Program-made: the position numbers and the translations under genes | Notes under the pieces: model-generated | Told to the model about the DNA's origin: nothing | Databases searched by the model: none | The model's input: the letters and a program-made list of their open reading frames with translations, nothing else | From: a virus | Virus record (IMG/VR): IMGVR_UViG_3300013286_000009 | Span: 21,597 to 85,596 of that record | Reading direction: 5' to 3' (one strand) | Length of the DNA: 64,000 bases | Shown here: positions 1-64,000 of the stretch, one piece after another | How positions within the stretch are numbered: position 1 is the stretch's first letter | Layout of the letters: every line of letters begins with the position of its first letter

Positions 1-158
1 TGTGCATTTTCTACTTGAGCATGTTCGCCTGTTTCTGGCGTGAACTCGTATTGCTCTTTTAACAAAGCATATCGAGTAACGATCCTGCAAATATCTGTTG
101 GTATGATAGATTTGACACTAACATATTTGTTTATTTTAAAAAATTCAGGATTTGTCAT
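1..158 (-). CDS. Partial 2OG-Fe(II) oxygenase-like protein (N-terminus only)
   Basis: Only the first 52 codons are inside the window; the gene continues past its left edge. The ATG (156-158) overlaps the TGA of the upstream oxygenase gene as ATGA, which points to translational coupling in one leftward operon. The visible part reads MTNPEFFKINKYVSVKSIIP followed by a helix-rich stretch and a segment ending EHAQVENA. From memory, phage 2OG-Fe(II) dioxygenases often begin this way, with a beta strand, a short loop and an 'AQ-x-NAHS'-type segment. The catalytic HxD and distal His lie outside the window, so the family call rests on the N-terminus and on the neighbours. Confidence 0.55.
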   Translation of the reverse strand, partial: MTNPEFFKINKYVSVKSIIPTDICRIVTRYALLKEQYEFTPETGEHAQVENA

Positions 159-943
159 TTAAATGGTGCTCCTAGATTCCATGCTACTAAGCTATAGCGT
201 GTGCCTTTTGTTACTGGAGTAACTTGATGGTGTATATGTGAAGGGAATACCACTACAGACCCTTTTGGTCTTATTTCATTACAAGTATGATATCGATCGG
301 GTCTATGTGGCCCAAGATCAAACCTTAATTTTCCGCCGGTATAATCTTTACCATCGTTAAGACTTATAGTCACACTTAATTTTCTTGTTTTTCCAACCAT
401 TTTTGTGTTACCCGTTCGCCATTGTTCCTCGGGCATAGGATTTCCAGTTTGATCTACAAATATTGTACCGTCTGTATTTTTGTGAACTGGGTGTATTGTT
501 GGATCAAATGCTTCATACGGACGTTCGCTACAGTCAGTATGCCATCCGTAAAACTGTCCTGGAGTATATTTTGTGAATTGAAAATCCTCAGTAAAATCCC
601 AATCAAAATTCCAGCTGGCTTTAGTGTTAGCCTCTCTAACGAACGGCCATACTATATCGAACAGCGATGAATTATTTAAAAAAACAACATTAGAATCTCT
701 AACATACAAGTTTTCTAGATCCGACTTTGCGTGTATTAATCCGCTTACTGTTTTATCACCAACCGGTACACCTCCTTTTAACGAACTTTTTTCACGCCAG
801 CCTCCGGTAGTACCGGAAATAGCATCTTCACCATATTTAGATTGAGTATCGTGCATAGCACTAATACCCAGCTCTAATATTTGATCGCAAATTTCAGGAG
901 GTATTGCTGATTTAAAAAACCAATAATAATACTGAAGTATCAC
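155..943 (-). CDS. 2OG-Fe(II) dioxygenase (prolyl-hydroxylase-like)
   Basis: This is a 262-residue member of the 2-oxoglutarate/Fe(II) dioxygenase superfamily, resembling PKHD-type hydroxylases. Such enzymes use O2 and 2-oxoglutarate to hydroxylate a protein side chain or small molecule. The iron triad is intact: H135-T-D137 in GWHTDC, distal H239 in PSHIHHQV, and the 2OG-binding R249 in KGTRYSLV. The strand KLSVTISLND before the GGKLRF turn is the usual jelly-roll core. The start is GTG (941-943), overlapping the TGA of the upstream gene as GTGA; no ATG lies in a better position. It sits in the middle of a three-gene leftward run. The substrate cannot be read from the sequence. Confidence 0.85.
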   Translation of the reverse strand: MILQYYYWFFKSAIPPEICDQILELGISAMHDTQSKYGEDAISGTTGGWREKSSLKGGVPVGDKTVSGLIHAKSDLENLYVRDSNVVFLNNSSLFDIVWPFVREANTKASWNFDWDFTEDFQFTKYTPGQFYGWHTDCSERPYEAFDPTIHPVHKNTDGTIFVDQTGNPMPEEQWRTGNTKMVGKTRKLSVTISLNDGKDYTGGKLRFDLGPHRPDRYHTCNEIRPKGSVVVFPSHIHHQVTPVTKGTRYSLVAWNLGAPFK

Positions 944-1554
944 CTAAACAATGCTCCGTGTACATGCCCGATTATGAAATGTGCTGTTCCTTTCTTCATT
1001 GGTGCAATTCGATAAGGGATAAAGGAAGGAAAAATAAGACAGCATCCCTGGTCGTTAACACCAGCTTGGGAAGTATCAATATTTAAAAACTCAACTTGGC
1101 CGCCTTCATACTCTGCAGGGTCCGTAAGATTGATAATAAAAGTCAATTTGCGCGAAGGTGCTACTGGTGTCATTTCGATATGCCAATTATAATAATCTTT
1201 TTCAGTATACTTGAAAACTTGGGGATAATCTTGATCTATAATACCTAACAAATTAAAATCATATACTGAATCGTTAGCATTTTTTGTAACATCACGGATA
1301 TCCATAAAAGGAAATCCTTCAACGTTGCCCCTTAGTTTTTGTCTTGTAGATTTATGCAAATCAACAGAACCTATCACTTTAGAAGGTAACCACAATTCTT
1401 CAATGCAGTTTTTTAATACTTGTTCGCATTGATCTTTGGAAAATAATTCTGATTTGTTAATGGATGTAATTTCTAAACTAGCAATTTTAGTAGTCATTGC
1501 TGCCGCCGCATCGGTAAAACTGCTGTCGATAGATCCTAATTCTTCTGTTGCCAT
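940..1554 (-). CDS. 2OG-Fe(II) oxygenase-fold protein with degraded active site
   Basis: A 204-residue paralogue of the gene downstream, sharing the jelly-roll pattern KLTFIINLTDP...YEGGQVEF and a C-terminal block that aligns without gaps to its neighbour (FPSFIPYRIAPMKKGTAHF against FPSHIHHQVTPVTKGTRYS). In that alignment the distal iron ligand His becomes Y181 and the 2OG-binding Arg becomes A191. The first motif is H125-I-E127, an acceptable HxE. Loss of two of four cofactor residues suggests it no longer performs standard 2OG chemistry; it may be a structural partner or bind a different ligand. The frame is otherwise intact. The start has an AAGGA ribosome-binding site about 9 bases upstream. 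It is first in the leftward operon and overlaps the next gene by four bases. Confidence 0.7.
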   Translation of the reverse strand: MATEELGSIDSSFTDAAAAMTTKIASLEITSINKSELFSKDQCEQVLKNCIEELWLPSKVIGSVDLHKSTRQKLRGNVEGFPFMDIRDVTKNANDSVYDFNLLGIIDQDYPQVFKYTEKDYYNWHIEMTPVAPSRKLTFIINLTDPAEYEGGQVEFLNIDTSQAGVNDQGCCLIFPSFIPYRIAPMKKGTAHFIIGHVHGALFR

Positions 1555-1657
1555 AGTATGGGTCCTTGTATGGTTATTTTGTATGTACTTATCTTAAAGA
1601 TATCGATGAATTTAAAGTTTTGGCGGTTCAAGTCTGCTGACCGCACGATAGAATTAT

Positions 1658-1665
1658 TGTAAATA
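1658..1665 (+). promoter_or_regulatory. Possible late promoter box (TGTAAATA)
   Basis: An eight-base box one mismatch from the T4 late consensus TATAAATA. It lies 24 bases before the ATG at 1690, with an AAGGAG ribosome-binding site between them. It is weaker than the exact matches elsewhere in the window. Confidence 0.4.
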
Positions 1666-1689
1666 TTGGGACAAGGAGAACTGTTTTTA

Positions 1690-2289
1690 ATGGGTTGGCT
1701 AGAAGATAACACCATGCATTCGCCGGTAACTATATACAAATCCGAGCACACATTTATAGAAACTGTGGTGTCGGGTTCTCGTTTTCCTTGGTTCTGGCAA
1801 GGGCAACAAACGTTCAACGATGCCAAGGAAAATGCGGCCTTGCCAAAAGATATGAAATATTTTAACGGGCCTTATCTTAGTCATATATTGTTACACAGGA
1901 CTGAAGTAGAAGAAATCAGCCATTTAACAAGAATCGCAAAAGATTCTAGTGAACATTATGAATTCTTTATAGAAATTTTTCATAGATGGATGGTTGAACA
2001 GGGATTAAAATATACTAAAATTTTCAGGGCAAATCTTAATCTCACATGGCATAACGGCAATTTGCATACAGAACCACATTTGGATCATGCATGGCCCCAT
2101 AATAATTTTGTAATGTATTTGGATACTTGCGAAGGAGCTGAAACATTACTATGGGATGACAAATTTGAACAAATGTTCGCAATACCCTGTGTTAGTTACA
2201 CCGCTGTTACATTTAAATCTTGCTGGCATGCACATAGATATCCTGCTATTGGAAAACGTCGACTAATATTAGTGATTACATACGCATGA
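1690..2289 (+). CDS. 2OG-Fe(II) oxygenase family protein
   Basis: A 199-residue protein. The ATG at 1690 is preferred because AAGGAG (1673-1678) stands 11 bases upstream; an in-frame TTG at 1666 would place that site inside the gene. It has the superfamily signature: H130-L-D132 in TEPHLDHAWP, then a distal His in WHAHRYPAIGKRRLIL (H182 most likely, H180 possible), followed by R190/R191 as the 2-oxoglutarate anchor. The N-terminus with FPWFWQG resembles the short phage oxygenases at 7,232-8,394 (FPWFYSEH, FPWYFTPD), so these belong to one subgroup. It is followed by a halogenase gene on the same strand 76 bases downstream. Confidence 0.75.
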   Translation: MGWLEDNTMHSPVTIYKSEHTFIETVVSGSRFPWFWQGQQTFNDAKENAALPKDMKYFNGPYLSHILLHRTEVEEISHLTRIAKDSSEHYEFFIEIFHRWMVEQGLKYTKIFRANLNLTWHNGNLHTEPHLDHAWPHNNFVMYLDTCEGAETLLWDDKFEQMFAIPCVSYTAVTFKSCWHAHRYPAIGKRRLILVITYA

Positions 2290-2365
2290 CAGATATCCGG
2301 CGCCAAAACAGCGTAGAGTTGTGTTTGTAGTTACATATATATAGTAAACATAAAATAGGAATCGT

Positions 2366-3922
2366 ATGAAAATAGTAATTGTTGGCGGAGGTACTGCTGG
2401 GTGGACTACGGCAGTTTTAATGTCTAGCAGATGGCCTACACATCAGATTACCGTCATTGAATCTACTAAGATAGGAGTTATTGGGGTGGGAGAAAGTACC
2501 ACCGGATTCTTAACAGACATACTTACCAATTACGGTCAGGATCTAGATATGGATCACGACGAATTTATTGCGGAAACAGGCGCAACTTTAAAGTATTCCA
2601 TCAAACACAAGGGATGGACTAACGATATAGACGACTTTTATCACGGGCCGATAGACGGTACCACTACTAAGGAAAGTACCCCAGATGTTGCTTTTGCATA
2701 CGCTTTGAAATACCTGCAATCTAAACAACGACCTAATGCATCAGAATGCGGGTGGTTAATAACTTCTGGTAAATCTAATTTTAACAAACACACAAATACA
2801 TTTGACAATTATCGACATGCTATGCACGTCGATGCACATTTAGTCGGAAAATATTTTAAAAAGAAAGCGTTATGCAGATCTAATGCCTCTCATGTAGATT
2901 CAGAAGTTGTTAAAACTAATCTTGATGAAAAAGGATACATTAAATCCGTTAGATTAACTGATGGTTCTGAGGTAGCCGGTGATTTTTTTATAGATTGTAC
3001 TGGATTTTCTAAAATGTTGATGAAAGAAATGCCCGGTAACGGATGGGAAAGTTATCAAAAAAATCTCCCTTTAAATACCGGATTGCCATTCCAATTAAAA
3101 TACTTAGATGATGAGATGCCAGAGCCGTTTACAACAGCTTGGGCTCAAAAGAACGGATGGATGTGGCAAATACCACTCATGGATCGCAAAGGATGTGGTT
3201 ATGTATTTTGTGATGCATTTACTACTCCAGATAAAGCACAAGAAGAAATTGAGACTATTTTAAAAAGACCAATAGAACCTATTAAAGTTATTAAATTTGA
3301 TACTGGTAGACAAAAATCATCATGGATTAATAACTGTGTAACTATAGGGCTGTCTTCGGCCTTTTTAGAACCACTAGAAGCTACCAGTATTCATACTACT
3401 ATTGTACAAGCAAGAATACTAGCATTTGAATTTATTAAACATACTCTTGAAGATACTATAAATCCTGGAAGTATTAACATATACAATCAAAGAACAAGAC
3501 GTATATTCGACGATGTTAAAGATTTCTTAGTAATGCACTATATGGGTGGTAGGAATGATTCAGAATTTTGGAAATATATTGAAACTGGTGCAACTAAAAC
3601 CCCGTATGTCAACGATTTACTGCTCATGGCTCAGAACAAATTGCCTACTGTAAATGATTTTCCACAATATCTTGGCTCGGCCGGTTGGGCACTGTACAGC
3701 TATGTTATGGCTGGAATAAATCGAATAGATATATCAAAGATGGATGGCGAATTAAATCTAGAAACCCCTGGCGGGAATTTAGAATTTATAGCTAGAGAAT
3801 TTCATTATGATTTCCAAGATCAGATGAAAAGAAAATATCAGGATTGCGCCAGCTATGATGACTTCATAAGACATTTCAGGGCAATTAGACACAAACACGG
3901 TTTTTCAGATCTTAAACCTTAA
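2366..3922 (+). CDS. Flavin-dependent halogenase (tryptophan halogenase family), copy 1
   Basis: A 518-residue protein of the FAD-dependent tryptophan halogenase family. In characterised members, FADH2 supplied by a reductase and O2 generate hypohalous acid, which is directed onto an electron-rich substrate. Visible landmarks are the FAD-binding GGGTAGW at residues 7-13, GVGES at 40-44, the catalytic-lysine position K76 in ATLKYS (equivalent to K79 of RebH and PrnA), the family motif GWMWQIP at 264-270, and E338 in EPLEAT (equivalent to PrnA E346). The residue after this glutamate is Ala339, whereas characterised tryptophan halogenases have Ser. AGGA lies 5 bases before the ATG. The gene abuts a convergent oxygenase gene with no intergenic bases. 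No flavin reductase is encoded in the window, so one would come from the host. Confidence 0.9.
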   Translation: MKIVIVGGGTAGWTTAVLMSSRWPTHQITVIESTKIGVIGVGESTTGFLTDILTNYGQDLDMDHDEFIAETGATLKYSIKHKGWTNDIDDFYHGPIDGTTTKESTPDVAFAYALKYLQSKQRPNASECGWLITSGKSNFNKHTNTFDNYRHAMHVDAHLVGKYFKKKALCRSNASHVDSEVVKTNLDEKGYIKSVRLTDGSEVAGDFFIDCTGFSKMLMKEMPGNGWESYQKNLPLNTGLPFQLKYLDDEMPEPFTTAWAQKNGWMWQIPLMDRKGCGYVFCDAFTTPDKAQEEIETILKRPIEPIKVIKFDTGRQKSSWINNCVTIGLSSAFLEPLEATSIHTTIVQARILAFEFIKHTLEDTINPGSINIYNQRTRRIFDDVKDFLVMHYMGGRNDSEFWKYIETGATKTPYVNDLLLMAQNKLPTVNDFPQYLGSAGWALYSYVMAGINRIDISKMDGELNLETPGGNLEFIAREFHYDFQDQMKRKYQDCASYDDFIRHFRAIRHKHGFSDLKP

Positions 3923-4540
3923 TTAGAAAAAATTAAAGGATAGGCTTACTCTAAGATCGTCTTCATCTTCTGTAAGATTAGATTCAACATAGTGTGCTAA
4001 ATGCCCGGGAAATAATAATAACATTCCTTCTTTGGGTTTAAATGAATATTGTGTCCATAGTCTGCTGTTATTAATATCTTTTCCTTGCTTTTCTAATTGT
4101 TGGCTAATGAAATTCATGCGGTCTACTTCTATTACCGATCTAGTAAACACGATGTTGCCGCTATTAGCCGGTACCTTAAGATAATAAACACCGCTTAGAA
4201 AAGCATTATGATGAGTGTGTTCTCTGTTGTATGTATGGCGTGGATTGGCATTATACCAGTATGCAACAGTATCCATTTCTGAAGGTAATTCCCATGCAGA
4301 TTTTATACGTTTAGCAGACGGAATTATATAATTTTGAAATAATCGATCAGTTGCCCAGTTATCGTAATTAGGAGAATACATCGCCGGAGATTGCCAACCT
4401 CCTAAATTGCTCTTTTGCACACTAGGAGTAGTTGGTATTAATTGTTTTATGGCATCAAGAATAGGCGGATTGATCACCGGATCTAAATAAGTACTAAAAC
4501 AAGATGATACAAACAATAAATTTTCTTTTAGCTCTGCCAT
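3923..4540 (-). CDS. 2OG-Fe(II) oxygenase, TIGR02466-like
   Basis: A 205-residue protein with the pattern of the phage/bacterial 'putative 2OG-Fe(II) oxygenase' family (TIGR02466/PF13759). It has a histidine cluster H108-T-H110-H111 leading into FLSGVYYLKVP and GNIVF, then a distal H183 in FPGHLAHYVE and R197 in DLRVSLSFN near the C-terminus. The metal motif is HxH rather than HxD, as in its two relatives at 6,050-7,235. It is a single-gene leftward unit whose ATG follows an exact late box after only five bases, so the mRNA may be leaderless. It is convergent with halogenase copy 1. The substrate is unknown. Confidence 0.78.
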   Translation of the reverse strand: MAELKENLLFVSSCFSTYLDPVINPPILDAIKQLIPTTPSVQKSNLGGWQSPAMYSPNYDNWATDRLFQNYIIPSAKRIKSAWELPSEMDTVAYWYNANPRHTYNREHTHHNAFLSGVYYLKVPANSGNIVFTRSVIEVDRMNFISQQLEKQGKDINNSRLWTQYSFKPKEGMLLLFPGHLAHYVESNLTEDEDDLRVSLSFNFF

Positions 4541-4545
4541 GTAGA

Positions 4546-4553
4546 TATTTATA
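4546..4553 (-). promoter_or_regulatory. Late promoter (exact TATAAATA)
   Basis: Exact match on the minus strand to the T4 late -10 element recognised by gp55-containing RNA polymerase. Only five bases separate it from the ATG of the oxygenase gene at 4540, so transcription would start at or next to the initiation codon. Confidence 0.7.
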
Positions 4554-4557
4554 AATG
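4550..4557 (+). promoter_or_regulatory. Late promoter box (TATAAATG), overlapping a divergent box
   Basis: A plus-strand box seven of eight identical to the late consensus. It interlocks with the minus-strand TATAAATA at 4546-4553 and stands 22 bases ahead of the halogenase ATG at 4580. Confidence 0.5.
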
Positions 4558-4579
4558 CACATTTAACACGGAATCATTC

Positions 4580-6049
4580 ATGAAACAACTTAAAAAACTA
4601 TCAGTGATAGGGGGCGGAACAGCTGGATTTGTTGCCGCTTTAATTCTTAAACAAAGATTTCCACTTATGGAAATTGAATTAGTTAGATCTAAAAAGATAG
4701 GTATTATAGGTGTCGGTGAAGGTAGTACTGAACACTGGAATGAATTCCTCACATATATTGGAGTTAAATGGCAAGCTGTTATTCAGCACTGCGATGCTAC
4801 GTTTAAATGCGGTATTATGTTTCGTGGGTGGGCAGATGAGGACTATATGCATAGCATCGGGCCAGAAAATGATGTTAAGAATGGACAATATCCTACCATC
4901 TATGGCAAATACATAGCAGAAGGTGCTGCCAACAGATTCTTTAATCCTAATTTAACGTGGGATAACAAGCTATACGCAAACTTTTTAAAGCCTGAGACAT
5001 CTTCTCCCTACAATCAATATCATTTTAATACTCAAAAATTGAATGATTTCCTTACCATGATTGCCATACACAAAGGCATAACAGTTACCGATGATGAAAT
5101 AGTCGATATTATCCTTAACGAACAAGGCGAAATAGAAGAGCTTGTTGGAGAAACAAGCTCTTATAAATCTGATTTTTACATAGATAGTACCGGTTTTAAA
5201 AGATTATTGATATCTAAACTAGGAGCAAAGTGGTGCAGTTATAGCCAGTATCTTAAAATGAAAGCCGCTATTGTATTTCCTATAGGGGATACAGAAGAAT
5301 ACAATATATGGACCACAGCACAAGCTATGGATTACGGTTGGATGTTTAAAATTCCAGTATGGGGACGTAGTGGCAACGGGTATATTTTTGATAGTGATTA
5401 TATTACTGCGGAACAGGCGCAAGAAGAAGTTGAAAAATTCCTCGGACATAAGATAGAAGTAGGTAAACATTTGACATTTGATCCGGGTGCCTTAGATAAC
5501 GTATGGATTAAAAATTGTTGCGCTGTTGGACTTAGTTCTAGTTTTGTAGAACCATTAGAAGCTACGAGTATTGGAACTAGTATACAACAAGTTTTTAAAT
5601 TAATGCATCGTATTCCAAATTATAACGAAGATACTATAGAAGAATATAATAAAGATATTAGTGATATGTTAACTAACATCAGAGATTTTGTTATTTTGCA
5701 TTATGTTACAAACAAATCAAATACACAATTTTGGAAAGATGTAGCTAATATTAAATTGCCAGACGAATTAGAACGTAATATTAAAAAATGGCGTAAAAAT
5801 TTACCCATAGCAGAAGATTTTCAAGGCAAGTCTGCTTATATTTTATTTAGAGATGCTCATTACTTACAAGTATTAGCTGGATTAAAATTGTTTGACCAGC
5901 AAAGCATACGTGCTGAATACGACATGATGAATCCAGCTGTTAAAAAAATAGCAGAAGATTTTATTAGAGAGACTAAAACTGCTGAAAAACGTGATCCAGT
6001 TATAGGTCACAAAGAATTTATTACAAAATTACGTAATACAAAATACTAA
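4580..6049 (+). CDS. Flavin-dependent halogenase family protein, copy 2 (divergent)
   Basis: A 489-residue tryptophan-halogenase-fold flavoprotein. FAD site GGGTAGF is at residues 11-17, with Phe in place of the usual Trp. GVGEG follows at 44-48, the catalytic lysine position K76 is in ATFKCG, and the family motif is altered to GWMFKIP (253-259; Trp to Phe). E327 lies in EPLEAT, again with Ala after the glutamate. It is the most divergent of the four copies at the flavin and tunnel motifs, although lysine and glutamate are kept, so activity is possible but substrate or halide preference may differ. No strong ribosome-binding site is visible. Its stop directly abuts the convergent oxygenase gene at 6050. 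Confidence 0.87.
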   Translation: MKQLKKLSVIGGGTAGFVAALILKQRFPLMEIELVRSKKIGIIGVGEGSTEHWNEFLTYIGVKWQAVIQHCDATFKCGIMFRGWADEDYMHSIGPENDVKNGQYPTIYGKYIAEGAANRFFNPNLTWDNKLYANFLKPETSSPYNQYHFNTQKLNDFLTMIAIHKGITVTDDEIVDIILNEQGEIEELVGETSSYKSDFYIDSTGFKRLLISKLGAKWCSYSQYLKMKAAIVFPIGDTEEYNIWTTAQAMDYGWMFKIPVWGRSGNGYIFDSDYITAEQAQEEVEKFLGHKIEVGKHLTFDPGALDNVWIKNCCAVGLSSSFVEPLEATSIGTSIQQVFKLMHRIPNYNEDTIEEYNKDISDMLTNIRDFVILHYVTNKSNTQFWKDVANIKLPDELERNIKKWRKNLPIAEDFQGKSAYILFRDAHYLQVLAGLKLFDQQSIRAEYDMMNPAVKKIAEDFIRETKTAEKRDPVIGHKEFITKLRNTKY

Positions 6050-6631
6050 TCAGCTGAAATTCATTGCTATTGATATGCGGGGAGTAATATTCTTCCCAGG
6101 TTCTACCATGTGTCTAAGCCAGGATCTGAATATTAAAAGTTTTGCAGGTTCTGGAGCATAAGATATACGGGTAAAGCTAAGTGTATTTTTCTTTTTAATT
6201 TTCTTAAGGCCAAACATATCAGGTTCTAGTGGGCTTTCAAATATGATACGCCCGGCATTTTCTGGAGCAGCCATATAAAAAACTGCACTAAAAATAGACC
6301 CGTTATGTGTATGAAATTCTTGCCAACCCTTGTCATCAGATATGTTTAACCAAGCAGAATCATTTTTATATGTTCCTTCGCAATTATGTAACGATGCGAA
6401 TTCATTAACATGATCTGTAATTAAATCTAACAACGGTTTAAATACCGGATCGTTAGTTAAATCATGAGTACCGTGTGTATTATATGTACCACCTAACCAT
6501 TCTGCTCCTCCAGTTGGAGTTTTATCTTTGATGATAAAAGAATGTTCTATAAGGTTTGCATTTTCTTCTGCGGATATAAGATTTTCTTCTACATAAATGC
6601 ATGTAGGAAACCACATTTCAACTTTGCCCAT
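6050..6631 (-). CDS. 2OG-Fe(II) oxygenase, TIGR02466-like
   Basis: A 193-residue protein and last gene of a four-gene leftward oxygenase operon. It has WLNISDD followed by H107-T-H109 and FSAVFYM, then GRIIFESP, and later H174 in SWLRHMVEPG with R185 in PRISIAMNF. This matches the TIGR02466/PF13759 layout of an HxH pair, a central GxIxF strand, a distal His and an Arg. The ATG lies inside the 3' end of the preceding gene (14-base overlap), with AGGA just upstream within that gene. It is a paralogue of the genes at 6,618 and 3,923. The reaction is probably hydroxylation; the substrate is unknown. Confidence 0.78.
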   Translation of the reverse strand: MGKVEMWFPTCIYVEENLISAEENANLIEHSFIIKDKTPTGGAEWLGGTYNTHGTHDLTNDPVFKPLLDLITDHVNEFASLHNCEGTYKNDSAWLNISDDKGWQEFHTHNGSIFSAVFYMAAPENAGRIIFESPLEPDMFGLKKIKKKNTLSFTRISYAPEPAKLLIFRSWLRHMVEPGKNITPRISIAMNFS

Positions 6632-7235
6632 TTGGTCCTGCCCATATATTAAATGAAATTGCTATGCGATTCTTATCAGATTTATTAACAGTTACTGAAT
6701 GATTTAACCAGGATTCAAATAATATAATTTCTCCTTTTACTGGCGTATGATTAACACTGTAAAAATTATAACCGTTATCTTCTTTTTTTAAAGTATTAAA
6801 AAATACATCTGTTACTCGCCTAGTTTCTATAGGATTAAAAAATACTATATCACCGCTGTCTTCTGGTACTTGCAAATAATAACAACCGCTTATTAATGCT
6901 CCGTAATGATCATGCCTATTAAAATCAGCACCCGGCGGGTATAACTGTAACCAGGACGTTATATCCAACAAACATTCGCGATCAAACCCTAATAATTCTA
7001 AAAATTTTCTAGCTTCTGAATTAATTACCTCTATCATAGGAAAATCTTTAATTTTTCCTAAGAAATTTTTATCTGTTTGATAATAAGTTGTTAATAATTG
7101 TTTAGGATCTCGGGATTCTTCAAAGCATTTAGATTCGTCGATGTAGTCGTATACTAATCCTAAAGAATTAGCTACTAATTCTGGATCAACGGTTGTTGTT
7201 ACTATAGGAATTGGAAATATATGATCTATCTTCAT
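6618..7235 (-). CDS. 2OG-Fe(II) oxygenase, TIGR02466-like
   Basis: A 205-residue paralogue of the neighbouring oxygenases. The key segment is SWLQLYPPGADFNRHDHYG, with H108-D-H110, followed by SGCYYLQVP and GDIVFFNP. The distal site is H179 in SWLNHSV and R190 in KNRIAISFN. All residues expected of the family are present. Its ATG overlaps the TGA of the upstream gene (ATGA), so it is translationally coupled; it overlaps the downstream gene by 14 bases. It is the third gene in the operon starting at 8,394. Confidence 0.8.
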   Translation of the reverse strand: MKIDHIFPIPIVTTTVDPELVANSLGLVYDYIDESKCFEESRDPKQLLTTYYQTDKNFLGKIKDFPMIEVINSEARKFLELLGFDRECLLDITSWLQLYPPGADFNRHDHYGALISGCYYLQVPEDSGDIVFFNPIETRRVTDVFFNTLKKEDNGYNFYSVNHTPVKGEIILFESWLNHSVTVNKSDKNRIAISFNIWAGPNGQS

Positions 7236-7837
7236 AATGGTTCTAGATTTATATTTAATATCACCCGTCTACTGGATTGTATAGGATTGCTAGCAGTATG
7301 GTATTGTAAACCATTTATCCATACAAGTCGATTGGCTTTAGGATGTACTCGGGTGCGGGTGGTAAACTTGTCATATCCAATGCCATTACTACCTGGTACA
7401 GGGATAAACGTTTGATCAAATATTCTAGTATCACCGTCGCAGTCGTTAAAATAAAATATCAATGTTTCGTGTGGTCGAAAATAATCAACATGTGGTAAGT
7501 TATAATTTTCTTCTGTATAATTTATTCTAGGATGTTTCATACTGCATCTTGCACGTATCAAATGTCTTTCTGTAAAATTTAAGGTTGCAAGTTTTTTAAA
7601 AAATGGCATGAATAAATCGTATGTAAAACTTTTTACGTCGTATGTTTTATCATAAATTACATGATTGAATCCATCCGTTTCAACTGCTAATAAATCTTTT
7701 ACTACATTATCTTCAGGAGCCAATGACACATGTTCAGAATAAAACCATGGAAATTTTTCCGATAATACAGCCGCGGCCAATGGTTGAAATTGTTCCGCAG
7801 GCAAAAAATCATCTATTATTTTTAATCGATCTGTCAT
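7232..7837 (-). CDS. 2OG-Fe(II) oxygenase, short phage type
   Basis: A 201-residue protein beginning with LKIIDDFLP, a common opening of phage 2OG oxygenases. H116-V-D118 lies in NLPHVDYFRPHETLIFYFND, the strand DGDTRIF follows, then distal H180 in QYHTASNP and R190/R191 in SSRRVILNIN. The complete HxD...H...R set supports an active Fe(II)/2-oxoglutarate enzyme. It shares its architecture with the upstream gene at 7,837 (IIDDF opening, DGDT strand, YYHTA/QYHTA), so the pair arose by duplication. Its ATG shares one base with the upstream TAA (TAATG). Confidence 0.82.
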   Translation of the reverse strand: MTDRLKIIDDFLPAEQFQPLAAAVLSEKFPWFYSEHVSLAPEDNVVKDLLAVETDGFNHVIYDKTYDVKSFTYDLFMPFFKKLATLNFTERHLIRARCSMKHPRINYTEENYNLPHVDYFRPHETLIFYFNDCDGDTRIFDQTFIPVPGSNGIGYDKFTTRTRVHPKANRLVWINGLQYHTASNPIQSSRRVILNINLEPL

Positions 7838-8394
7838 TATATTACATCAAAATTAATAATGCATCTTACATCTTGTAAAGGTTGTTCAGCTGTATGATAG
7901 TACTTACCATTAAAAATAACAGCTCGTCCTTGTTTTGGAGTTATCCTATGTATGATATTGTAATCTTGTACCTTAGCATCAAATTCTTCAATTGCTCCAT
8001 GGCGCTGTTTATCCACTATGATAGTATCTCCATCACTGTCTGTTACATAATATAATATTACTAAATGATCATATGTTAAATCTATGTGTAAATTATCAAC
8101 TTGTTTTAAATTTTTTGATGGAAATTGCATAAAACTGCGACACTGTACTACATCGTTGTATCTAAAATTTATAGCATCGCATCCAATATATGCTAATGGT
8201 GCTAACATATTATAAAAACTGCTTACAGTTTCTTTGCGATCTCTGTATAAATGAGCTAGCGCAGGAGTGTGTGTACTGGCCAAATTTCCAAATGTAATAT
8301 CTGGAGTGAAATACCAGGGAAATGCAGGACCCATTAGTGTTTGTTTAATCTGTTCTTGATAAGTTTTTGGTATAAAATCGTCTATTATCTTCAT
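7837..8394 (-). CDS. 2OG-Fe(II) oxygenase, short phage type
   Basis: A 185-residue protein, first gene of the four-gene leftward oxygenase operon. MKIIDDFIP starts the chain. H103-I-D105 lies in NLHIDLTYDHLVILYYV, the DGDTIIVD strand follows, and H167 in YYHTAEQP with R177 in DVRCIINF completes the cofactor site. It is the closest paralogue of the downstream gene at 7,232. An exact TATAAATA box ends six bases before the ATG and there is no room for a normal ribosome-binding site, which suggests a leaderless late transcript. It diverges from halogenase copy 3. Confidence 0.82.
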   Translation of the reverse strand: MKIIDDFIPKTYQEQIKQTLMGPAFPWYFTPDITFGNLASTHTPALAHLYRDRKETVSSFYNMLAPLAYIGCDAINFRYNDVVQCRSFMQFPSKNLKQVDNLHIDLTYDHLVILYYVTDSDGDTIIVDKQRHGAIEEFDAKVQDYNIIHRITPKQGRAVIFNGKYYHTAEQPLQDVRCIINFDVI

Positions 8395-8400
8395 GTTGGA

Positions 8401-8408
8401 TATTTATA
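8401..8408 (-). promoter_or_regulatory. Late promoter (exact TATAAATA)
   Basis: Exact T4-type late element on the minus strand, six bases from the ATG of the first gene of the oxygenase operon. The arrangement repeats that at 4,546, including the following bases TC. Confidence 0.7.
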
Positions 8409-8467
8409 GAAATTTTCTACGGTACCAAAAAAAACAATAAGTACTGATAGACGGAGCAATTAAACGA

Positions 8468-9934
8468 ATGAAAGTACAATCATTAACAATAGTAGGCGGA
8501 GGTACTAGCGGTTGGCTAGCGGCCGCATATCTTTATAAAAATCAACCCGACATAAAAATAACGGTTATTGATAAAGAAGTAGGCACTCCTGTAGGTGTAG
8601 GAGAGGCGACACTGCTGTCATTCCGACCATTCCTAGACGAATGCGGAATACCTATAGAAGAATGGATTGTTCCCTTAGATGCTGGCTATAAATCTGGTAT
8701 ATTGTTTACTAATTGGCGAGAAGACGGCGATGATATATGGCATCCTTTTCAAAAAGGAAATAGAGAAATCATGGGAGAGATCAAAACTCATGATCTATGG
8801 AGCCGTAACCAACATCTAGATTTCAAAGAATATGCTTTAGATTTTTACTCGTCTTCTATAGATCATAATTCCGTCGATGTTATTAACATTGAAAACTATG
8901 CCAGTCATGTTGACTGTGGGAAATTAGTATTATTTTTACAGGATAGACTTAAAGATAAAATCGATATTATACGTTCAGACGTTGTTAGTGTTGTAAACAA
9001 CGCTCAAGGAATTGACTATCTAGAATTAAAAGACGGTTCTAAAATTAAAAGCGATTTGTATGTGGATTGTACCGGGTTTAAGAACGTACTAAGAACACCT
9101 GCAAAAAGAATCAACTTGGAAGATAGACTATTTGTTAATACCGCATTGGCACATCCAGTACAATACCAAGACCGGTCTACTGAATTTAAACCACACGCCG
9201 TATGTGAAGCAGTAGAACATGGCTGGATATGGAAGATCGGTGTTGCCAGTCGTATCGGCACCGGACTAGTGTTTAATCGAAACATAACTACCGTAGAAGA
9301 TGCTAAAGATTCTTTTGTTGCACACTGGAGTGATCGTATAAAGAAAGAAAACATTCGTGTAATTGACTGGTCTCCTTTTTACATAGAAGATCAATGGAGT
9401 GGCAATGTAGTTAATATTGGATTAAGCGCAGGATTTATCGAACCGTTAGAAAGTACAGGCATTGCGCTAATCACTATCGGTATAACACAATTGCATAATG
9501 CATTAAATGAAAGATACTATACTGATATAAATCGAGATTATTATAATCTACAGATGAAAACATTGTTTGAAGATTGCATAGATTTTGTCAGTATGCACTA
9601 TGCTAACAATCGCAGGCCTGGAAAATTCTGGGACCATGTGCGTAATACTTTTAAACCTTCGGAAAGAATGTTGCATCAGATAGACGAATTAGCTGATCCT
9701 AACATAGTAGTACCTCGAAATTCTAAACATAATTATATGTTTGGAGGAAGTAACTGGATGTTGATGCTATATCAACTAGGATATACTTTGGCGCCACGCA
9801 ATATGTCAATCCCAGATGAAGTAGCTCTTGAAAAATTAGTAAAAAACTATAAAGAATATGCTAAGAATAGGCATGTATGGAGCAGGCATCACAGTACAGA
9901 AATAGATAGAATTCACGAGATTAGAAAACTATGA
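8468..9934 (+). CDS. Flavin-dependent halogenase (tryptophan halogenase family), copy 3
   Basis: A 488-residue flavoprotein with GGGTSGW at 10-16, GVGEA at 43-47, K75 in AGYKSG (catalytic lysine position) and GWIWKIG at 252-258, where Gly replaces the last Pro of GWxWxIP. E328-S329 lies in EPLESTG, so the catalytic Glu-Ser pair of characterised tryptophan halogenases is kept. Like related enzymes it would use FADH2, O2 and halide to form HOX and transfer it via the lysine. GGAG stands 11 bases before the ATG. Its TGA overlaps the ATG of the orphan gene at 9,931, beginning a three-gene plus-strand operon. No substrate can be deduced. Confidence 0.9.
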   Translation: MKVQSLTIVGGGTSGWLAAAYLYKNQPDIKITVIDKEVGTPVGVGEATLLSFRPFLDECGIPIEEWIVPLDAGYKSGILFTNWREDGDDIWHPFQKGNREIMGEIKTHDLWSRNQHLDFKEYALDFYSSSIDHNSVDVINIENYASHVDCGKLVLFLQDRLKDKIDIIRSDVVSVVNNAQGIDYLELKDGSKIKSDLYVDCTGFKNVLRTPAKRINLEDRLFVNTALAHPVQYQDRSTEFKPHAVCEAVEHGWIWKIGVASRIGTGLVFNRNITTVEDAKDSFVAHWSDRIKKENIRVIDWSPFYIEDQWSGNVVNIGLSAGFIEPLESTGIALITIGITQLHNALNERYYTDINRDYYNLQMKTLFEDCIDFVSMHYANNRRPGKFWDHVRNTFKPSERMLHQIDELADPNIVVPRNSKHNYMFGGSNWMLMLYQLGYTLAPRNMSIPDEVALEKLVKNYKEYAKNRHVWSRHHSTEIDRIHEIRKL

Positions 9935-10674
9935 GAGAAATACGTTGGTCGTTTAGCACAAGTTGCGAATGGTTCGTTGATCATGCGTCGTCAATAGAGC
10001 ATTTGGTACAGGACTACGATCCTTTTACTAGTCTGACTAAAGATGTTATGGCTGAACGTAAAGGAGCAGTGTTTACCAAATGTCCTGCACATACTGATTT
10101 TATCAAAAATACATTTATCATACGTGCTCCGTTTGATCTTACTATCAATAGCAAGATAGATCCTGTTACTAATGACGGTGAATTGTGGTGCGACAACCTC
10201 ACACAGGAACAATTTAAACAGATAATAGACACTAGATTTTTATTTAATAATGAACGCGGTATTAATCCGTGGCCTATTATTGGCATCGATTGGTTATACT
10301 GTTTTACTTCTGACGTTTCTACTATATTGCAAATAATGCCGGCATTCATGCACAGAAATCAATTTGTAGAAAAAACAATTATGGTTCCCGGGCAGTTTGA
10401 TATTAGCAAATGGGTGCGTAATGTAGAAACAGCTTTTGAAGTAAGAGGCAACAACGAACGTATCGAGATAAAGAAAGGTGATGCCATTATGTATGCCAAA
10501 TTTTTATGCGATGAACCTGTAAGATTAGTACAAGAATCTATTCCTTGGGAGGAGATGTATGTGTGTAACGAGATAAAAAGTAAAGATCGCAACAGGCCTC
10601 TGCAGAACCGTTACGAAGAATATGCCAAAGTACGTGCGGCAAAGTGTCCATATCCACATGACAAACAAGATTAA
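9931..10674 (+). CDS. Orphan protein coupled to two halogenases
   Basis: A 247-residue protein that I do not recognise. It has no signal peptide, membrane span or known catalytic motif that I can identify. It contains conserved-looking aromatic patches (EIRWSFSTSCEWFVDH, IGIDWLYCFTSD) and a C-terminal segment rich in charged residues ending NRYEEYAKVRAAKCPYPHD. It starts as ATGA on the stop of halogenase copy 3, and its last 17 bases overlap the start of halogenase copy 4, so all three should be made together. This position suggests a partner such as a substrate-presenting protein or an enzyme of the same pathway, but this is inference from gene order only. Confidence 0.75.
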   Translation: MREIRWSFSTSCEWFVDHASSIEHLVQDYDPFTSLTKDVMAERKGAVFTKCPAHTDFIKNTFIIRAPFDLTINSKIDPVTNDGELWCDNLTQEQFKQIIDTRFLFNNERGINPWPIIGIDWLYCFTSDVSTILQIMPAFMHRNQFVEKTIMVPGQFDISKWVRNVETAFEVRGNNERIEIKKGDAIMYAKFLCDEPVRLVQESIPWEEMYVCNEIKSKDRNRPLQNRYEEYAKVRAAKCPYPHDKQD

Positions 10675-12223
10675 TTCCATTATCGTAGTAGGCGGTGGCA
10701 GTGCAGGCTGGATTACAGCGGCATCATTGATCACACAACTTAAAGATGTCAAGGTAACTGTGATTGAAAGTCCTAACATACCCACTGTAGGTGTGGGAGA
10801 AAGCACAGTAGGCGGAATACGTGCTTGGTTGCGCATGGTGGGTATAGTAGATCGCGACTTTATGAAAGCTACCGATGCCAGCTACAAGATTGCTATTAAA
10901 TTCAATAATTTCTATGAAAAAGATCAAGGCACTTGGTATTATCCATTTGGTCGACCACTGCTGGAAGATAATTTGCATGGAAGAGATGATTGGTTTATTA
11001 AGAAATCTCTATACCCAAAAACTCCTAGTCACGATTATGTAGACTGCTATTATCCGCAAATGGCACTGGTTAATTCTAATAAGATCATGATGAACAACGG
11101 TGACCTTGATAATTTTAATTTTTATAACGACACTGCTTTTCATTTTGATGCGGCTAAACTAGGTATTTGGTTGCGAGATCATCACTGTAAACCTAAAGGT
11201 GTAAGTCACATACCTGCTGAAGTACAAGAAATAAAAGTAGATGAAACCGGTATACAATATCTCACATTAGATAGCGGTGCAAATATATCTGCTGACTTGT
11301 ATATAGACTGTACTGGATTTAAAAGTTTGCTGTTGGGAGAGGCATTGGCAGAACCATTCGTAAGTTACGAACATTTGCTACCTAACAATCGTGCTTGGGC
11401 TACTAGAATTCCTTATACCGATAAAGAAACACAACTGACCAATGTAACTGAATGCACTGCAACGGATAACGGTTGGGTATGGAACATACCTTTATGGAGT
11501 CGTATTGGAACTGGCTATGTTTACAGTGACAAATATCTTACTCCTGAACAGGCAAAAAATGATTTTATTAACTATTTGTCAGCACAAGGACATCCCGTAG
11601 AAGATCTAGAATTCCGTGATATTAAGATGCGTGTGGGTAAACATAAGAGACTATGGGTTAAAAATTGTGTAGCTCTGGGTCTTAGTGCGGCATTTATAGA
11701 ACCTTTAGAATCAACAGGATTATTAACTACACATGATTTTGCTAGATCATTATGCGATATGTTGGTAAGAGATTCAATTAGCCAATGGGATAGAGATGAG
11801 TTCAATCTTAAATGCGAAGATGAATTTAATTACTGGGCTCAATTTGTTTCCATGCATTACGCTCTAAGCCAAAGAAATGACAGTAAATATTGGCAAGATA
11901 TTAATAATAAATCCTATCTGGATTTAATGCCTGCTGTTAATAGACTAGGAACACAAAGTCTATATCATCATTCTATCTATTCAAAAAACTTTAATAAATT
12001 TTTTCAAGACGATGACGGAGTTAATTGTTTGGCAGCTGGAATGAATTGGAATCCCCAAACATCTGTAAATCTCAATACTATATTTGCTGTTGGTACTGAT
12101 TTACACGAAGATTTTAGTCTAATGGTTGATAAATTAGAAGACAGAAAAGAAAGATGGAAAAGGGCTGTAGCAACAGCCCCTAGTCTTTATCAATATCTAA
12201 AAGATAATTTTTATAAAGATTAA
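10658..12223 (+). CDS. Flavin-dependent halogenase (tryptophan halogenase family), copy 4
   Basis: A 521-residue protein, counted from the ATG at 10658, which places the FAD motif GGGSAGW at 12-18 as in relatives. An ATG at 10622 would add 12 residues without family support. It has GVGES at 45-49, K77 in ASYKIA (as in RebH ASYK), GWVWNIP at 272-278 and E351-S352 in EPLESTG, making it the most canonical of the four. A characterised viral relative is VirX1 from a cyanophage, which halogenates varied small aromatic molecules with an iodide preference; whether this copy shares that is unknown. It overlaps the upstream orphan gene by 17 bases and the convergent adhesin gene by four. Confidence 0.9.
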   Translation: MTNKINSIIVVGGGSAGWITAASLITQLKDVKVTVIESPNIPTVGVGESTVGGIRAWLRMVGIVDRDFMKATDASYKIAIKFNNFYEKDQGTWYYPFGRPLLEDNLHGRDDWFIKKSLYPKTPSHDYVDCYYPQMALVNSNKIMMNNGDLDNFNFYNDTAFHFDAAKLGIWLRDHHCKPKGVSHIPAEVQEIKVDETGIQYLTLDSGANISADLYIDCTGFKSLLLGEALAEPFVSYEHLLPNNRAWATRIPYTDKETQLTNVTECTATDNGWVWNIPLWSRIGTGYVYSDKYLTPEQAKNDFINYLSAQGHPVEDLEFRDIKMRVGKHKRLWVKNCVALGLSAAFIEPLESTGLLTTHDFARSLCDMLVRDSISQWDRDEFNLKCEDEFNYWAQFVSMHYALSQRNDSKYWQDINNKSYLDLMPAVNRLGTQSLYHHSIYSKNFNKFFQDDDGVNCLAAGMNWNPQTSVNLNTIFAVGTDLHEDFSLMVDKLEDRKERWKRAVATAPSLYQYLKDNFYKD

Positions 12224-13365
12224 TATCTTACAACAACAATACCAGAACCACCGTCTGCACCATGCTGTCCACCACCGGCACCGCCACCTGTATTTGCGCC
12301 GCCGTGGCCGCCACGTGCTGTAGGTTGTGCATCTTGGCCTTGGGTAAGAGCCATTCCGCCGCCTTGGCTAAGTTTAATAGTTCCTCCGTATGGCCCGCCA
12401 TGATGATGTCCGCCACCGCCGCCACCACCAATGCCACCATCGCTAAATCCCCAGCCTAAATGGCCACCTCCGCCACCTCCGCCACCATAGTATATTGAGG
12501 CACCGCTACCGAGGATATCGCTCGCACGGCCTGCGCCGCCTATAATCATATTATTACGAAAACTACCACGGTATGCTTGACGTCCGTCAGGAGCACTTGC
12601 TCCAGGGCCGCCTGCACCGCCGCCACCTCCGCCTTGGTGAGTATTTTCGGTGTCGACATTGTATCTAAGGCCAGAACCTCCAGGATATCCTAATCCTACA
12701 GTTCCGTATCCACCATATGATCGCTGTCTACTGCCGCTAGTATCTGTATTTGAGCCGCCGCCACCGGATGCACTACTGCGGCCGCCGGTTGATCCGTTGT
12801 CCATCGATCCGTTACTGCCGCCAGCCCAGGATCCACCGCCACCTCCGCCTGTGGCGGTTATGGATCCAAACACACTTGATCCTCCAGTTGGCCCTGCGAC
12901 GTTAGGAGTACGGCCGCCGCCACCGCCGCCTACTGTAACACTAACACCAACGCCAGCACTAACCGGATAACTACGATTAAAGCTAACGCCACCCCCGCCA
13001 CCCCCGGCAGCCCAATCGTATCCGCTTGAACCACCTCCGCCAACTACTAGCACTTGAACATTGCCGGTAAATGTTGGTGTAAATGTTGCAGATGTAACTG
13101 AGGTAAACATGTGAATAATAGCACCGTGAGCATAATATATGCTATCACCGCCTGTACCCACTAGACCCGGACTATAACCTGTTACTGGTCTCCAAGCACT
13201 ACCGTCATAAAATTCTAAAGTTCCTGAAGAATTTCCTGCGGCATTATAGTTATTATTAGTAGTATTATATCTTAACTTTGCTAATCCCGTTGATGTACTA
13301 ACTGTCTGATTAGGCAGTTTAATATTGTCTGATCCGTTGATTGTGGTATTTTTAAGGGTTGCCAT
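12220..13365 (-). CDS. Glycine-rich adhesin-like tail fibre protein, paralogue 1
   Basis: A 381-residue protein. The N-terminal ~75 residues hold a short fibre module also present in other virion proteins here (LEFYDGSAWRPVTGYSPG). A beta segment (FTPTFTGNVQVLVVGGGG, from about residue 95) follows, then more than 250 residues dominated by Gly runs broken by Ser, Tyr, His and Asn, ending in GGSGIVVVRY. This matches the glycine-rich domain common in phage tip adhesins; in Salmonella phage S16 gp38 such runs form polyglycine-II helices that display receptor-binding loops. Three tandem paralogues suggest tip diversity. GGAG precedes the ATG. The antisense strand has long open frames caused only by GGN codons. 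Confidence 0.75.
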   Translation of the reverse strand: MATLKNTTINGSDNIKLPNQTVSTSTGLAKLRYNTTNNNYNAAGNSSGTLEFYDGSAWRPVTGYSPGLVGTGGDSIYYAHGAIIHMFTSVTSATFTPTFTGNVQVLVVGGGGSSGYDWAAGGGGGGVSFNRSYPVSAGVGVSVTVGGGGGGRTPNVAGPTGGSSVFGSITATGGGGGGSWAGGSNGSMDNGSTGGRSSASGGGGSNTDTSGSRQRSYGGYGTVGLGYPGGSGLRYNVDTENTHQGGGGGGAGGPGASAPDGRQAYRGSFRNNMIIGGAGRASDILGSGASIYYGGGGGGGGHLGWGFSDGGIGGGGGGGHHHGGPYGGTIKLSQGGGMALTQGQDAQPTARGGHGGANTGGGAGGGQHGADGGSGIVVVRY

Positions 13366-13376
13366 CTATCGCTCCA

Positions 13377-14516
13377 TTAGTATCTGATAATAACAATGCC
13401 ACTGCCGCCATTGCCTGCTTGCCCGTATGAGCCACCACCACCACCGCCTGTATTATCTCCGGCACTGCCGCCAACATAATGACTAGACCCTTGTCCGCCA
13501 TTATTAATAGAATAGCCACCGCCTACTGATGTTCCTGTATGCTGTGTACCAGGATATCGAGGGCCGCCATGATATTGGGCGCCGCTACCACCACCACCAA
13601 TACCACCACTTGGACACATTGTGCTGTTACCATGGTGTACAGCGCCACCGCCACCACCACCCCAGTACTGTATGTAACCCATGACATCACTGGCTGCGCC
13701 TGCGCCGCCATTTTGTGCTAATCCTTGGTGGCAATCGTCCTCCATACTCCAACCAGGTTCGGCAGCTCCGCCGCCTCCGCCTGCATGGTGACTATCTTCA
13801 CCTTGACGATTATATCTCATTCCGCTTCCGCCTGGAAATCCTTGGCCGCTTACACCGCGTCCGCCCAAATTTGTGTTACGACTGTCGTTTGGACCAGTAT
13901 GGCTATTTGATCCGTTGCCTTGTGATGCAGGACAACCGCCGCCGCCTGAACCGCCTGGTCGTGCGGCATATCCGTCCCAAGATCCGCCACCACCACCGCC
14001 GTATGCGGTAATTGATCCAAATGTTGTGTTGGCTCCTGGATTTGAACTTTGCGCATAGGCAGGGGGTGAAGGCTGTGTACCGGCTACGTTTAGCGGAATT
14101 CCTGAACCTTGACTTACTGGATATGCTCTGTTGTAAACGAATCCTCCAGCGCCTCCGCCACCGCCTAGATGTCCTCCGCCTGAGCCACCGCCACCAATTA
14201 CTAAAACTTCTACGGTTCCTGAAAATGCAGGTGTAAATGTTGCGGCGCCTGATGCAGTAAACATGTGTACTACACCGGGTGCTCGATTTGAATTATTTGG
14301 AGCACTGTATATCAAAGTGCCGCCTGTACCTATAGAACCTTTGCTGATACCAGTAATAGGTCTCCAACCAGTAGAATCATAAAATTCCATCAAATTGTTA
14401 GCAGTATTTAATCTTAACATACCTGCTGTTGGACTACCGTTTCTACTAGCAGTTGCTCCTGTTGGTAAATCTAAATATCCAGTATCACTGATTGTTGTGC
14501 TTTGTAAAGTTGCCAT
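13377..14516 (-). CDS. Glycine-rich adhesin-like tail fibre protein, paralogue 2
   Basis: A 379-residue paralogue with the same plan as its neighbours: GMLRLNTANNLMEFYDSTGW module near residues 33-52, a FTPAFSGTVEVLVIGGGG strand, the NRAYPVSQGSGIPL turn and a long Gly-rich region ending GSGIVIIRY. The variable segments between Gly runs (for example ARPGGSGGGGCPASQ, MCPSGG) differ from the other two copies and are the likely host-contact loops. Two Cys residues in these loops are unusual for the family and could form a bridge. It is 11 bases upstream of paralogue 1 in the same direction and is probably co-transcribed. Confidence 0.75.
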   Translation of the reverse strand: MATLQSTTISDTGYLDLPTGATASRNGSPTAGMLRLNTANNLMEFYDSTGWRPITGISKGSIGTGGTLIYSAPNNSNRAPGVVHMFTASGAATFTPAFSGTVEVLVIGGGGSGGGHLGGGGGAGGFVYNRAYPVSQGSGIPLNVAGTQPSPPAYAQSSNPGANTTFGSITAYGGGGGGSWDGYAARPGGSGGGGCPASQGNGSNSHTGPNDSRNTNLGGRGVSGQGFPGGSGMRYNRQGEDSHHAGGGGGAAEPGWSMEDDCHQGLAQNGGAGAASDVMGYIQYWGGGGGGAVHHGNSTMCPSGGIGGGGSGAQYHGGPRYPGTQHTGTSVGGGYSINNGGQGSSHYVGGSAGDNTGGGGGGSYGQAGNGGSGIVIIRY

Positions 14517-14519
14517 TGA

Positions 14520-15581
14520 TTAATACCTAACTATAACAATACCAGATCCACCGGTACCGTGATAACTTCCAGCGGCGCCGCCGCCGCCGCCTGTGTTTGC
14601 TCCGCCGTTGCCACCGAAACGAGAATGACCGTCACTGTTGCTAGCATTGCCGCCGTTGTTTAATGCTTGACTACCGCCATATCCATTTCCTACACTTGGA
14701 GTTCCTGGACTGTAATGGGCTCCGCCTGCACCTCCGCCACCGATGCCGCCATCGCCACCACCACCATCGCAGATGTGTGGGCCGCTGGCGCCGCCGCCGG
14801 ACCAATATAAAATACTGCCTAAAATATCACTGGCCGCGCCTGGGCCGCCATGTGTTGCTTGTTTTTGATTTGAATCTTGCGACGCAAGGCCCGGGCCGCC
14901 TGCGCCGCCGCCGCCGCCGCCATTGTGTGTATTTTCGCCGTCGTCATTGTATCTTACGCCGGCACCACCAGGAAATCCTTGACCTGTAGTTCCTGCGCCG
15001 CCAAAACATCTCATACGATTACCGTCTGAGTCACAGTTTGCTCCGCCACCCCCAGATCCTCCTGCATTTCCTGGAGTGTTTTGATTCCAAAATCCTGAAT
15101 AGCCGCCGCCATATGCCGTTGTTGAACCAAACGTTGAGTTTCCCCCTTGGCCAGAACCGCTTGGGCCGCCACCGCCAACACTTAGTGGGATTCCAACACC
15201 TTGACTAACTGGATAAGCACGGTTAAAAACTAGACCGCCACCACCACCGCCACCGCCCCAGCCACCATTGGCTCCGCCACCACCGCCTACTACTAATACC
15301 TGTACATAACCTGTAAAGTTAGGAGTAAATGTTGCAGATGTAACTGAGGTAAATTGATGAACAACTCCGCCACCTAACATGCTGATATTATCGCCGCCGG
15401 TGCCTACAGTCCCATGACTATAACCGGTCACTGGACGCCAATTTGTACCGTCCCAATATTCCATTAAATTATAATCAGTATTATAACGCATCATTCCGTT
15501 AGCAGGGCTACCTGGACGCTGTGCAGAATTGCCTTGTGGTAATGTTAGCTCTGTAAATGTAGACGATTGTAGCTGTGCCAT
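14520..15581 (-). CDS. Glycine-rich adhesin-like tail fibre protein, paralogue 3
   Basis: A 353-residue paralogue. The N-terminal GMMRYNTDYNLMEYWDGTNW module (about residues 28-47) leads to FTPNFTGYVQVLVVGGGG, NRAYPVSQGVGIPL and the Gly-rich receptor-like part ending GSGIVIVRY. It shares more of the N-terminal half with paralogue 1 (HQFTSVTSATFTP) than with paralogue 2. Its ATG directly follows the stop of the S74 fibre gene on the coding strand. The repeated organisation implies recent tandem duplication, with variation confined to the loops between Gly runs. Confidence 0.75.
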   Translation of the reverse strand: MAQLQSSTFTELTLPQGNSAQRPGSPANGMMRYNTDYNLMEYWDGTNWRPVTGYSHGTVGTGGDNISMLGGGVVHQFTSVTSATFTPNFTGYVQVLVVGGGGGANGGWGGGGGGGGLVFNRAYPVSQGVGIPLSVGGGGPSGSGQGGNSTFGSTTAYGGGYSGFWNQNTPGNAGGSGGGGANCDSDGNRMRCFGGAGTTGQGFPGGAGVRYNDDGENTHNGGGGGGAGGPGLASQDSNQKQATHGGPGAASDILGSILYWSGGGASGPHICDGGGGDGGIGGGGAGGAHYSPGTPSVGNGYGGSQALNNGGNASNSDGHSRFGGNGGANTGGGGGAAGSYHGTGGSGIVIVRY

Positions 15582-16697
15582 TTAATTGCTACCTTTTGTT
15601 TTTTTAGTAATAGTAGTTTTAGTAGCTACCGCTTTACCTTTGAGTTCGTTAATTTCTTCTTGGAGTGTTTTGATACACTCAATTAAGTATGCACTTACTT
15701 TTGTATAGTGAATTCCGTAAGGATTGCCTTTATCATCTAAAGCAACTAGTTCTGGAACATGTTTGAATACATGTTCAGCAATTAAACCAGCTTCATGTTT
15801 CTTATTGTCTTTACGATCATACGTCACACCAGTTAATTTTAATATTGCATCTAATGCGCCAGTAATAGGGTTAATATTTTCTTTAAATGCGATACTTGAT
15901 GTTTCAACTAATCCAACTGTGTATATTGTTCCGCCGCAGCCAATACCGCCAACAACGTTAAATGCATTACTTGTGCTGGTTGCTGTGTTACCTTGACTAC
16001 TGGATGTGATTGCATTTAATCCACTACTTGCTGTTGAAGTAATTAAACCGGTAGTGCTCAATACACCGTTGCCGTAAATGGCACCGCTTACACCTAGACC
16101 ACCAGTTACCAACAAAGCGGCCGACGCTGTGTTATAAGCTGTTGCCACGCCGCCTGTAACTGATAATGAATTGGCACTAGCCACGTTGGTTGATACAGAT
16201 GTAAATGCGCCGGCTTTAGCTGTAGTGCCGCCAATTATCATATTGTCTATTGAGCCAGTGGTCGCTGGATTGACTGTGACTACCCCAGAGCCGGTGGGAC
16301 TTAATACTACGTTGGCGTTTGCGGGACTAAGTGTTACAGTTGAACTGGCAGTTAATGTACTTGCACTAAGCGGGCCGCCTAATAGGGTAACTACAACATA
16401 ATCAGTTCCATCAGAAACAAGTTGAACTGTTGAACCGTTTGGTAATGCTTGTGTTCCGGTACCCGAAGCACCTGGACCAATAAAGTTAGCACCAGTGCCT
16501 GTGAGAAGTGACACAACACTACCAGTTTTATTATAAAACACTTGTGTTACACCGTTGTATAAAGGTGCTAATGGTACTGTTACCGAATAAGGTCCAGTGC
16601 CGGTGAGTTCTGTAAACTGTCCTTGAGAAGGACTTGCAAGCGTAGCTCCGCTTAACGACCCACTTGTTGAACTAATTACGGTATTATAACGTGCCAT
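15582..16697 (-). CDS. Tail fibre protein with C-terminal S74 intramolecular chaperone
   Basis: A 371-residue fibre. Its first ~255 residues are low-complexity Thr/Ser/Gly beta repeats (for example VTVPLAPLYNG, NVVLSPTGSGVVTVNP). The C-terminal ~110 residues match the peptidase S74 chaperone domain: SSIAFKENINPITGALDAIL, then YDRKDNKKHEAGLIAEHV, YGIHYTKVSAYLIECIKTLQ and a terminal coiled coil. In characterised S74 proteins a Ser/Lys dyad five residues apart cuts the domain off after trimer folding; here S267 and K272 have that spacing. It lies immediately upstream of the three Gly-rich adhesin genes, so it may form the shaft to which they attach. Confidence 0.82.
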   Translation of the reverse strand: MARYNTVISSTSGSLSGATLASPSQGQFTELTGTGPYSVTVPLAPLYNGVTQVFYNKTGSVVSLLTGTGANFIGPGASGTGTQALPNGSTVQLVSDGTDYVVVTLLGGPLSASTLTASSTVTLSPANANVVLSPTGSGVVTVNPATTGSIDNMIIGGTTAKAGAFTSVSTNVASANSLSVTGGVATAYNTASAALLVTGGLGVSGAIYGNGVLSTTGLITSTASSGLNAITSSSQGNTATSTSNAFNVVGGIGCGGTIYTVGLVETSSIAFKENINPITGALDAILKLTGVTYDRKDNKKHEAGLIAEHVFKHVPELVALDDKGNPYGIHYTKVSAYLIECIKTLQEEINELKGKAVATKTTITKKTKGSN

Positions 16698-16720
16698 ATT
16701 TTATCTCTCTTTAATTTCTA

Positions 16721-17050
16721 TTATGATGTCGATGTTTCAATACCATAAACAGTTGCATTGACTTGATTACCTGTGCTTGCACTTGCTACTACGTATAGGT
16801 TTGAACCAGCTACTAATCCTGTACGCTCAAATACACCGTAACCTACAAGGGTGGTTTGTTGTTCTATAAAATCACTAGTACCCGGTGTAGCTGATGTTGC
16901 TATCGCCAATTTGATAGTCACTGCGGATGATCCAGTATTGGTCAACGAAACGTTGAATACTGAATAGTAGTTGTTAGGAACTATGTAAAGTGTTGTATTA
17001 CCAGTTGCTAACTGTAGTGAGCCGCCTATCGTTAAACGTCCTGTTGCCAT
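16721..17050 (-). CDS. Small beta-rich virion protein
   Basis: A 109-residue protein with alternating hydrophobic and polar residues typical of a single beta sandwich (TTLYIVPNNYYSVFNVSLTN, AVTIKLAIATS). It is Cys-free and has no signal or membrane segment. It resembles in style the 106-residue product at 41,272, which also contains an SNLTLFAVP-like strand, so both may belong to one small structural family. GGAG lies 8-10 bases before the ATG. It sits between the 3706-residue protein and the S74 fibre gene, which suggests an appendage component or connector. No named family is recognised. Confidence 0.6.
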   Translation of the reverse strand: MATGRLTIGGSLQLATGNTTLYIVPNNYYSVFNVSLTNTGSSAVTIKLAIATSATPGTSDFIEQQTTLVGYGVFERTGLVAGSNLYVVASASTGNQVNATVYGIETSTS

Positions 17051-17068
17051 TTTTATTTCTCCAAAATT

Positions 17069-20000
17069 TTATCGTTGACTAAAGAATACAAGGGCAACTG
17101 GTGCTCCGTCAATTCCGCCCGAAAACGTCATCTTAGAAGTTACCAGGATTTGTGCCCCAGTTGTATTACTTATCACATTATTTGCTATCTGAACTTGTCC
17201 TGCTATCAAAGTATTTACGTTCAAGCTACTAGATCCGCCACCAATTTGAGCTGTAATATAGCTCTTAATCGCTTTTTGTGTTGGTACAATACTGTCGCTA
17301 TTTGCTGTAAAGTACGGGTCTGTTGAAAATTGCGTAATAATTGCACTTCCAACACCTAAACTTACTGCACCCAGTTGCAATGATTGTAATCCTGACAAAT
17401 TAAACGCACTAGCGTTCAACGTAGCTGTACCAGTTGCTTGTTGAACTCCGAACAAGTTACCCACGTTAAAGTTACCGTCTTGATCAGTTGATGTAAAGAA
17501 CACACGACCGCCACCACTTGAATTTTGCTGATTTGCTTGAATAGCATTGGCAGCAATTACATATGGATAATTGGTTTGTGTTTGATTTCCAGTACCAATG
17601 TACAAGAAATCGTGTCCGGTTAAACGAACTTGACTGTATTTCAAACGTGTTGTAATTAGTGTACCTTGTGCCGGCGCCAGCAACGTACTCATACTTGGAT
17701 TAATCTGGAATGATGCTGTATAATTTCCAGCTATTCCTAAGATATTAGTTACTTGTACCAGTTTGTACCATTGTGAGCTACCAGTAATTGTTGCAAATTG
17801 CACGTTTGATCCTGCCGCTGGCATACTAGGTAGACCAGCAACGTTGATATAACTACCAACTTGATACAAATCGCTATAGCCATCACCTGCTGTTACAGCA
17901 GTAGCAGTTGTATTGTTTGTACCTCTGTTAGGAAAACTAGGATTACCTAATGCCCCGTCGGTTGTACGAACTCGAGTACTTGCAACGTTAACTTTGTTAG
18001 GATCAGTTATAGTAATAATTGGACCAGCAGTATAAATCATACCACTTGTAGTTGCCGCAGTAAATGCAATACTAGTGCCTGCTGTTGCTAATGCCGCACT
18101 AGTTGCAACTTGGAATGTCAATGAACCAATACTTGATCCTACAACATAATATATGGTGTTGGTAGATAAGCCGCTGAATGCCGCGTTAAATTCAATTGGC
18201 TGATTGGCAATTAAGTTTTCAGTGTTGTCAGCAATAATAACACCCTGCACAGTTGCTACAACTGTTAGACCTGTTGTTGTTCCTACAGATGCCGCGCTGC
18301 CTGTCGGTGTTGTAGCAACTGATAGACTTGTGCCTGAACTTGATTGTACATAGTAAACCGTTGGGCTGGCAGATAAACTACCAACTGTGCTAGCAAATGT
18401 TATCGGCGATCCGACAGTTAAACTAGCACTAGAACTCAATGTAATGACTGTAGTACTGCTTGAGTTTACTGTTACAGTGGTAGCCGCAGTAATTGAACTG
18501 ATAGTTCCTTTTGGATATCCGCTACCTGGTTCAACCATGCGTATCTCAGTAATTGCGTTGCTTGCCACTTTTGCTCTAGCCTGTGCAGTTGCGCCAGTGT
18601 GTGCAGATACTGCAACTGTTGAACTGGCCGCGTTTGAAATGCCTACCCACAAAGGATTATATCCAATAGTTGAATTAGTTAATACACTACCAAATGTTAC
18701 AGCTTGCCATGTAGTAGAATTTGCAAATGCTTGTAACGACCAGTTAATACCGTCAGAGCTTACAGCACAGAAGTTATTAGAACTGCCTTTGGCCACTGCC
18801 ATAAACAAGCCTTCGCCGTAAGCAATACTTGACCATGTTGCCGCACTAGGCAATCCTGGACTGCCAGCTGCCGTAGATGCAAACCAAGTAACACCTAAAT
18901 CGTAACTGTAAGCTGTTGTGGTGGTGCCAGATGCTATTGCAACAAAACGTCCATTACCATATGTAATGCCGGTCCATGTTGCAGTACTAGGCAAAACTCC
19001 GCCTAGTGCCCATGTGTTACCATTTGTTGATTTTGCAGTAGTTGTACTGCCGCTGGCAATAGCAATATAAGCACCGTTACCGTATGCAACACTAGTGTAA
19101 GTTACTGCACCAACTGTATTAGCGGCCGCTGTCCAGTTGGTATTTGCGCCATCGCTAGTATATGCCAATGCTGGAGTAGTAGTTGTTCCGCCAACAGCAA
19201 TCCATTTGCCGTTTCCGTAACAAACTGAATTAAAGTTTGAACCAGGTAATGTGCCGCCTGCACTCCATGATACACCAGTAGTACTGTAAACAGAACTTGT
19301 TGAACTATTTGAAATAGCCAAGAAGCGACTTACAGCATCTGTAACAGTTATAGTTGGTACTGCGGTATATCCGTAACCGGGTATTGTTATAGTATAGCTA
19401 CTTACACCATAGTTGGTCATTGTTGCTGTTGCAACAGCCAATGTACCAACATAAGTTAATGCAACTCCGTATGTTCCCGCCGAGCCAGTTCCAGATGTAA
19501 ATGTTGGAGCGGCAGCGGTAAACGTTCCGTTAGCACCTGCTTGATAGTAAGTGGTTGTAAATGTTGTACTATTATAATAAGAATAGTAAGTGTTTAAGGT
19601 AGCTGATCCGCCGCTACTCCAAATTGTTGCACTGTATGGAGGTGCAATAACAACTGAGGGAGTGCTGTAATAGTTTGAACCCCATTTTACAGGTGTAACG
19701 ACAGTAACAATACTGGTTACTGCGGTAACTGTTGGTGTAGATGCATATCCGTTTCCTGGAATTATTACAGTTACTGATGAAATTGCGCCGTTTAATACTG
19801 TACATGTTGCAGTTGCACCTGTGCCGCCGCCGCCCGAAAATACTATAACAGGAGGAGTTAAGTAGTTAAATCCGCCACTGACAATGTTTACTCCAATAAT
19901 TTGAGAATAGCTGGAACCTGTAGTTCCAACAACTGCTGTTAATACCGCGGCTGATCCGCCAAAGCCGCCAACTGTAACTGTTGCAGAAGCGCCAGAGCCG

Positions 20001-23000
20001 CCACCAAACGCAATGGATGACAATGAAGTCACACCCGATGCACCACCTGCATTCCAAGTTTTTCCGTCTGTACTGTAAGCAGTGGTAGTACTACCATTGG
20101 CAATAGCTACATAACGATTAACTCCGTAAGCAACAGCTTGCCAAGTTGCACTTCCTATAGTTCTTGCTGTACTGCTGAATCCTGGGCCAGTATATGAAAC
20201 TGCTGGCTCAATAATGTATGTAGTAGTTGAATCCATTGAAGTTTGGATTGCAGTTCCTGGAACAATATGATCCCAACTTGCGGCATATAGCGACACTGAT
20301 TGACTAGTAGTAGTTGTAATAGCTGAAGTAAATGCCACGCCGCCTGATGTGTCCGTTACTGAGAATGTGGTCGTGTTGACAACAGTTTTAACATAATAAA
20401 CAATATTTGTTAATAATCCGCCAACCGCAGACGCTACATAGAATGGCATGTTGGCATATAATGTTGCTGTACTTGCAACTGTAACAGTTGAAGGTGTACC
20501 GTTTGTTGTTGCTGTAATAGTCAACGTAGCAAATGATGGTCTGATAATTTGGGCAATTTTACTGCCGTTAGTATATGAATAAATTGTTGCATATTGACCT
20601 ACACCAGTTCCAGCAGTTATCTGAATTTTCATTCCAACATAAGCGCCAGTTAGTGCTAAATCAGTAGCCGCAATAGTTATAAATCCAACTGTTGATCCAG
20701 CAGTAACAGCTTGTGCAGTACTAGTCGCAGTTACATAACTACTACCTCCCACACCTTGGCCATTATTCAAGTCAGTTAATCTTGTTTCGGTAACTGCGGC
20801 ATCTCTAAATTCATCATGTGTTGCAGTTGCATTGTATCCACTACCGCTGATACCTGCTACGCTGTTTGAATAAGATGAACCAGCGTTTCCATATTCAAAT
20901 CTCAATACTTGATTCAGAACATCGGTGACTACGTTAGTAATTTGTGCGCCGTTGGCACGATTGTTTAATGTTCCGTAAATAGGAGTTTCGTATGTATCAA
21001 CACCTTCTGCTACAACACCATATGTACCATATGAACTGTTGCCGTTGGTTGCACGAATACGTGCTCCTAGTTCTGCTAGGTATCCTGCATAGCCGTAGTA
21101 ATTAAACACTGAAACTAGTTCTGATAAAGCGCCGGATCCAGTGACCCAGAAGCCAATACCGTCACCAATAATTGTTGTATAATCGTTGGCAACCATTGAT
21201 TTATTGCCACCGTTGTGCAATGCCGCATCCACTTTAGCGCCAGAACATGCATAGCCAAACATGGTATTATTTTGAACATAGCACGAACGTGCATAGATCC
21301 AACTGTTAGCATCGTTAGGGCCAAAGCCTGGATCAAGTGCCGCATAAGCACCAGCAGTTGGACGTTTGGTTCCAAAGCTGTTTACTACACTTAGATATCC
21401 GGTTAATCCGTTCATAGTGGTATTACGTATACCTGAACTATTACGCACTTGGAACATGTTAGATGTGATTGAGCCGCCAGTAACCGCATTAACATATAAT
21501 TGGGCCGAACGTAATGATTTATAATTTCCCGGGAAATTTAAATCGTAAATCATAGCTGTTATATAAGCATTTGTATCGCGTAAACACTTAGCCAATGAAT
21601 AGTAATAAGATATAATCATCGAGCCAGCGCCGTTAATAACTTGGAATGGAGTTGTGCTTGATGCAGTGGTAGTCAATACCAGGGTAGTACTGCTAGGAAC
21701 TGCAAGTACATAGTAAGTTGTTGTCAGTGCAAGATTTCCATATACTCCGCCAGCAACGCCTGTCATACTGCCCGATCCAATACCTAACGTAATTGCAGTG
21801 CCGCCGTATGTACTACTTAAAGTAATTGTACTTGCGCCTGAATTTACGTTGATGATATAGTATGGACTTCCTGAGTTAATTTGATTTCCAGTACCAGTTC
21901 CAATAGGAGTTCCTGTAAACGTAACAATCATACCAGTTACTAAATTAGTAGTGCTATTTACAGTGACCACACCGCTTGCGGCTGTTGCTGTTGCAGTCGG
22001 TGTTGCTGTAACTGCACTGATAATTTGTACAGGATCGCCTATGGATAAATTATGAGCCGCACTGGTTGTTTGGTAATTATTCTGGCCAGTCACCGATGTT
22101 GATGCAACAGTTTGATTGGCGTTGACTGTAAACACTGTAGCACTGGTTGTTGCAACAATATAAGTTCCAGCAGTGACGCCTGTTCCGCTAAGAACTGTTC
22201 CAATTTGGAAAGTTCCTGTTACAGAGCCACCAGCGGTGAATGTATAACCTGAGATTGTGCCTGCGCTTGCACTGGCACTGGCATTGGTTGTTGAAGTTAT
22301 AGTTCCACTAAAATTAGCAGTGGTATAAGCACTGGCTTCGTATGCTAGAAAGTTTGCATTAGCACGTAAAATTTCTGCACCTTGAATAGTAGCCAAGGTA
22401 TTATTATAAGTTAATGTGCCGTGAACTTCAGGAGTTGTTCCAATTCCGTTAGTTAGGATATTAATAAACAATGCCATACTAGAGCTTGCATTGGCAGCGG
22501 CTGTACTATTTCCTGCTAGTGTAGTAGCTATTTGACTTGTCAAATAATTGAATGCCGCAATAGTTGCTGATTTTTGTATGCCAACCACTCTGCTAGCCTG
22601 TGCTTGATAGTAACTCATTCCAGCTTTTACTGTTTGATAATTACTTCCAAGTATTGAATCGTACCCTACGCTATCAATTAGTAATCCAATGTCTCTATAG
22701 CAAATAGTTTGTAAGTATGATAAGTTTGGAAAGTTAGTAGAAATATAATTAATAACACCTGCTTGCAAACTTGCACGAGCCGCACTTAATACAGCCTGAC
22801 CCGATTGTAGTGTAGTACTGGCTTGACTATAAGCAGGCAAACTAGAAACTTCAGCAGATATGGTTAAACCTGAACCGCTGACAAACGTTGTTATTACAGA
22901 TCCGTTAAAACTATTGGATAATTGGAATTGTGTGCTAGTTAAGCCTGTACTTGAAACAAAATAAGCAACATTAGATCCAGTGATTGTAGTACTTGATACA

Positions 23001-26000
23001 GTTTGACTTATATTAACTGTATATGTTCCAGTACCGCCAGTTCCGGATACTAATGCAGTAATATATGTTCCTTGTGCAACACCTGTGCCGGTTATAATTT
23101 GACCAACTGCAAATGCACCAGTTGGTGAGCCGCTTATTGTTAGAGTATATGCACTAATGACACCTGTTCCAGATCCTGGAACAATTACAGTATCGTTAGC
23201 ATTCAAATTATGTGTTGTACTAGCTGTAAATGTTGTTCCTGTAGCAATAGTATTAATTGTAATCTTAGGTGCACTGGTATAGCCGTTGGTAACAATATTG
23301 GTAATATTGGTCATCAATGTACTTACTAATGTCGCTTGAGTACTTGTTCCACTAGCGCCAGTCACGCGAGGTACTGTAGTTTGTAACCTAGTGTATGCCG
23401 CGCCTTGTGCAAGTGCTTGAGCAATGGTGCTGATCTGCGATATGCTGGCTAACCAAGCTGTTTGTTCAGTCGAAGCTAACAAGAACTGTCCAGTAATAAA
23501 ACTATAGTATGCCTTGGCAGCTTTAACAGTGGCATAATTTCCACCATATGTCAAATCATAACGTAGAGCATCAATGATATATCCTATGTTTTGCTGATAT
23601 ACAGTTTGACTATAAACTAAACTTGCATAGTTAGTCGTAATGTATTGAATAATTTCGGCTTGTATAAATGCTTTATTTGCAAAAATAATTTTTGCGGCAT
23701 TTCCAGTATTAGTAACAATATTACTAGGATCAGGCCATGTAAATCTTGCTGGAACACTTCCGCCATTAACATAAGCAATTATGTCATTAATCATGTTAGT
23801 CAACTGCGCAACACTACCGCTGGCCGCAATATGACGTGCTTTATATTTGATAAAGTTTACTGCGCCTAATTCTGCGGCTAGTTGGCTTGTTCTTACAATA
23901 TTAACACTGGCAATATTTCTATTGTATGAACGACCAACAGTTATAGAACTAAAGTTACTACCAAATACCAAATCATAAACAAGGGCATCAACAATATAAC
24001 CAGCATCGCGGCTACATGTTGAACTATTAAAGTTCATTGTTTGATAGTTCTTTTGTACCCATGCAACTGTATCGGCTTGAATTTCTGAACGTTTAGCAAC
24101 CACGGCATTATATGCTGTTTGTAAACTTGAACTTGTAAGTGCGATAGCACTAGTCGGCAATACGCTTGCATCAGCCGCACTATTATTGATCCAGTCGTTA
24201 ATTTCAGTCATACGTGCTTGAGCAAATGTTGCCGCTGCCGACGATCCGGCAGTACCGAATGTTACTTGAGATGTTCCTGAGAAACCAGTCGATGTTGTTA
24301 CTGTTTGCGCTTGGATAATTTGTCCTAAAATAGTAGACAAACGTCCGTATGCGGCAACAGTTGCGGCTTTTTCTGTTGTAGCGATAGTTGTAAGATAGTT
24401 ACTGTAGTAAGAACTACCTGCAATTAATGTTTGATTATTACAACCATAAGTCATATCAAACTGCAATGCATCTAGCAAATAACCAACGTCACGTTGGCAT
24501 GTTGCTTGTACGATTGCAGTCCAAACAGAACTATAGTTATAAGCTAGATAAGCCGAAATTTCATCTTTAATAAATTGATAATTTCTTATAATCTGTGCAA
24601 GACCATCACCATAGCCTACTAAGAATGAAGAGTTATATCCCGTAACTGGAGGAATTGTAAATGCTTGGTTAAGACTAGTTATAGTACCTTGTACAGTAAT
24701 TGAGCCAGTTGTTGTAGATGCAAAACTTACACTAGTTGTTGTACATGCTGTAACAGCATAGTAACTATTATATCCAACTGGTGTTACTCCGTATACTTGT
24801 ATGTTTTGTCCTACTTGATACGGAGGTGCGCTTTGAATTGAAAAATTCAATGTAACTACTGATCCAGTTGCACTTGCTAAACCAGTAGTAGCTAACGATA
24901 CCACTGCAGGTGCTGTTGGTACATTACTAATACCATTATTAATAATGTCGTACATTAAATCACAATTAGTACTAACTCTAGTTGTTGCTAATGTGCTACC
25001 AACATCGCCCGCTGGCAATGAAGTAACTTGAGTTTGTGTATTTCCGCTAGTAGCAGTAACAGTAGCATTTGATAATAAAGTAGGCAATATTGTTTGGATA
25101 CGAGTTAGTGCCGCTATTGATTTTGGTTTATCAGTGGCTAGTAATGCAATAGCTTGTGCTGGCTGGATAACTGTACTTCGTAGTTCGTCTCCTACTATTG
25201 CTGTATATGCTGGAAGTATGATTGGTAAAATTTCATTGTACGTGCCAGTTTTAACACTGACAGTAGTATTTGGATTGATTACGTTAGCAATACCAGTATT
25301 GGTTCCAGCAATTAACGCTGTGGTTATAATACTTAAATTGGCCTGAGTAATTGCCAATGCTGTTGATTCAGCAGTCAATGTCGAATCAATAATTTGTAGA
25401 GCTCTAGTAGAAATACTAGTTAATGTTTGGTAATTACTTGCCGGAGCAGTATTTGCCAATACACTGGCGAATAATGTATTTGCTAGATAATTGTAACTGG
25501 CTACAGATTGGCTTGCTTGATATCCAAACGCTGTGGTAATGTATGCGCCGTTTGAGAAATAACTTTGAGCCGCTGTATAATTTTTATAAGTGCCACCATG
25601 TGTTAAATCAAATATTGCCGCATCAACTAGATAACCGACATCGCGTTCGCACTTAGCTGTATTGTAAACTAGCGTGGCAGTCATTGCCGTAGACCCAGCA
25701 GTTAAAACAAGAGCCTGGCCTCCATAAGTAGTTGTAATACTAAAGTGAGTTGAATCAACAATACTTTGTACATAATAAGTTTGGCCTGCGGTTACTCCGC
25801 CACCAGTCCCTGAAAAACTGATTGGCATACCCACTGTCATAGTTGCAGTAGTTGATTGATATGAGCTACCTGCACCGACAGCAAATGCTGTTGTACTAGC
25901 AGATAATACACTATATGAATATTGGTATACAGTCCATGCACTAACTTCTTTCATCATAAACTGTTTGTTTTTTGTTAATAATGCTCCAGCATTGGTATTT

Positions 26001-28189
26001 AAATAACCATCTTCGATTTGTTTGCAAGCATAACGAATGGTCGCCCAAGGTTTATCAATAGTTGTACCTTGTCCGTTAGTAGTTGCATCTGTACCGTTAG
26101 TTGCTACGTAAACAATATTGTTGATTTGTCCGTAATATTGCCACGCTGGAATAGTATTGTTGACACGTAATAATTGTCCGTCAGTACCGATTGGTAGGCG
26201 TGTCGGGCCGTTTGCTCCGTAATAGAACATATCGCCCTGTGTGGTTAGAACAGCTGACTCTGCGCCGCTGGCTAGTAAATTCCAATATGTTGCTACAGTA
26301 TCTGCATCTGGGCGATTGCCGCTTGTTGCCACGTGTGCCGATACACAAATATAACTGTTTGCTCCAAAGTACACACTGTCGCCTAGCACATAGGCAGTAC
26401 CAGTAACCCATGTAACTGAATAGCCTGTTGCACTTATACCGCCTGATTGAATTACTCCACTACTAACAGTATTAACTGTAATTGTAATATCGTTTGCTGG
26501 ACTAATACCGCCAACACTAGTACCTAAAATCTTTATAGTATTGTTTGTTCCGTATCCGGTCCCGCCATTGTTGACAGTAACAGTATATATTGTTTTGCTT
26601 GCAGTAATATTGAATGTTGCACTCGAGCCTGTACCAATAATATTTGTTCCACTAACGGCAGAATAAGTTGAATTTGTTGGGTTCCAACGAATACCAGAAT
26701 TTAATCTTGTCCAAAATGTGGCAAATGGCGGTGTTGGATTAGAGGTAACTGTAAATGCACTACCGCTACTAGTGCCGGCTGTAAGAGCAGTTGCACTTCC
26801 AGCACTTATAGTTGTTGCTACTTTAAAGTGGGTACTATCAACCACCGCTTGTACATAATATTGTTGTGATGTTGATAATCCGCCAATTGCGGTTCCTGAA
26901 AAATTAATAGGTAAATTTAAAACTAGGCCAGCAGTTGAACTAACGGTAATTTGATTTGGAATTGATACGTCGCCGCTGGCAGCGGTTGCTGTTACATTTA
27001 AAGTTACCGCACTGTTGTCAACTGTTGCAAGATAAGTATATCCGCCTAAACGCACAACATGACCAATTTTATAAGAGTTTGAATTTACCCAATCGCCTTG
27101 GAAACTAAAACCCGATGTGAATGGTTGCCAGTATGCCGTAGCAGTACTAGGAATTTGATTTAATCCGTTTTGAATAGCAGTATATGTATTACCGCCATAA
27201 GTTACGACATCACCTAGGATGTAATTAGTTGCGCTTGACCAGCTGTTAACAAATTCAAAACCACTTACAAACAAACTAAACTTAGTACCATCTAGGGTGG
27301 TGCCAGAAGATGTATGTTGTGTCGTACAAATCCATAGATCAGCACCGTAGGTTACAACGTCGTTTAATCGATATCGAACACTACTCCCACTCCATGTACT
27401 GCGATAAATGATACCAGCATTGAATGTATCCCATTTGCCAGAATCATTTTCTAAACCTAATGTAGTTGTGTTTGCGGATATGTGTGCGGCATTACATAGA
27501 TAGCTATATCCGCCATAGGTTACTAAATCTCGAACTTTATATCGCGTGTTAGTAGACCAAGATTGAGACCAATTAATATTTGACGCAAAAGCAGTCCATT
27601 TCGCTTGATCGTTTTCTAAACCAAATTGATTTGTTCCTGTCACGGTTCCTAAAGTTACAACAGAATAAGTTCCAGTTAGTGCAAATGTCAGCTGTGTGGT
27701 TGAGCAAGTTACAACTGTGAATGTTGTGTTAACAGTATTAACTACAGTACTAGTTGATGTTGGACTGAATCCAGCCAACGTGATAGTTGAACCAACAAGA
27801 AACGGCTGTACAATCTGACTTGAATAAGTCAACGTCGCAGTGCCACCGCTGACTATAAATCCAGTAGCAGTTATTGTGGATGTTGTAGCAACGCTAGTAT
27901 GCGGTGTAACACACTGGTATACAATTCCGCCATATAACGCTTGATCGCCCGTATTATAATACGTATTATTAGCCCAAGAGCCTGTCCATTTTGAGCCATC
28001 GGCCACAAGATTCCAGTTGGTTGGATTAGCAGTTAAATCTGTTACAAACAAAGACGAAGCCGTGTGGCTAATTACACAAATATATGTTTTTCCGCCTACT
28101 GTAACAACATCATCAACTACATACGCAGTGCTAGTTGCCCAAGCACCTTGATAAACAAACTTAATCCTACCAAGTTTAAATTCTGCCAT
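17069..28189 (-). CDS. Giant modular virion appendage protein (3706 residues)
   Basis: An 11.1-kb gene free of stops. Residues ~1-640 hold about seven W-x-Y-GD-V-YGG-Y-C-H modules like chitin-binding-type carbohydrate modules (for example YRLNDVVTYGADLWICTTQH). Around 690, VYVATNGTDATTNGQG followed by KPWATIRYAC opens a beta-helix-like part. Six copies of a C-RD-GY-DA-DL-G module occur at about 850, 1233, 1396, 1534, 1830 and 2205. The DPGFGPNDANSW to GNSSYGTYG region (~2290-2385) is conserved in the paralogue. Residues ~2680-3170 carry BNR-like repeats (SVAYGNGAYIAIASG, STDGKTW) fitting a propeller. The C-terminus has TSTDQDGNF (~3565) and TQKAIKSYI. AGAGGA precedes the ATG. Likely a long fibre or baseplate appendage binding host glycans; the exact location on the virion is not deducible. 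Confidence 0.8.
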   Translation of the reverse strand: MAEFKLGRIKFVYQGAWATSTAYVVDDVVTVGGKTYICVISHTASSLFVTDLTANPTNWNLVADGSKWTGSWANNTYYNTGDQALYGGIVYQCVTPHTSVATTSTITATGFIVSGGTATLTYSSQIVQPFLVGSTITLAGFSPTSTSTVVNTVNTTFTVVTCSTTQLTFALTGTYSVVTLGTVTGTNQFGLENDQAKWTAFASNINWSQSWSTNTRYKVRDLVTYGGYSYLCNAAHISANTTTLGLENDSGKWDTFNAGIIYRSTWSGSSVRYRLNDVVTYGADLWICTTQHTSSGTTLDGTKFSLFVSGFEFVNSWSSATNYILGDVVTYGGNTYTAIQNGLNQIPSTATAYWQPFTSGFSFQGDWVNSNSYKIGHVVRLGGYTYLATVDNSAVTLNVTATAASGDVSIPNQITVSSTAGLVLNLPINFSGTAIGGLSTSQQYYVQAVVDSTHFKVATTISAGSATALTAGTSSGSAFTVTSNPTPPFATFWTRLNSGIRWNPTNSTYSAVSGTNIIGTGSSATFNITASKTIYTVTVNNGGTGYGTNNTIKILGTSVGGISPANDITITVNTVSSGVIQSGGISATGYSVTWVTGTAYVLGDSVYFGANSYICVSAHVATSGNRPDADTVATYWNLLASGAESAVLTTQGDMFYYGANGPTRLPIGTDGQLLRVNNTIPAWQYYGQINNIVYVATNGTDATTNGQGTTIDKPWATIRYACKQIEDGYLNTNAGALLTKNKQFMMKEVSAWTVYQYSYSVLSASTTAFAVGAGSSYQSTTATMTVGMPISFSGTGGGVTAGQTYYVQSIVDSTHFSITTTYGGQALVLTAGSTAMTATLVYNTAKCERDVGYLVDAAIFDLTHGGTYKNYTAAQSYFSNGAYITTAFGYQASQSVASYNYLANTLFASVLANTAPASNYQTLTSISTRALQIIDSTLTAESTALAITQANLSIITTALIAGTNTGIANVINPNTTVSVKTGTYNEILPIILPAYTAIVGDELRSTVIQPAQAIALLATDKPKSIAALTRIQTILPTLLSNATVTATSGNTQTQVTSLPAGDVGSTLATTRVSTNCDLMYDIINNGISNVPTAPAVVSLATTGLASATGSVVTLNFSIQSAPPYQVGQNIQVYGVTPVGYNSYYAVTACTTTSVSFASTTTGSITVQGTITSLNQAFTIPPVTGYNSSFLVGYGDGLAQIIRNYQFIKDEISAYLAYNYSSVWTAIVQATCQRDVGYLLDALQFDMTYGCNNQTLIAGSSYYSNYLTTIATTEKAATVAAYGRLSTILGQIIQAQTVTTSTGFSGTSQVTFGTAGSSAAATFAQARMTEINDWINNSAADASVLPTSAIALTSSSLQTAYNAVVAKRSEIQADTVAWVQKNYQTMNFNSSTCSRDAGYIVDALVYDLVFGSNFSSITVGRSYNRNIASVNIVRTSQLAAELGAVNFIKYKARHIAASGSVAQLTNMINDIIAYVNGGSVPARFTWPDPSNIVTNTGNAAKIIFANKAFIQAEIIQYITTNYASLVYSQTVYQQNIGYIIDALRYDLTYGGNYATVKAAKAYYSFITGQFLLASTEQTAWLASISQISTIAQALAQGAAYTRLQTTVPRVTGASGTSTQATLVSTLMTNITNIVTNGYTSAPKITINTIATGTTFTASTTHNLNANDTVIVPGSGTGVISAYTLTISGSPTGAFAVGQIITGTGVAQGTYITALVSGTGGTGTYTVNISQTVSSTTITGSNVAYFVSSTGLTSTQFQLSNSFNGSVITTFVSGSGLTISAEVSSLPAYSQASTTLQSGQAVLSAARASLQAGVINYISTNFPNLSYLQTICYRDIGLLIDSVGYDSILGSNYQTVKAGMSYYQAQASRVVGIQKSATIAAFNYLTSQIATTLAGNSTAAANASSSMALFINILTNGIGTTPEVHGTLTYNNTLATIQGAEILRANANFLAYEASAYTTANFSGTITSTTNASASASAGTISGYTFTAGGSVTGTFQIGTVLSGTGVTAGTYIVATTSATVFTVNANQTVASTSVTGQNNYQTTSAAHNLSIGDPVQIISAVTATPTATATAASGVVTVNSTTNLVTGMIVTFTGTPIGTGTGNQINSGSPYYIINVNSGASTITLSSTYGGTAITLGIGSGSMTGVAGGVYGNLALTTTYYVLAVPSSTTLVLTTTASSTTPFQVINGAGSMIISYYYSLAKCLRDTNAYITAMIYDLNFPGNYKSLRSAQLYVNAVTGGSITSNMFQVRNSSGIRNTTMNGLTGYLSVVNSFGTKRPTAGAYAALDPGFGPNDANSWIYARSCYVQNNTMFGYACSGAKVDAALHNGGNKSMVANDYTTIIGDGIGFWVTGSGALSELVSVFNYYGYAGYLAELGARIRATNGNSSYGTYGVVAEGVDTYETPIYGTLNNRANGAQITNVVTDVLNQVLRFEYGNAGSSYSNSVAGISGSGYNATATHDEFRDAAVTETRLTDLNNGQGVGGSSYVTATSTAQAVTAGSTVGFITIAATDLALTGAYVGMKIQITAGTGVGQYATIYSYTNGSKIAQIIRPSFATLTITATTNGTPSTVTVASTATLYANMPFYVASAVGGLLTNIVYYVKTVVNTTTFSVTDTSGGVAFTSAITTTTSQSVSLYAASWDHIVPGTAIQTSMDSTTTYIIEPAVSYTGPGFSSTARTIGSATWQAVAYGVNRYVAIANGSTTTAYSTDGKTWNAGGASGVTSLSSIAFGGGSGASATVTVGGFGGSAAVLTAVVGTTGSSYSQIIGVNIVSGGFNYLTPPVIVFSGGGGTGATATCTVLNGAISSVTVIIPGNGYASTPTVTAVTSIVTVVTPVKWGSNYYSTPSVVIAPPYSATIWSSGGSATLNTYYSYYNSTTFTTTYYQAGANGTFTAAAPTFTSGTGSAGTYGVALTYVGTLAVATATMTNYGVSSYTITIPGYGYTAVPTITVTDAVSRFLAISNSSTSSVYSTTGVSWSAGGTLPGSNFNSVCYGNGKWIAVGGTTTTPALAYTSDGANTNWTAAANTVGAVTYTSVAYGNGAYIAIASGSTTTAKSTNGNTWALGGVLPSTATWTGITYGNGRFVAIASGTTTTAYSYDLGVTWFASTAAGSPGLPSAATWSSIAYGEGLFMAVAKGSSNNFCAVSSDGINWSLQAFANSTTWQAVTFGSVLTNSTIGYNPLWVGISNAASSTVAVSAHTGATAQARAKVASNAITEIRMVEPGSGYPKGTISSITAATTVTVNSSSTTVITLSSSASLTVGSPITFASTVGSLSASPTVYYVQSSSGTSLSVATTPTGSAASVGTTTGLTVVATVQGVIIADNTENLIANQPIEFNAAFSGLSTNTIYYVVGSSIGSLTFQVATSAALATAGTSIAFTAATTSGMIYTAGPIITITDPNKVNVASTRVRTTDGALGNPSFPNRGTNNTTATAVTAGDGYSDLYQVGSYINVAGLPSMPAAGSNVQFATITGSSQWYKLVQVTNILGIAGNYTASFQINPSMSTLLAPAQGTLITTRLKYSQVRLTGHDFLYIGTGNQTQTNYPYVIAANAIQANQQNSSGGGRVFFTSTDQDGNFNVGNLFGVQQATGTATLNASAFNLSGLQSLQLGAVSLGVGSAIITQFSTDPYFTANSDSIVPTQKAIKSYITAQIGGGSSSLNVNTLIAGQVQIANNVISNTTGAQILVTSKMTFSGGIDGAPVALVFFSQR

Positions 28190-28208
28190 TTTATTATTCC
28201 TCTGATAA

Positions 28209-28216
28209 TATTTATC
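28209..28216 (-). promoter_or_regulatory. Late promoter box (GATAAATA)
   Basis: Minus-strand box seven of eight identical to TATAAATA, in the 47-base gap between the two giant genes, 19 bases before the ATG of the 3706-residue protein. AGAGGA lies between box and start. Confidence 0.6.
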
Positions 28217-28236
28217 TTAATTAAAATTATTAAGTT

Positions 28237-31200
28237 TTAGTTTCTACGAAAAGCGTTTCTTGCAAAAAAGTCAAAAGCCGCCATATTTCCGTCAACACTT
28301 GCGCCTGCGCCTTGGAACATTACTTTACTACCCATTTTTACACTACCAGTTGCTAGTGTCGATCTAATGTAGTTAGGATTTCCCACGGTTACTGTACCTG
28401 CTGTCAATTGTCCAGTGCTTGTGTTTGAGCCACCTTGACTCAATCGACTTGCCAAATAAGTCTTAACTGCTTTTTGTGTCGGTAATACACTGTCGGAGTT
28501 TGCAGTAAAGGTACTATCAGTGCTGAACTGTGTAATTACAACACTTGATCCGCCAACTGCAATACCGCCTAAACTCAGCGTGTTTAGTCCAGTTAATCCA
28601 AATTGACTTGCACTTAATGTAATAACACCAGTCGCTTGCTGGACTCCAAACAAACTACCAACCTTGAAGTTACCGTCTTGGTCGGTACTTGTGTAAAATA
28701 CACGACCGTAGTTTGCTTCCACTGTTTGATTTTGATAAAGTGCTACATAACCGTTAGCTGGAAAACCTGGATAATTACTTGTTATAAAATCACCATAACC
28801 AATATTTAAAAAGTCATGATTTGTTAAACGTGCTTGACTGTACTTACTTCTTATCTGTATTGTTGTGCCATTGGCCACGGCATTGGCTACACTAACTGAA
28901 GGGCTTAAACTTACATTAGCTTCTAAATTTGGAACAGTTGTACCGTAAACGGCATAAGCACTAGTAACTTTGTACGCCGTAGATACACCTGCAACTGTTA
29001 AACTATCGCCCGGGCTTGGCAAACGTGTAAGATTATTTAAAATAATACTTAGACCGGTTTGATATTGATCTGCATAACCATTTCCAGTTATATAAATTAG
29101 TGTACTATTACTATTATATCCAGATCCTCTATTAACAAAAGTTGGGCTAGCCAATACACCGTTGCTAATTCGCGGAGTAACTACTGCTAAACTTGTGACG
29201 TTAGGGTCAGTAAATGTAACTGTAGGAATTTGAGGTCCGAAAATACTTATACTACTTGTATATCCAGAGCCCGGTTCAAACTCACTAATACTAGTTATGA
29301 CACCAGAAGTAATATTTCCCCGACCTTTTGTTCGACACCCTGCACTCATGTAGATTGCAGTTGATGAACCGGCTAATGCCGAAAACGTACCGTTATAATA
29401 TGTACCAGTAAATCCAAATGCCAATGCTGTATACGATGCAGACGGAACGCTTTGCTGACTCCAGTCTAAACTACTTTCGCTGGTCCATGCTGTAGTACTC
29501 GATGCAGAAATTGCTAAAAATACTCCCTGGCCGTAGGCAATTTTATCGGCTGCAATTGGTATAGTAGCAGTATACCAAGTTTTGCCATCAAACGAGTATG
29601 CTGGATATGCGGTGGTAGAAGCCACCGCAGTAAATCTGCCTTGGCCGTATGCAATACTAGACCAAGTAGACGAACTTGGTAAGTTACTGGTAGTCCATGT
29701 AATGCCGTCAGTACTATAAGCCGCTAGACTGTTACTAGTAATAGTGCCAGCGCCGCCCGTTGTTGATGTACCGTTAAAATATCTAACAGTGGTAGTATCA
29801 CAATAGGTAACAGTTTGTGTACCGTTATATCCATTTTGATTTATGCCCGTTACTGTTATAATTTGTCCTACTGCATACGGTGCTGTAGCTTGTGCAGATG
29901 TAAATGTTAATGTTGCTACAGTTCCAGATCCAGTTGCTCCTGATACAGATAAATTATTAGACCCATTGGAAACTGCCACAAATAAATTTGCACCATATGT
30001 CACACTGGTCCATGCTGCCGATGCTGGAAGTGTACTCGATGTCCAGGTTGCTCCGTAAGTAGTGCTGACTGCGGCAGCAGATGATGCTGTAGCTAATGCA
30101 ACAAATTTACCCGAACCAAATGCAATAGTATTCCATGTAGTATTGCTAGGTAATGTGGATTTCCTCCAACCGATACCGTTACTATTAGAATATACTGCGG
30201 TAGCACTTGTTGAATTAATAGCCACCCAGTAGTTGTTTCCATATGCTAATGCTGTCCATGTGGCACTCAGTGGAAGAACAATGCTGGTCCAAGTGGATGC
30301 ATCTGTACTAACAGCCGCAGTGGTATTTGCATTTCCAAGGGCCATCCAATAATTATTGCCATATGCCATTGCACTATACGTTGCACTCAAAGGCAATGTA
30401 ATTGGACTTGTAGCTGTAGCCTGATAGAATCCCGGAGCTGTAAATGTAGTTCGAGGTTCAATATAGTAAATGCTAGAACTATCCGGATTTACAGATGGCT
30501 GGCCTGGTGTGACATGATCCCACCCTAATGCCGCAAGATTCATAGACCCTGTTTTAGAAGCCAACGTAACCGGAGTACCGCTTCCTTGTGTTGTAGTTAC
30601 TGTAATGGTACTCGACGAAGGTATTGTGTTAATATAGTACGTAGTACCCGCTGTAATGTTTGAACCACCAAATAACTGTGTAGAGAATGTGGCATTCATA
30701 GATCCTATAGCAAGAGTTAATGTACTCTTTTTAGCTGTAGTTGTGCCAACCATACTTCCTGATGCTGTTAACAACGAAAACGATGCTCCTGCGGTTTTAC
30801 CTGTACAGCTTCCAGTTAATATCGAAGTTCCGGATACTGTGTTCAACGGAACAACACTGCCGCTTGGAGTTTGACTAACGGTAAATGTATTAGCATCGTT
30901 AATAACTAAAATATAATATGTTGTTTCAGCTGTTAAACCGCTGCCAAAAGTGTTGCCAACAAATATAATCGGTTGTCCTATAACTAAACTAGCAGTAACA
31001 TTAGAACCAACAGCATATATCAAGTTGGTAGTAAGATATGTTGCAGTTATATTCAAATTAATTATATTACTTGCAATGGTAAAAGTAGTATTATCAACGA
31101 TTGAGCTTATATAATATTTTGTACTTTCAACAATGTTACCATATACAGTACCACTAAAAATAATTGGATTCAGCGGAGTTAATGAACTAGTTGTAGATAC

Positions 31201-34200
31201 CGTTAATAAATTAGTTCCAGATGTAGTGTTTGTTATTGTTACATTTACTAACGACGGAGCTACTGTAAAATTATTGACATCTATTATATCTTGAATATAA
31301 TAAGTTACCCCGTTACTTAATCCGCCCAGTGCAGTTCCGGTAAATTGAATTGGATAATTAACTACCATGTTTGTAGTAGATGCTGCCAGGTAGCTGGTGT
31401 TCGAACTAAAATTCATAACCATCGGTGACGCTGGTGGTGTAGCAGTACTTAGCGGCCACACAGTTCCAAAAATTTGCGAACTAATTTGAATAGTAACACT
31501 GTCAATAATTGCATACACGTAGTAGGTATATCCTGTGGTTACTGTACTAAACACCGGTGAAGTAAAAGTTATTGGGGTGTTTACTGCCAAACCAACTGTA
31601 CTTCCTACGGTCATTTGATTTATAGTTCCGCCTACAGTTGCAGTCACCGTGGTTTGTGCTAAAGATGTGCTGGTAACAGATGTTGTGTAGTATGTTGGTA
31701 TAAACTGTAAGGGCATTCCAACCCACAAAGTATTAGTATTATAAGAACCGTTTAATGTCATAACGTTTCCGGTAATATTGGTAGAAATAATAGGAATACT
31801 TGTGAACGATTCTTTTAATACATACGCAACTTTGGTGCTGGCATTGTAGTTTGAAATATAGCCGTATTGTCCTGCGCCAGTACCGTTATTGATAAACACT
31901 CGCATGCCAGTGTAGTTGGCCGCAGTATTGGTATCTGCTTGTGCAATTTGTATAGATACAGATGTACCAGCTTGTGCATTGTTGCTGGCTGTAAGATATC
32001 CTGTTCCGCCCGCGCCGGATCCTGGATCGGTGATGCGTGTTTGGAAAACCGACCAGCTTCGTGTCTCATCGCCGATGGTCGATACACCGGTACCGGAACC
32101 AGATACGTTGAAATTAGCATAAGCAGTAAAGTTTACATTCAACGTATCTGAATAAAAACTCGGAGCATAAGTGCTTGATGATATTTCAATTTGCGGAGCG
32201 TAGAAATAACTGTAAGTTCCAGCATTGCCGCTGGTGCCTTTTGGATAAATTCTAAAAGTAAGTTGGTTATTTAATCCTGAAGTATCGTTGATTGTAAACC
32301 ATAAACGATACCAACCTGCAACCAATGATTGTTGTGCTCCGTAATTTACTGGTAAGAATCCAGTAGCACTGCCAGGAGTCACTGTATTTGCTCCAAAGTT
32401 ATATGTAAGAGTGCTCGTACGTGTGCTAGTACCACTAAACTGTCCCCATAAATCTATACTTGATGCTGTACCAACATAGGTATAAACACTCAATGTGTAA
32501 TTTTGAGCACTGCCCGAGGGCACTGTTCCTGATACTGAAACAGTTAATATTGCACTACCTGTGATTGATTGAATAGTAAGATAACATTCATTTACTCCTG
32601 CTTTGCCGCCAAGCAAATTACCTGCTATCACCAATTGCTGAGATGTATTATAACCTGTACCACCGTTCGTCACTGCAACGGTATAGGCAGTACTTGTTAC
32701 GGTAACTGTTACAGTGGCATTGGATCCAGTACCAGCGCCGTAATTAGATGGTTGAATGCCAGTATACACCGCGCCTGCTGGATTAATAGTTATTGTTTGC
32801 TGTACATAGCCTGTTCCAGGAGTAGCCGATGTGCCAGTTAATGCCCATGCTTCTGTTAATCCTGTTGGAGCAGTATAAATTTTGTTAAGAGAAATATTGC
32901 CGTCGTTGGTCCACGGACTTGTTGTAAGCTGGTTACTATAAAATAGCATGTTTGTAGTAGTAGTGTTATAAGCACTCCCTGCATTGCTGTAATTTATTTT
33001 AATCAGCTGAGCGTTTGTTCCTAAACTACTTTGTACTTGTGCTTGTACCTGTGTACTTTGATTGTACACAATACCGGTAGCTGGTATTTCTGTAGAATCA
33101 AATCCTGTAGCTATCACACCGTATGTACCGTATGAACTATTGCCGTTGGTTGCACGAATACGACCTCCTGCTTCGGCAAGATATCCCGAGTATGCATAAT
33201 AAGAAAACACACTTACTGCTTCTGTTTTTGAATCCGGACCGTAGCACCATATACCAATGCCGTCACTAATAATTTGTGTAAAATCATTCGACGTCATTGA
33301 TTTATTTCCGCCATTGTGCAAGGTACCATCGATCTTCATACCCGAGCACCCGTTACCGAATGTGGTAACGTTTTGTACATAGGGGCTACGACGGAAAATC
33401 CATACACTGGAATCATTTGGGCCTGTTCCTGGATCAAATGCACAATAAGATCCGCCGGTTGGACGTTGAATATAATTTGCATCAACCGCACTCAAAGTAC
33501 CTAACAGTCCTACTAGAGTCACATTACGTAATCCAGTAGCATTTCGCAAACGGAACATGTCTTTTAAACAATCGCCTGCATACGCATACATGACTGTACT
33601 GGCCGCTACTGTTCCAGACCCTGAAGTAAGTGTTACTGGCGCACCAGTAGCTGTGATAGTAGTGTTTACTATTGTAGTTGAACCTAACTGATTAACAGTT
33701 ATAGTATTTGCCACTGCATTAGTAGCCGCAATTCCGATTCCAGTAATAATTGTATTAGCTGGCAATCCGCTGCCAGTAAGAATCGCACCGACTACTAAAC
33801 CGTTTATATTTACAACATCGGTAATTACATAGCTGTTTAGCGTTACTGTTCCTACAAAAGTAGTAGTCGCACTGGCTACAATACCAAATTTTGTTGAAGT
33901 AATTGTTGAACCTTTAACATAATAAGTCTGGCCAAGAGTAACTCCTCCAAATCCAGTAAATGACAAACTAGTGTTAATATTTGGATCAACAAATTGCACT
34001 GGCATTTGATCGGTAAGGCCAGTAGTAGAGTTTACTGTGAATAAACTTGTGTCGCAAGAATACACAGTCATTGTTATACTAGTTGCAGGTTGTATTACTA
34101 CTCCGCGTAATTCGTCTCCTATAACAGCAGTGTTTTCAGGAATTGCAATTGGCAATGTTTCAGAATATGTGCCTGTCTTGACAAAAATACTGGCTGTAAG

Positions 34201-36363
34201 TCCATTATTTTGTGGAGGAACAGCTTGTGTACTTGCTGTAGACAATGCTGTATATAGTATAGAAAATAAACTTGCTATACTAGCGGTTGCTGAAATTTCT
34301 GTGCCAAATGCTCCGCCGTTGTTAGCCGAAGTCACTTGGTATACTAAATTGCTAGCAATAACGTTATTAAGAGATTGATAATTTTGAGATGGAGTACCAC
34401 CATTCAATGCGCTATTGATGAGACTAAGAAGCTGATTAAGAATTGGCAAATAGTAAGGCACATCTGCTGTAACTGCGGCATTAAAAAATTGATTTGTACT
34501 ACCGTATTGAAAATATGCCAACGTGGTTGCTACTGTTTGACTGTTGCCGCCGCGTGTTAAATCATAAACAAATGCATCAAGTATAAATCCAGCATCTCTC
34601 ACAGTTTTTGTTCTATCTAACACATAAGAACTTGTAAAAGGAGAAAGATTATTAGTAACCTGGTATGCTACCCAATTTACTAATTCAGTTGTAATCCAAG
34701 TATGGTTTGCATTAATTGAATTTGCAGACAACGGATATAATACACCGTTACTGATAAAATTACATGCATATCTAATAGTTTTCCAAGGCTGATCCCAAGA
34801 AGTTCCGTAATCTGCACGGTCTATTCCTGTAGGTGCAACATAGTATACATATGGAACAGTATTAATTTTTGTCCAAGTTGGAGTATTATTTGTACTTCTT
34901 AAAACATAACTGTTAGAACTGAGTGGTATAGCATTGTAGCCTCCCACTGTGCTACTATAAATTTCAATGTCACCTTGTGTATTCATCGCATTTTTTCTTG
35001 CGTGAGCTATGAAAGTAGTCCAGTATGTATTTGTTAGATCATTATCAGGGCGTGTTAAAACAGCCGCAGTATGACGTTGTGTACAAATATATGTGGAATT
35101 TTGCCAAATAGCAAGATCGCCGATGGCATAAGTGGTCCCACTCGCCCATGTTTTAGTCCAATAGGATCCGGTTACAACTAATTTCCAATAAACGTAATTT
35201 ACACCAACAAAATTTAAAAACTGGCTATTTGTTAATGTACCGTCTGGTGCTTTGTTCAGTACTATGGTATTTGAATTGATTGCCGCAACAACCTGGCCTT
35301 GTGTAATGCCTACACCAATTACGTTCATACCTAATTGGATGCCTGCCGTGTTAAGAACGTTTACATTTACGCCACTGCTACCGGTAGAATTATAAGTCTG
35401 TTGTATTACAAATGCTACTGGGTCTTGTCCGCTGTTATCCGATACTGCTACAAACACTTGTCCGTTTCTTCTGATGATACTTCCAACTTTGTAAGTATCC
35501 ACCGATGTCCAATCACTTCGTATTTCGTACCCTTGATTTAATAAGGTCCAATCAACTGCATCAAGTGACGGAACATTATTTAAATTGTTGGCTGTGGCAC
35601 TTATGTAATCATAACCGCCATAGCTGACTACATCTCCAAGTTGGAATGTCTTACTTGAACTCCAGGTAGAAAAACTACCTTGCCCGGGAAGATATATAGT
35701 CCATTTAGCTGGAGTAAATGTTGCATCGGCATTGTAAGTTATACAGGTATAAAGATCAACATCTAATTTAACAATATCGTTGATCTTGTATCGAGTAGCA
35801 CTTGCCCAAGCGCCCTTATATTCAATACCGTTTTCAACAATAGTCCAGTTTGATTGGTTGGCTTCTAAGCCCAATAACGTTGTAGCGGCACTTGTGTGAT
35901 TTGCCACACACTCATATACAATACCGCCGTATTTGACCAAATCGTTGACACCATAAACATAATTTGGAAGCCATCCAGCAGATCGCCATGCAGTAAATGT
36001 TGTATAGATAGTCCAGTAACTACTTTGCAAAGCAAATGTTGTACTGGTATGCTGTGTATTGGCATAGTAAACTACTCCGCCAAAAATAACTAAATTACCT
36101 AGACTATAAACAGTACTGGTAGCCCAGTTTCCTAAAAATGTTTTACCATCTACTACTAAATTCCAATAAGGAGTTTGAGCTCCGGTTCCGCTTACTTTAT
36201 ATAAGTCGCTATAAAAACTCGAGACGTCTGAAGTATTTGGTAATAAACAGACATACGTTTTACCTTGATATGAAACTACATCGTCGCGGGCGTATGCTGT
36301 TGCTGGCGTCCATACACCTTTCCAACTAAAACGCAATCTTCCAATTTTAAATTCTGATGCCAT
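28237..36363 (-). CDS. Giant modular virion appendage protein (2708 residues), paralogue
   Basis: A shorter paralogue of the downstream 3706-residue protein, with the same order: about seven W-Y-GD-V-Y-C-H modules (residues ~8-450), VYYVAPTGIDRADYG followed by a KPW-like beta-helix entry (~505-540), a single RDAGFILDAFVYDL module (~595) where the paralogue has six, DPGTGPNDSSVW to GNSSYGTYG (~980-1080), several YYVxxIVDxxTF repeats (~1400-1900), BNR-like propeller blades (YGNNYWMALGN, STDGITW; ~1995-2310), and a C-terminus with TSTDQDGNFKVGSLFGVQQA (~2558) and TQKAVKTYL. AGGAT precedes the ATG. Loss or gain of the central module explains much of the size difference. Probable tail appendage protein. 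Confidence 0.8.
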   Translation of the reverse strand: MASEFKIGRLRFSWKGVWTPATAYARDDVVSYQGKTYVCLLPNTSDVSSFYSDLYKVSGTGAQTPYWNLVVDGKTFLGNWATSTVYSLGNLVIFGGVVYYANTQHTSTTFALQSSYWTIYTTFTAWRSAGWLPNYVYGVNDLVKYGGIVYECVANHTSAATTLLGLEANQSNWTIVENGIEYKGAWASATRYKINDIVKLDVDLYTCITYNADATFTPAKWTIYLPGQGSFSTWSSSKTFQLGDVVSYGGYDYISATANNLNNVPSLDAVDWTLLNQGYEIRSDWTSVDTYKVGSIIRRNGQVFVAVSDNSGQDPVAFVIQQTYNSTGSSGVNVNVLNTAGIQLGMNVIGVGITQGQVVAAINSNTIVLNKAPDGTLTNSQFLNFVGVNYVYWKLVVTGSYWTKTWASGTTYAIGDLAIWQNSTYICTQRHTAAVLTRPDNDLTNTYWTTFIAHARKNAMNTQGDIEIYSSTVGGYNAIPLSSNSYVLRSTNNTPTWTKINTVPYVYYVAPTGIDRADYGTSWDQPWKTIRYACNFISNGVLYPLSANSINANHTWITTELVNWVAYQVTNNLSPFTSSYVLDRTKTVRDAGFILDAFVYDLTRGGNSQTVATTLAYFQYGSTNQFFNAAVTADVPYYLPILNQLLSLINSALNGGTPSQNYQSLNNVIASNLVYQVTSANNGGAFGTEISATASIASLFSILYTALSTASTQAVPPQNNGLTASIFVKTGTYSETLPIAIPENTAVIGDELRGVVIQPATSITMTVYSCDTSLFTVNSTTGLTDQMPVQFVDPNINTSLSFTGFGGVTLGQTYYVKGSTITSTKFGIVASATTTFVGTVTLNSYVITDVVNINGLVVGAILTGSGLPANTIITGIGIAATNAVANTITVNQLGSTTIVNTTITATGAPVTLTSGSGTVAASTVMYAYAGDCLKDMFRLRNATGLRNVTLVGLLGTLSAVDANYIQRPTGGSYCAFDPGTGPNDSSVWIFRRSPYVQNVTTFGNGCSGMKIDGTLHNGGNKSMTSNDFTQIISDGIGIWCYGPDSKTEAVSVFSYYAYSGYLAEAGGRIRATNGNSSYGTYGVIATGFDSTEIPATGIVYNQSTQVQAQVQSSLGTNAQLIKINYSNAGSAYNTTTTNMLFYSNQLTTSPWTNDGNISLNKIYTAPTGLTEAWALTGTSATPGTGYVQQTITINPAGAVYTGIQPSNYGAGTGSNATVTVTVTSTAYTVAVTNGGTGYNTSQQLVIAGNLLGGKAGVNECYLTIQSITGSAILTVSVSGTVPSGSAQNYTLSVYTYVGTASSIDLWGQFSGTSTRTSTLTYNFGANTVTPGSATGFLPVNYGAQQSLVAGWYRLWFTINDTSGLNNQLTFRIYPKGTSGNAGTYSYFYAPQIEISSSTYAPSFYSDTLNVNFTAYANFNVSGSGTGVSTIGDETRSWSVFQTRITDPGSGAGGTGYLTASNNAQAGTSVSIQIAQADTNTAANYTGMRVFINNGTGAGQYGYISNYNASTKVAYVLKESFTSIPIISTNITGNVMTLNGSYNTNTLWVGMPLQFIPTYYTTSVTSTSLAQTTVTATVGGTINQMTVGSTVGLAVNTPITFTSPVFSTVTTGYTYYVYAIIDSVTIQISSQIFGTVWPLSTATPPASPMVMNFSSNTSYLAASTTNMVVNYPIQFTGTALGGLSNGVTYYIQDIIDVNNFTVAPSLVNVTITNTTSGTNLLTVSTTSSLTPLNPIIFSGTVYGNIVESTKYYISSIVDNTTFTIASNIINLNITATYLTTNLIYAVGSNVTASLVIGQPIIFVGNTFGSGLTAETTYYILVINDANTFTVSQTPSGSVVPLNTVSGTSILTGSCTGKTAGASFSLLTASGSMVGTTTAKKSTLTLAIGSMNATFSTQLFGGSNITAGTTYYINTIPSSSTITVTTTQGSGTPVTLASKTGSMNLAALGWDHVTPGQPSVNPDSSSIYYIEPRTTFTAPGFYQATATSPITLPLSATYSAMAYGNNYWMALGNANTTAAVSTDASTWTSIVLPLSATWTALAYGNNYWVAINSTSATAVYSNSNGIGWRKSTLPSNTTWNTIAFGSGKFVALATASSAAAVSTTYGATWTSSTLPASAAWTSVTYGANLFVAVSNGSNNLSVSGATGSGTVATLTFTSAQATAPYAVGQIITVTGINQNGYNGTQTVTYCDTTTVRYFNGTSTTGGAGTITSNSLAAYSTDGITWTTSNLPSSSTWSSIAYGQGRFTAVASTTAYPAYSFDGKTWYTATIPIAADKIAYGQGVFLAISASSTTAWTSESSLDWSQQSVPSASYTALAFGFTGTYYNGTFSALAGSSTAIYMSAGCRTKGRGNITSGVITSISEFEPGSGYTSSISIFGPQIPTVTFTDPNVTSLAVVTPRISNGVLASPTFVNRGSGYNSNSTLIYITGNGYADQYQTGLSIILNNLTRLPSPGDSLTVAGVSTAYKVTSAYAVYGTTVPNLEANVSLSPSVSVANAVANGTTIQIRSKYSQARLTNHDFLNIGYGDFITSNYPGFPANGYVALYQNQTVEANYGRVFYTSTDQDGNFKVGSLFGVQQATGVITLSASQFGLTGLNTLSLGGIAVGGSSVVITQFSTDSTFTANSDSVLPTQKAVKTYLASRLSQGGSNTSTGQLTAGTVTVGNPNYIRSTLATGSVKMGSKVMFQGAGASVDGNMAAFDFFARNAFRRN

Positions 36364-36375
36364 TTGAATATCCTA

Positions 36376-36756
36376 TTAATTTGAACTAACGATTTGTGCG
36401 ACTGAATATGTGTACACTTGATTAATACGCACTACTAGTTGTCCTTGACTATCTATATAATAATAACAATTTTTATTGTCCCAACGATACTGATCAAAGT
36501 ATAAATTAGGATAAGGACGACTATGATCTGTTGCTAGCCGTCCATCGAAGAAATCTACGCCATATTCAAAGTTTTCAAAATTTCCGCTATTAGGGCCAGC
36601 TACGTTTAAATTAAAAGATGCTGTGCTAGTTAACTGATCTACTTTTTCAAAATACAATGTACCATCATCTGATCTTCGTAGTCCGTAAAAAAATCTAGGA
36701 CTATCTCCAAGAATATCGTTTAACGATGTATCGCCTATGTAATAATTTCCGCTCAT
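36376..36756 (-). CDS. Hypothetical virion-associated protein
   Basis: A 126-residue protein rich in Tyr, Phe, Asp and Asn (YYIGDTSLNDILGDSPRFFYGLRR at the N-terminus, NLYFDQYRWDNKNCYYYID near the C-terminus). I do not recognise a family. The composition differs from the Thr/Ser/Gly-rich neighbours, and the fold is probably a compact beta/alpha domain rather than a fibre. AAGGA lies upstream of the ATG. It is encoded directly upstream of the 2708-residue giant in the same transcript, so it may be a partner or attachment factor for that protein. Confidence 0.6.
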   Translation of the reverse strand: MSGNYYIGDTSLNDILGDSPRFFYGLRRSDDGTLYFEKVDQLTSTASFNLNVAGPNSGNFENFEYGVDFFDGRLATDHSRPYPNLYFDQYRWDNKNCYYYIDSQGQLVVRINQVYTYSVAQIVSSN

Positions 36757-36767
36757 AATATTAATCC

Positions 36768-37325
36768 TTAAACAATTTCAACCAAACTTACAACAGCATC
36801 TACGCTGGCCGCTGTGTTGGAGACGATACTTAATGTGTTACTTCCGCCTAATACTAAGCGTTCTCCGCCGTTGATAACCCGCAAACTTTGATTTGGTGGA
36901 ATTACTACATCTTTAATATAGTATGCACTGATAGCGGTGGCATCTGTGAAACTTACAACTATAGCTGTAGAAGCAGATCCTGCTGAAGCATTTTGGCTCA
37001 TAGTGATTGTTCCAGCGGCTATGTTAAAACTGCTGACTGTGGTCAATGCTGGAATATAACCAACAGATGTAAGAGCCGCTCCATTTTGTATTTCACTGAA
37101 TGTGTTTACATTACTAATAGTTGGGCTACCACTTACAAATGTTCCTGTAAAAGTTGATGTTGGACCCGGATCAGTAACAATTACACTAACTGTAATAAAA
37201 CCGCTGGTAATATTTGCAAGACTGATGCCTAATACAGTAGTTCTCACGTTACTGCTTGCTGTATAAACAATAGTTGCTGTTGTTCCAAGAGCCGGGCTTA
37301 ATGCATTTTTAAATGTGGTTGCCAT
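36768..37325 (-). CDS. Beta-rich virion structural protein
   Basis: A 185-residue protein with Thr/Val/Ser-rich strands. It contains a short repeat unit, SGSPTISNVNTFSEIQNGAAL leading to LTTVSSFNIAAGTITMSQNA, similar to modules in the large structural proteins here (GxxIxxGTYI...VTVN type). It ends with VIPPNQSLRVINGGERLVLG and an SVDAVVSLVEIV strand. It resembles the small capsid- or fibre-decoration proteins of T4-like aquatic phages but has no named function that I can assign. It lies five bases downstream of the fibre gene at 37,330 in the same direction. Confidence 0.6.
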   Translation of the reverse strand: MATTFKNALSPALGTTATIVYTASSNVRTTVLGISLANITSGFITVSVIVTDPGPTSTFTGTFVSGSPTISNVNTFSEIQNGAALTSVGYIPALTTVSSFNIAAGTITMSQNASAGSASTAIVVSFTDATAISAYYIKDVVIPPNQSLRVINGGERLVLGGSNTLSIVSNTAASVDAVVSLVEIV

Positions 37326-37329
37326 GTTA

Positions 37330-38820
37330 TTATCCTAATGTTAGTGCCCACTGGACACTGATGTCTGACGCTTGGCTAACTGTAATACCACTTTGTACAC
37401 CAGCAACACTGGTCCATGCAGAACCGTTATAAATTTCAACAGCAAGTGAGCTGTTGTCAGTGTTAAATCGTATCATTCCAGTTGTTGGAATACTTGGGCG
37501 CTGTAATGTTGTTCCTGACGGAATAACAACTCCGTTAGTTCCGCCAATATTGACATAACCAGAAACAGTTCCTGTAATACTTGTACTAATACCTAAGGCT
37601 TGTGCTGGAGTTACATAATATGTTCCTGCTCCGCCTGTGCCTGTTAATAGTGCAGTAATAATAGTTCCGCTTGTAACTCCGGATCCTGTTAAAATCATGC
37701 CTTTGTAAATTGTGGCTGTCGGTGTTCCAGTTACAGTTAATACCGTTGGTGTTACTGTGATAGTTGTATTAGCTTGAGTTAAGTAGTTATTAATTTGCCA
37801 CTGACTGCCGTTACCAGATCCTGCAATATTGGCTACAATATATGTGCCTGCTGGCAAACTTCCGCCGCTTATTACTTGTCCGATGGCAATTGTTCCGCCA
37901 GGCACTGAGTTAACAGTTAATGTTGTTCCGCTTGTACTTCCTGAAAAAGTAAAAGTTGATCCAAGAGCAATAGTCCCATTAAAAGTTGAACTTGAAGTTT
38001 GCTGTTGGAAATTTGAAATAGCATTTGGAGTGGTGTTTTGTATAGTGTTTCCACTGATTCTAAAATTACCAATGTTTACTCCGGCAGCACCAGTTGTTAT
38101 AATCGAAATATCTTGATTGTTGGCAGTATTTGTTATACTATTGCCAGAAAATGTAAAGTTAGCTGTGCTTAAATTGCTAGCAGAAAAAGTATTTAATGTT
38201 AAGGTATTAGCATATACGTTTGCCCATTGTAAACTATTGCTACCTAAATTATATGTGTTTGTGGTCGCAGGTAAAATATTACTGCTAACACCTGCGGTAA
38301 TAGCCACAGTATCGGTCGTTGCATCACCAATTTGAATATTTCCTGCAACTGTAAGTACCCCCTGTACAGTTAAATTACCGGCAGTATTAAAGTTGCCGTT
38401 TACTGTTAAATTACCATTTACTGTTGTTGCACCGGTACCCGATGTAGTGAATACAATGTTTTGATTGTAGCTGATTGTGCTAATTGTACTACCAGTAAGT
38501 TGTAGATTACCTACTTGCAAAATGCCTTGATACACTACAGGATTTGCGCCGCTGGCTGATAAATTTATAGTGCCGCTTGTACTAGTGATGTTGTTAGAGC
38601 TGAAACTAATGGTGCCAAGCGTAGCTGTACCACTAGCATTTAAATTAGTAGTTCGTATTGTACCAACTACTTGAAGGTCGTCTGAAGGAGTGCTGGTATT
38701 AATACCTACACGGCGATTGGTAACATCCAAGTATAATAAGTTCGTCTCAAAAGCTAAATCTACACCATTACGAAGTAGATTCGATTTTAAGAGCGGACCC
38801 GAAATTCGACCTAAGGCCAT
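37330..38820 (-). CDS. Virion structural/fibre protein, LGRISGPLL type
   Basis: A 496-residue protein opening with MALGRISGPLLKSNLLRNG and a DVTNRRVGINTSTPSDDLQV segment, an N-terminus it shares with the gene at 38,939. The middle is repetitive beta structure: collagen-free Thr/Asn-rich repeats, then two copies of a module IxIGQVISGGSLPAGTYIV / IYKGMILTGSGVTSGT, also seen in the giant proteins. Near the C-terminus it has the short GMIRFNTDNSSLAVEIYNGSAW module found in the Gly-rich adhesins. Probably a trimeric tail or collar fibre. A GAGGAG ribosome-binding site precedes the ATG, and a late-type box lies about 100 bases upstream. Confidence 0.65.
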   Translation of the reverse strand: MALGRISGPLLKSNLLRNGVDLAFETNLLYLDVTNRRVGINTSTPSDDLQVVGTIRTTNLNASGTATLGTISFSSNNITSTSGTINLSASGANPVVYQGILQVGNLQLTGSTISTISYNQNIVFTTSGTGATTVNGNLTVNGNFNTAGNLTVQGVLTVAGNIQIGDATTDTVAITAGVSSNILPATTNTYNLGSNSLQWANVYANTLTLNTFSASNLSTANFTFSGNSITNTANNQDISIITTGAAGVNIGNFRISGNTIQNTTPNAISNFQQQTSSSTFNGTIALGSTFTFSGSTSGTTLTVNSVPGGTIAIGQVISGGSLPAGTYIVANIAGSGNGSQWQINNYLTQANTTITVTPTVLTVTGTPTATIYKGMILTGSGVTSGTIITALLTGTGGAGTYYVTPAQALGISTSITGTVSGYVNIGGTNGVVIPSGTTLQRPSIPTTGMIRFNTDNSSLAVEIYNGSAWTSVAGVQSGITVSQASDISVQWALTLG

Positions 38821-38836
38821 GTACTCTCCTCAAACC

Positions 38837-38849
38837 CCGTGTTTCACGG
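38837..38849 (-). other. Small hairpin in 5' leader
   Basis: Inverted repeat CCGTG-TTT-CACGG, five pairs with a three-base loop, in the leader between the late box at 38,920 and the fibre start at 38,820. No U-run follows, so it is not a standard terminator; it may affect mRNA stability or ribosome access. Confidence 0.35.
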
Positions 38850-38919
38850 TTAACCACCTTGCATTGCGGGTTTACCACAGTTTAATATCGGGAATTTTGG
38901 TCAAACTCCACAGTAATAG

Positions 38920-38927
38920 TATTTAGC
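38920..38927 (-). promoter_or_regulatory. Late-type promoter box (GCTAAATA)
   Basis: Two mismatches from TATAAATA, but the ten bases GCTAAATACT recur identically at 45,063-45,072, also in an intergenic leader of a structural gene. The repetition in two leaders supports a real late-promoter variant. It lies just after the stop of the upstream fibre gene. Confidence 0.45.
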
Positions 38928-38938
38928 GGATTGGGTTT

Positions 38939-40060
38939 TTAACCTAGTATAATGTCGTAAATGACACTAAGATCTGCGGCGTCTGTAGCTGATGTAGAAG
39001 CTCCTGAGCCGATAGCCGCTTGCCAACTTGAACCGTTATAAATTTCCAAATACTGTAAAGTAGAGTTATAACGAGTCATGCCAACAGTTGCTGGTATACG
39101 TTGTGCGGTAGTTCCTGAAGGAATTACCAGGGCTGTTACATTATTAAAATCCCAATAACCATCACTTGTCGAAAGCAAATTATAAGGTTGATTAGTTGAG
39201 TTAATAACATCGTTAGCTGAAAACGGATATATTCCGTTAAGACTAACTTTGCCTGTTCCCGTTGTTGTAAACGTAATATCTTGCGTTGGATTAACGCTAC
39301 TAATTGTGTAACCTGTAAATCGTATTCCGCCGGCATTTAGGGTTGTTGCAGTAGTTGACGATACTCCGCTAGCAGTTGTAGCGTAGAGATTATTCCATTG
39401 TAAACTAGAACTACCTAATGTGTCAGTATTAGTGATACTGGGTATTAAGTCACTAGTTAGTTCAGCAGTAAAACTTACAGTATCTGTTGTTTGGTCGCCA
39501 ATATTAATAACACCTGTTGCTGATAAATTTCCGGTGACATATCCGTTGCCCGTAATAGTAGTTAAAGATCCTGAGCCGGTAACTGCTCCGTCGCCTGTCC
39601 AATTTACAATAGCTGTACCGGACGGTGAAAGATTAATATTAGAATTGGTTGTTGGTGTGTAGATTCCGTTAATATTATCTACATAAATGCCTAAAACACC
39701 AACTCCGCTTGCAATAATAGTAGGAGTACTTGCTTGATTTGGAGATACAGTTAGTGTTGCATTAAGGGCATCGCTGATAGTATTTCCGCTGATGGTCCAG
39801 TTGTTATTAGTAAATGCTGTATCAACTTTTAAGTTTGTGGTACGTATTCCATTAGCACCTCCAAGAAATAATGCAGTAGGACTGGTGCCGTAATTATTGA
39901 TACCGATGCGCTTATTAGTAACATCAAAATATAATAAATCAGTATCGAAACTTAAATCGCCGGCTTGAGAATTTTCAAAATTAGCAAGATTATCGGCTAA
40001 TAGTGGGCCGCTTATTCTTCCTAAACTTGCGGCATAATCTGGAGTTATATCCGCTGCCAT
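38939..40060 (-). CDS. Virion structural/fibre protein, LGRISGPLL type, paralogue
   Basis: A 373-residue paralogue of the next gene. SLGRISGPLLADNLANFEN and FDVTNKRIGINNYGTSPTAL match its N-terminus. The middle strands (ITGNGYVTGNLSATGVINIGDQTTDTVS) match NIQIGDATTDTVAITAG in the other copy. The C-terminus has GMTRYNSTLQYLEIYNGSSW and ends LSVIYDIILG, close to ISVQWALTLG in the paralogue. This shows duplication with different internal repeats. Likely a fibre or whisker-type protein of the tail or neck; no receptor-binding domain can be identified. It is followed by a leader with its own late-type box. Confidence 0.65.
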   Translation of the reverse strand: MAADITPDYAASLGRISGPLLADNLANFENSQAGDLSFDTDLLYFDVTNKRIGINNYGTSPTALFLGGANGIRTTNLKVDTAFTNNNWTISGNTISDALNATLTVSPNQASTPTIIASGVGVLGIYVDNINGIYTPTTNSNINLSPSGTAIVNWTGDGAVTGSGSLTTITGNGYVTGNLSATGVINIGDQTTDTVSFTAELTSDLIPSITNTDTLGSSSLQWNNLYATTASGVSSTTATTLNAGGIRFTGYTISSVNPTQDITFTTTGTGKVSLNGIYPFSANDVINSTNQPYNLLSTSDGYWDFNNVTALVIPSGTTAQRIPATVGMTRYNSTLQYLEIYNGSSWQAAIGSGASTSATDAADLSVIYDIILG

Positions 40061-40075
40061 ATGCTGTTCCTAGTA

Positions 40076-41272
40076 TTATTGGTCAAAACCTGACAATACT
40101 GTTACAGGTTTTCCTAAGGGAACTGCGCTGGTAAATCTAATATAATAGCCTGCTGGTCTACTAGATTGTATTGCACGATTAGCGGCAATAGCACCGGTAG
40201 TTGGATTGTTGATTGTAATTGTATTTGTTGTTGTATTAACACTGGTTACTGTGGTGCTTGCCGCAAAAACTGCGCTACTTGCTGAACTTGTAAACACCAT
40301 TGCTCCAGTAGGTGTACTGTCTGGAGTTGAACTGAGTACTACAATATTACTTCCACTCGTACTTACCACAGTTTGAAAGCTATCAAAACCAATACCGTTA
40401 ACATACATGCCAGCAGTAATACCTGCGTTACTTGCAACAAGTAAATTTGCTCCGTTAGAGCCCGGGCTTGATCCTGCAACATCAAATGTTAATGTTCCTA
40501 TAGGTTGTGTATTTGCCACAGCGTTTAATACAATAGTCCAACTTCCGCCGCCGCTATTGGTAGCTGATTGCACATATTGATTACTGTTAAAACCAGTTCC
40601 TACTATACGTTGTCCTACGACGATTGCTGTACCAGTAAAGCTGGTTACAGTCATAGTAGTTGATACAACTCCGCCTGTATTATAAGTTGCCGTGTTAGCC
40701 ACTATATTAACTGTTGTACTAACTGTTGTCGTAGGAGCCGCAGTGGATAATGTATCTCCTACATTGATATCAAGTACTGTTGAAAGAATCAATTGAGTCG
40801 ATGACGTGCCAGCCAATGTTGTGACAACTGATTCAACAATTGGATTTTGAGCAAGAAGATAATTTGTTACTGCAATTTGCAATACGTTTTCTACTACCAC
40901 TATTAAATTTTGTGGCCCAAAAGTTGCGCCGCTTTGTACTTGACTTGGAAAAGTTCCTGCCGATAACGGCCCAAATAATGTGTTAAGTGCATTACCATTA
41001 CCCAATGTTTGTTGTGTAATTGCTGTTGATTCTTTGAATCTTAAGGCACGCCATCCTGTTGCTTGATATACCATAACTTGGTTAGTTGTTGTATCATAAC
41101 GCATCATACCAGTTGAAGGAGCACTGGGTTGACTACCAGTAGGTCCGTTTGGCAATACCAAACTTCCTTGTCCAACAGGGCTGACATAAACGTTAGCTCG
41201 TGCGGCATCAGAATACAATGTTGTATTATTTGCGCTTCTTCTATCTAGTGCTTGACGTTTTAAAAATCTCAT
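40076..41272 (-). CDS. Virion structural protein with fibre module
   Basis: A 398-residue protein. The N-terminus (MRFLKRQALDRRSANNTTLY) is basic, unlike the rest. Residues ~50-75 carry the GMMRYDTTTNQVMVYQATGW module shared with the fibres and adhesins. The remainder is beta-rich repeats such as AIVVGQRIVGTGFNSNQYVQSATN and GITAGMYVNGIGFDSFQTVVST, then PVTVLSGFDQ at the end. Its ATG shares one base with the upstream TAA (TAATG), so it is translationally coupled to the 106-residue gene. Probably a tail or collar structural protein; the exact role is unknown. Confidence 0.6.
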   Translation of the reverse strand: MRFLKRQALDRRSANNTTLYSDAARANVYVSPVGQGSLVLPNGPTGSQPSAPSTGMMRYDTTTNQVMVYQATGWRALRFKESTAITQQTLGNGNALNTLFGPLSAGTFPSQVQSGATFGPQNLIVVVENVLQIAVTNYLLAQNPIVESVVTTLAGTSSTQLILSTVLDINVGDTLSTAAPTTTVSTTVNIVANTATYNTGGVVSTTMTVTSFTGTAIVVGQRIVGTGFNSNQYVQSATNSGGGSWTIVLNAVANTQPIGTLTFDVAGSSPGSNGANLLVASNAGITAGMYVNGIGFDSFQTVVSTSGSNIVVLSSTPDSTPTGAMVFTSSASSAVFAASTTVTSVNTTTNTITINNPTTGAIAANRAIQSSRPAGYYIRFTSAVPLGKPVTVLSGFDQ

Positions 41273-41592
41273 TATACTGCCAATGTGCTTATGGTAAATG
41301 TTAACATACTAGCAAGACTTGCTATGGCAATCAATACATCGCCGTTTGCTAAAACTAATTTTTCTTGATCTAAACTTACAGTTTCGCCTGCCGGAATGGG
41401 TAATGCTGAAATAATTGTGTGTTTAACTTGGGTGGTTGTCCCGCTGACATCGGCCGCAGGAACGGCAAATAATGTTAAATTACTAGTTGATGCTCCGTAG
41501 TTACAAATAATTATAGTTGAAATAGCATTTGCACCGCTACTTGTATACATAACTGAATTACTTGCTGTAACTAATGTATTTTGAATTGCCAT
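41272..41592 (-). CDS. Small beta-rich virion protein
   Basis: A 106-residue protein with NAISTIIICNYGASTSNLTLFAVPA and ALPIPAGETVSLDQEKLVLANGD. The latter segment (xPAGETVSLDxEKLVLxNGD) resembles the VIPPNQSLRVINGGERLVLGG segment of the product at 36,768 and the general pattern of small phage head- or tail-decoration proteins. It has no membrane segment. It is coupled to the downstream 398-residue gene by a one-base overlap. No named family is recognised. Confidence 0.6.
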   Translation of the reverse strand: MAIQNTLVTASNSVMYTSSGANAISTIIICNYGASTSNLTLFAVPAADVSGTTTQVKHTIISALPIPAGETVSLDQEKLVLANGDVLIAIASLASMLTFTISTLAV

Positions 41593-41601
41593 GTTTGTTC
41601 C

Positions 41602-43155
41602 TTAAAATAGTATACTCAACAATAATGCTCTGTTTTTTGCAATTAATTCATCATTATAGTTAGCACTATTTACAAAATATATACCTGTCTTACCTGCACC
41701 TATGGTTGAACTAGCATAAAGTTCCGCACCAGAGGATGTGTATGTCGGTACACTAACCAAATTATCTAACATTAAATAACCATTTACTTCAACTGCCGCA
41801 CTGCTGGCCGCAGTTAGTACTAGATTATTTCCGCCAGTGCCACTAATAGTGTTTTGTGTTGTATTTCCACCAATACGTACATTACCTAAGAAGAAACCAG
41901 CATTGGTCATAGTTCCAATCGTAGTAGGAGACGATGCGACTTGCGCTTGGAAAGTGATTGTACTACTACCAGCTTGTATACTTGTATTAGCTGTACCTAT
42001 TGTTGATCCAACTGTTGATGGATATTGTAAATTTGATACTAATGCATTACCTGGAGTGCCGTTCGTATACGTACTTGATACATAATTTTGTAAAAATTTG
42101 TATGTTGGAATATCATTATCTCTAATAACATAATTGGCATAATTAATACTATTTGCAACTGTCAATACTTTAGTCGTATTGCGCATGTCAAATACTATAT
42201 CAGTTGGATTGCCGCCGTTAGTGATGGTTTCAAGAGCCAATCCGTTCAACTTACCATCTACAGTTTTTAATTGGAATACACCGGCTAAATCAGCACCAGT
42301 ACTTGCTACTATTGTAGCTGTTAAATTAGTTCCGCTACTACTAGTAGTTGTAATAGCAGGGCCGCTATAAGTTGCAGACAATGTAAATGCTGATATACCG
42401 CCGGCAGTTGCCACTCCACTAGTTACTGTGCCTCCCCTAGTTCCCCAGTTTATAGCGGCACCACCAAGTGTTGCGGCTAGTGTAACTGTTGTTGAATTTG
42501 AAGTTGTTACAGCAACATAGTATGTTGTATTTGCTGATAATCCGCCGCCACTGATGCTGTTACCTGTGGTAATTGTAGTGCCTGCTGTAAGACTAGTGCT
42601 AGCATTTAATGTTACTGTGGCAGTGCTTGCAGTTGTGCTATTAATGGTAACTGTTGATCCACTAACGGATACAATATAATAAGTTTTTGGACTTGTATAA
42701 CCGCTTATACTTCCTGCATTTATTGCGCCAGTAATTGTTACACTTGATCCAACTGTTAAAGGTGTAGTATCGCAACTAAATTGACCAGCTGTGCCGGTAA
42801 TTTTTACAGTGGTTAATGTTGTTGAAAATTCATCCCAGTGGCTGATATCTTCGTTGAATAAAATTTGTGCAGGCGAACGATATGTAGGATTACCTCGTTC
42901 AATTTCAATGCCAGCTGTTCTAACAGTAATACCGTTAGTGCTAGAAGTATCGCCAGAATTTATCTGAATGATATTGTCGGTAATTGCACTATTAGTAGTT
43001 TCAATAGTTGTAGTACTACCAAGTACATCTAAATTACCTTTTATTAAAACTGTCCCATAACTTGCTCCGCCCGCTTGTGTATCAAGCGTAATGGTTCCTC
43101 CAGTGGATACCTGGACTTTATAATTACTATTGGGAACAACGACTATACGTGACAT
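41602..43155 (-). CDS. Virion structural protein
   Basis: A 517-residue protein beginning MSRIVVVPNSNYKVQVSTGG, with GTVLIKGNLDVLGSTTTIET, a strand-turn repeat typical of phage fibre shafts, and ITDNIIQINSG. The central part contains LSANTTYYVAVTTSNSTTVT-type modules also present in the upstream 593-residue gene and in the giants. The C-terminal part (FFLGNVRIGGNTTQNTISG, SVPTYTSSGAELYAS, IGAGKTGIYFVN) resembles fibre proteins of T4-like aquatic phages. It is probably a tail or neck fibre. A hairpin with a UUCG loop stands between it and the upstream gene. Confidence 0.65.
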   Translation of the reverse strand: MSRIVVVPNSNYKVQVSTGGTITLDTQAGGASYGTVLIKGNLDVLGSTTTIETTNSAITDNIIQINSGDTSSTNGITVRTAGIEIERGNPTYRSPAQILFNEDISHWDEFSTTLTTVKITGTAGQFSCDTTPLTVGSSVTITGAINAGSISGYTSPKTYYIVSVSGSTVTINSTTASTATVTLNASTSLTAGTTITTGNSISGGGLSANTTYYVAVTTSNSTTVTLAATLGGAAINWGTRGGTVTSGVATAGGISAFTLSATYSGPAITTTSSSGTNLTATIVASTGADLAGVFQLKTVDGKLNGLALETITNGGNPTDIVFDMRNTTKVLTVANSINYANYVIRDNDIPTYKFLQNYVSSTYTNGTPGNALVSNLQYPSTVGSTIGTANTSIQAGSSTITFQAQVASSPTTIGTMTNAGFFLGNVRIGGNTTQNTISGTGGNNLVLTAASSAAVEVNGYLMLDNLVSVPTYTSSGAELYASSTIGAGKTGIYFVNSANYNDELIAKNRALLLSILF

Positions 43156-43167
43156 AAGAATCCTAGA

Positions 43168-43185
43168 AGGGGACCGAAGTCCCCT
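43168..43185 (-). other. Intercistronic UUCG hairpin
   Basis: Seven-pair stem AGGGGAC / GTCCCCT closed by a TTCG loop on the coding (minus) strand, in the 39-base gap between the 593- and 517-residue genes. There is no U-run after it, so it is more likely an RNA-stability element or weak attenuator than a terminator. The AGGAT downstream of it serves as ribosome-binding site. Confidence 0.6.
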
Positions 43186-43194
43186 GTTAAGTTA

Positions 43195-44976
43195 TTAAGC
43201 GTTATCAATTGTAACAGTTGTGCTTGCTACAGCTGATCCTGTTGTCCATAATGCTGTTGCACCGTTAGAAAACTGGAAACTAGAACCTACGTTTTGTTGT
43301 AATGTTACTTTGTTTTTTGTTAGTTTAGTAACAAAATATGTATTACCAGCAGAGTCAGTGGCACCAATAGTCATAAACCCAGCTGTTAATGGAGTTGTTG
43401 ATGTTAATAAACAAACATCAATGCCGTCTGGTGTTTCAACTTTGTATCTACGTGAACCTTTTTGTGCAACAATATCTGATTCGCTGTATTCTTTTGAGCC
43501 TGTTGGCAAGAATGCTGATACAATGATAGATGGGCCAAAGTTTCCTGTACTACCATAAGTACCTTGTGTACCGCTAGCAGTTGTTAGAACAGCAGTAAGT
43601 GTACCTGAACTACCTGTTAAACCACTAGCTGATATTACCAAATATTGGCTACCAACACCAGTTGTGCTGGCAATTGGACCTGCATCTGTTGTGATGCCTA
43701 CCGCTGTGCTAGTAAAGACGTTTGCATAGGTTGAAGCAATAGAAATCTGCTTAGTTGCTGAGTTAACTGCAATAATATAATATGTACCAGCTGTTACACC
43801 AGATGAACCACCTGTACCAGTCGTTACAAATTTCTGACCTTGCGCTACTAGACCGTTTACGCTTGACAATGTCAATGTACCAGCTGTAGTAAATGTTAAA
43901 CCAGTTGTTGTACCAGCCGAAGTTACTTGAGCAGTTGTTGGTAAACCAGTTGCGGCAGTTAATGCCACTAGGGTAATTGTGCTAGTACCGTTAGTTGCTG
44001 AAACAATATAGTTGTTACCTGTTGTGTAGCCTGTCCAAGTTGTGCCGCCAATAGTACCTGTTACAGCAATGACCTGTCCTACCCAGAATGTACCAGCAGA
44101 TTGTGCTGTGCTGAATGAGAAGTTACCTGTTGTACCACTTGTTACTGTACCAAGTGTTAGACCAGCACCAGCTGTTGCGGCTGTGATTGGTAGTGCCGCT
44201 GTGCTAGTTGTTACATAGCCATCGCCTGCGGCAGTAATGGTTGCGCTAGTTAAACTCCATTGTGCTACAGCAATAGTGTGACCTGCACCACTTGATGGAA
44301 CTGTTGTTGCTAGTGCTGTTGTGTTTACAGTTGTGCTTGTACCGCTTAGGTATACTGCTGATGTAACTGTACCAGCTACTGTACCAATAGTAACTGCACC
44401 GTTTGAAATTGCAGTTGAACCACCAGTAAATGTAATTGCTGTACCAGCAATAGCAAGAGCATAAGTTGCGGCCAATGTTACTGTAGTTGAGCTTGAAGTT
44501 GAAGCGGCAACATAGTATGTTGTGTTAGCGGTCAACCCTGTAGTTGTTGTAACTGTACCGCCAGTGATAAAGCTAGCACCTTGAATGTAGCTACCACTTG
44601 TAACTGTAACGGCTGTACCGTTAGTGTTGGTAATTGTGTTACCAGCGATAGTGCTCAATGTTGGTGTAAATTTAATACCTGTTGTTGCTTGTGTTAAGAT
44701 ATCAGTTGCTAGATAAGCTACTGTAGCTGTACCAGCTACTGTGATCTGAGCCGCTGTTGGTGTATATAGTGGTGTACCAGTTGCGCGAACTGCACCTAAT
44801 GCTGAACCTAGCGGTACTGAAAATAGTAATGTACCAGTACCAGCTGTAATAGCACCAGCTGTACCAGTAGCACTTGCTACTGATTGGCCGCCAAGGCCTG
44901 CATCACCTGTGGTTAATAAACCTGTGGAACCTAAATTAAGGTTACCAAAAAATCTTTTTGCTAAAGGACGTCCCAT
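43195..44976 (-). CDS. Virion structural protein downstream of capsid gene
   Basis: A 593-residue protein starting MGRPLAKRFFGNLNLGSTG; the middle is extremely rich in Thr, Ala, Gly, Val and Ser. It holds repeated TTGLTANTTYYVAASTSSSTT / GVTAGTYYIIAVNSATKQIS modules and a more regular C-terminal segment (EYSESDIVAQKGSRRYKVETPD...NTYFVTKLTKNKVTLQQN) that looks like a folded beta domain conserved in related phages. The codon pattern is more uniform than its neighbours, with many GCT/ACT/GTT codons, suggesting strong expression. AAGGAG precedes the ATG. It is transcribed from its own leader, which has a late-type box and two hairpins, after the capsid terminator. Possibly a capsid-decoration or fibre protein. 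Confidence 0.6.
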   Translation of the reverse strand: MGRPLAKRFFGNLNLGSTGLLTTGDAGLGGQSVASATGTAGAITAGTGTLLFSVPLGSALGAVRATGTPLYTPTAAQITVAGTATVAYLATDILTQATTGIKFTPTLSTIAGNTITNTNGTAVTVTSGSYIQGASFITGGTVTTTTGLTANTTYYVAASTSSSTTVTLAATYALAIAGTAITFTGGSTAISNGAVTIGTVAGTVTSAVYLSGTSTTVNTTALATTVPSSGAGHTIAVAQWSLTSATITAAGDGYVTTSTAALPITAATAGAGLTLGTVTSGTTGNFSFSTAQSAGTFWVGQVIAVTGTIGGTTWTGYTTGNNYIVSATNGTSTITLVALTAATGLPTTAQVTSAGTTTGLTFTTAGTLTLSSVNGLVAQGQKFVTTGTGGSSGVTAGTYYIIAVNSATKQISIASTYANVFTSTAVGITTDAGPIASTTGVGSQYLVISASGLTGSSGTLTAVLTTASGTQGTYGSTGNFGPSIIVSAFLPTGSKEYSESDIVAQKGSRRYKVETPDGIDVCLLTSTTPLTAGFMTIGATDSAGNTYFVTKLTKNKVTLQQNVGSSFQFSNGATALWTTGSAVASTTVTIDNA

Positions 44977-44998
44977 TTTATTTTCTCCTTAAGAAATA

Positions 44999-45055
44999 AC
45001 GGCGTTCTAGGCCGTACGCGGTTGGATATCCGCATAAAATCCACACCATGTGGAT
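44999..45055 (-). other. Structured 5' leader (two hairpins)
   Basis: Two stem-loops lie between the late-type box at 45,065 and the start of the 593-residue gene. One is ATCCACA-CCA-TGTGGAT (45,039-45,055, seven pairs), the other ACGGC-7-GCCGT (44,999-45,015). On the minus strand the first is followed by TTTTAT, so it could attenuate; the second ends close to the ribosome-binding site. Confidence 0.5.
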
Positions 45056-45064
45056 CGTACTAAG

Positions 45065-45072
45065 TATTTAGC
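45065..45072 (-). promoter_or_regulatory. Late-type promoter box (GCTAAATA)
   Basis: Second copy of GCTAAATA followed by CT, identical to the box at 38,920. It lies nine bases beyond the capsid-gene terminator and starts a new unit for the 593-residue gene. Confidence 0.5.
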
Positions 45073-45080
45073 TGGAAATG

Positions 45081-45105
45081 AAAAAGGGCTCCGAAGAGCC
45101 CTTTT
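45081..45105 (-). terminator. Intrinsic terminator after the capsid gene
   Basis: Ten-pair stem AAAAGGGCTC / GAGCCCTTTT with a TTCG loop on the minus strand, running directly into TTTTT. It lies 27 bases beyond the gp23 stop. The stable C(UUCG)G loop and U-run make it a strong rho-independent terminator, and the A/T pairs at its base make it partly bidirectional. Confidence 0.9.
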
Positions 45106-45131
45106 ATATTGCTTGCAATATAAATTTCAGA

Positions 45132-46304
45132 TTAACTGAATTTTACGTTTGCACTAGTGATACCAACACGACCTAGATAGTCAGCGGCATTGCCTAGAGA
45201 AGAAGCAGTATTGCTCAACTCTACATAACCATAACGTGTCATGAATGAAACGACTGGTTCGAATGTGCTTGGATCTAGAACAACACCACTGCTCATCAAT
45301 GGGATGTATGGGCAATAGAACGCTGGTGCATCGCTTTCGCTAGCGCCTTTGTATCCGATTAGGATTGATGTTGAATCTTGAGCATATGAGTTAACATATA
45401 CTTTCATTGCATTATTCAATGTTCCAACAAACTTAGTGTTTGTAGGAGCTTCGAATGTACCTTCTGTTGTACGAGCAAATGCGCTTGTAGTAGCTGATTG
45501 CAAAATTGTCAATGCAAATGGGCTAACAACAGCGTAGTTACCAGCACCACGACGAGTACGTTGAGCGATCAAGTTAGCAACACGGTTGATCTGAACTGCC
45601 AATGCGGCATGTTCGTCACCGACGAATGTTGCAGTACCAGATACAGCGGCTTGGTTATAAGTCTCAATATCTGAACCAGCTAGCAATAATAAGCTAGCTA
45701 GAATTTCTTGGTCGATTTCAGCAGTAATTTCTTGTGCTAAAGCGGCCATGATTTCTGCTTCTACGTCAATACCTTGTTGTGCTTGCGCATCTTGAGCGGC
45801 TTCAAAAGTCCAACGAGCTGATAGCTTACGAGTCTTAGCTTCAACTGTTTGTTTCAAGATTTGAATACTTAAACGGTTACCAGCTTGGCCTTCTAAAGTA
45901 GCTGTTGAAGCTGCCTTAGCGGTTGCGGCTGCATTACCAGAATAGGCTTCTGCAATCTTGAATGGGCTTAATGCCTCTTCACCAGCTACAACGCCAGCGC
46001 CAGATGATGAATCAGCATAACGCACACGTAGTGTGTGAATCTGACCAACTGGACCAGTCATTGGTTGTACACCTAACAATTCATTTGCAATGACTGTTGG
46101 CATAACGCGACGGATTACTGGAAGAATCACGCGATTTAATGTTGCGACGTTACCGGCAGAAGTAGCTCCAGCAGTTGGACTTTCCATCAAATACTTGCGA
46201 GTATTCTCAAGGGTTACACCCATTACTGATCTTTTAGTTCCTACAAGGCCTTCTAAAAGTGCTTCTTTAGTTTCCTGCCAACGTCCGTTAAGTAGTTCTG
46301 ACAT
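45132..46304 (-). CDS. 23: Major capsid protein, gp23-like
   Basis: A 390-residue HK97-fold capsid protein. Hallmarks are NRVILPVIRRVMPTVIANEL, the VQPMTGPVGQIHTLRVRY segment very typical of gp23 of T4-like phages, RWTFEAAQDAQAQQGIDVEA, and the C-terminal YCPYIPLMSSGVVLDPSTF and FMTRYGYVEL. Candidate gp21 cleavage sites of the (L/I)xE type occur at L39-M-E41|S42 and L16-L-E18|G19; the first would remove a 41-residue N-terminal peptide. T4 gp23 has 521 residues, so this version is compact and probably lacks most of the insertion domain. It is the last gene of the head operon and is followed by a strong terminator. Confidence 0.95.
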   Translation of the reverse strand: MSELLNGRWQETKEALLEGLVGTKRSVMGVTLENTRKYLMESPTAGATSAGNVATLNRVILPVIRRVMPTVIANELLGVQPMTGPVGQIHTLRVRYADSSSGAGVVAGEEALSPFKIAEAYSGNAAATAKAASTATLEGQAGNRLSIQILKQTVEAKTRKLSARWTFEAAQDAQAQQGIDVEAEIMAALAQEITAEIDQEILASLLLLAGSDIETYNQAAVSGTATFVGDEHAALAVQINRVANLIAQRTRRGAGNYAVVSPFALTILQSATTSAFARTTEGTFEAPTNTKFVGTLNNAMKVYVNSYAQDSTSILIGYKGASESDAPAFYCPYIPLMSSGVVLDPSTFEPVVSFMTRYGYVELSNTASSLGNAADYLGRVGITSANVKFS

Positions 46305-46315
46305 TTAAATTCTCC

Positions 46316-47425
46316 TTAAATTTTTAGTCCAGCTAGACGACGAATATCGATGATATTGTTATCGCTTTCACTGCTACGTGTGGTGTTGGAAACTTTGTTC
46401 CCTGTTATTTCTTTAGCCTCTACTAATGCCTGTCTTTGAGTTGTTGTTTGTTTTTGAGGAGCTTTTCCTGCCACTACAGCTGGTAGATACTTGTCAAAAC
46501 TTTCTACAAGTCTTGATGTTTTCACAGTCTCCATCAATTCGCTCATTATTCCTTGTTGTTCCTTGTTTAAAGGACTCAACAATTCATTCATGATCTTTTG
46601 ACGCTCAATACCTTCTGCAAGGCGATGAGTCTCTGCTTTTTTGCTTTCTATTACTTTTTGTGCCATCAATACATGAGCTTGCGCTTCTGTAAGTTCGGCT
46701 GTTTTCAAGTCTATGACTTTGAGCAATTTAGCAGTTTCTGATTTTTCATTTAAGTAACTGGTCTGGTATTCTGCGGCAAAAGCCTCGAATAACTTACGAC
46801 CGAAGTCTGAACGACGAGCTTCTTCAATGTCTTCTTTCAATGATGCCATTTCGGTACGTAGACCTTCTGACACTACTTGATCGACCATTGATGCCGCACG
46901 TTGTACAAATTGTTCTTTTACTTTAGCAATCTGTTCACGTCCTTCACGAACTAAACGTACCTTAGTCTGAGCTAAGTCTTGCTTGTCTTTGTAAAATTCT
47001 GTAATTTCTTGAGCCAGAGCTTCTACTACGAAACTTTCTAGTGTGGAGAATTTCTTCGCCATCTTCATCTGATCTTCATGCAATTCTAATACTTCTGAAG
47101 CTAGTTGACGTGTAACAAATTCCTTCATTACTTCAGCATCTTTCTTCATTTTCTTAGCGGCTTTGACTTTCATCTCAGCTAACTGCTTACGATCATCTGC
47201 AAACTCAACAATTTCTGTTGCTAATTGGTCGCTGATCATTTTATCGACAGCTTCAATCATAACATTTTTGTCATGTTCATATTTTCTAGAAAACTCTTCG
47301 CGCAATTCTTGTGCGACTTGTTCGCGAGCTTCGATAATACGGCTCTCGAACGCGACTTGAATTGACTCTTGGATCTCTTCAGAAATCACATTGTTTTCAA
47401 ATAACGATTTAAGTGCATCCAACAT
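46316..47425 (-). CDS. 22: Prohead core scaffold protein, gp22-like
   Basis: A 369-residue, almost wholly alpha-helical and highly charged protein. Long coiled-coil stretches contain repeated blocks of the type QLATEIVEFADDRKQLAEMK, QLASEVLELHEDQMKMAKK and ALAQEITEFYKDKQDLAQTK, spaced about 50 residues apart. T4 gp22 (269 residues) forms the inner core on which the capsid shell assembles and is then degraded by gp21. Position between the gp21 and gp23 genes and composition agree. The extra repeat blocks explain the greater length. AAGGAG precedes the ATG. Confidence 0.9.
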   Translation of the reverse strand: MLDALKSLFENNVISEEIQESIQVAFESRIIEAREQVAQELREEFSRKYEHDKNVMIEAVDKMISDQLATEIVEFADDRKQLAEMKVKAAKKMKKDAEVMKEFVTRQLASEVLELHEDQMKMAKKFSTLESFVVEALAQEITEFYKDKQDLAQTKVRLVREGREQIAKVKEQFVQRAASMVDQVVSEGLRTEMASLKEDIEEARRSDFGRKLFEAFAAEYQTSYLNEKSETAKLLKVIDLKTAELTEAQAHVLMAQKVIESKKAETHRLAEGIERQKIMNELLSPLNKEQQGIMSELMETVKTSRLVESFDKYLPAVVAGKAPQKQTTTQRQALVEAKEITGNKVSNTTRSSESDNNIIDIRRLAGLKI

Positions 47426-47437
47426 GTGATTCTCCTT

Positions 47438-48067
47438 TTATTGGAGGTTGCTTATTATATTCAATAAGCTCTCTTTGAGATATTTCTGTGCTTTAGGATC
47501 ACCTTTCACCTCTTGCGCTATGCGCAAGGCACTTAATCCGCCCTTATTATTCATAAGGTGTTCATAAATTGGTGTTGGGTATGCGCCTGGGGCACTAGGT
47601 TGAGCTACCATATCTACAGTGATAATCTCAAAATCCGATACTTCACCGGATCCGTCAGCTTTGACGTTTCCGGATCCGCGACTACTAACTCCTAACTTAA
47701 CTCCGCTTTCCAGCATTGTCTTGATTAGTTGTCCCATAGGGGTTGGTAAAATTTTCAGTTTACCATAACCATTTGGGCCATCCATCCACATATTTGTAAT
47801 CATGTGTGACACACGGTCCAGGTTAATTTTTAGATCATCTGGGTGATCTACTTCTCCGAGAACTGAATAGCCGTTCTGAATCTGATCGTTTAGGGTTTTG
47901 ACAGCCTTGCCAATCTCATTAACAGGGTAAACACGCTGGTTAGCGTTACGAATACCACCCTGGATGCAAATCCCGGACATGTATAAGTTTTTCCCATCTT
48001 TGTCATCAGACTCAACGACCATTTTTGCTTCGTTGAAACTGAGATTCTCTCGGAGGTATAAAGACAT
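47438..48067 (-). CDS. 21: Prohead maturation protease, gp21-like
   Basis: A 209-residue serine protease of the T4 gp21/herpesvirus-assemblin type (T4 version 212 residues). The catalytic His is H75 in LGEVDHPDD and the nucleophile is S128 or S129 in KLGVSSRGSG. The segments GGIRNANQRVYPVNEI and FEIITVDMVAQPSAPGA are typical of the family. The enzyme is packaged in the prohead and cleaves scaffold, core proteins and gp23 after (L/I)xE. It sits between the acidic core protein and the scaffold gene, the canonical order. The start is the ATG at 48,067, giving MSLYLRENLSFNEAK. Confidence 0.93.
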   Translation of the reverse strand: MSLYLRENLSFNEAKMVVESDDKDGKNLYMSGICIQGGIRNANQRVYPVNEIGKAVKTLNDQIQNGYSVLGEVDHPDDLKINLDRVSHMITNMWMDGPNGYGKLKILPTPMGQLIKTMLESGVKLGVSSRGSGNVKADGSGEVSDFEIITVDMVAQPSAPGAYPTPIYEHLMNNKGGLSALRIAQEVKGDPKAQKYLKESLLNIISNLQ

Positions 48068-48088
48068 ATTTTTAATAGTCTCGTTTAA

Positions 48089-49120
48089 TTACTTACGTGC
48101 TTTAAGAATACTTGTTGTGTTGCTTTCGCCACGGCCACTTGTATCTTTTGCACCAACTTGCATGCCTGGCTTGTTATACCCAGCTTGACGATCAATACCA
48201 CCGCCTTTAACTTGAGTTTTAAAACCAGTCTTACCAGCTTTGCCGCCTGGAACATTGATGTTACCTTTAGCATCTGGATTAGGAACAACATTTGGTTTCA
48301 TTACGCCTGGACCTTGTACTGTCGATTTAGCACCAATATCAGCACTAACTTCGCGGTGGCCTTGAGCGATATTAGCAGTTGTTCCGCCCATATCATTCTT
48401 GCCAGCAACAATACTCTTTGTATTTGTTGAGCCAGTTACTGAACCAGCTTGTGCGCCAACGTGTGAGCCTTCTGCTGGATTAGCTGAATCCCAATTCATA
48501 CCAACTTTTTCTACATATTCACGGATTAATTGCTCATCGCTGTCAATTGACTCGTATGGCATACCTACGTCTTGTGCATCGTGGTGTACGTGATGGATAG
48601 TTTTTGTATCGCCACCCATTGATTCGTCTTCTTCGTGATCTGTACCCATGTCGTCACCACCCATGTCTTGACCTGGCTCTAAATCATCTAGCTCGCCACC
48701 GTGGTCACCTGCACCACCAGTTTCTTCTTCGTGCTTTTCACCGGATAACATTTGATCAAATTCTGCTTTTAGATCTTCCAAAGCATCTTCTAAATCTTGG
48801 ACGCGATCTTCAACATCGCCTTCTGGTTCTGCATCGCTGTCACCCATTTCGGTGTCATTTTCGCTGTCATCTTCGCCGTCATCTTCTACATCGCTAGCAA
48901 AGTCATCAGTGGCATCACCACCGATATCGCTGTCACTGTCTTCGGAATCGTCGTCTTTGTCTTCCTCATCCTTGGCTGGAGGGAAATCGCTTTCTAGCAA
49001 TTCTTCGTAAATTTCACGAGATTTTGCTACTACGATGTTGTGGAATAATTCTTTTGCTGTTTCTTGATCTTCATTGATCAATGCCTCAAGCATGGCTTCA
49101 AATTGCTTACGATCAGTCAT
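48089..49120 (-). CDS. Acidic prohead core protein, gp67-like, enlarged
   Basis: A 343-residue protein. The first ~45 residues (KQFEAMLEALINEDQETAKE, then LFHNIVVAKSREIYEELLES) resemble the N-terminus of T4 gp67, which is also followed by an acidic tail. Here residues ~46-180 are extremely acidic (long Asp/Glu/Ser runs with a VEDRVQDLEDALEDLKAEFDQ coiled coil). The C-terminal third is a Gly/Asn/Lys-rich basic region ending in TSILKARK. T4 gp67 has 80 residues, so this is more than four times longer. Position between portal and protease fits. It probably fills the core and is processed by gp21. A strong AGGAGA site precedes the ATG. Confidence 0.7.
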   Translation of the reverse strand: MTDRKQFEAMLEALINEDQETAKELFHNIVVAKSREIYEELLESDFPPAKDEEDKDDDSEDSDSDIGGDATDDFASDVEDDGEDDSENDTEMGDSDAEPEGDVEDRVQDLEDALEDLKAEFDQMLSGEKHEEETGGAGDHGGELDDLEPGQDMGGDDMGTDHEEDESMGGDTKTIHHVHHDAQDVGMPYESIDSDEQLIREYVEKVGMNWDSANPAEGSHVGAQAGSVTGSTNTKSIVAGKNDMGGTTANIAQGHREVSADIGAKSTVQGPGVMKPNVVPNPDAKGNINVPGGKAGKTGFKTQVKGGGIDRQAGYNKPGMQVGAKDTSGRGESNTTSILKARK

Positions 49121-49157
49121 GTTTATCTCCTGTGGTTTTGTTTACAAGGCTGTAAGA

Positions 49158-49165
49158 TATTTACA
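49158..49165 (-). promoter_or_regulatory. Possible late promoter box (TGTAAATA)
   Basis: One mismatch from TATAAATA, in the 106-base gap upstream of the acidic core gene, 37 bases before its ATG. A seven-pair hairpin (49,164-49,184) lies just upstream of it. Confidence 0.45.
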
Positions 49166-49197
49166 CTATTGTTTAAAAATAGTGCAGATATAGATGA

Positions 49198-49212
49198 AAA
49201 ACGGGCCGTTTT
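49198..49212 (-). terminator. Weak terminator-like hairpin
   Basis: AAAACG-GCC-CGTTTT followed by one more T on the minus strand, 14 bases beyond the stop of the 80-residue gene. The stem is short and mostly A/T, so termination would be partial. Confidence 0.35.
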
Positions 49213-49226
49213 ATGCCTGTTCTTAA

Positions 49227-49469
49227 TTATGCTGGTGCAGGCTCAGGAGGTTTAGCATACATTGTATGTATAAACTCAAGCTCTGTCTCTTGTTCTAGTA
49301 TATGTGCTTCACTGGCTTTTCGCAATTCATTAATCTGAGATAATGTTAATCGCGTCTTGCGAGTGTCTTTTCTTTGCATCTCACTGCCGTCACGATTTGC
49401 ATTGTAACGCATATCGTTAGCAATATGTCGAGTATTAGCATCAATATAAAAGAGTTCTCTTAAAATCAT
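49227..49469 (-). CDS. Small prohead-region protein (80 residues)
   Basis: An 80-residue, mainly helical, charged protein: MILRELFYIDANTRHIANDM, a KDTRKTRLTLSQINELRKAS helix and a C-terminal TMYAKPPEPAPA tail. Its start is set at 49,469 because a late-type box CATAAATA ends four bases upstream; frames continuing further into the portal gene give no sensible N-terminus. It occupies the place between portal and gp67-like genes where T4-type phages carry small core proteins, so a prohead core role is likely. I do not recognise the sequence itself. Confidence 0.65.
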   Translation of the reverse strand: MILRELFYIDANTRHIANDMRYNANRDGSEMQRKDTRKTRLTLSQINELRKASEAHILEQETELEFIHTMYAKPPEPAPA

Positions 49470-49473
49470 AAAG

Positions 49474-49481
49474 TATTTATG
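49474..49481 (-). promoter_or_regulatory. Late promoter box (CATAAATA) inside the portal 3' end
   Basis: Seven of eight matches to TATAAATA on the minus strand, overlapping the stop region of the portal gene and leaving four bases to the ATG of the 80-residue gene. As at 4,546 and 8,401, the predicted transcript would have almost no leader. Confidence 0.5.

Positions 49482-64000: not shown

What the first reader, a model, noticed from the sequence alone, without database searches (positions are those of the whole stretch)
1..12223. Island of four flavin halogenases and nine 2OG-Fe(II) oxygenase-type genes in a T4-like phage
Directly visible: four full-length tryptophan-halogenase-type genes, eight complete and one partial oxygenase genes, and one orphan gene, in 12.2 kb with almost no spare DNA. 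Single phage halogenases and scattered phage 2OG oxygenases are known (VirX1 of a cyanophage is a halogenase that has been characterised). I am not aware of a described cluster of this size. Halogenases (plus) alternate with oxygenase operons (minus), and late-type promoters serve several units, so they are probably deployed together late in infection. A tailoring pathway that hydroxylates and halogenates either virion proteins or a small molecule is a reasonable hypothesis. This is inference.
Basis: partly seen in the sequence, partly recalled or inferred. Interest (0 to 1): 0.92.

Follow-up and report, generated by a model that had tools for sequence, protein, structure and literature searches.

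The report
Phage fibre-linked halogenase and oxygenase island
A large T4-like phage carries, right beside the genes for its glycine-rich tail-fibre tips, four different halogenase genes and nine oxygenase genes; relatives carry the same block, which points to phages chemically decorating the proteins they use to grip their host.

Summary
Window 1-12223 holds four full-length PF04820 flavin-dependent halogenases, eight complete and one cut 2OG-Fe(II) oxygenase-type genes and one companion gene, in 97.6% coding DNA. All 308 full-length viral homologues keep the catalytic lysine.

The island is not unique. Eighteen distinct viral contigs carry the same syntenic locus with 3-5 halogenases and up to 13 oxygenases. 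Smaller forms (1-2 halogenases) sit at the same site, between tail-fibre genes and neck genes, in cultured cyanophages, including Syn10, the source of VirX1.

The phage is a fragment of a jumbo T4-like phage (capsid 72% identical to Phosso). The matching locus in Phosso and Paride lacks the island.

The new result is the link to fibre tips. The island abuts glycine-rich PF21722 fibre proteins in both phage groups. In 50,697 phage records, the 20 with one such fibre subfamily all carry the VirX1-clade halogenase. Within species S-RIM44, five records have both and four have neither, apparently swapped as one cassette.

Best reading (about 0.55): a late-expressed module that hydroxylates and halogenates receptor-binding fibre tips. 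Activity and substrate are inferred. Small-molecule chemistry remains the main rival.

The parts
1..158 (-). 3' part of a 198-aa 2OG-type oxygenase (g021; phrog_2954, misnamed ferrochelatase), complete in the parent record
   Evidence: H99-x-D101 and H154/R156 conserved in 47 homologues
155..943 (-). 2OG-Fe(II) oxygenase (g022), PF13640, nearest solved relatives PiuC-type PKHD hydroxylases
940..1554 (-). 2OG-type protein (g023), PF13640 just over cut-off; distal His/Arg not in the usual place, possibly an inactive partner of g022
   Evidence: ATAA(A/G)TA upstream in 16 of 18 orthologues
1666..2289 (+). 2OG-type oxygenase (g024), phrog_274 only; H138-x-D140...H188/H190...R199; TTG start uncertain
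2366..3922 (+). flavin-dependent halogenase H25; duplicated in tandem in some relatives
   Evidence: PF04820 325.8 bits; tree; map
3923..4540 (-). 2OG-type oxygenase (g026), PF13759, HxH...H...R; late-type promoter TATAAATA directly upstream
4546..4553 (-). late-type promoter TATAAATA
   Evidence: conserved upstream of g026 orthologues
4580..6049 (+). flavin-dependent halogenase H27
   Evidence: PF04820 322.5 bits; present in 18 of 18 contigs
6050..6631 (-). 2OG-type oxygenase (g028), PF13759
6618..7235 (-). 2OG-type oxygenase (g029), PF13759; solved homologues 3bvc and 2rg4 share HxH
7232..7837 (-). 2OG-type oxygenase (g030), phrog_274, H116-x-D118...H180...R191
7837..8394 (-). 2OG-type oxygenase (g031), phrog_274, H103-x-D105...H167...R177
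8401..8408 (-). late-type promoter TATAAATA of the g031-g028 unit
8468..9934 (+). flavin-dependent halogenase H32 (WIWKIG in place of WxWxIP); ATAA(A/G)TA upstream in 11 of 19 orthologues
9931..10674 (+). halogenase-companion gene g033 (phrog_17480), weak dUTPase-like fold; probable distant homologue of phrog_7084 downstream of cyanophage halogenases
10622..12223 (+). flavin-dependent halogenase H34, in the VirX1 clade (VirX1 6qgm best solved match, E 9e-107)
12220..13365 (-). glycine-rich fibre-tip protein GR35 (31% Gly), PF21722; model resembles Pam3 fibre
13377..14516 (-). glycine-rich fibre-tip protein GR36, PF21722
14520..15581 (-). glycine-rich fibre-tip protein GR37, PF21722
15582..16697 (-). 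tail fibre protein next to the tips

Best explanation
The island is a tail-fibre maturation cassette. Shown by sequence: it lies between neck genes and fibre genes, beside three PF21722 glycine-rich fibre proteins, with a fibre-assembly chaperone and GroES/GroEL on its other side. Several of its transcription units carry the phage's late-type promoter. Its four halogenases are separate, anciently diverged and keep their catalytic residues. Inferred: late in infection, host reductases supply FADH2 (no flavin reductase is found in these phage records), and the halogenases chlorinate, brominate or iodinate aromatic side chains (Trp, possibly Tyr or His) in the glycine-rich tips. The 2OG enzymes hydroxylate other residues of the same proteins before or during folding. 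The result would be receptor-binding tips with side chains beyond the 20 amino acids, which could alter adhesion or stability. Several halogenases would mean several distinct sites or tips.
For: Conserved locus: 18 distinct contigs with H25, H27, H32 and the companion in all, and glycine-rich tips in every contig that extends far enough, at about 50-68% protein identity. Cross-lineage adjacency: the VirX1-clade halogenase follows PF21722 fibre genes in syn9, Syn10, S-RIM44, P-RSM6, P-TIM40, S-WAM1, S-SZBM1, S-CREM1, Sf-FR1 and Sf-CH11. Co-occurrence: the 20 phage records with the S-WAM1-type glycine-rich fibre are all among the 26 with that halogenase. Within-species swap: S-RIM44 KX349294 and KX349295 share 95-98% identical DNA from just before gp13 onward, but three glycine-rich fibres, two halogenases and several 2OG genes are replaced by a non-glycine-rich protein and one 2OG gene. 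Jumbo relatives without the island at this locus (Paride, Vibrio 2.275) have no PF21722. Late-type promoters. Catalytic Lys 308/308, Glu 303/308. VirX1's active site is large and open (PMC8407142), and related halogenases act on peptidyl Trp (PMC10858898, PMC12518702).
Against: No modification or activity has been measured. S-B64/S-H35 carry the same halogenase clade away from fibre genes, and other phage halogenases (S-SSM7/6a, P-SSM2, S-H38) sit in other settings. Adjacency could reflect a shared variable region. Trp is conserved in the tips, but Trp is conserved in most proteins. Copy numbers of halogenases and tips do not match one to one. The Fisher p value ignores relatedness.
Confidence: 0.55

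Rival explanations
1. The island is a small-molecule pathway: tryptophan- or indole-derived metabolites (or free amino acids) are hydroxylated and halogenated, giving a toxin, signal or cell-wall decoration, as proposed for the S-SSM6a cluster.
For: PF04820 enzymes are classically free-Trp or metabolite halogenases (general knowledge); PMC7824862 proposes this for a halogenase plus 2OG cluster in jumbo cyanophages.
Against: All 14 genes of the interval are accounted for and none matches a scaffold-building enzyme family such as carbamoyl transferase, HemK methylase, NRPS or PKS. Halogenases in bacterial genomes seldom have 2OG neighbours (73 of 80 loci none). It does not explain co-inheritance with fibre tips.
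Confidence: 0.2
2. The enzymes modify a host component (surface protein, peptide or glycan), for example to block superinfection, and lie near fibre genes because both relate to the same receptor.
For: Swapping together with the fibre tip fits a receptor-linked role too; the locus is strain-variable.
Against: Late promoters and the virion-gene setting are late for surface change; the enzymes would need reach to surface targets.
Confidence: 0.12
3. The genes share a variable insertion hotspot but have no functional link to the fibres; each oxygenase or halogenase has its own unrelated role.
For: Variable regions inside the structural-gene module of cyanophages are known (PMC2984593 reports one between g15 and g18), and 2OG genes occur elsewhere in these genomes.
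Against: Same order kept in 18 diverged contigs, same association in two distant phage groups, exact co-occurrence with one fibre subfamily.
Confidence: 0.13

Closest known systems
Cyanophage Syn9/Syn10 halogenase-2OG island (home of VirX1)
   Same: Two halogenases, companion gene (phrog_7084), about nine 2OG-type genes, downstream of PF21722 fibre proteins
   Different: Kyanoviridae, one strand, only VirX1-clade halogenases; the window has four divergent halogenase lineages, mixed strands and a jumbo-phage backbone
VirX1 (PDB 6qgm), iodinating viral halogenase
   Same: H34 is the closest window protein (E 9e-107), same clade and catalytic residues
   Different: VirX1 is described in PMC8407142 on non-natural aromatic substrates; no native substrate was found in what was read
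S-SSM6a/S-SSM7 halogenase plus 2OG cluster (PMC7824862)
   Same: Halogenase with several 2OG enzymes in a phage
   Different: That cluster has carbamoyl transferases, HemK-like methylase and HAD phosphatases; absent here
Peptidyl halogenases SrpI and ChlH (PMC10858898, PMC12518702)
   Same: Flavin-dependent halogenases acting on Trp inside peptides
   Different: Belong to peptide natural-product clusters with precursor peptides; no such precursor recognised here
Pam3 gp24 / S16 gp38 glycine-rich fibre tips
   Same: GR35 model's best solved match is Pam3 fibre (E 9.6e-5, probability 1.00), receptor-binding glycine-rich domain with chaperone
   Different: TM-scores are low (0.28/0.41); no modifying enzymes reported for them in what was read

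Membership tests
Flavin-dependent halogenase, PF04820 | Whole-domain profile match over cut-off | tested here: met
   280-363 bits against 21
Flavin-dependent halogenase, PF04820 | GxGxxG and WxWxIP motifs | tested here: met
   GGGTAG/GGGTSG/GGGSAG in all four; WMWQIP, WMFKIP, WIWKIG, WVWNIP, so two are variants of the second motif
Flavin-dependent halogenase, PF04820 | Catalytic Lys (K79 of PrnA/VirX1) and Glu | tested here: met
   invariant in alignment A1; 308/308 and 303/308 viral homologues
Flavin-dependent halogenase, PF04820 | FADH2-dependent halogenation activity | not testable with these tools
   no phage flavin reductase PF01613 in nine records; host supply assumed
2OG-Fe(II) oxygenase superfamily | Profile match | tested here: met
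   five of eight complete genes over Pfam cut-off, the others by PHROG or sub-cut-off PF13640
2OG-Fe(II) oxygenase superfamily | HxD/E...H iron triad and 2OG-binding Arg | tested here: inconclusive
   complete in g021, g022, g024, g030, g031; HxH in g026, g028, g029 as in solved PF13759 proteins; incomplete in g023
Kyanoviridae fibre-neck halogenase/2OG island | Position between fibre genes and neck genes, PF21722 neighbours, companion gene | tested here: met
   companion homology moderate (hhalign E 2.8e-4, probability 41)
S-SSM6a-type metabolite cluster | Carbamoyl transferase, HemK methylase, HAD phosphatase genes | tested here: not met
   none among the island genes
Glycine-rich fibre-tip (PF21722) proteins | Profile match and glycine-rich receptor-binding fold | tested here: met
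   GR35 25.5 bits, GR36 41.9, GR37 31.9 against 24.3; fold support moderate

The most novel reading that the evidence does not exclude
Phages carry a dedicated protein-halogenation and hydroxylation system that installs halogens on their receptor-binding tips. VirX1 and its relatives would then be virion-modifying enzymes, and host recognition would use side chains outside the standard amino acids.
Probability: 0.42. Interest if true: 0.93.

Novelty: new variant of a known kind. Interest (0 to 1): 0.75.

Why it matters
Phage halogenases have been known since 2010 or earlier, and VirX1 is a characterised biocatalyst, yet no natural substrate was found in anything read here. Finding that they travel as a cassette with glycine-rich fibre tips, in cultured phages, turns that question into one mass-spectrometry experiment. 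If confirmed, it would be halogenation of a virus's own proteins, a new way to diversify receptor binding, and a source of peptide and protein halogenases.

Tried and rejected
Glycine-rich fibre scan of viral contigs returned only three contigs already known, so it gave no reverse test there. Conservation of Trp/His/Tyr in the tips is suggestive but not diagnostic. The companion gene has no Pfam match; its dUTPase-like fold hit is weak (E 1.8e-3, TM 0.38/0.57), so no function is assigned. A profile of the fibre against PDB sequences found nothing. Origin from a bacterial gene cluster was considered and disfavoured: bacterial halogenase loci seldom have 2OG neighbours and branch apart (FastTree only, some long branches). 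A simple 'all halogenases have TATAAATA' claim was rejected: 1 of 125 do; where a late-type core is found upstream of them it is mostly ATAAGTA. The host of the phage could not be determined. Two literature searches gave nothing useful, and the VirX1 paper itself is not held.
Full report
OBSERVATION. Four ORFs of 488-533 aa match PF04820 over almost its whole length at 280-363 bits (cut-off 21). Eight complete ORFs and one cut by the window edge belong to 2OG-Fe(II) oxygenase-type families (PF13640, PF13759, phrog_61, 81, 274, 2954). One gene, 9931-10674, has no Pfam match and hits phrog_17480. Coding density is 97.6%. PHROG names such as 'DNA endonuclease V' and 'ferrochelatase' for these families look like mislabels, since the proteins carry the HxD...H...R pattern.

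CATALYTIC STATE. Across 308 full-length viral homologues the catalytic lysine is invariant and the catalytic glutamate is kept in 303. Five of the nine oxygenases have a full HxD...H...R set. Three PF13759 proteins have HxH...H...R, as do their solved relatives 3bvc and 2rg4. The protein at 940-1554 lacks the usual distal residues and may be inactive (read from the sequence; inference). No flavin reductase of PF01613 occurs in nine phage records, while the control search finds it in 13 of 14 cellular genomes, so FADH2 would come from the host.

THE PHAGE. The record (85,596 bp, window = 21597-85596) is a fragment of a jumbo T4-like phage: the large terminase is 51% identical to PA5oct-type phages of 286 kb and the major capsid protein 72% to Sinorhizobium phage Phosso of 469 kb. 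In Phosso and Paride the same neck genes are present but no halogenase or 2OG gene lies in the stretches around them.

NOT A ONE-OFF. A scan with H27 found 46 viral loci; of 41 that are at least 10 kb, 22 hold four or five halogenases and 31 hold three or more, with up to 13 2OG genes. Eighteen distinct contigs share the order GroES-GroEL, fibre chaperone, g021-g023, H25, (g026), H27, g028-g031, H32, companion, (H34), GR35-GR37; H25, H27, H32 and the companion are in all 18, at about 50-68% identity. In a 152.8-kb record all four halogenases lie within 11.2 kb. Around the capsid gene of the same lineage, 80 loci (824 kb) contain none. In a FastTree phylogeny the four window halogenases fall in four separate orthologue groups, so they are old, differentiated copies rather than a recent burst, apart from tandem copies of H25; bacterial enzymes branch apart. 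In 80 bacterial halogenase loci, 73 have no 2OG neighbour.

LINK TO FIBRE TIPS. The island ends directly at three proteins with about 30% glycine that belong to PF21722. The predicted structure of the first resembles the cyanophage Pam3 fibre, whose glycine-rich domain is proposed to bind the receptor (PMC9608196); the model is of medium confidence and TM-scores are low. In cyanophages, VirX1-clade halogenases lie downstream of PF21722 proteins (usually with one small gene between) in ten phages, including Syn10, source of VirX1; S-B64 is an exception. A search with the S-WAM1 glycine-rich protein hits exactly 20 of 50,697 phage records, and all 20 carry the VirX1-clade halogenase, which is in 26 records; the p value (4e-71) ignores relatedness. 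Most telling, S-RIM44 isolates split: five records have both, four have neither. KX349294 and KX349295 are 95-98% identical from just before gp13 onward, but three glycine-rich proteins, two halogenases and several 2OG genes in one correspond to a non-glycine-rich protein and one 2OG gene in the other. The cassette therefore appears to be exchanged together with the fibre tip. Only this one pair was compared base by base.

COMPANION GENE. The gene at 9931-10674 has homologues beside halogenases in L056 and L018 and near them in L063. The gene after the halogenase in syn9, Syn10, S-RIM44, S-CREM1, P-TIM40, Sf-FR1, Sf-FP1 and Sf-CH3 (phrog_7084) is a probable distant relative (phrog_7084 E 0.0025; hhalign E 2.8e-4, probability 41). 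Fourteen of its 15 phage records have a VirX1-clade halogenase, next to it in those inspected. Function unknown; the fold is weakly dUTPase-like.

EXPRESSION. Of all 7-mers, ATAAATA (53 seen, 3.4 expected) and ATAAGTA (42 seen, 3.8 expected) are most enriched upstream of starts in the clade. They precede the fibre chaperone (13 of 15), g023 (16 of 18), g026 (10 of 16), H32 (11 of 19) and H27 (8 of 21). ATAAATA matches the T4 late promoter core (general knowledge); ATAAGTA is probably a variant (inference). Orthologues are not independent, but the unit-by-unit pattern is clear.

MECHANISM. Inferred: late expression, then oxygenation and halogenation of the adjacent fibre-tip proteins. The chemistry follows the known families; peptidyl halogenation has precedents (PMC10858898, PMC12518702) and VirX1 has an unusually open active site (PMC8407142). 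Nothing here shows activity or substrate.

KNOWN OR NEW. Halogenase and 2OG genes in cyanophages have been reported for years (PMC3037559, PMC2984593), and one halogenase-2OG cluster was read as a metabolite or capsule pathway (PMC7824862). Among the papers found by the searches I saw none that links phage halogenases to fibre tips or describes four or five in one island; subscription papers were not searchable and not every listed paper was read.

Noticed in passing
G000 8424-12377 (upstream of the window): Tail sheath protein of 1317 aa, about twice the T4 size.
   Followed up: no
G000 18673-20635 (L005/L006): Phage-encoded GroES and GroEL beside the fibre chaperone and the island, kept in most relatives.
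   Followed up: partly
window 17069-36363: Two giant fibre-like proteins of 3706 and 2708 aa.
   Followed up: no
L119 4310, L140 2768, L018 8761, L150 4329: A divergent, shorter (about 400 aa) halogenase-like family in related islands, open frame, on a long branch.
   Followed up: no
clade-wide; window 4546-4553 and 8401-8408: ATAAGTA as a second late-type promoter core beside ATAAATA; at g026 and g031 TATAAATA ends only 5-6 nt before ATG, suggesting near-leaderless transcripts.
   Followed up: partly
L009 7995-8489, L351 5490-5990 and others: Small phrog_1787-type gene between glycine-rich fibres and halogenase in eight cyanophages, and beside glycine-rich fibres in L063 and L018; possible fibre chaperone.
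   Followed up: partly
L268 10001-11602: A Deltaproteobacteria MAG contig encodes a phage-type halogenase (49% to H34) inside the viral clade, perhaps a phage contig in the bin.
   Followed up: no
window 3923-4540, 6050-6631, 6618-7235: PF13759 proteins have HxH where HxD/E is expected, conserved across relatives and in solved structures; metal site untested.
   Followed up: partly
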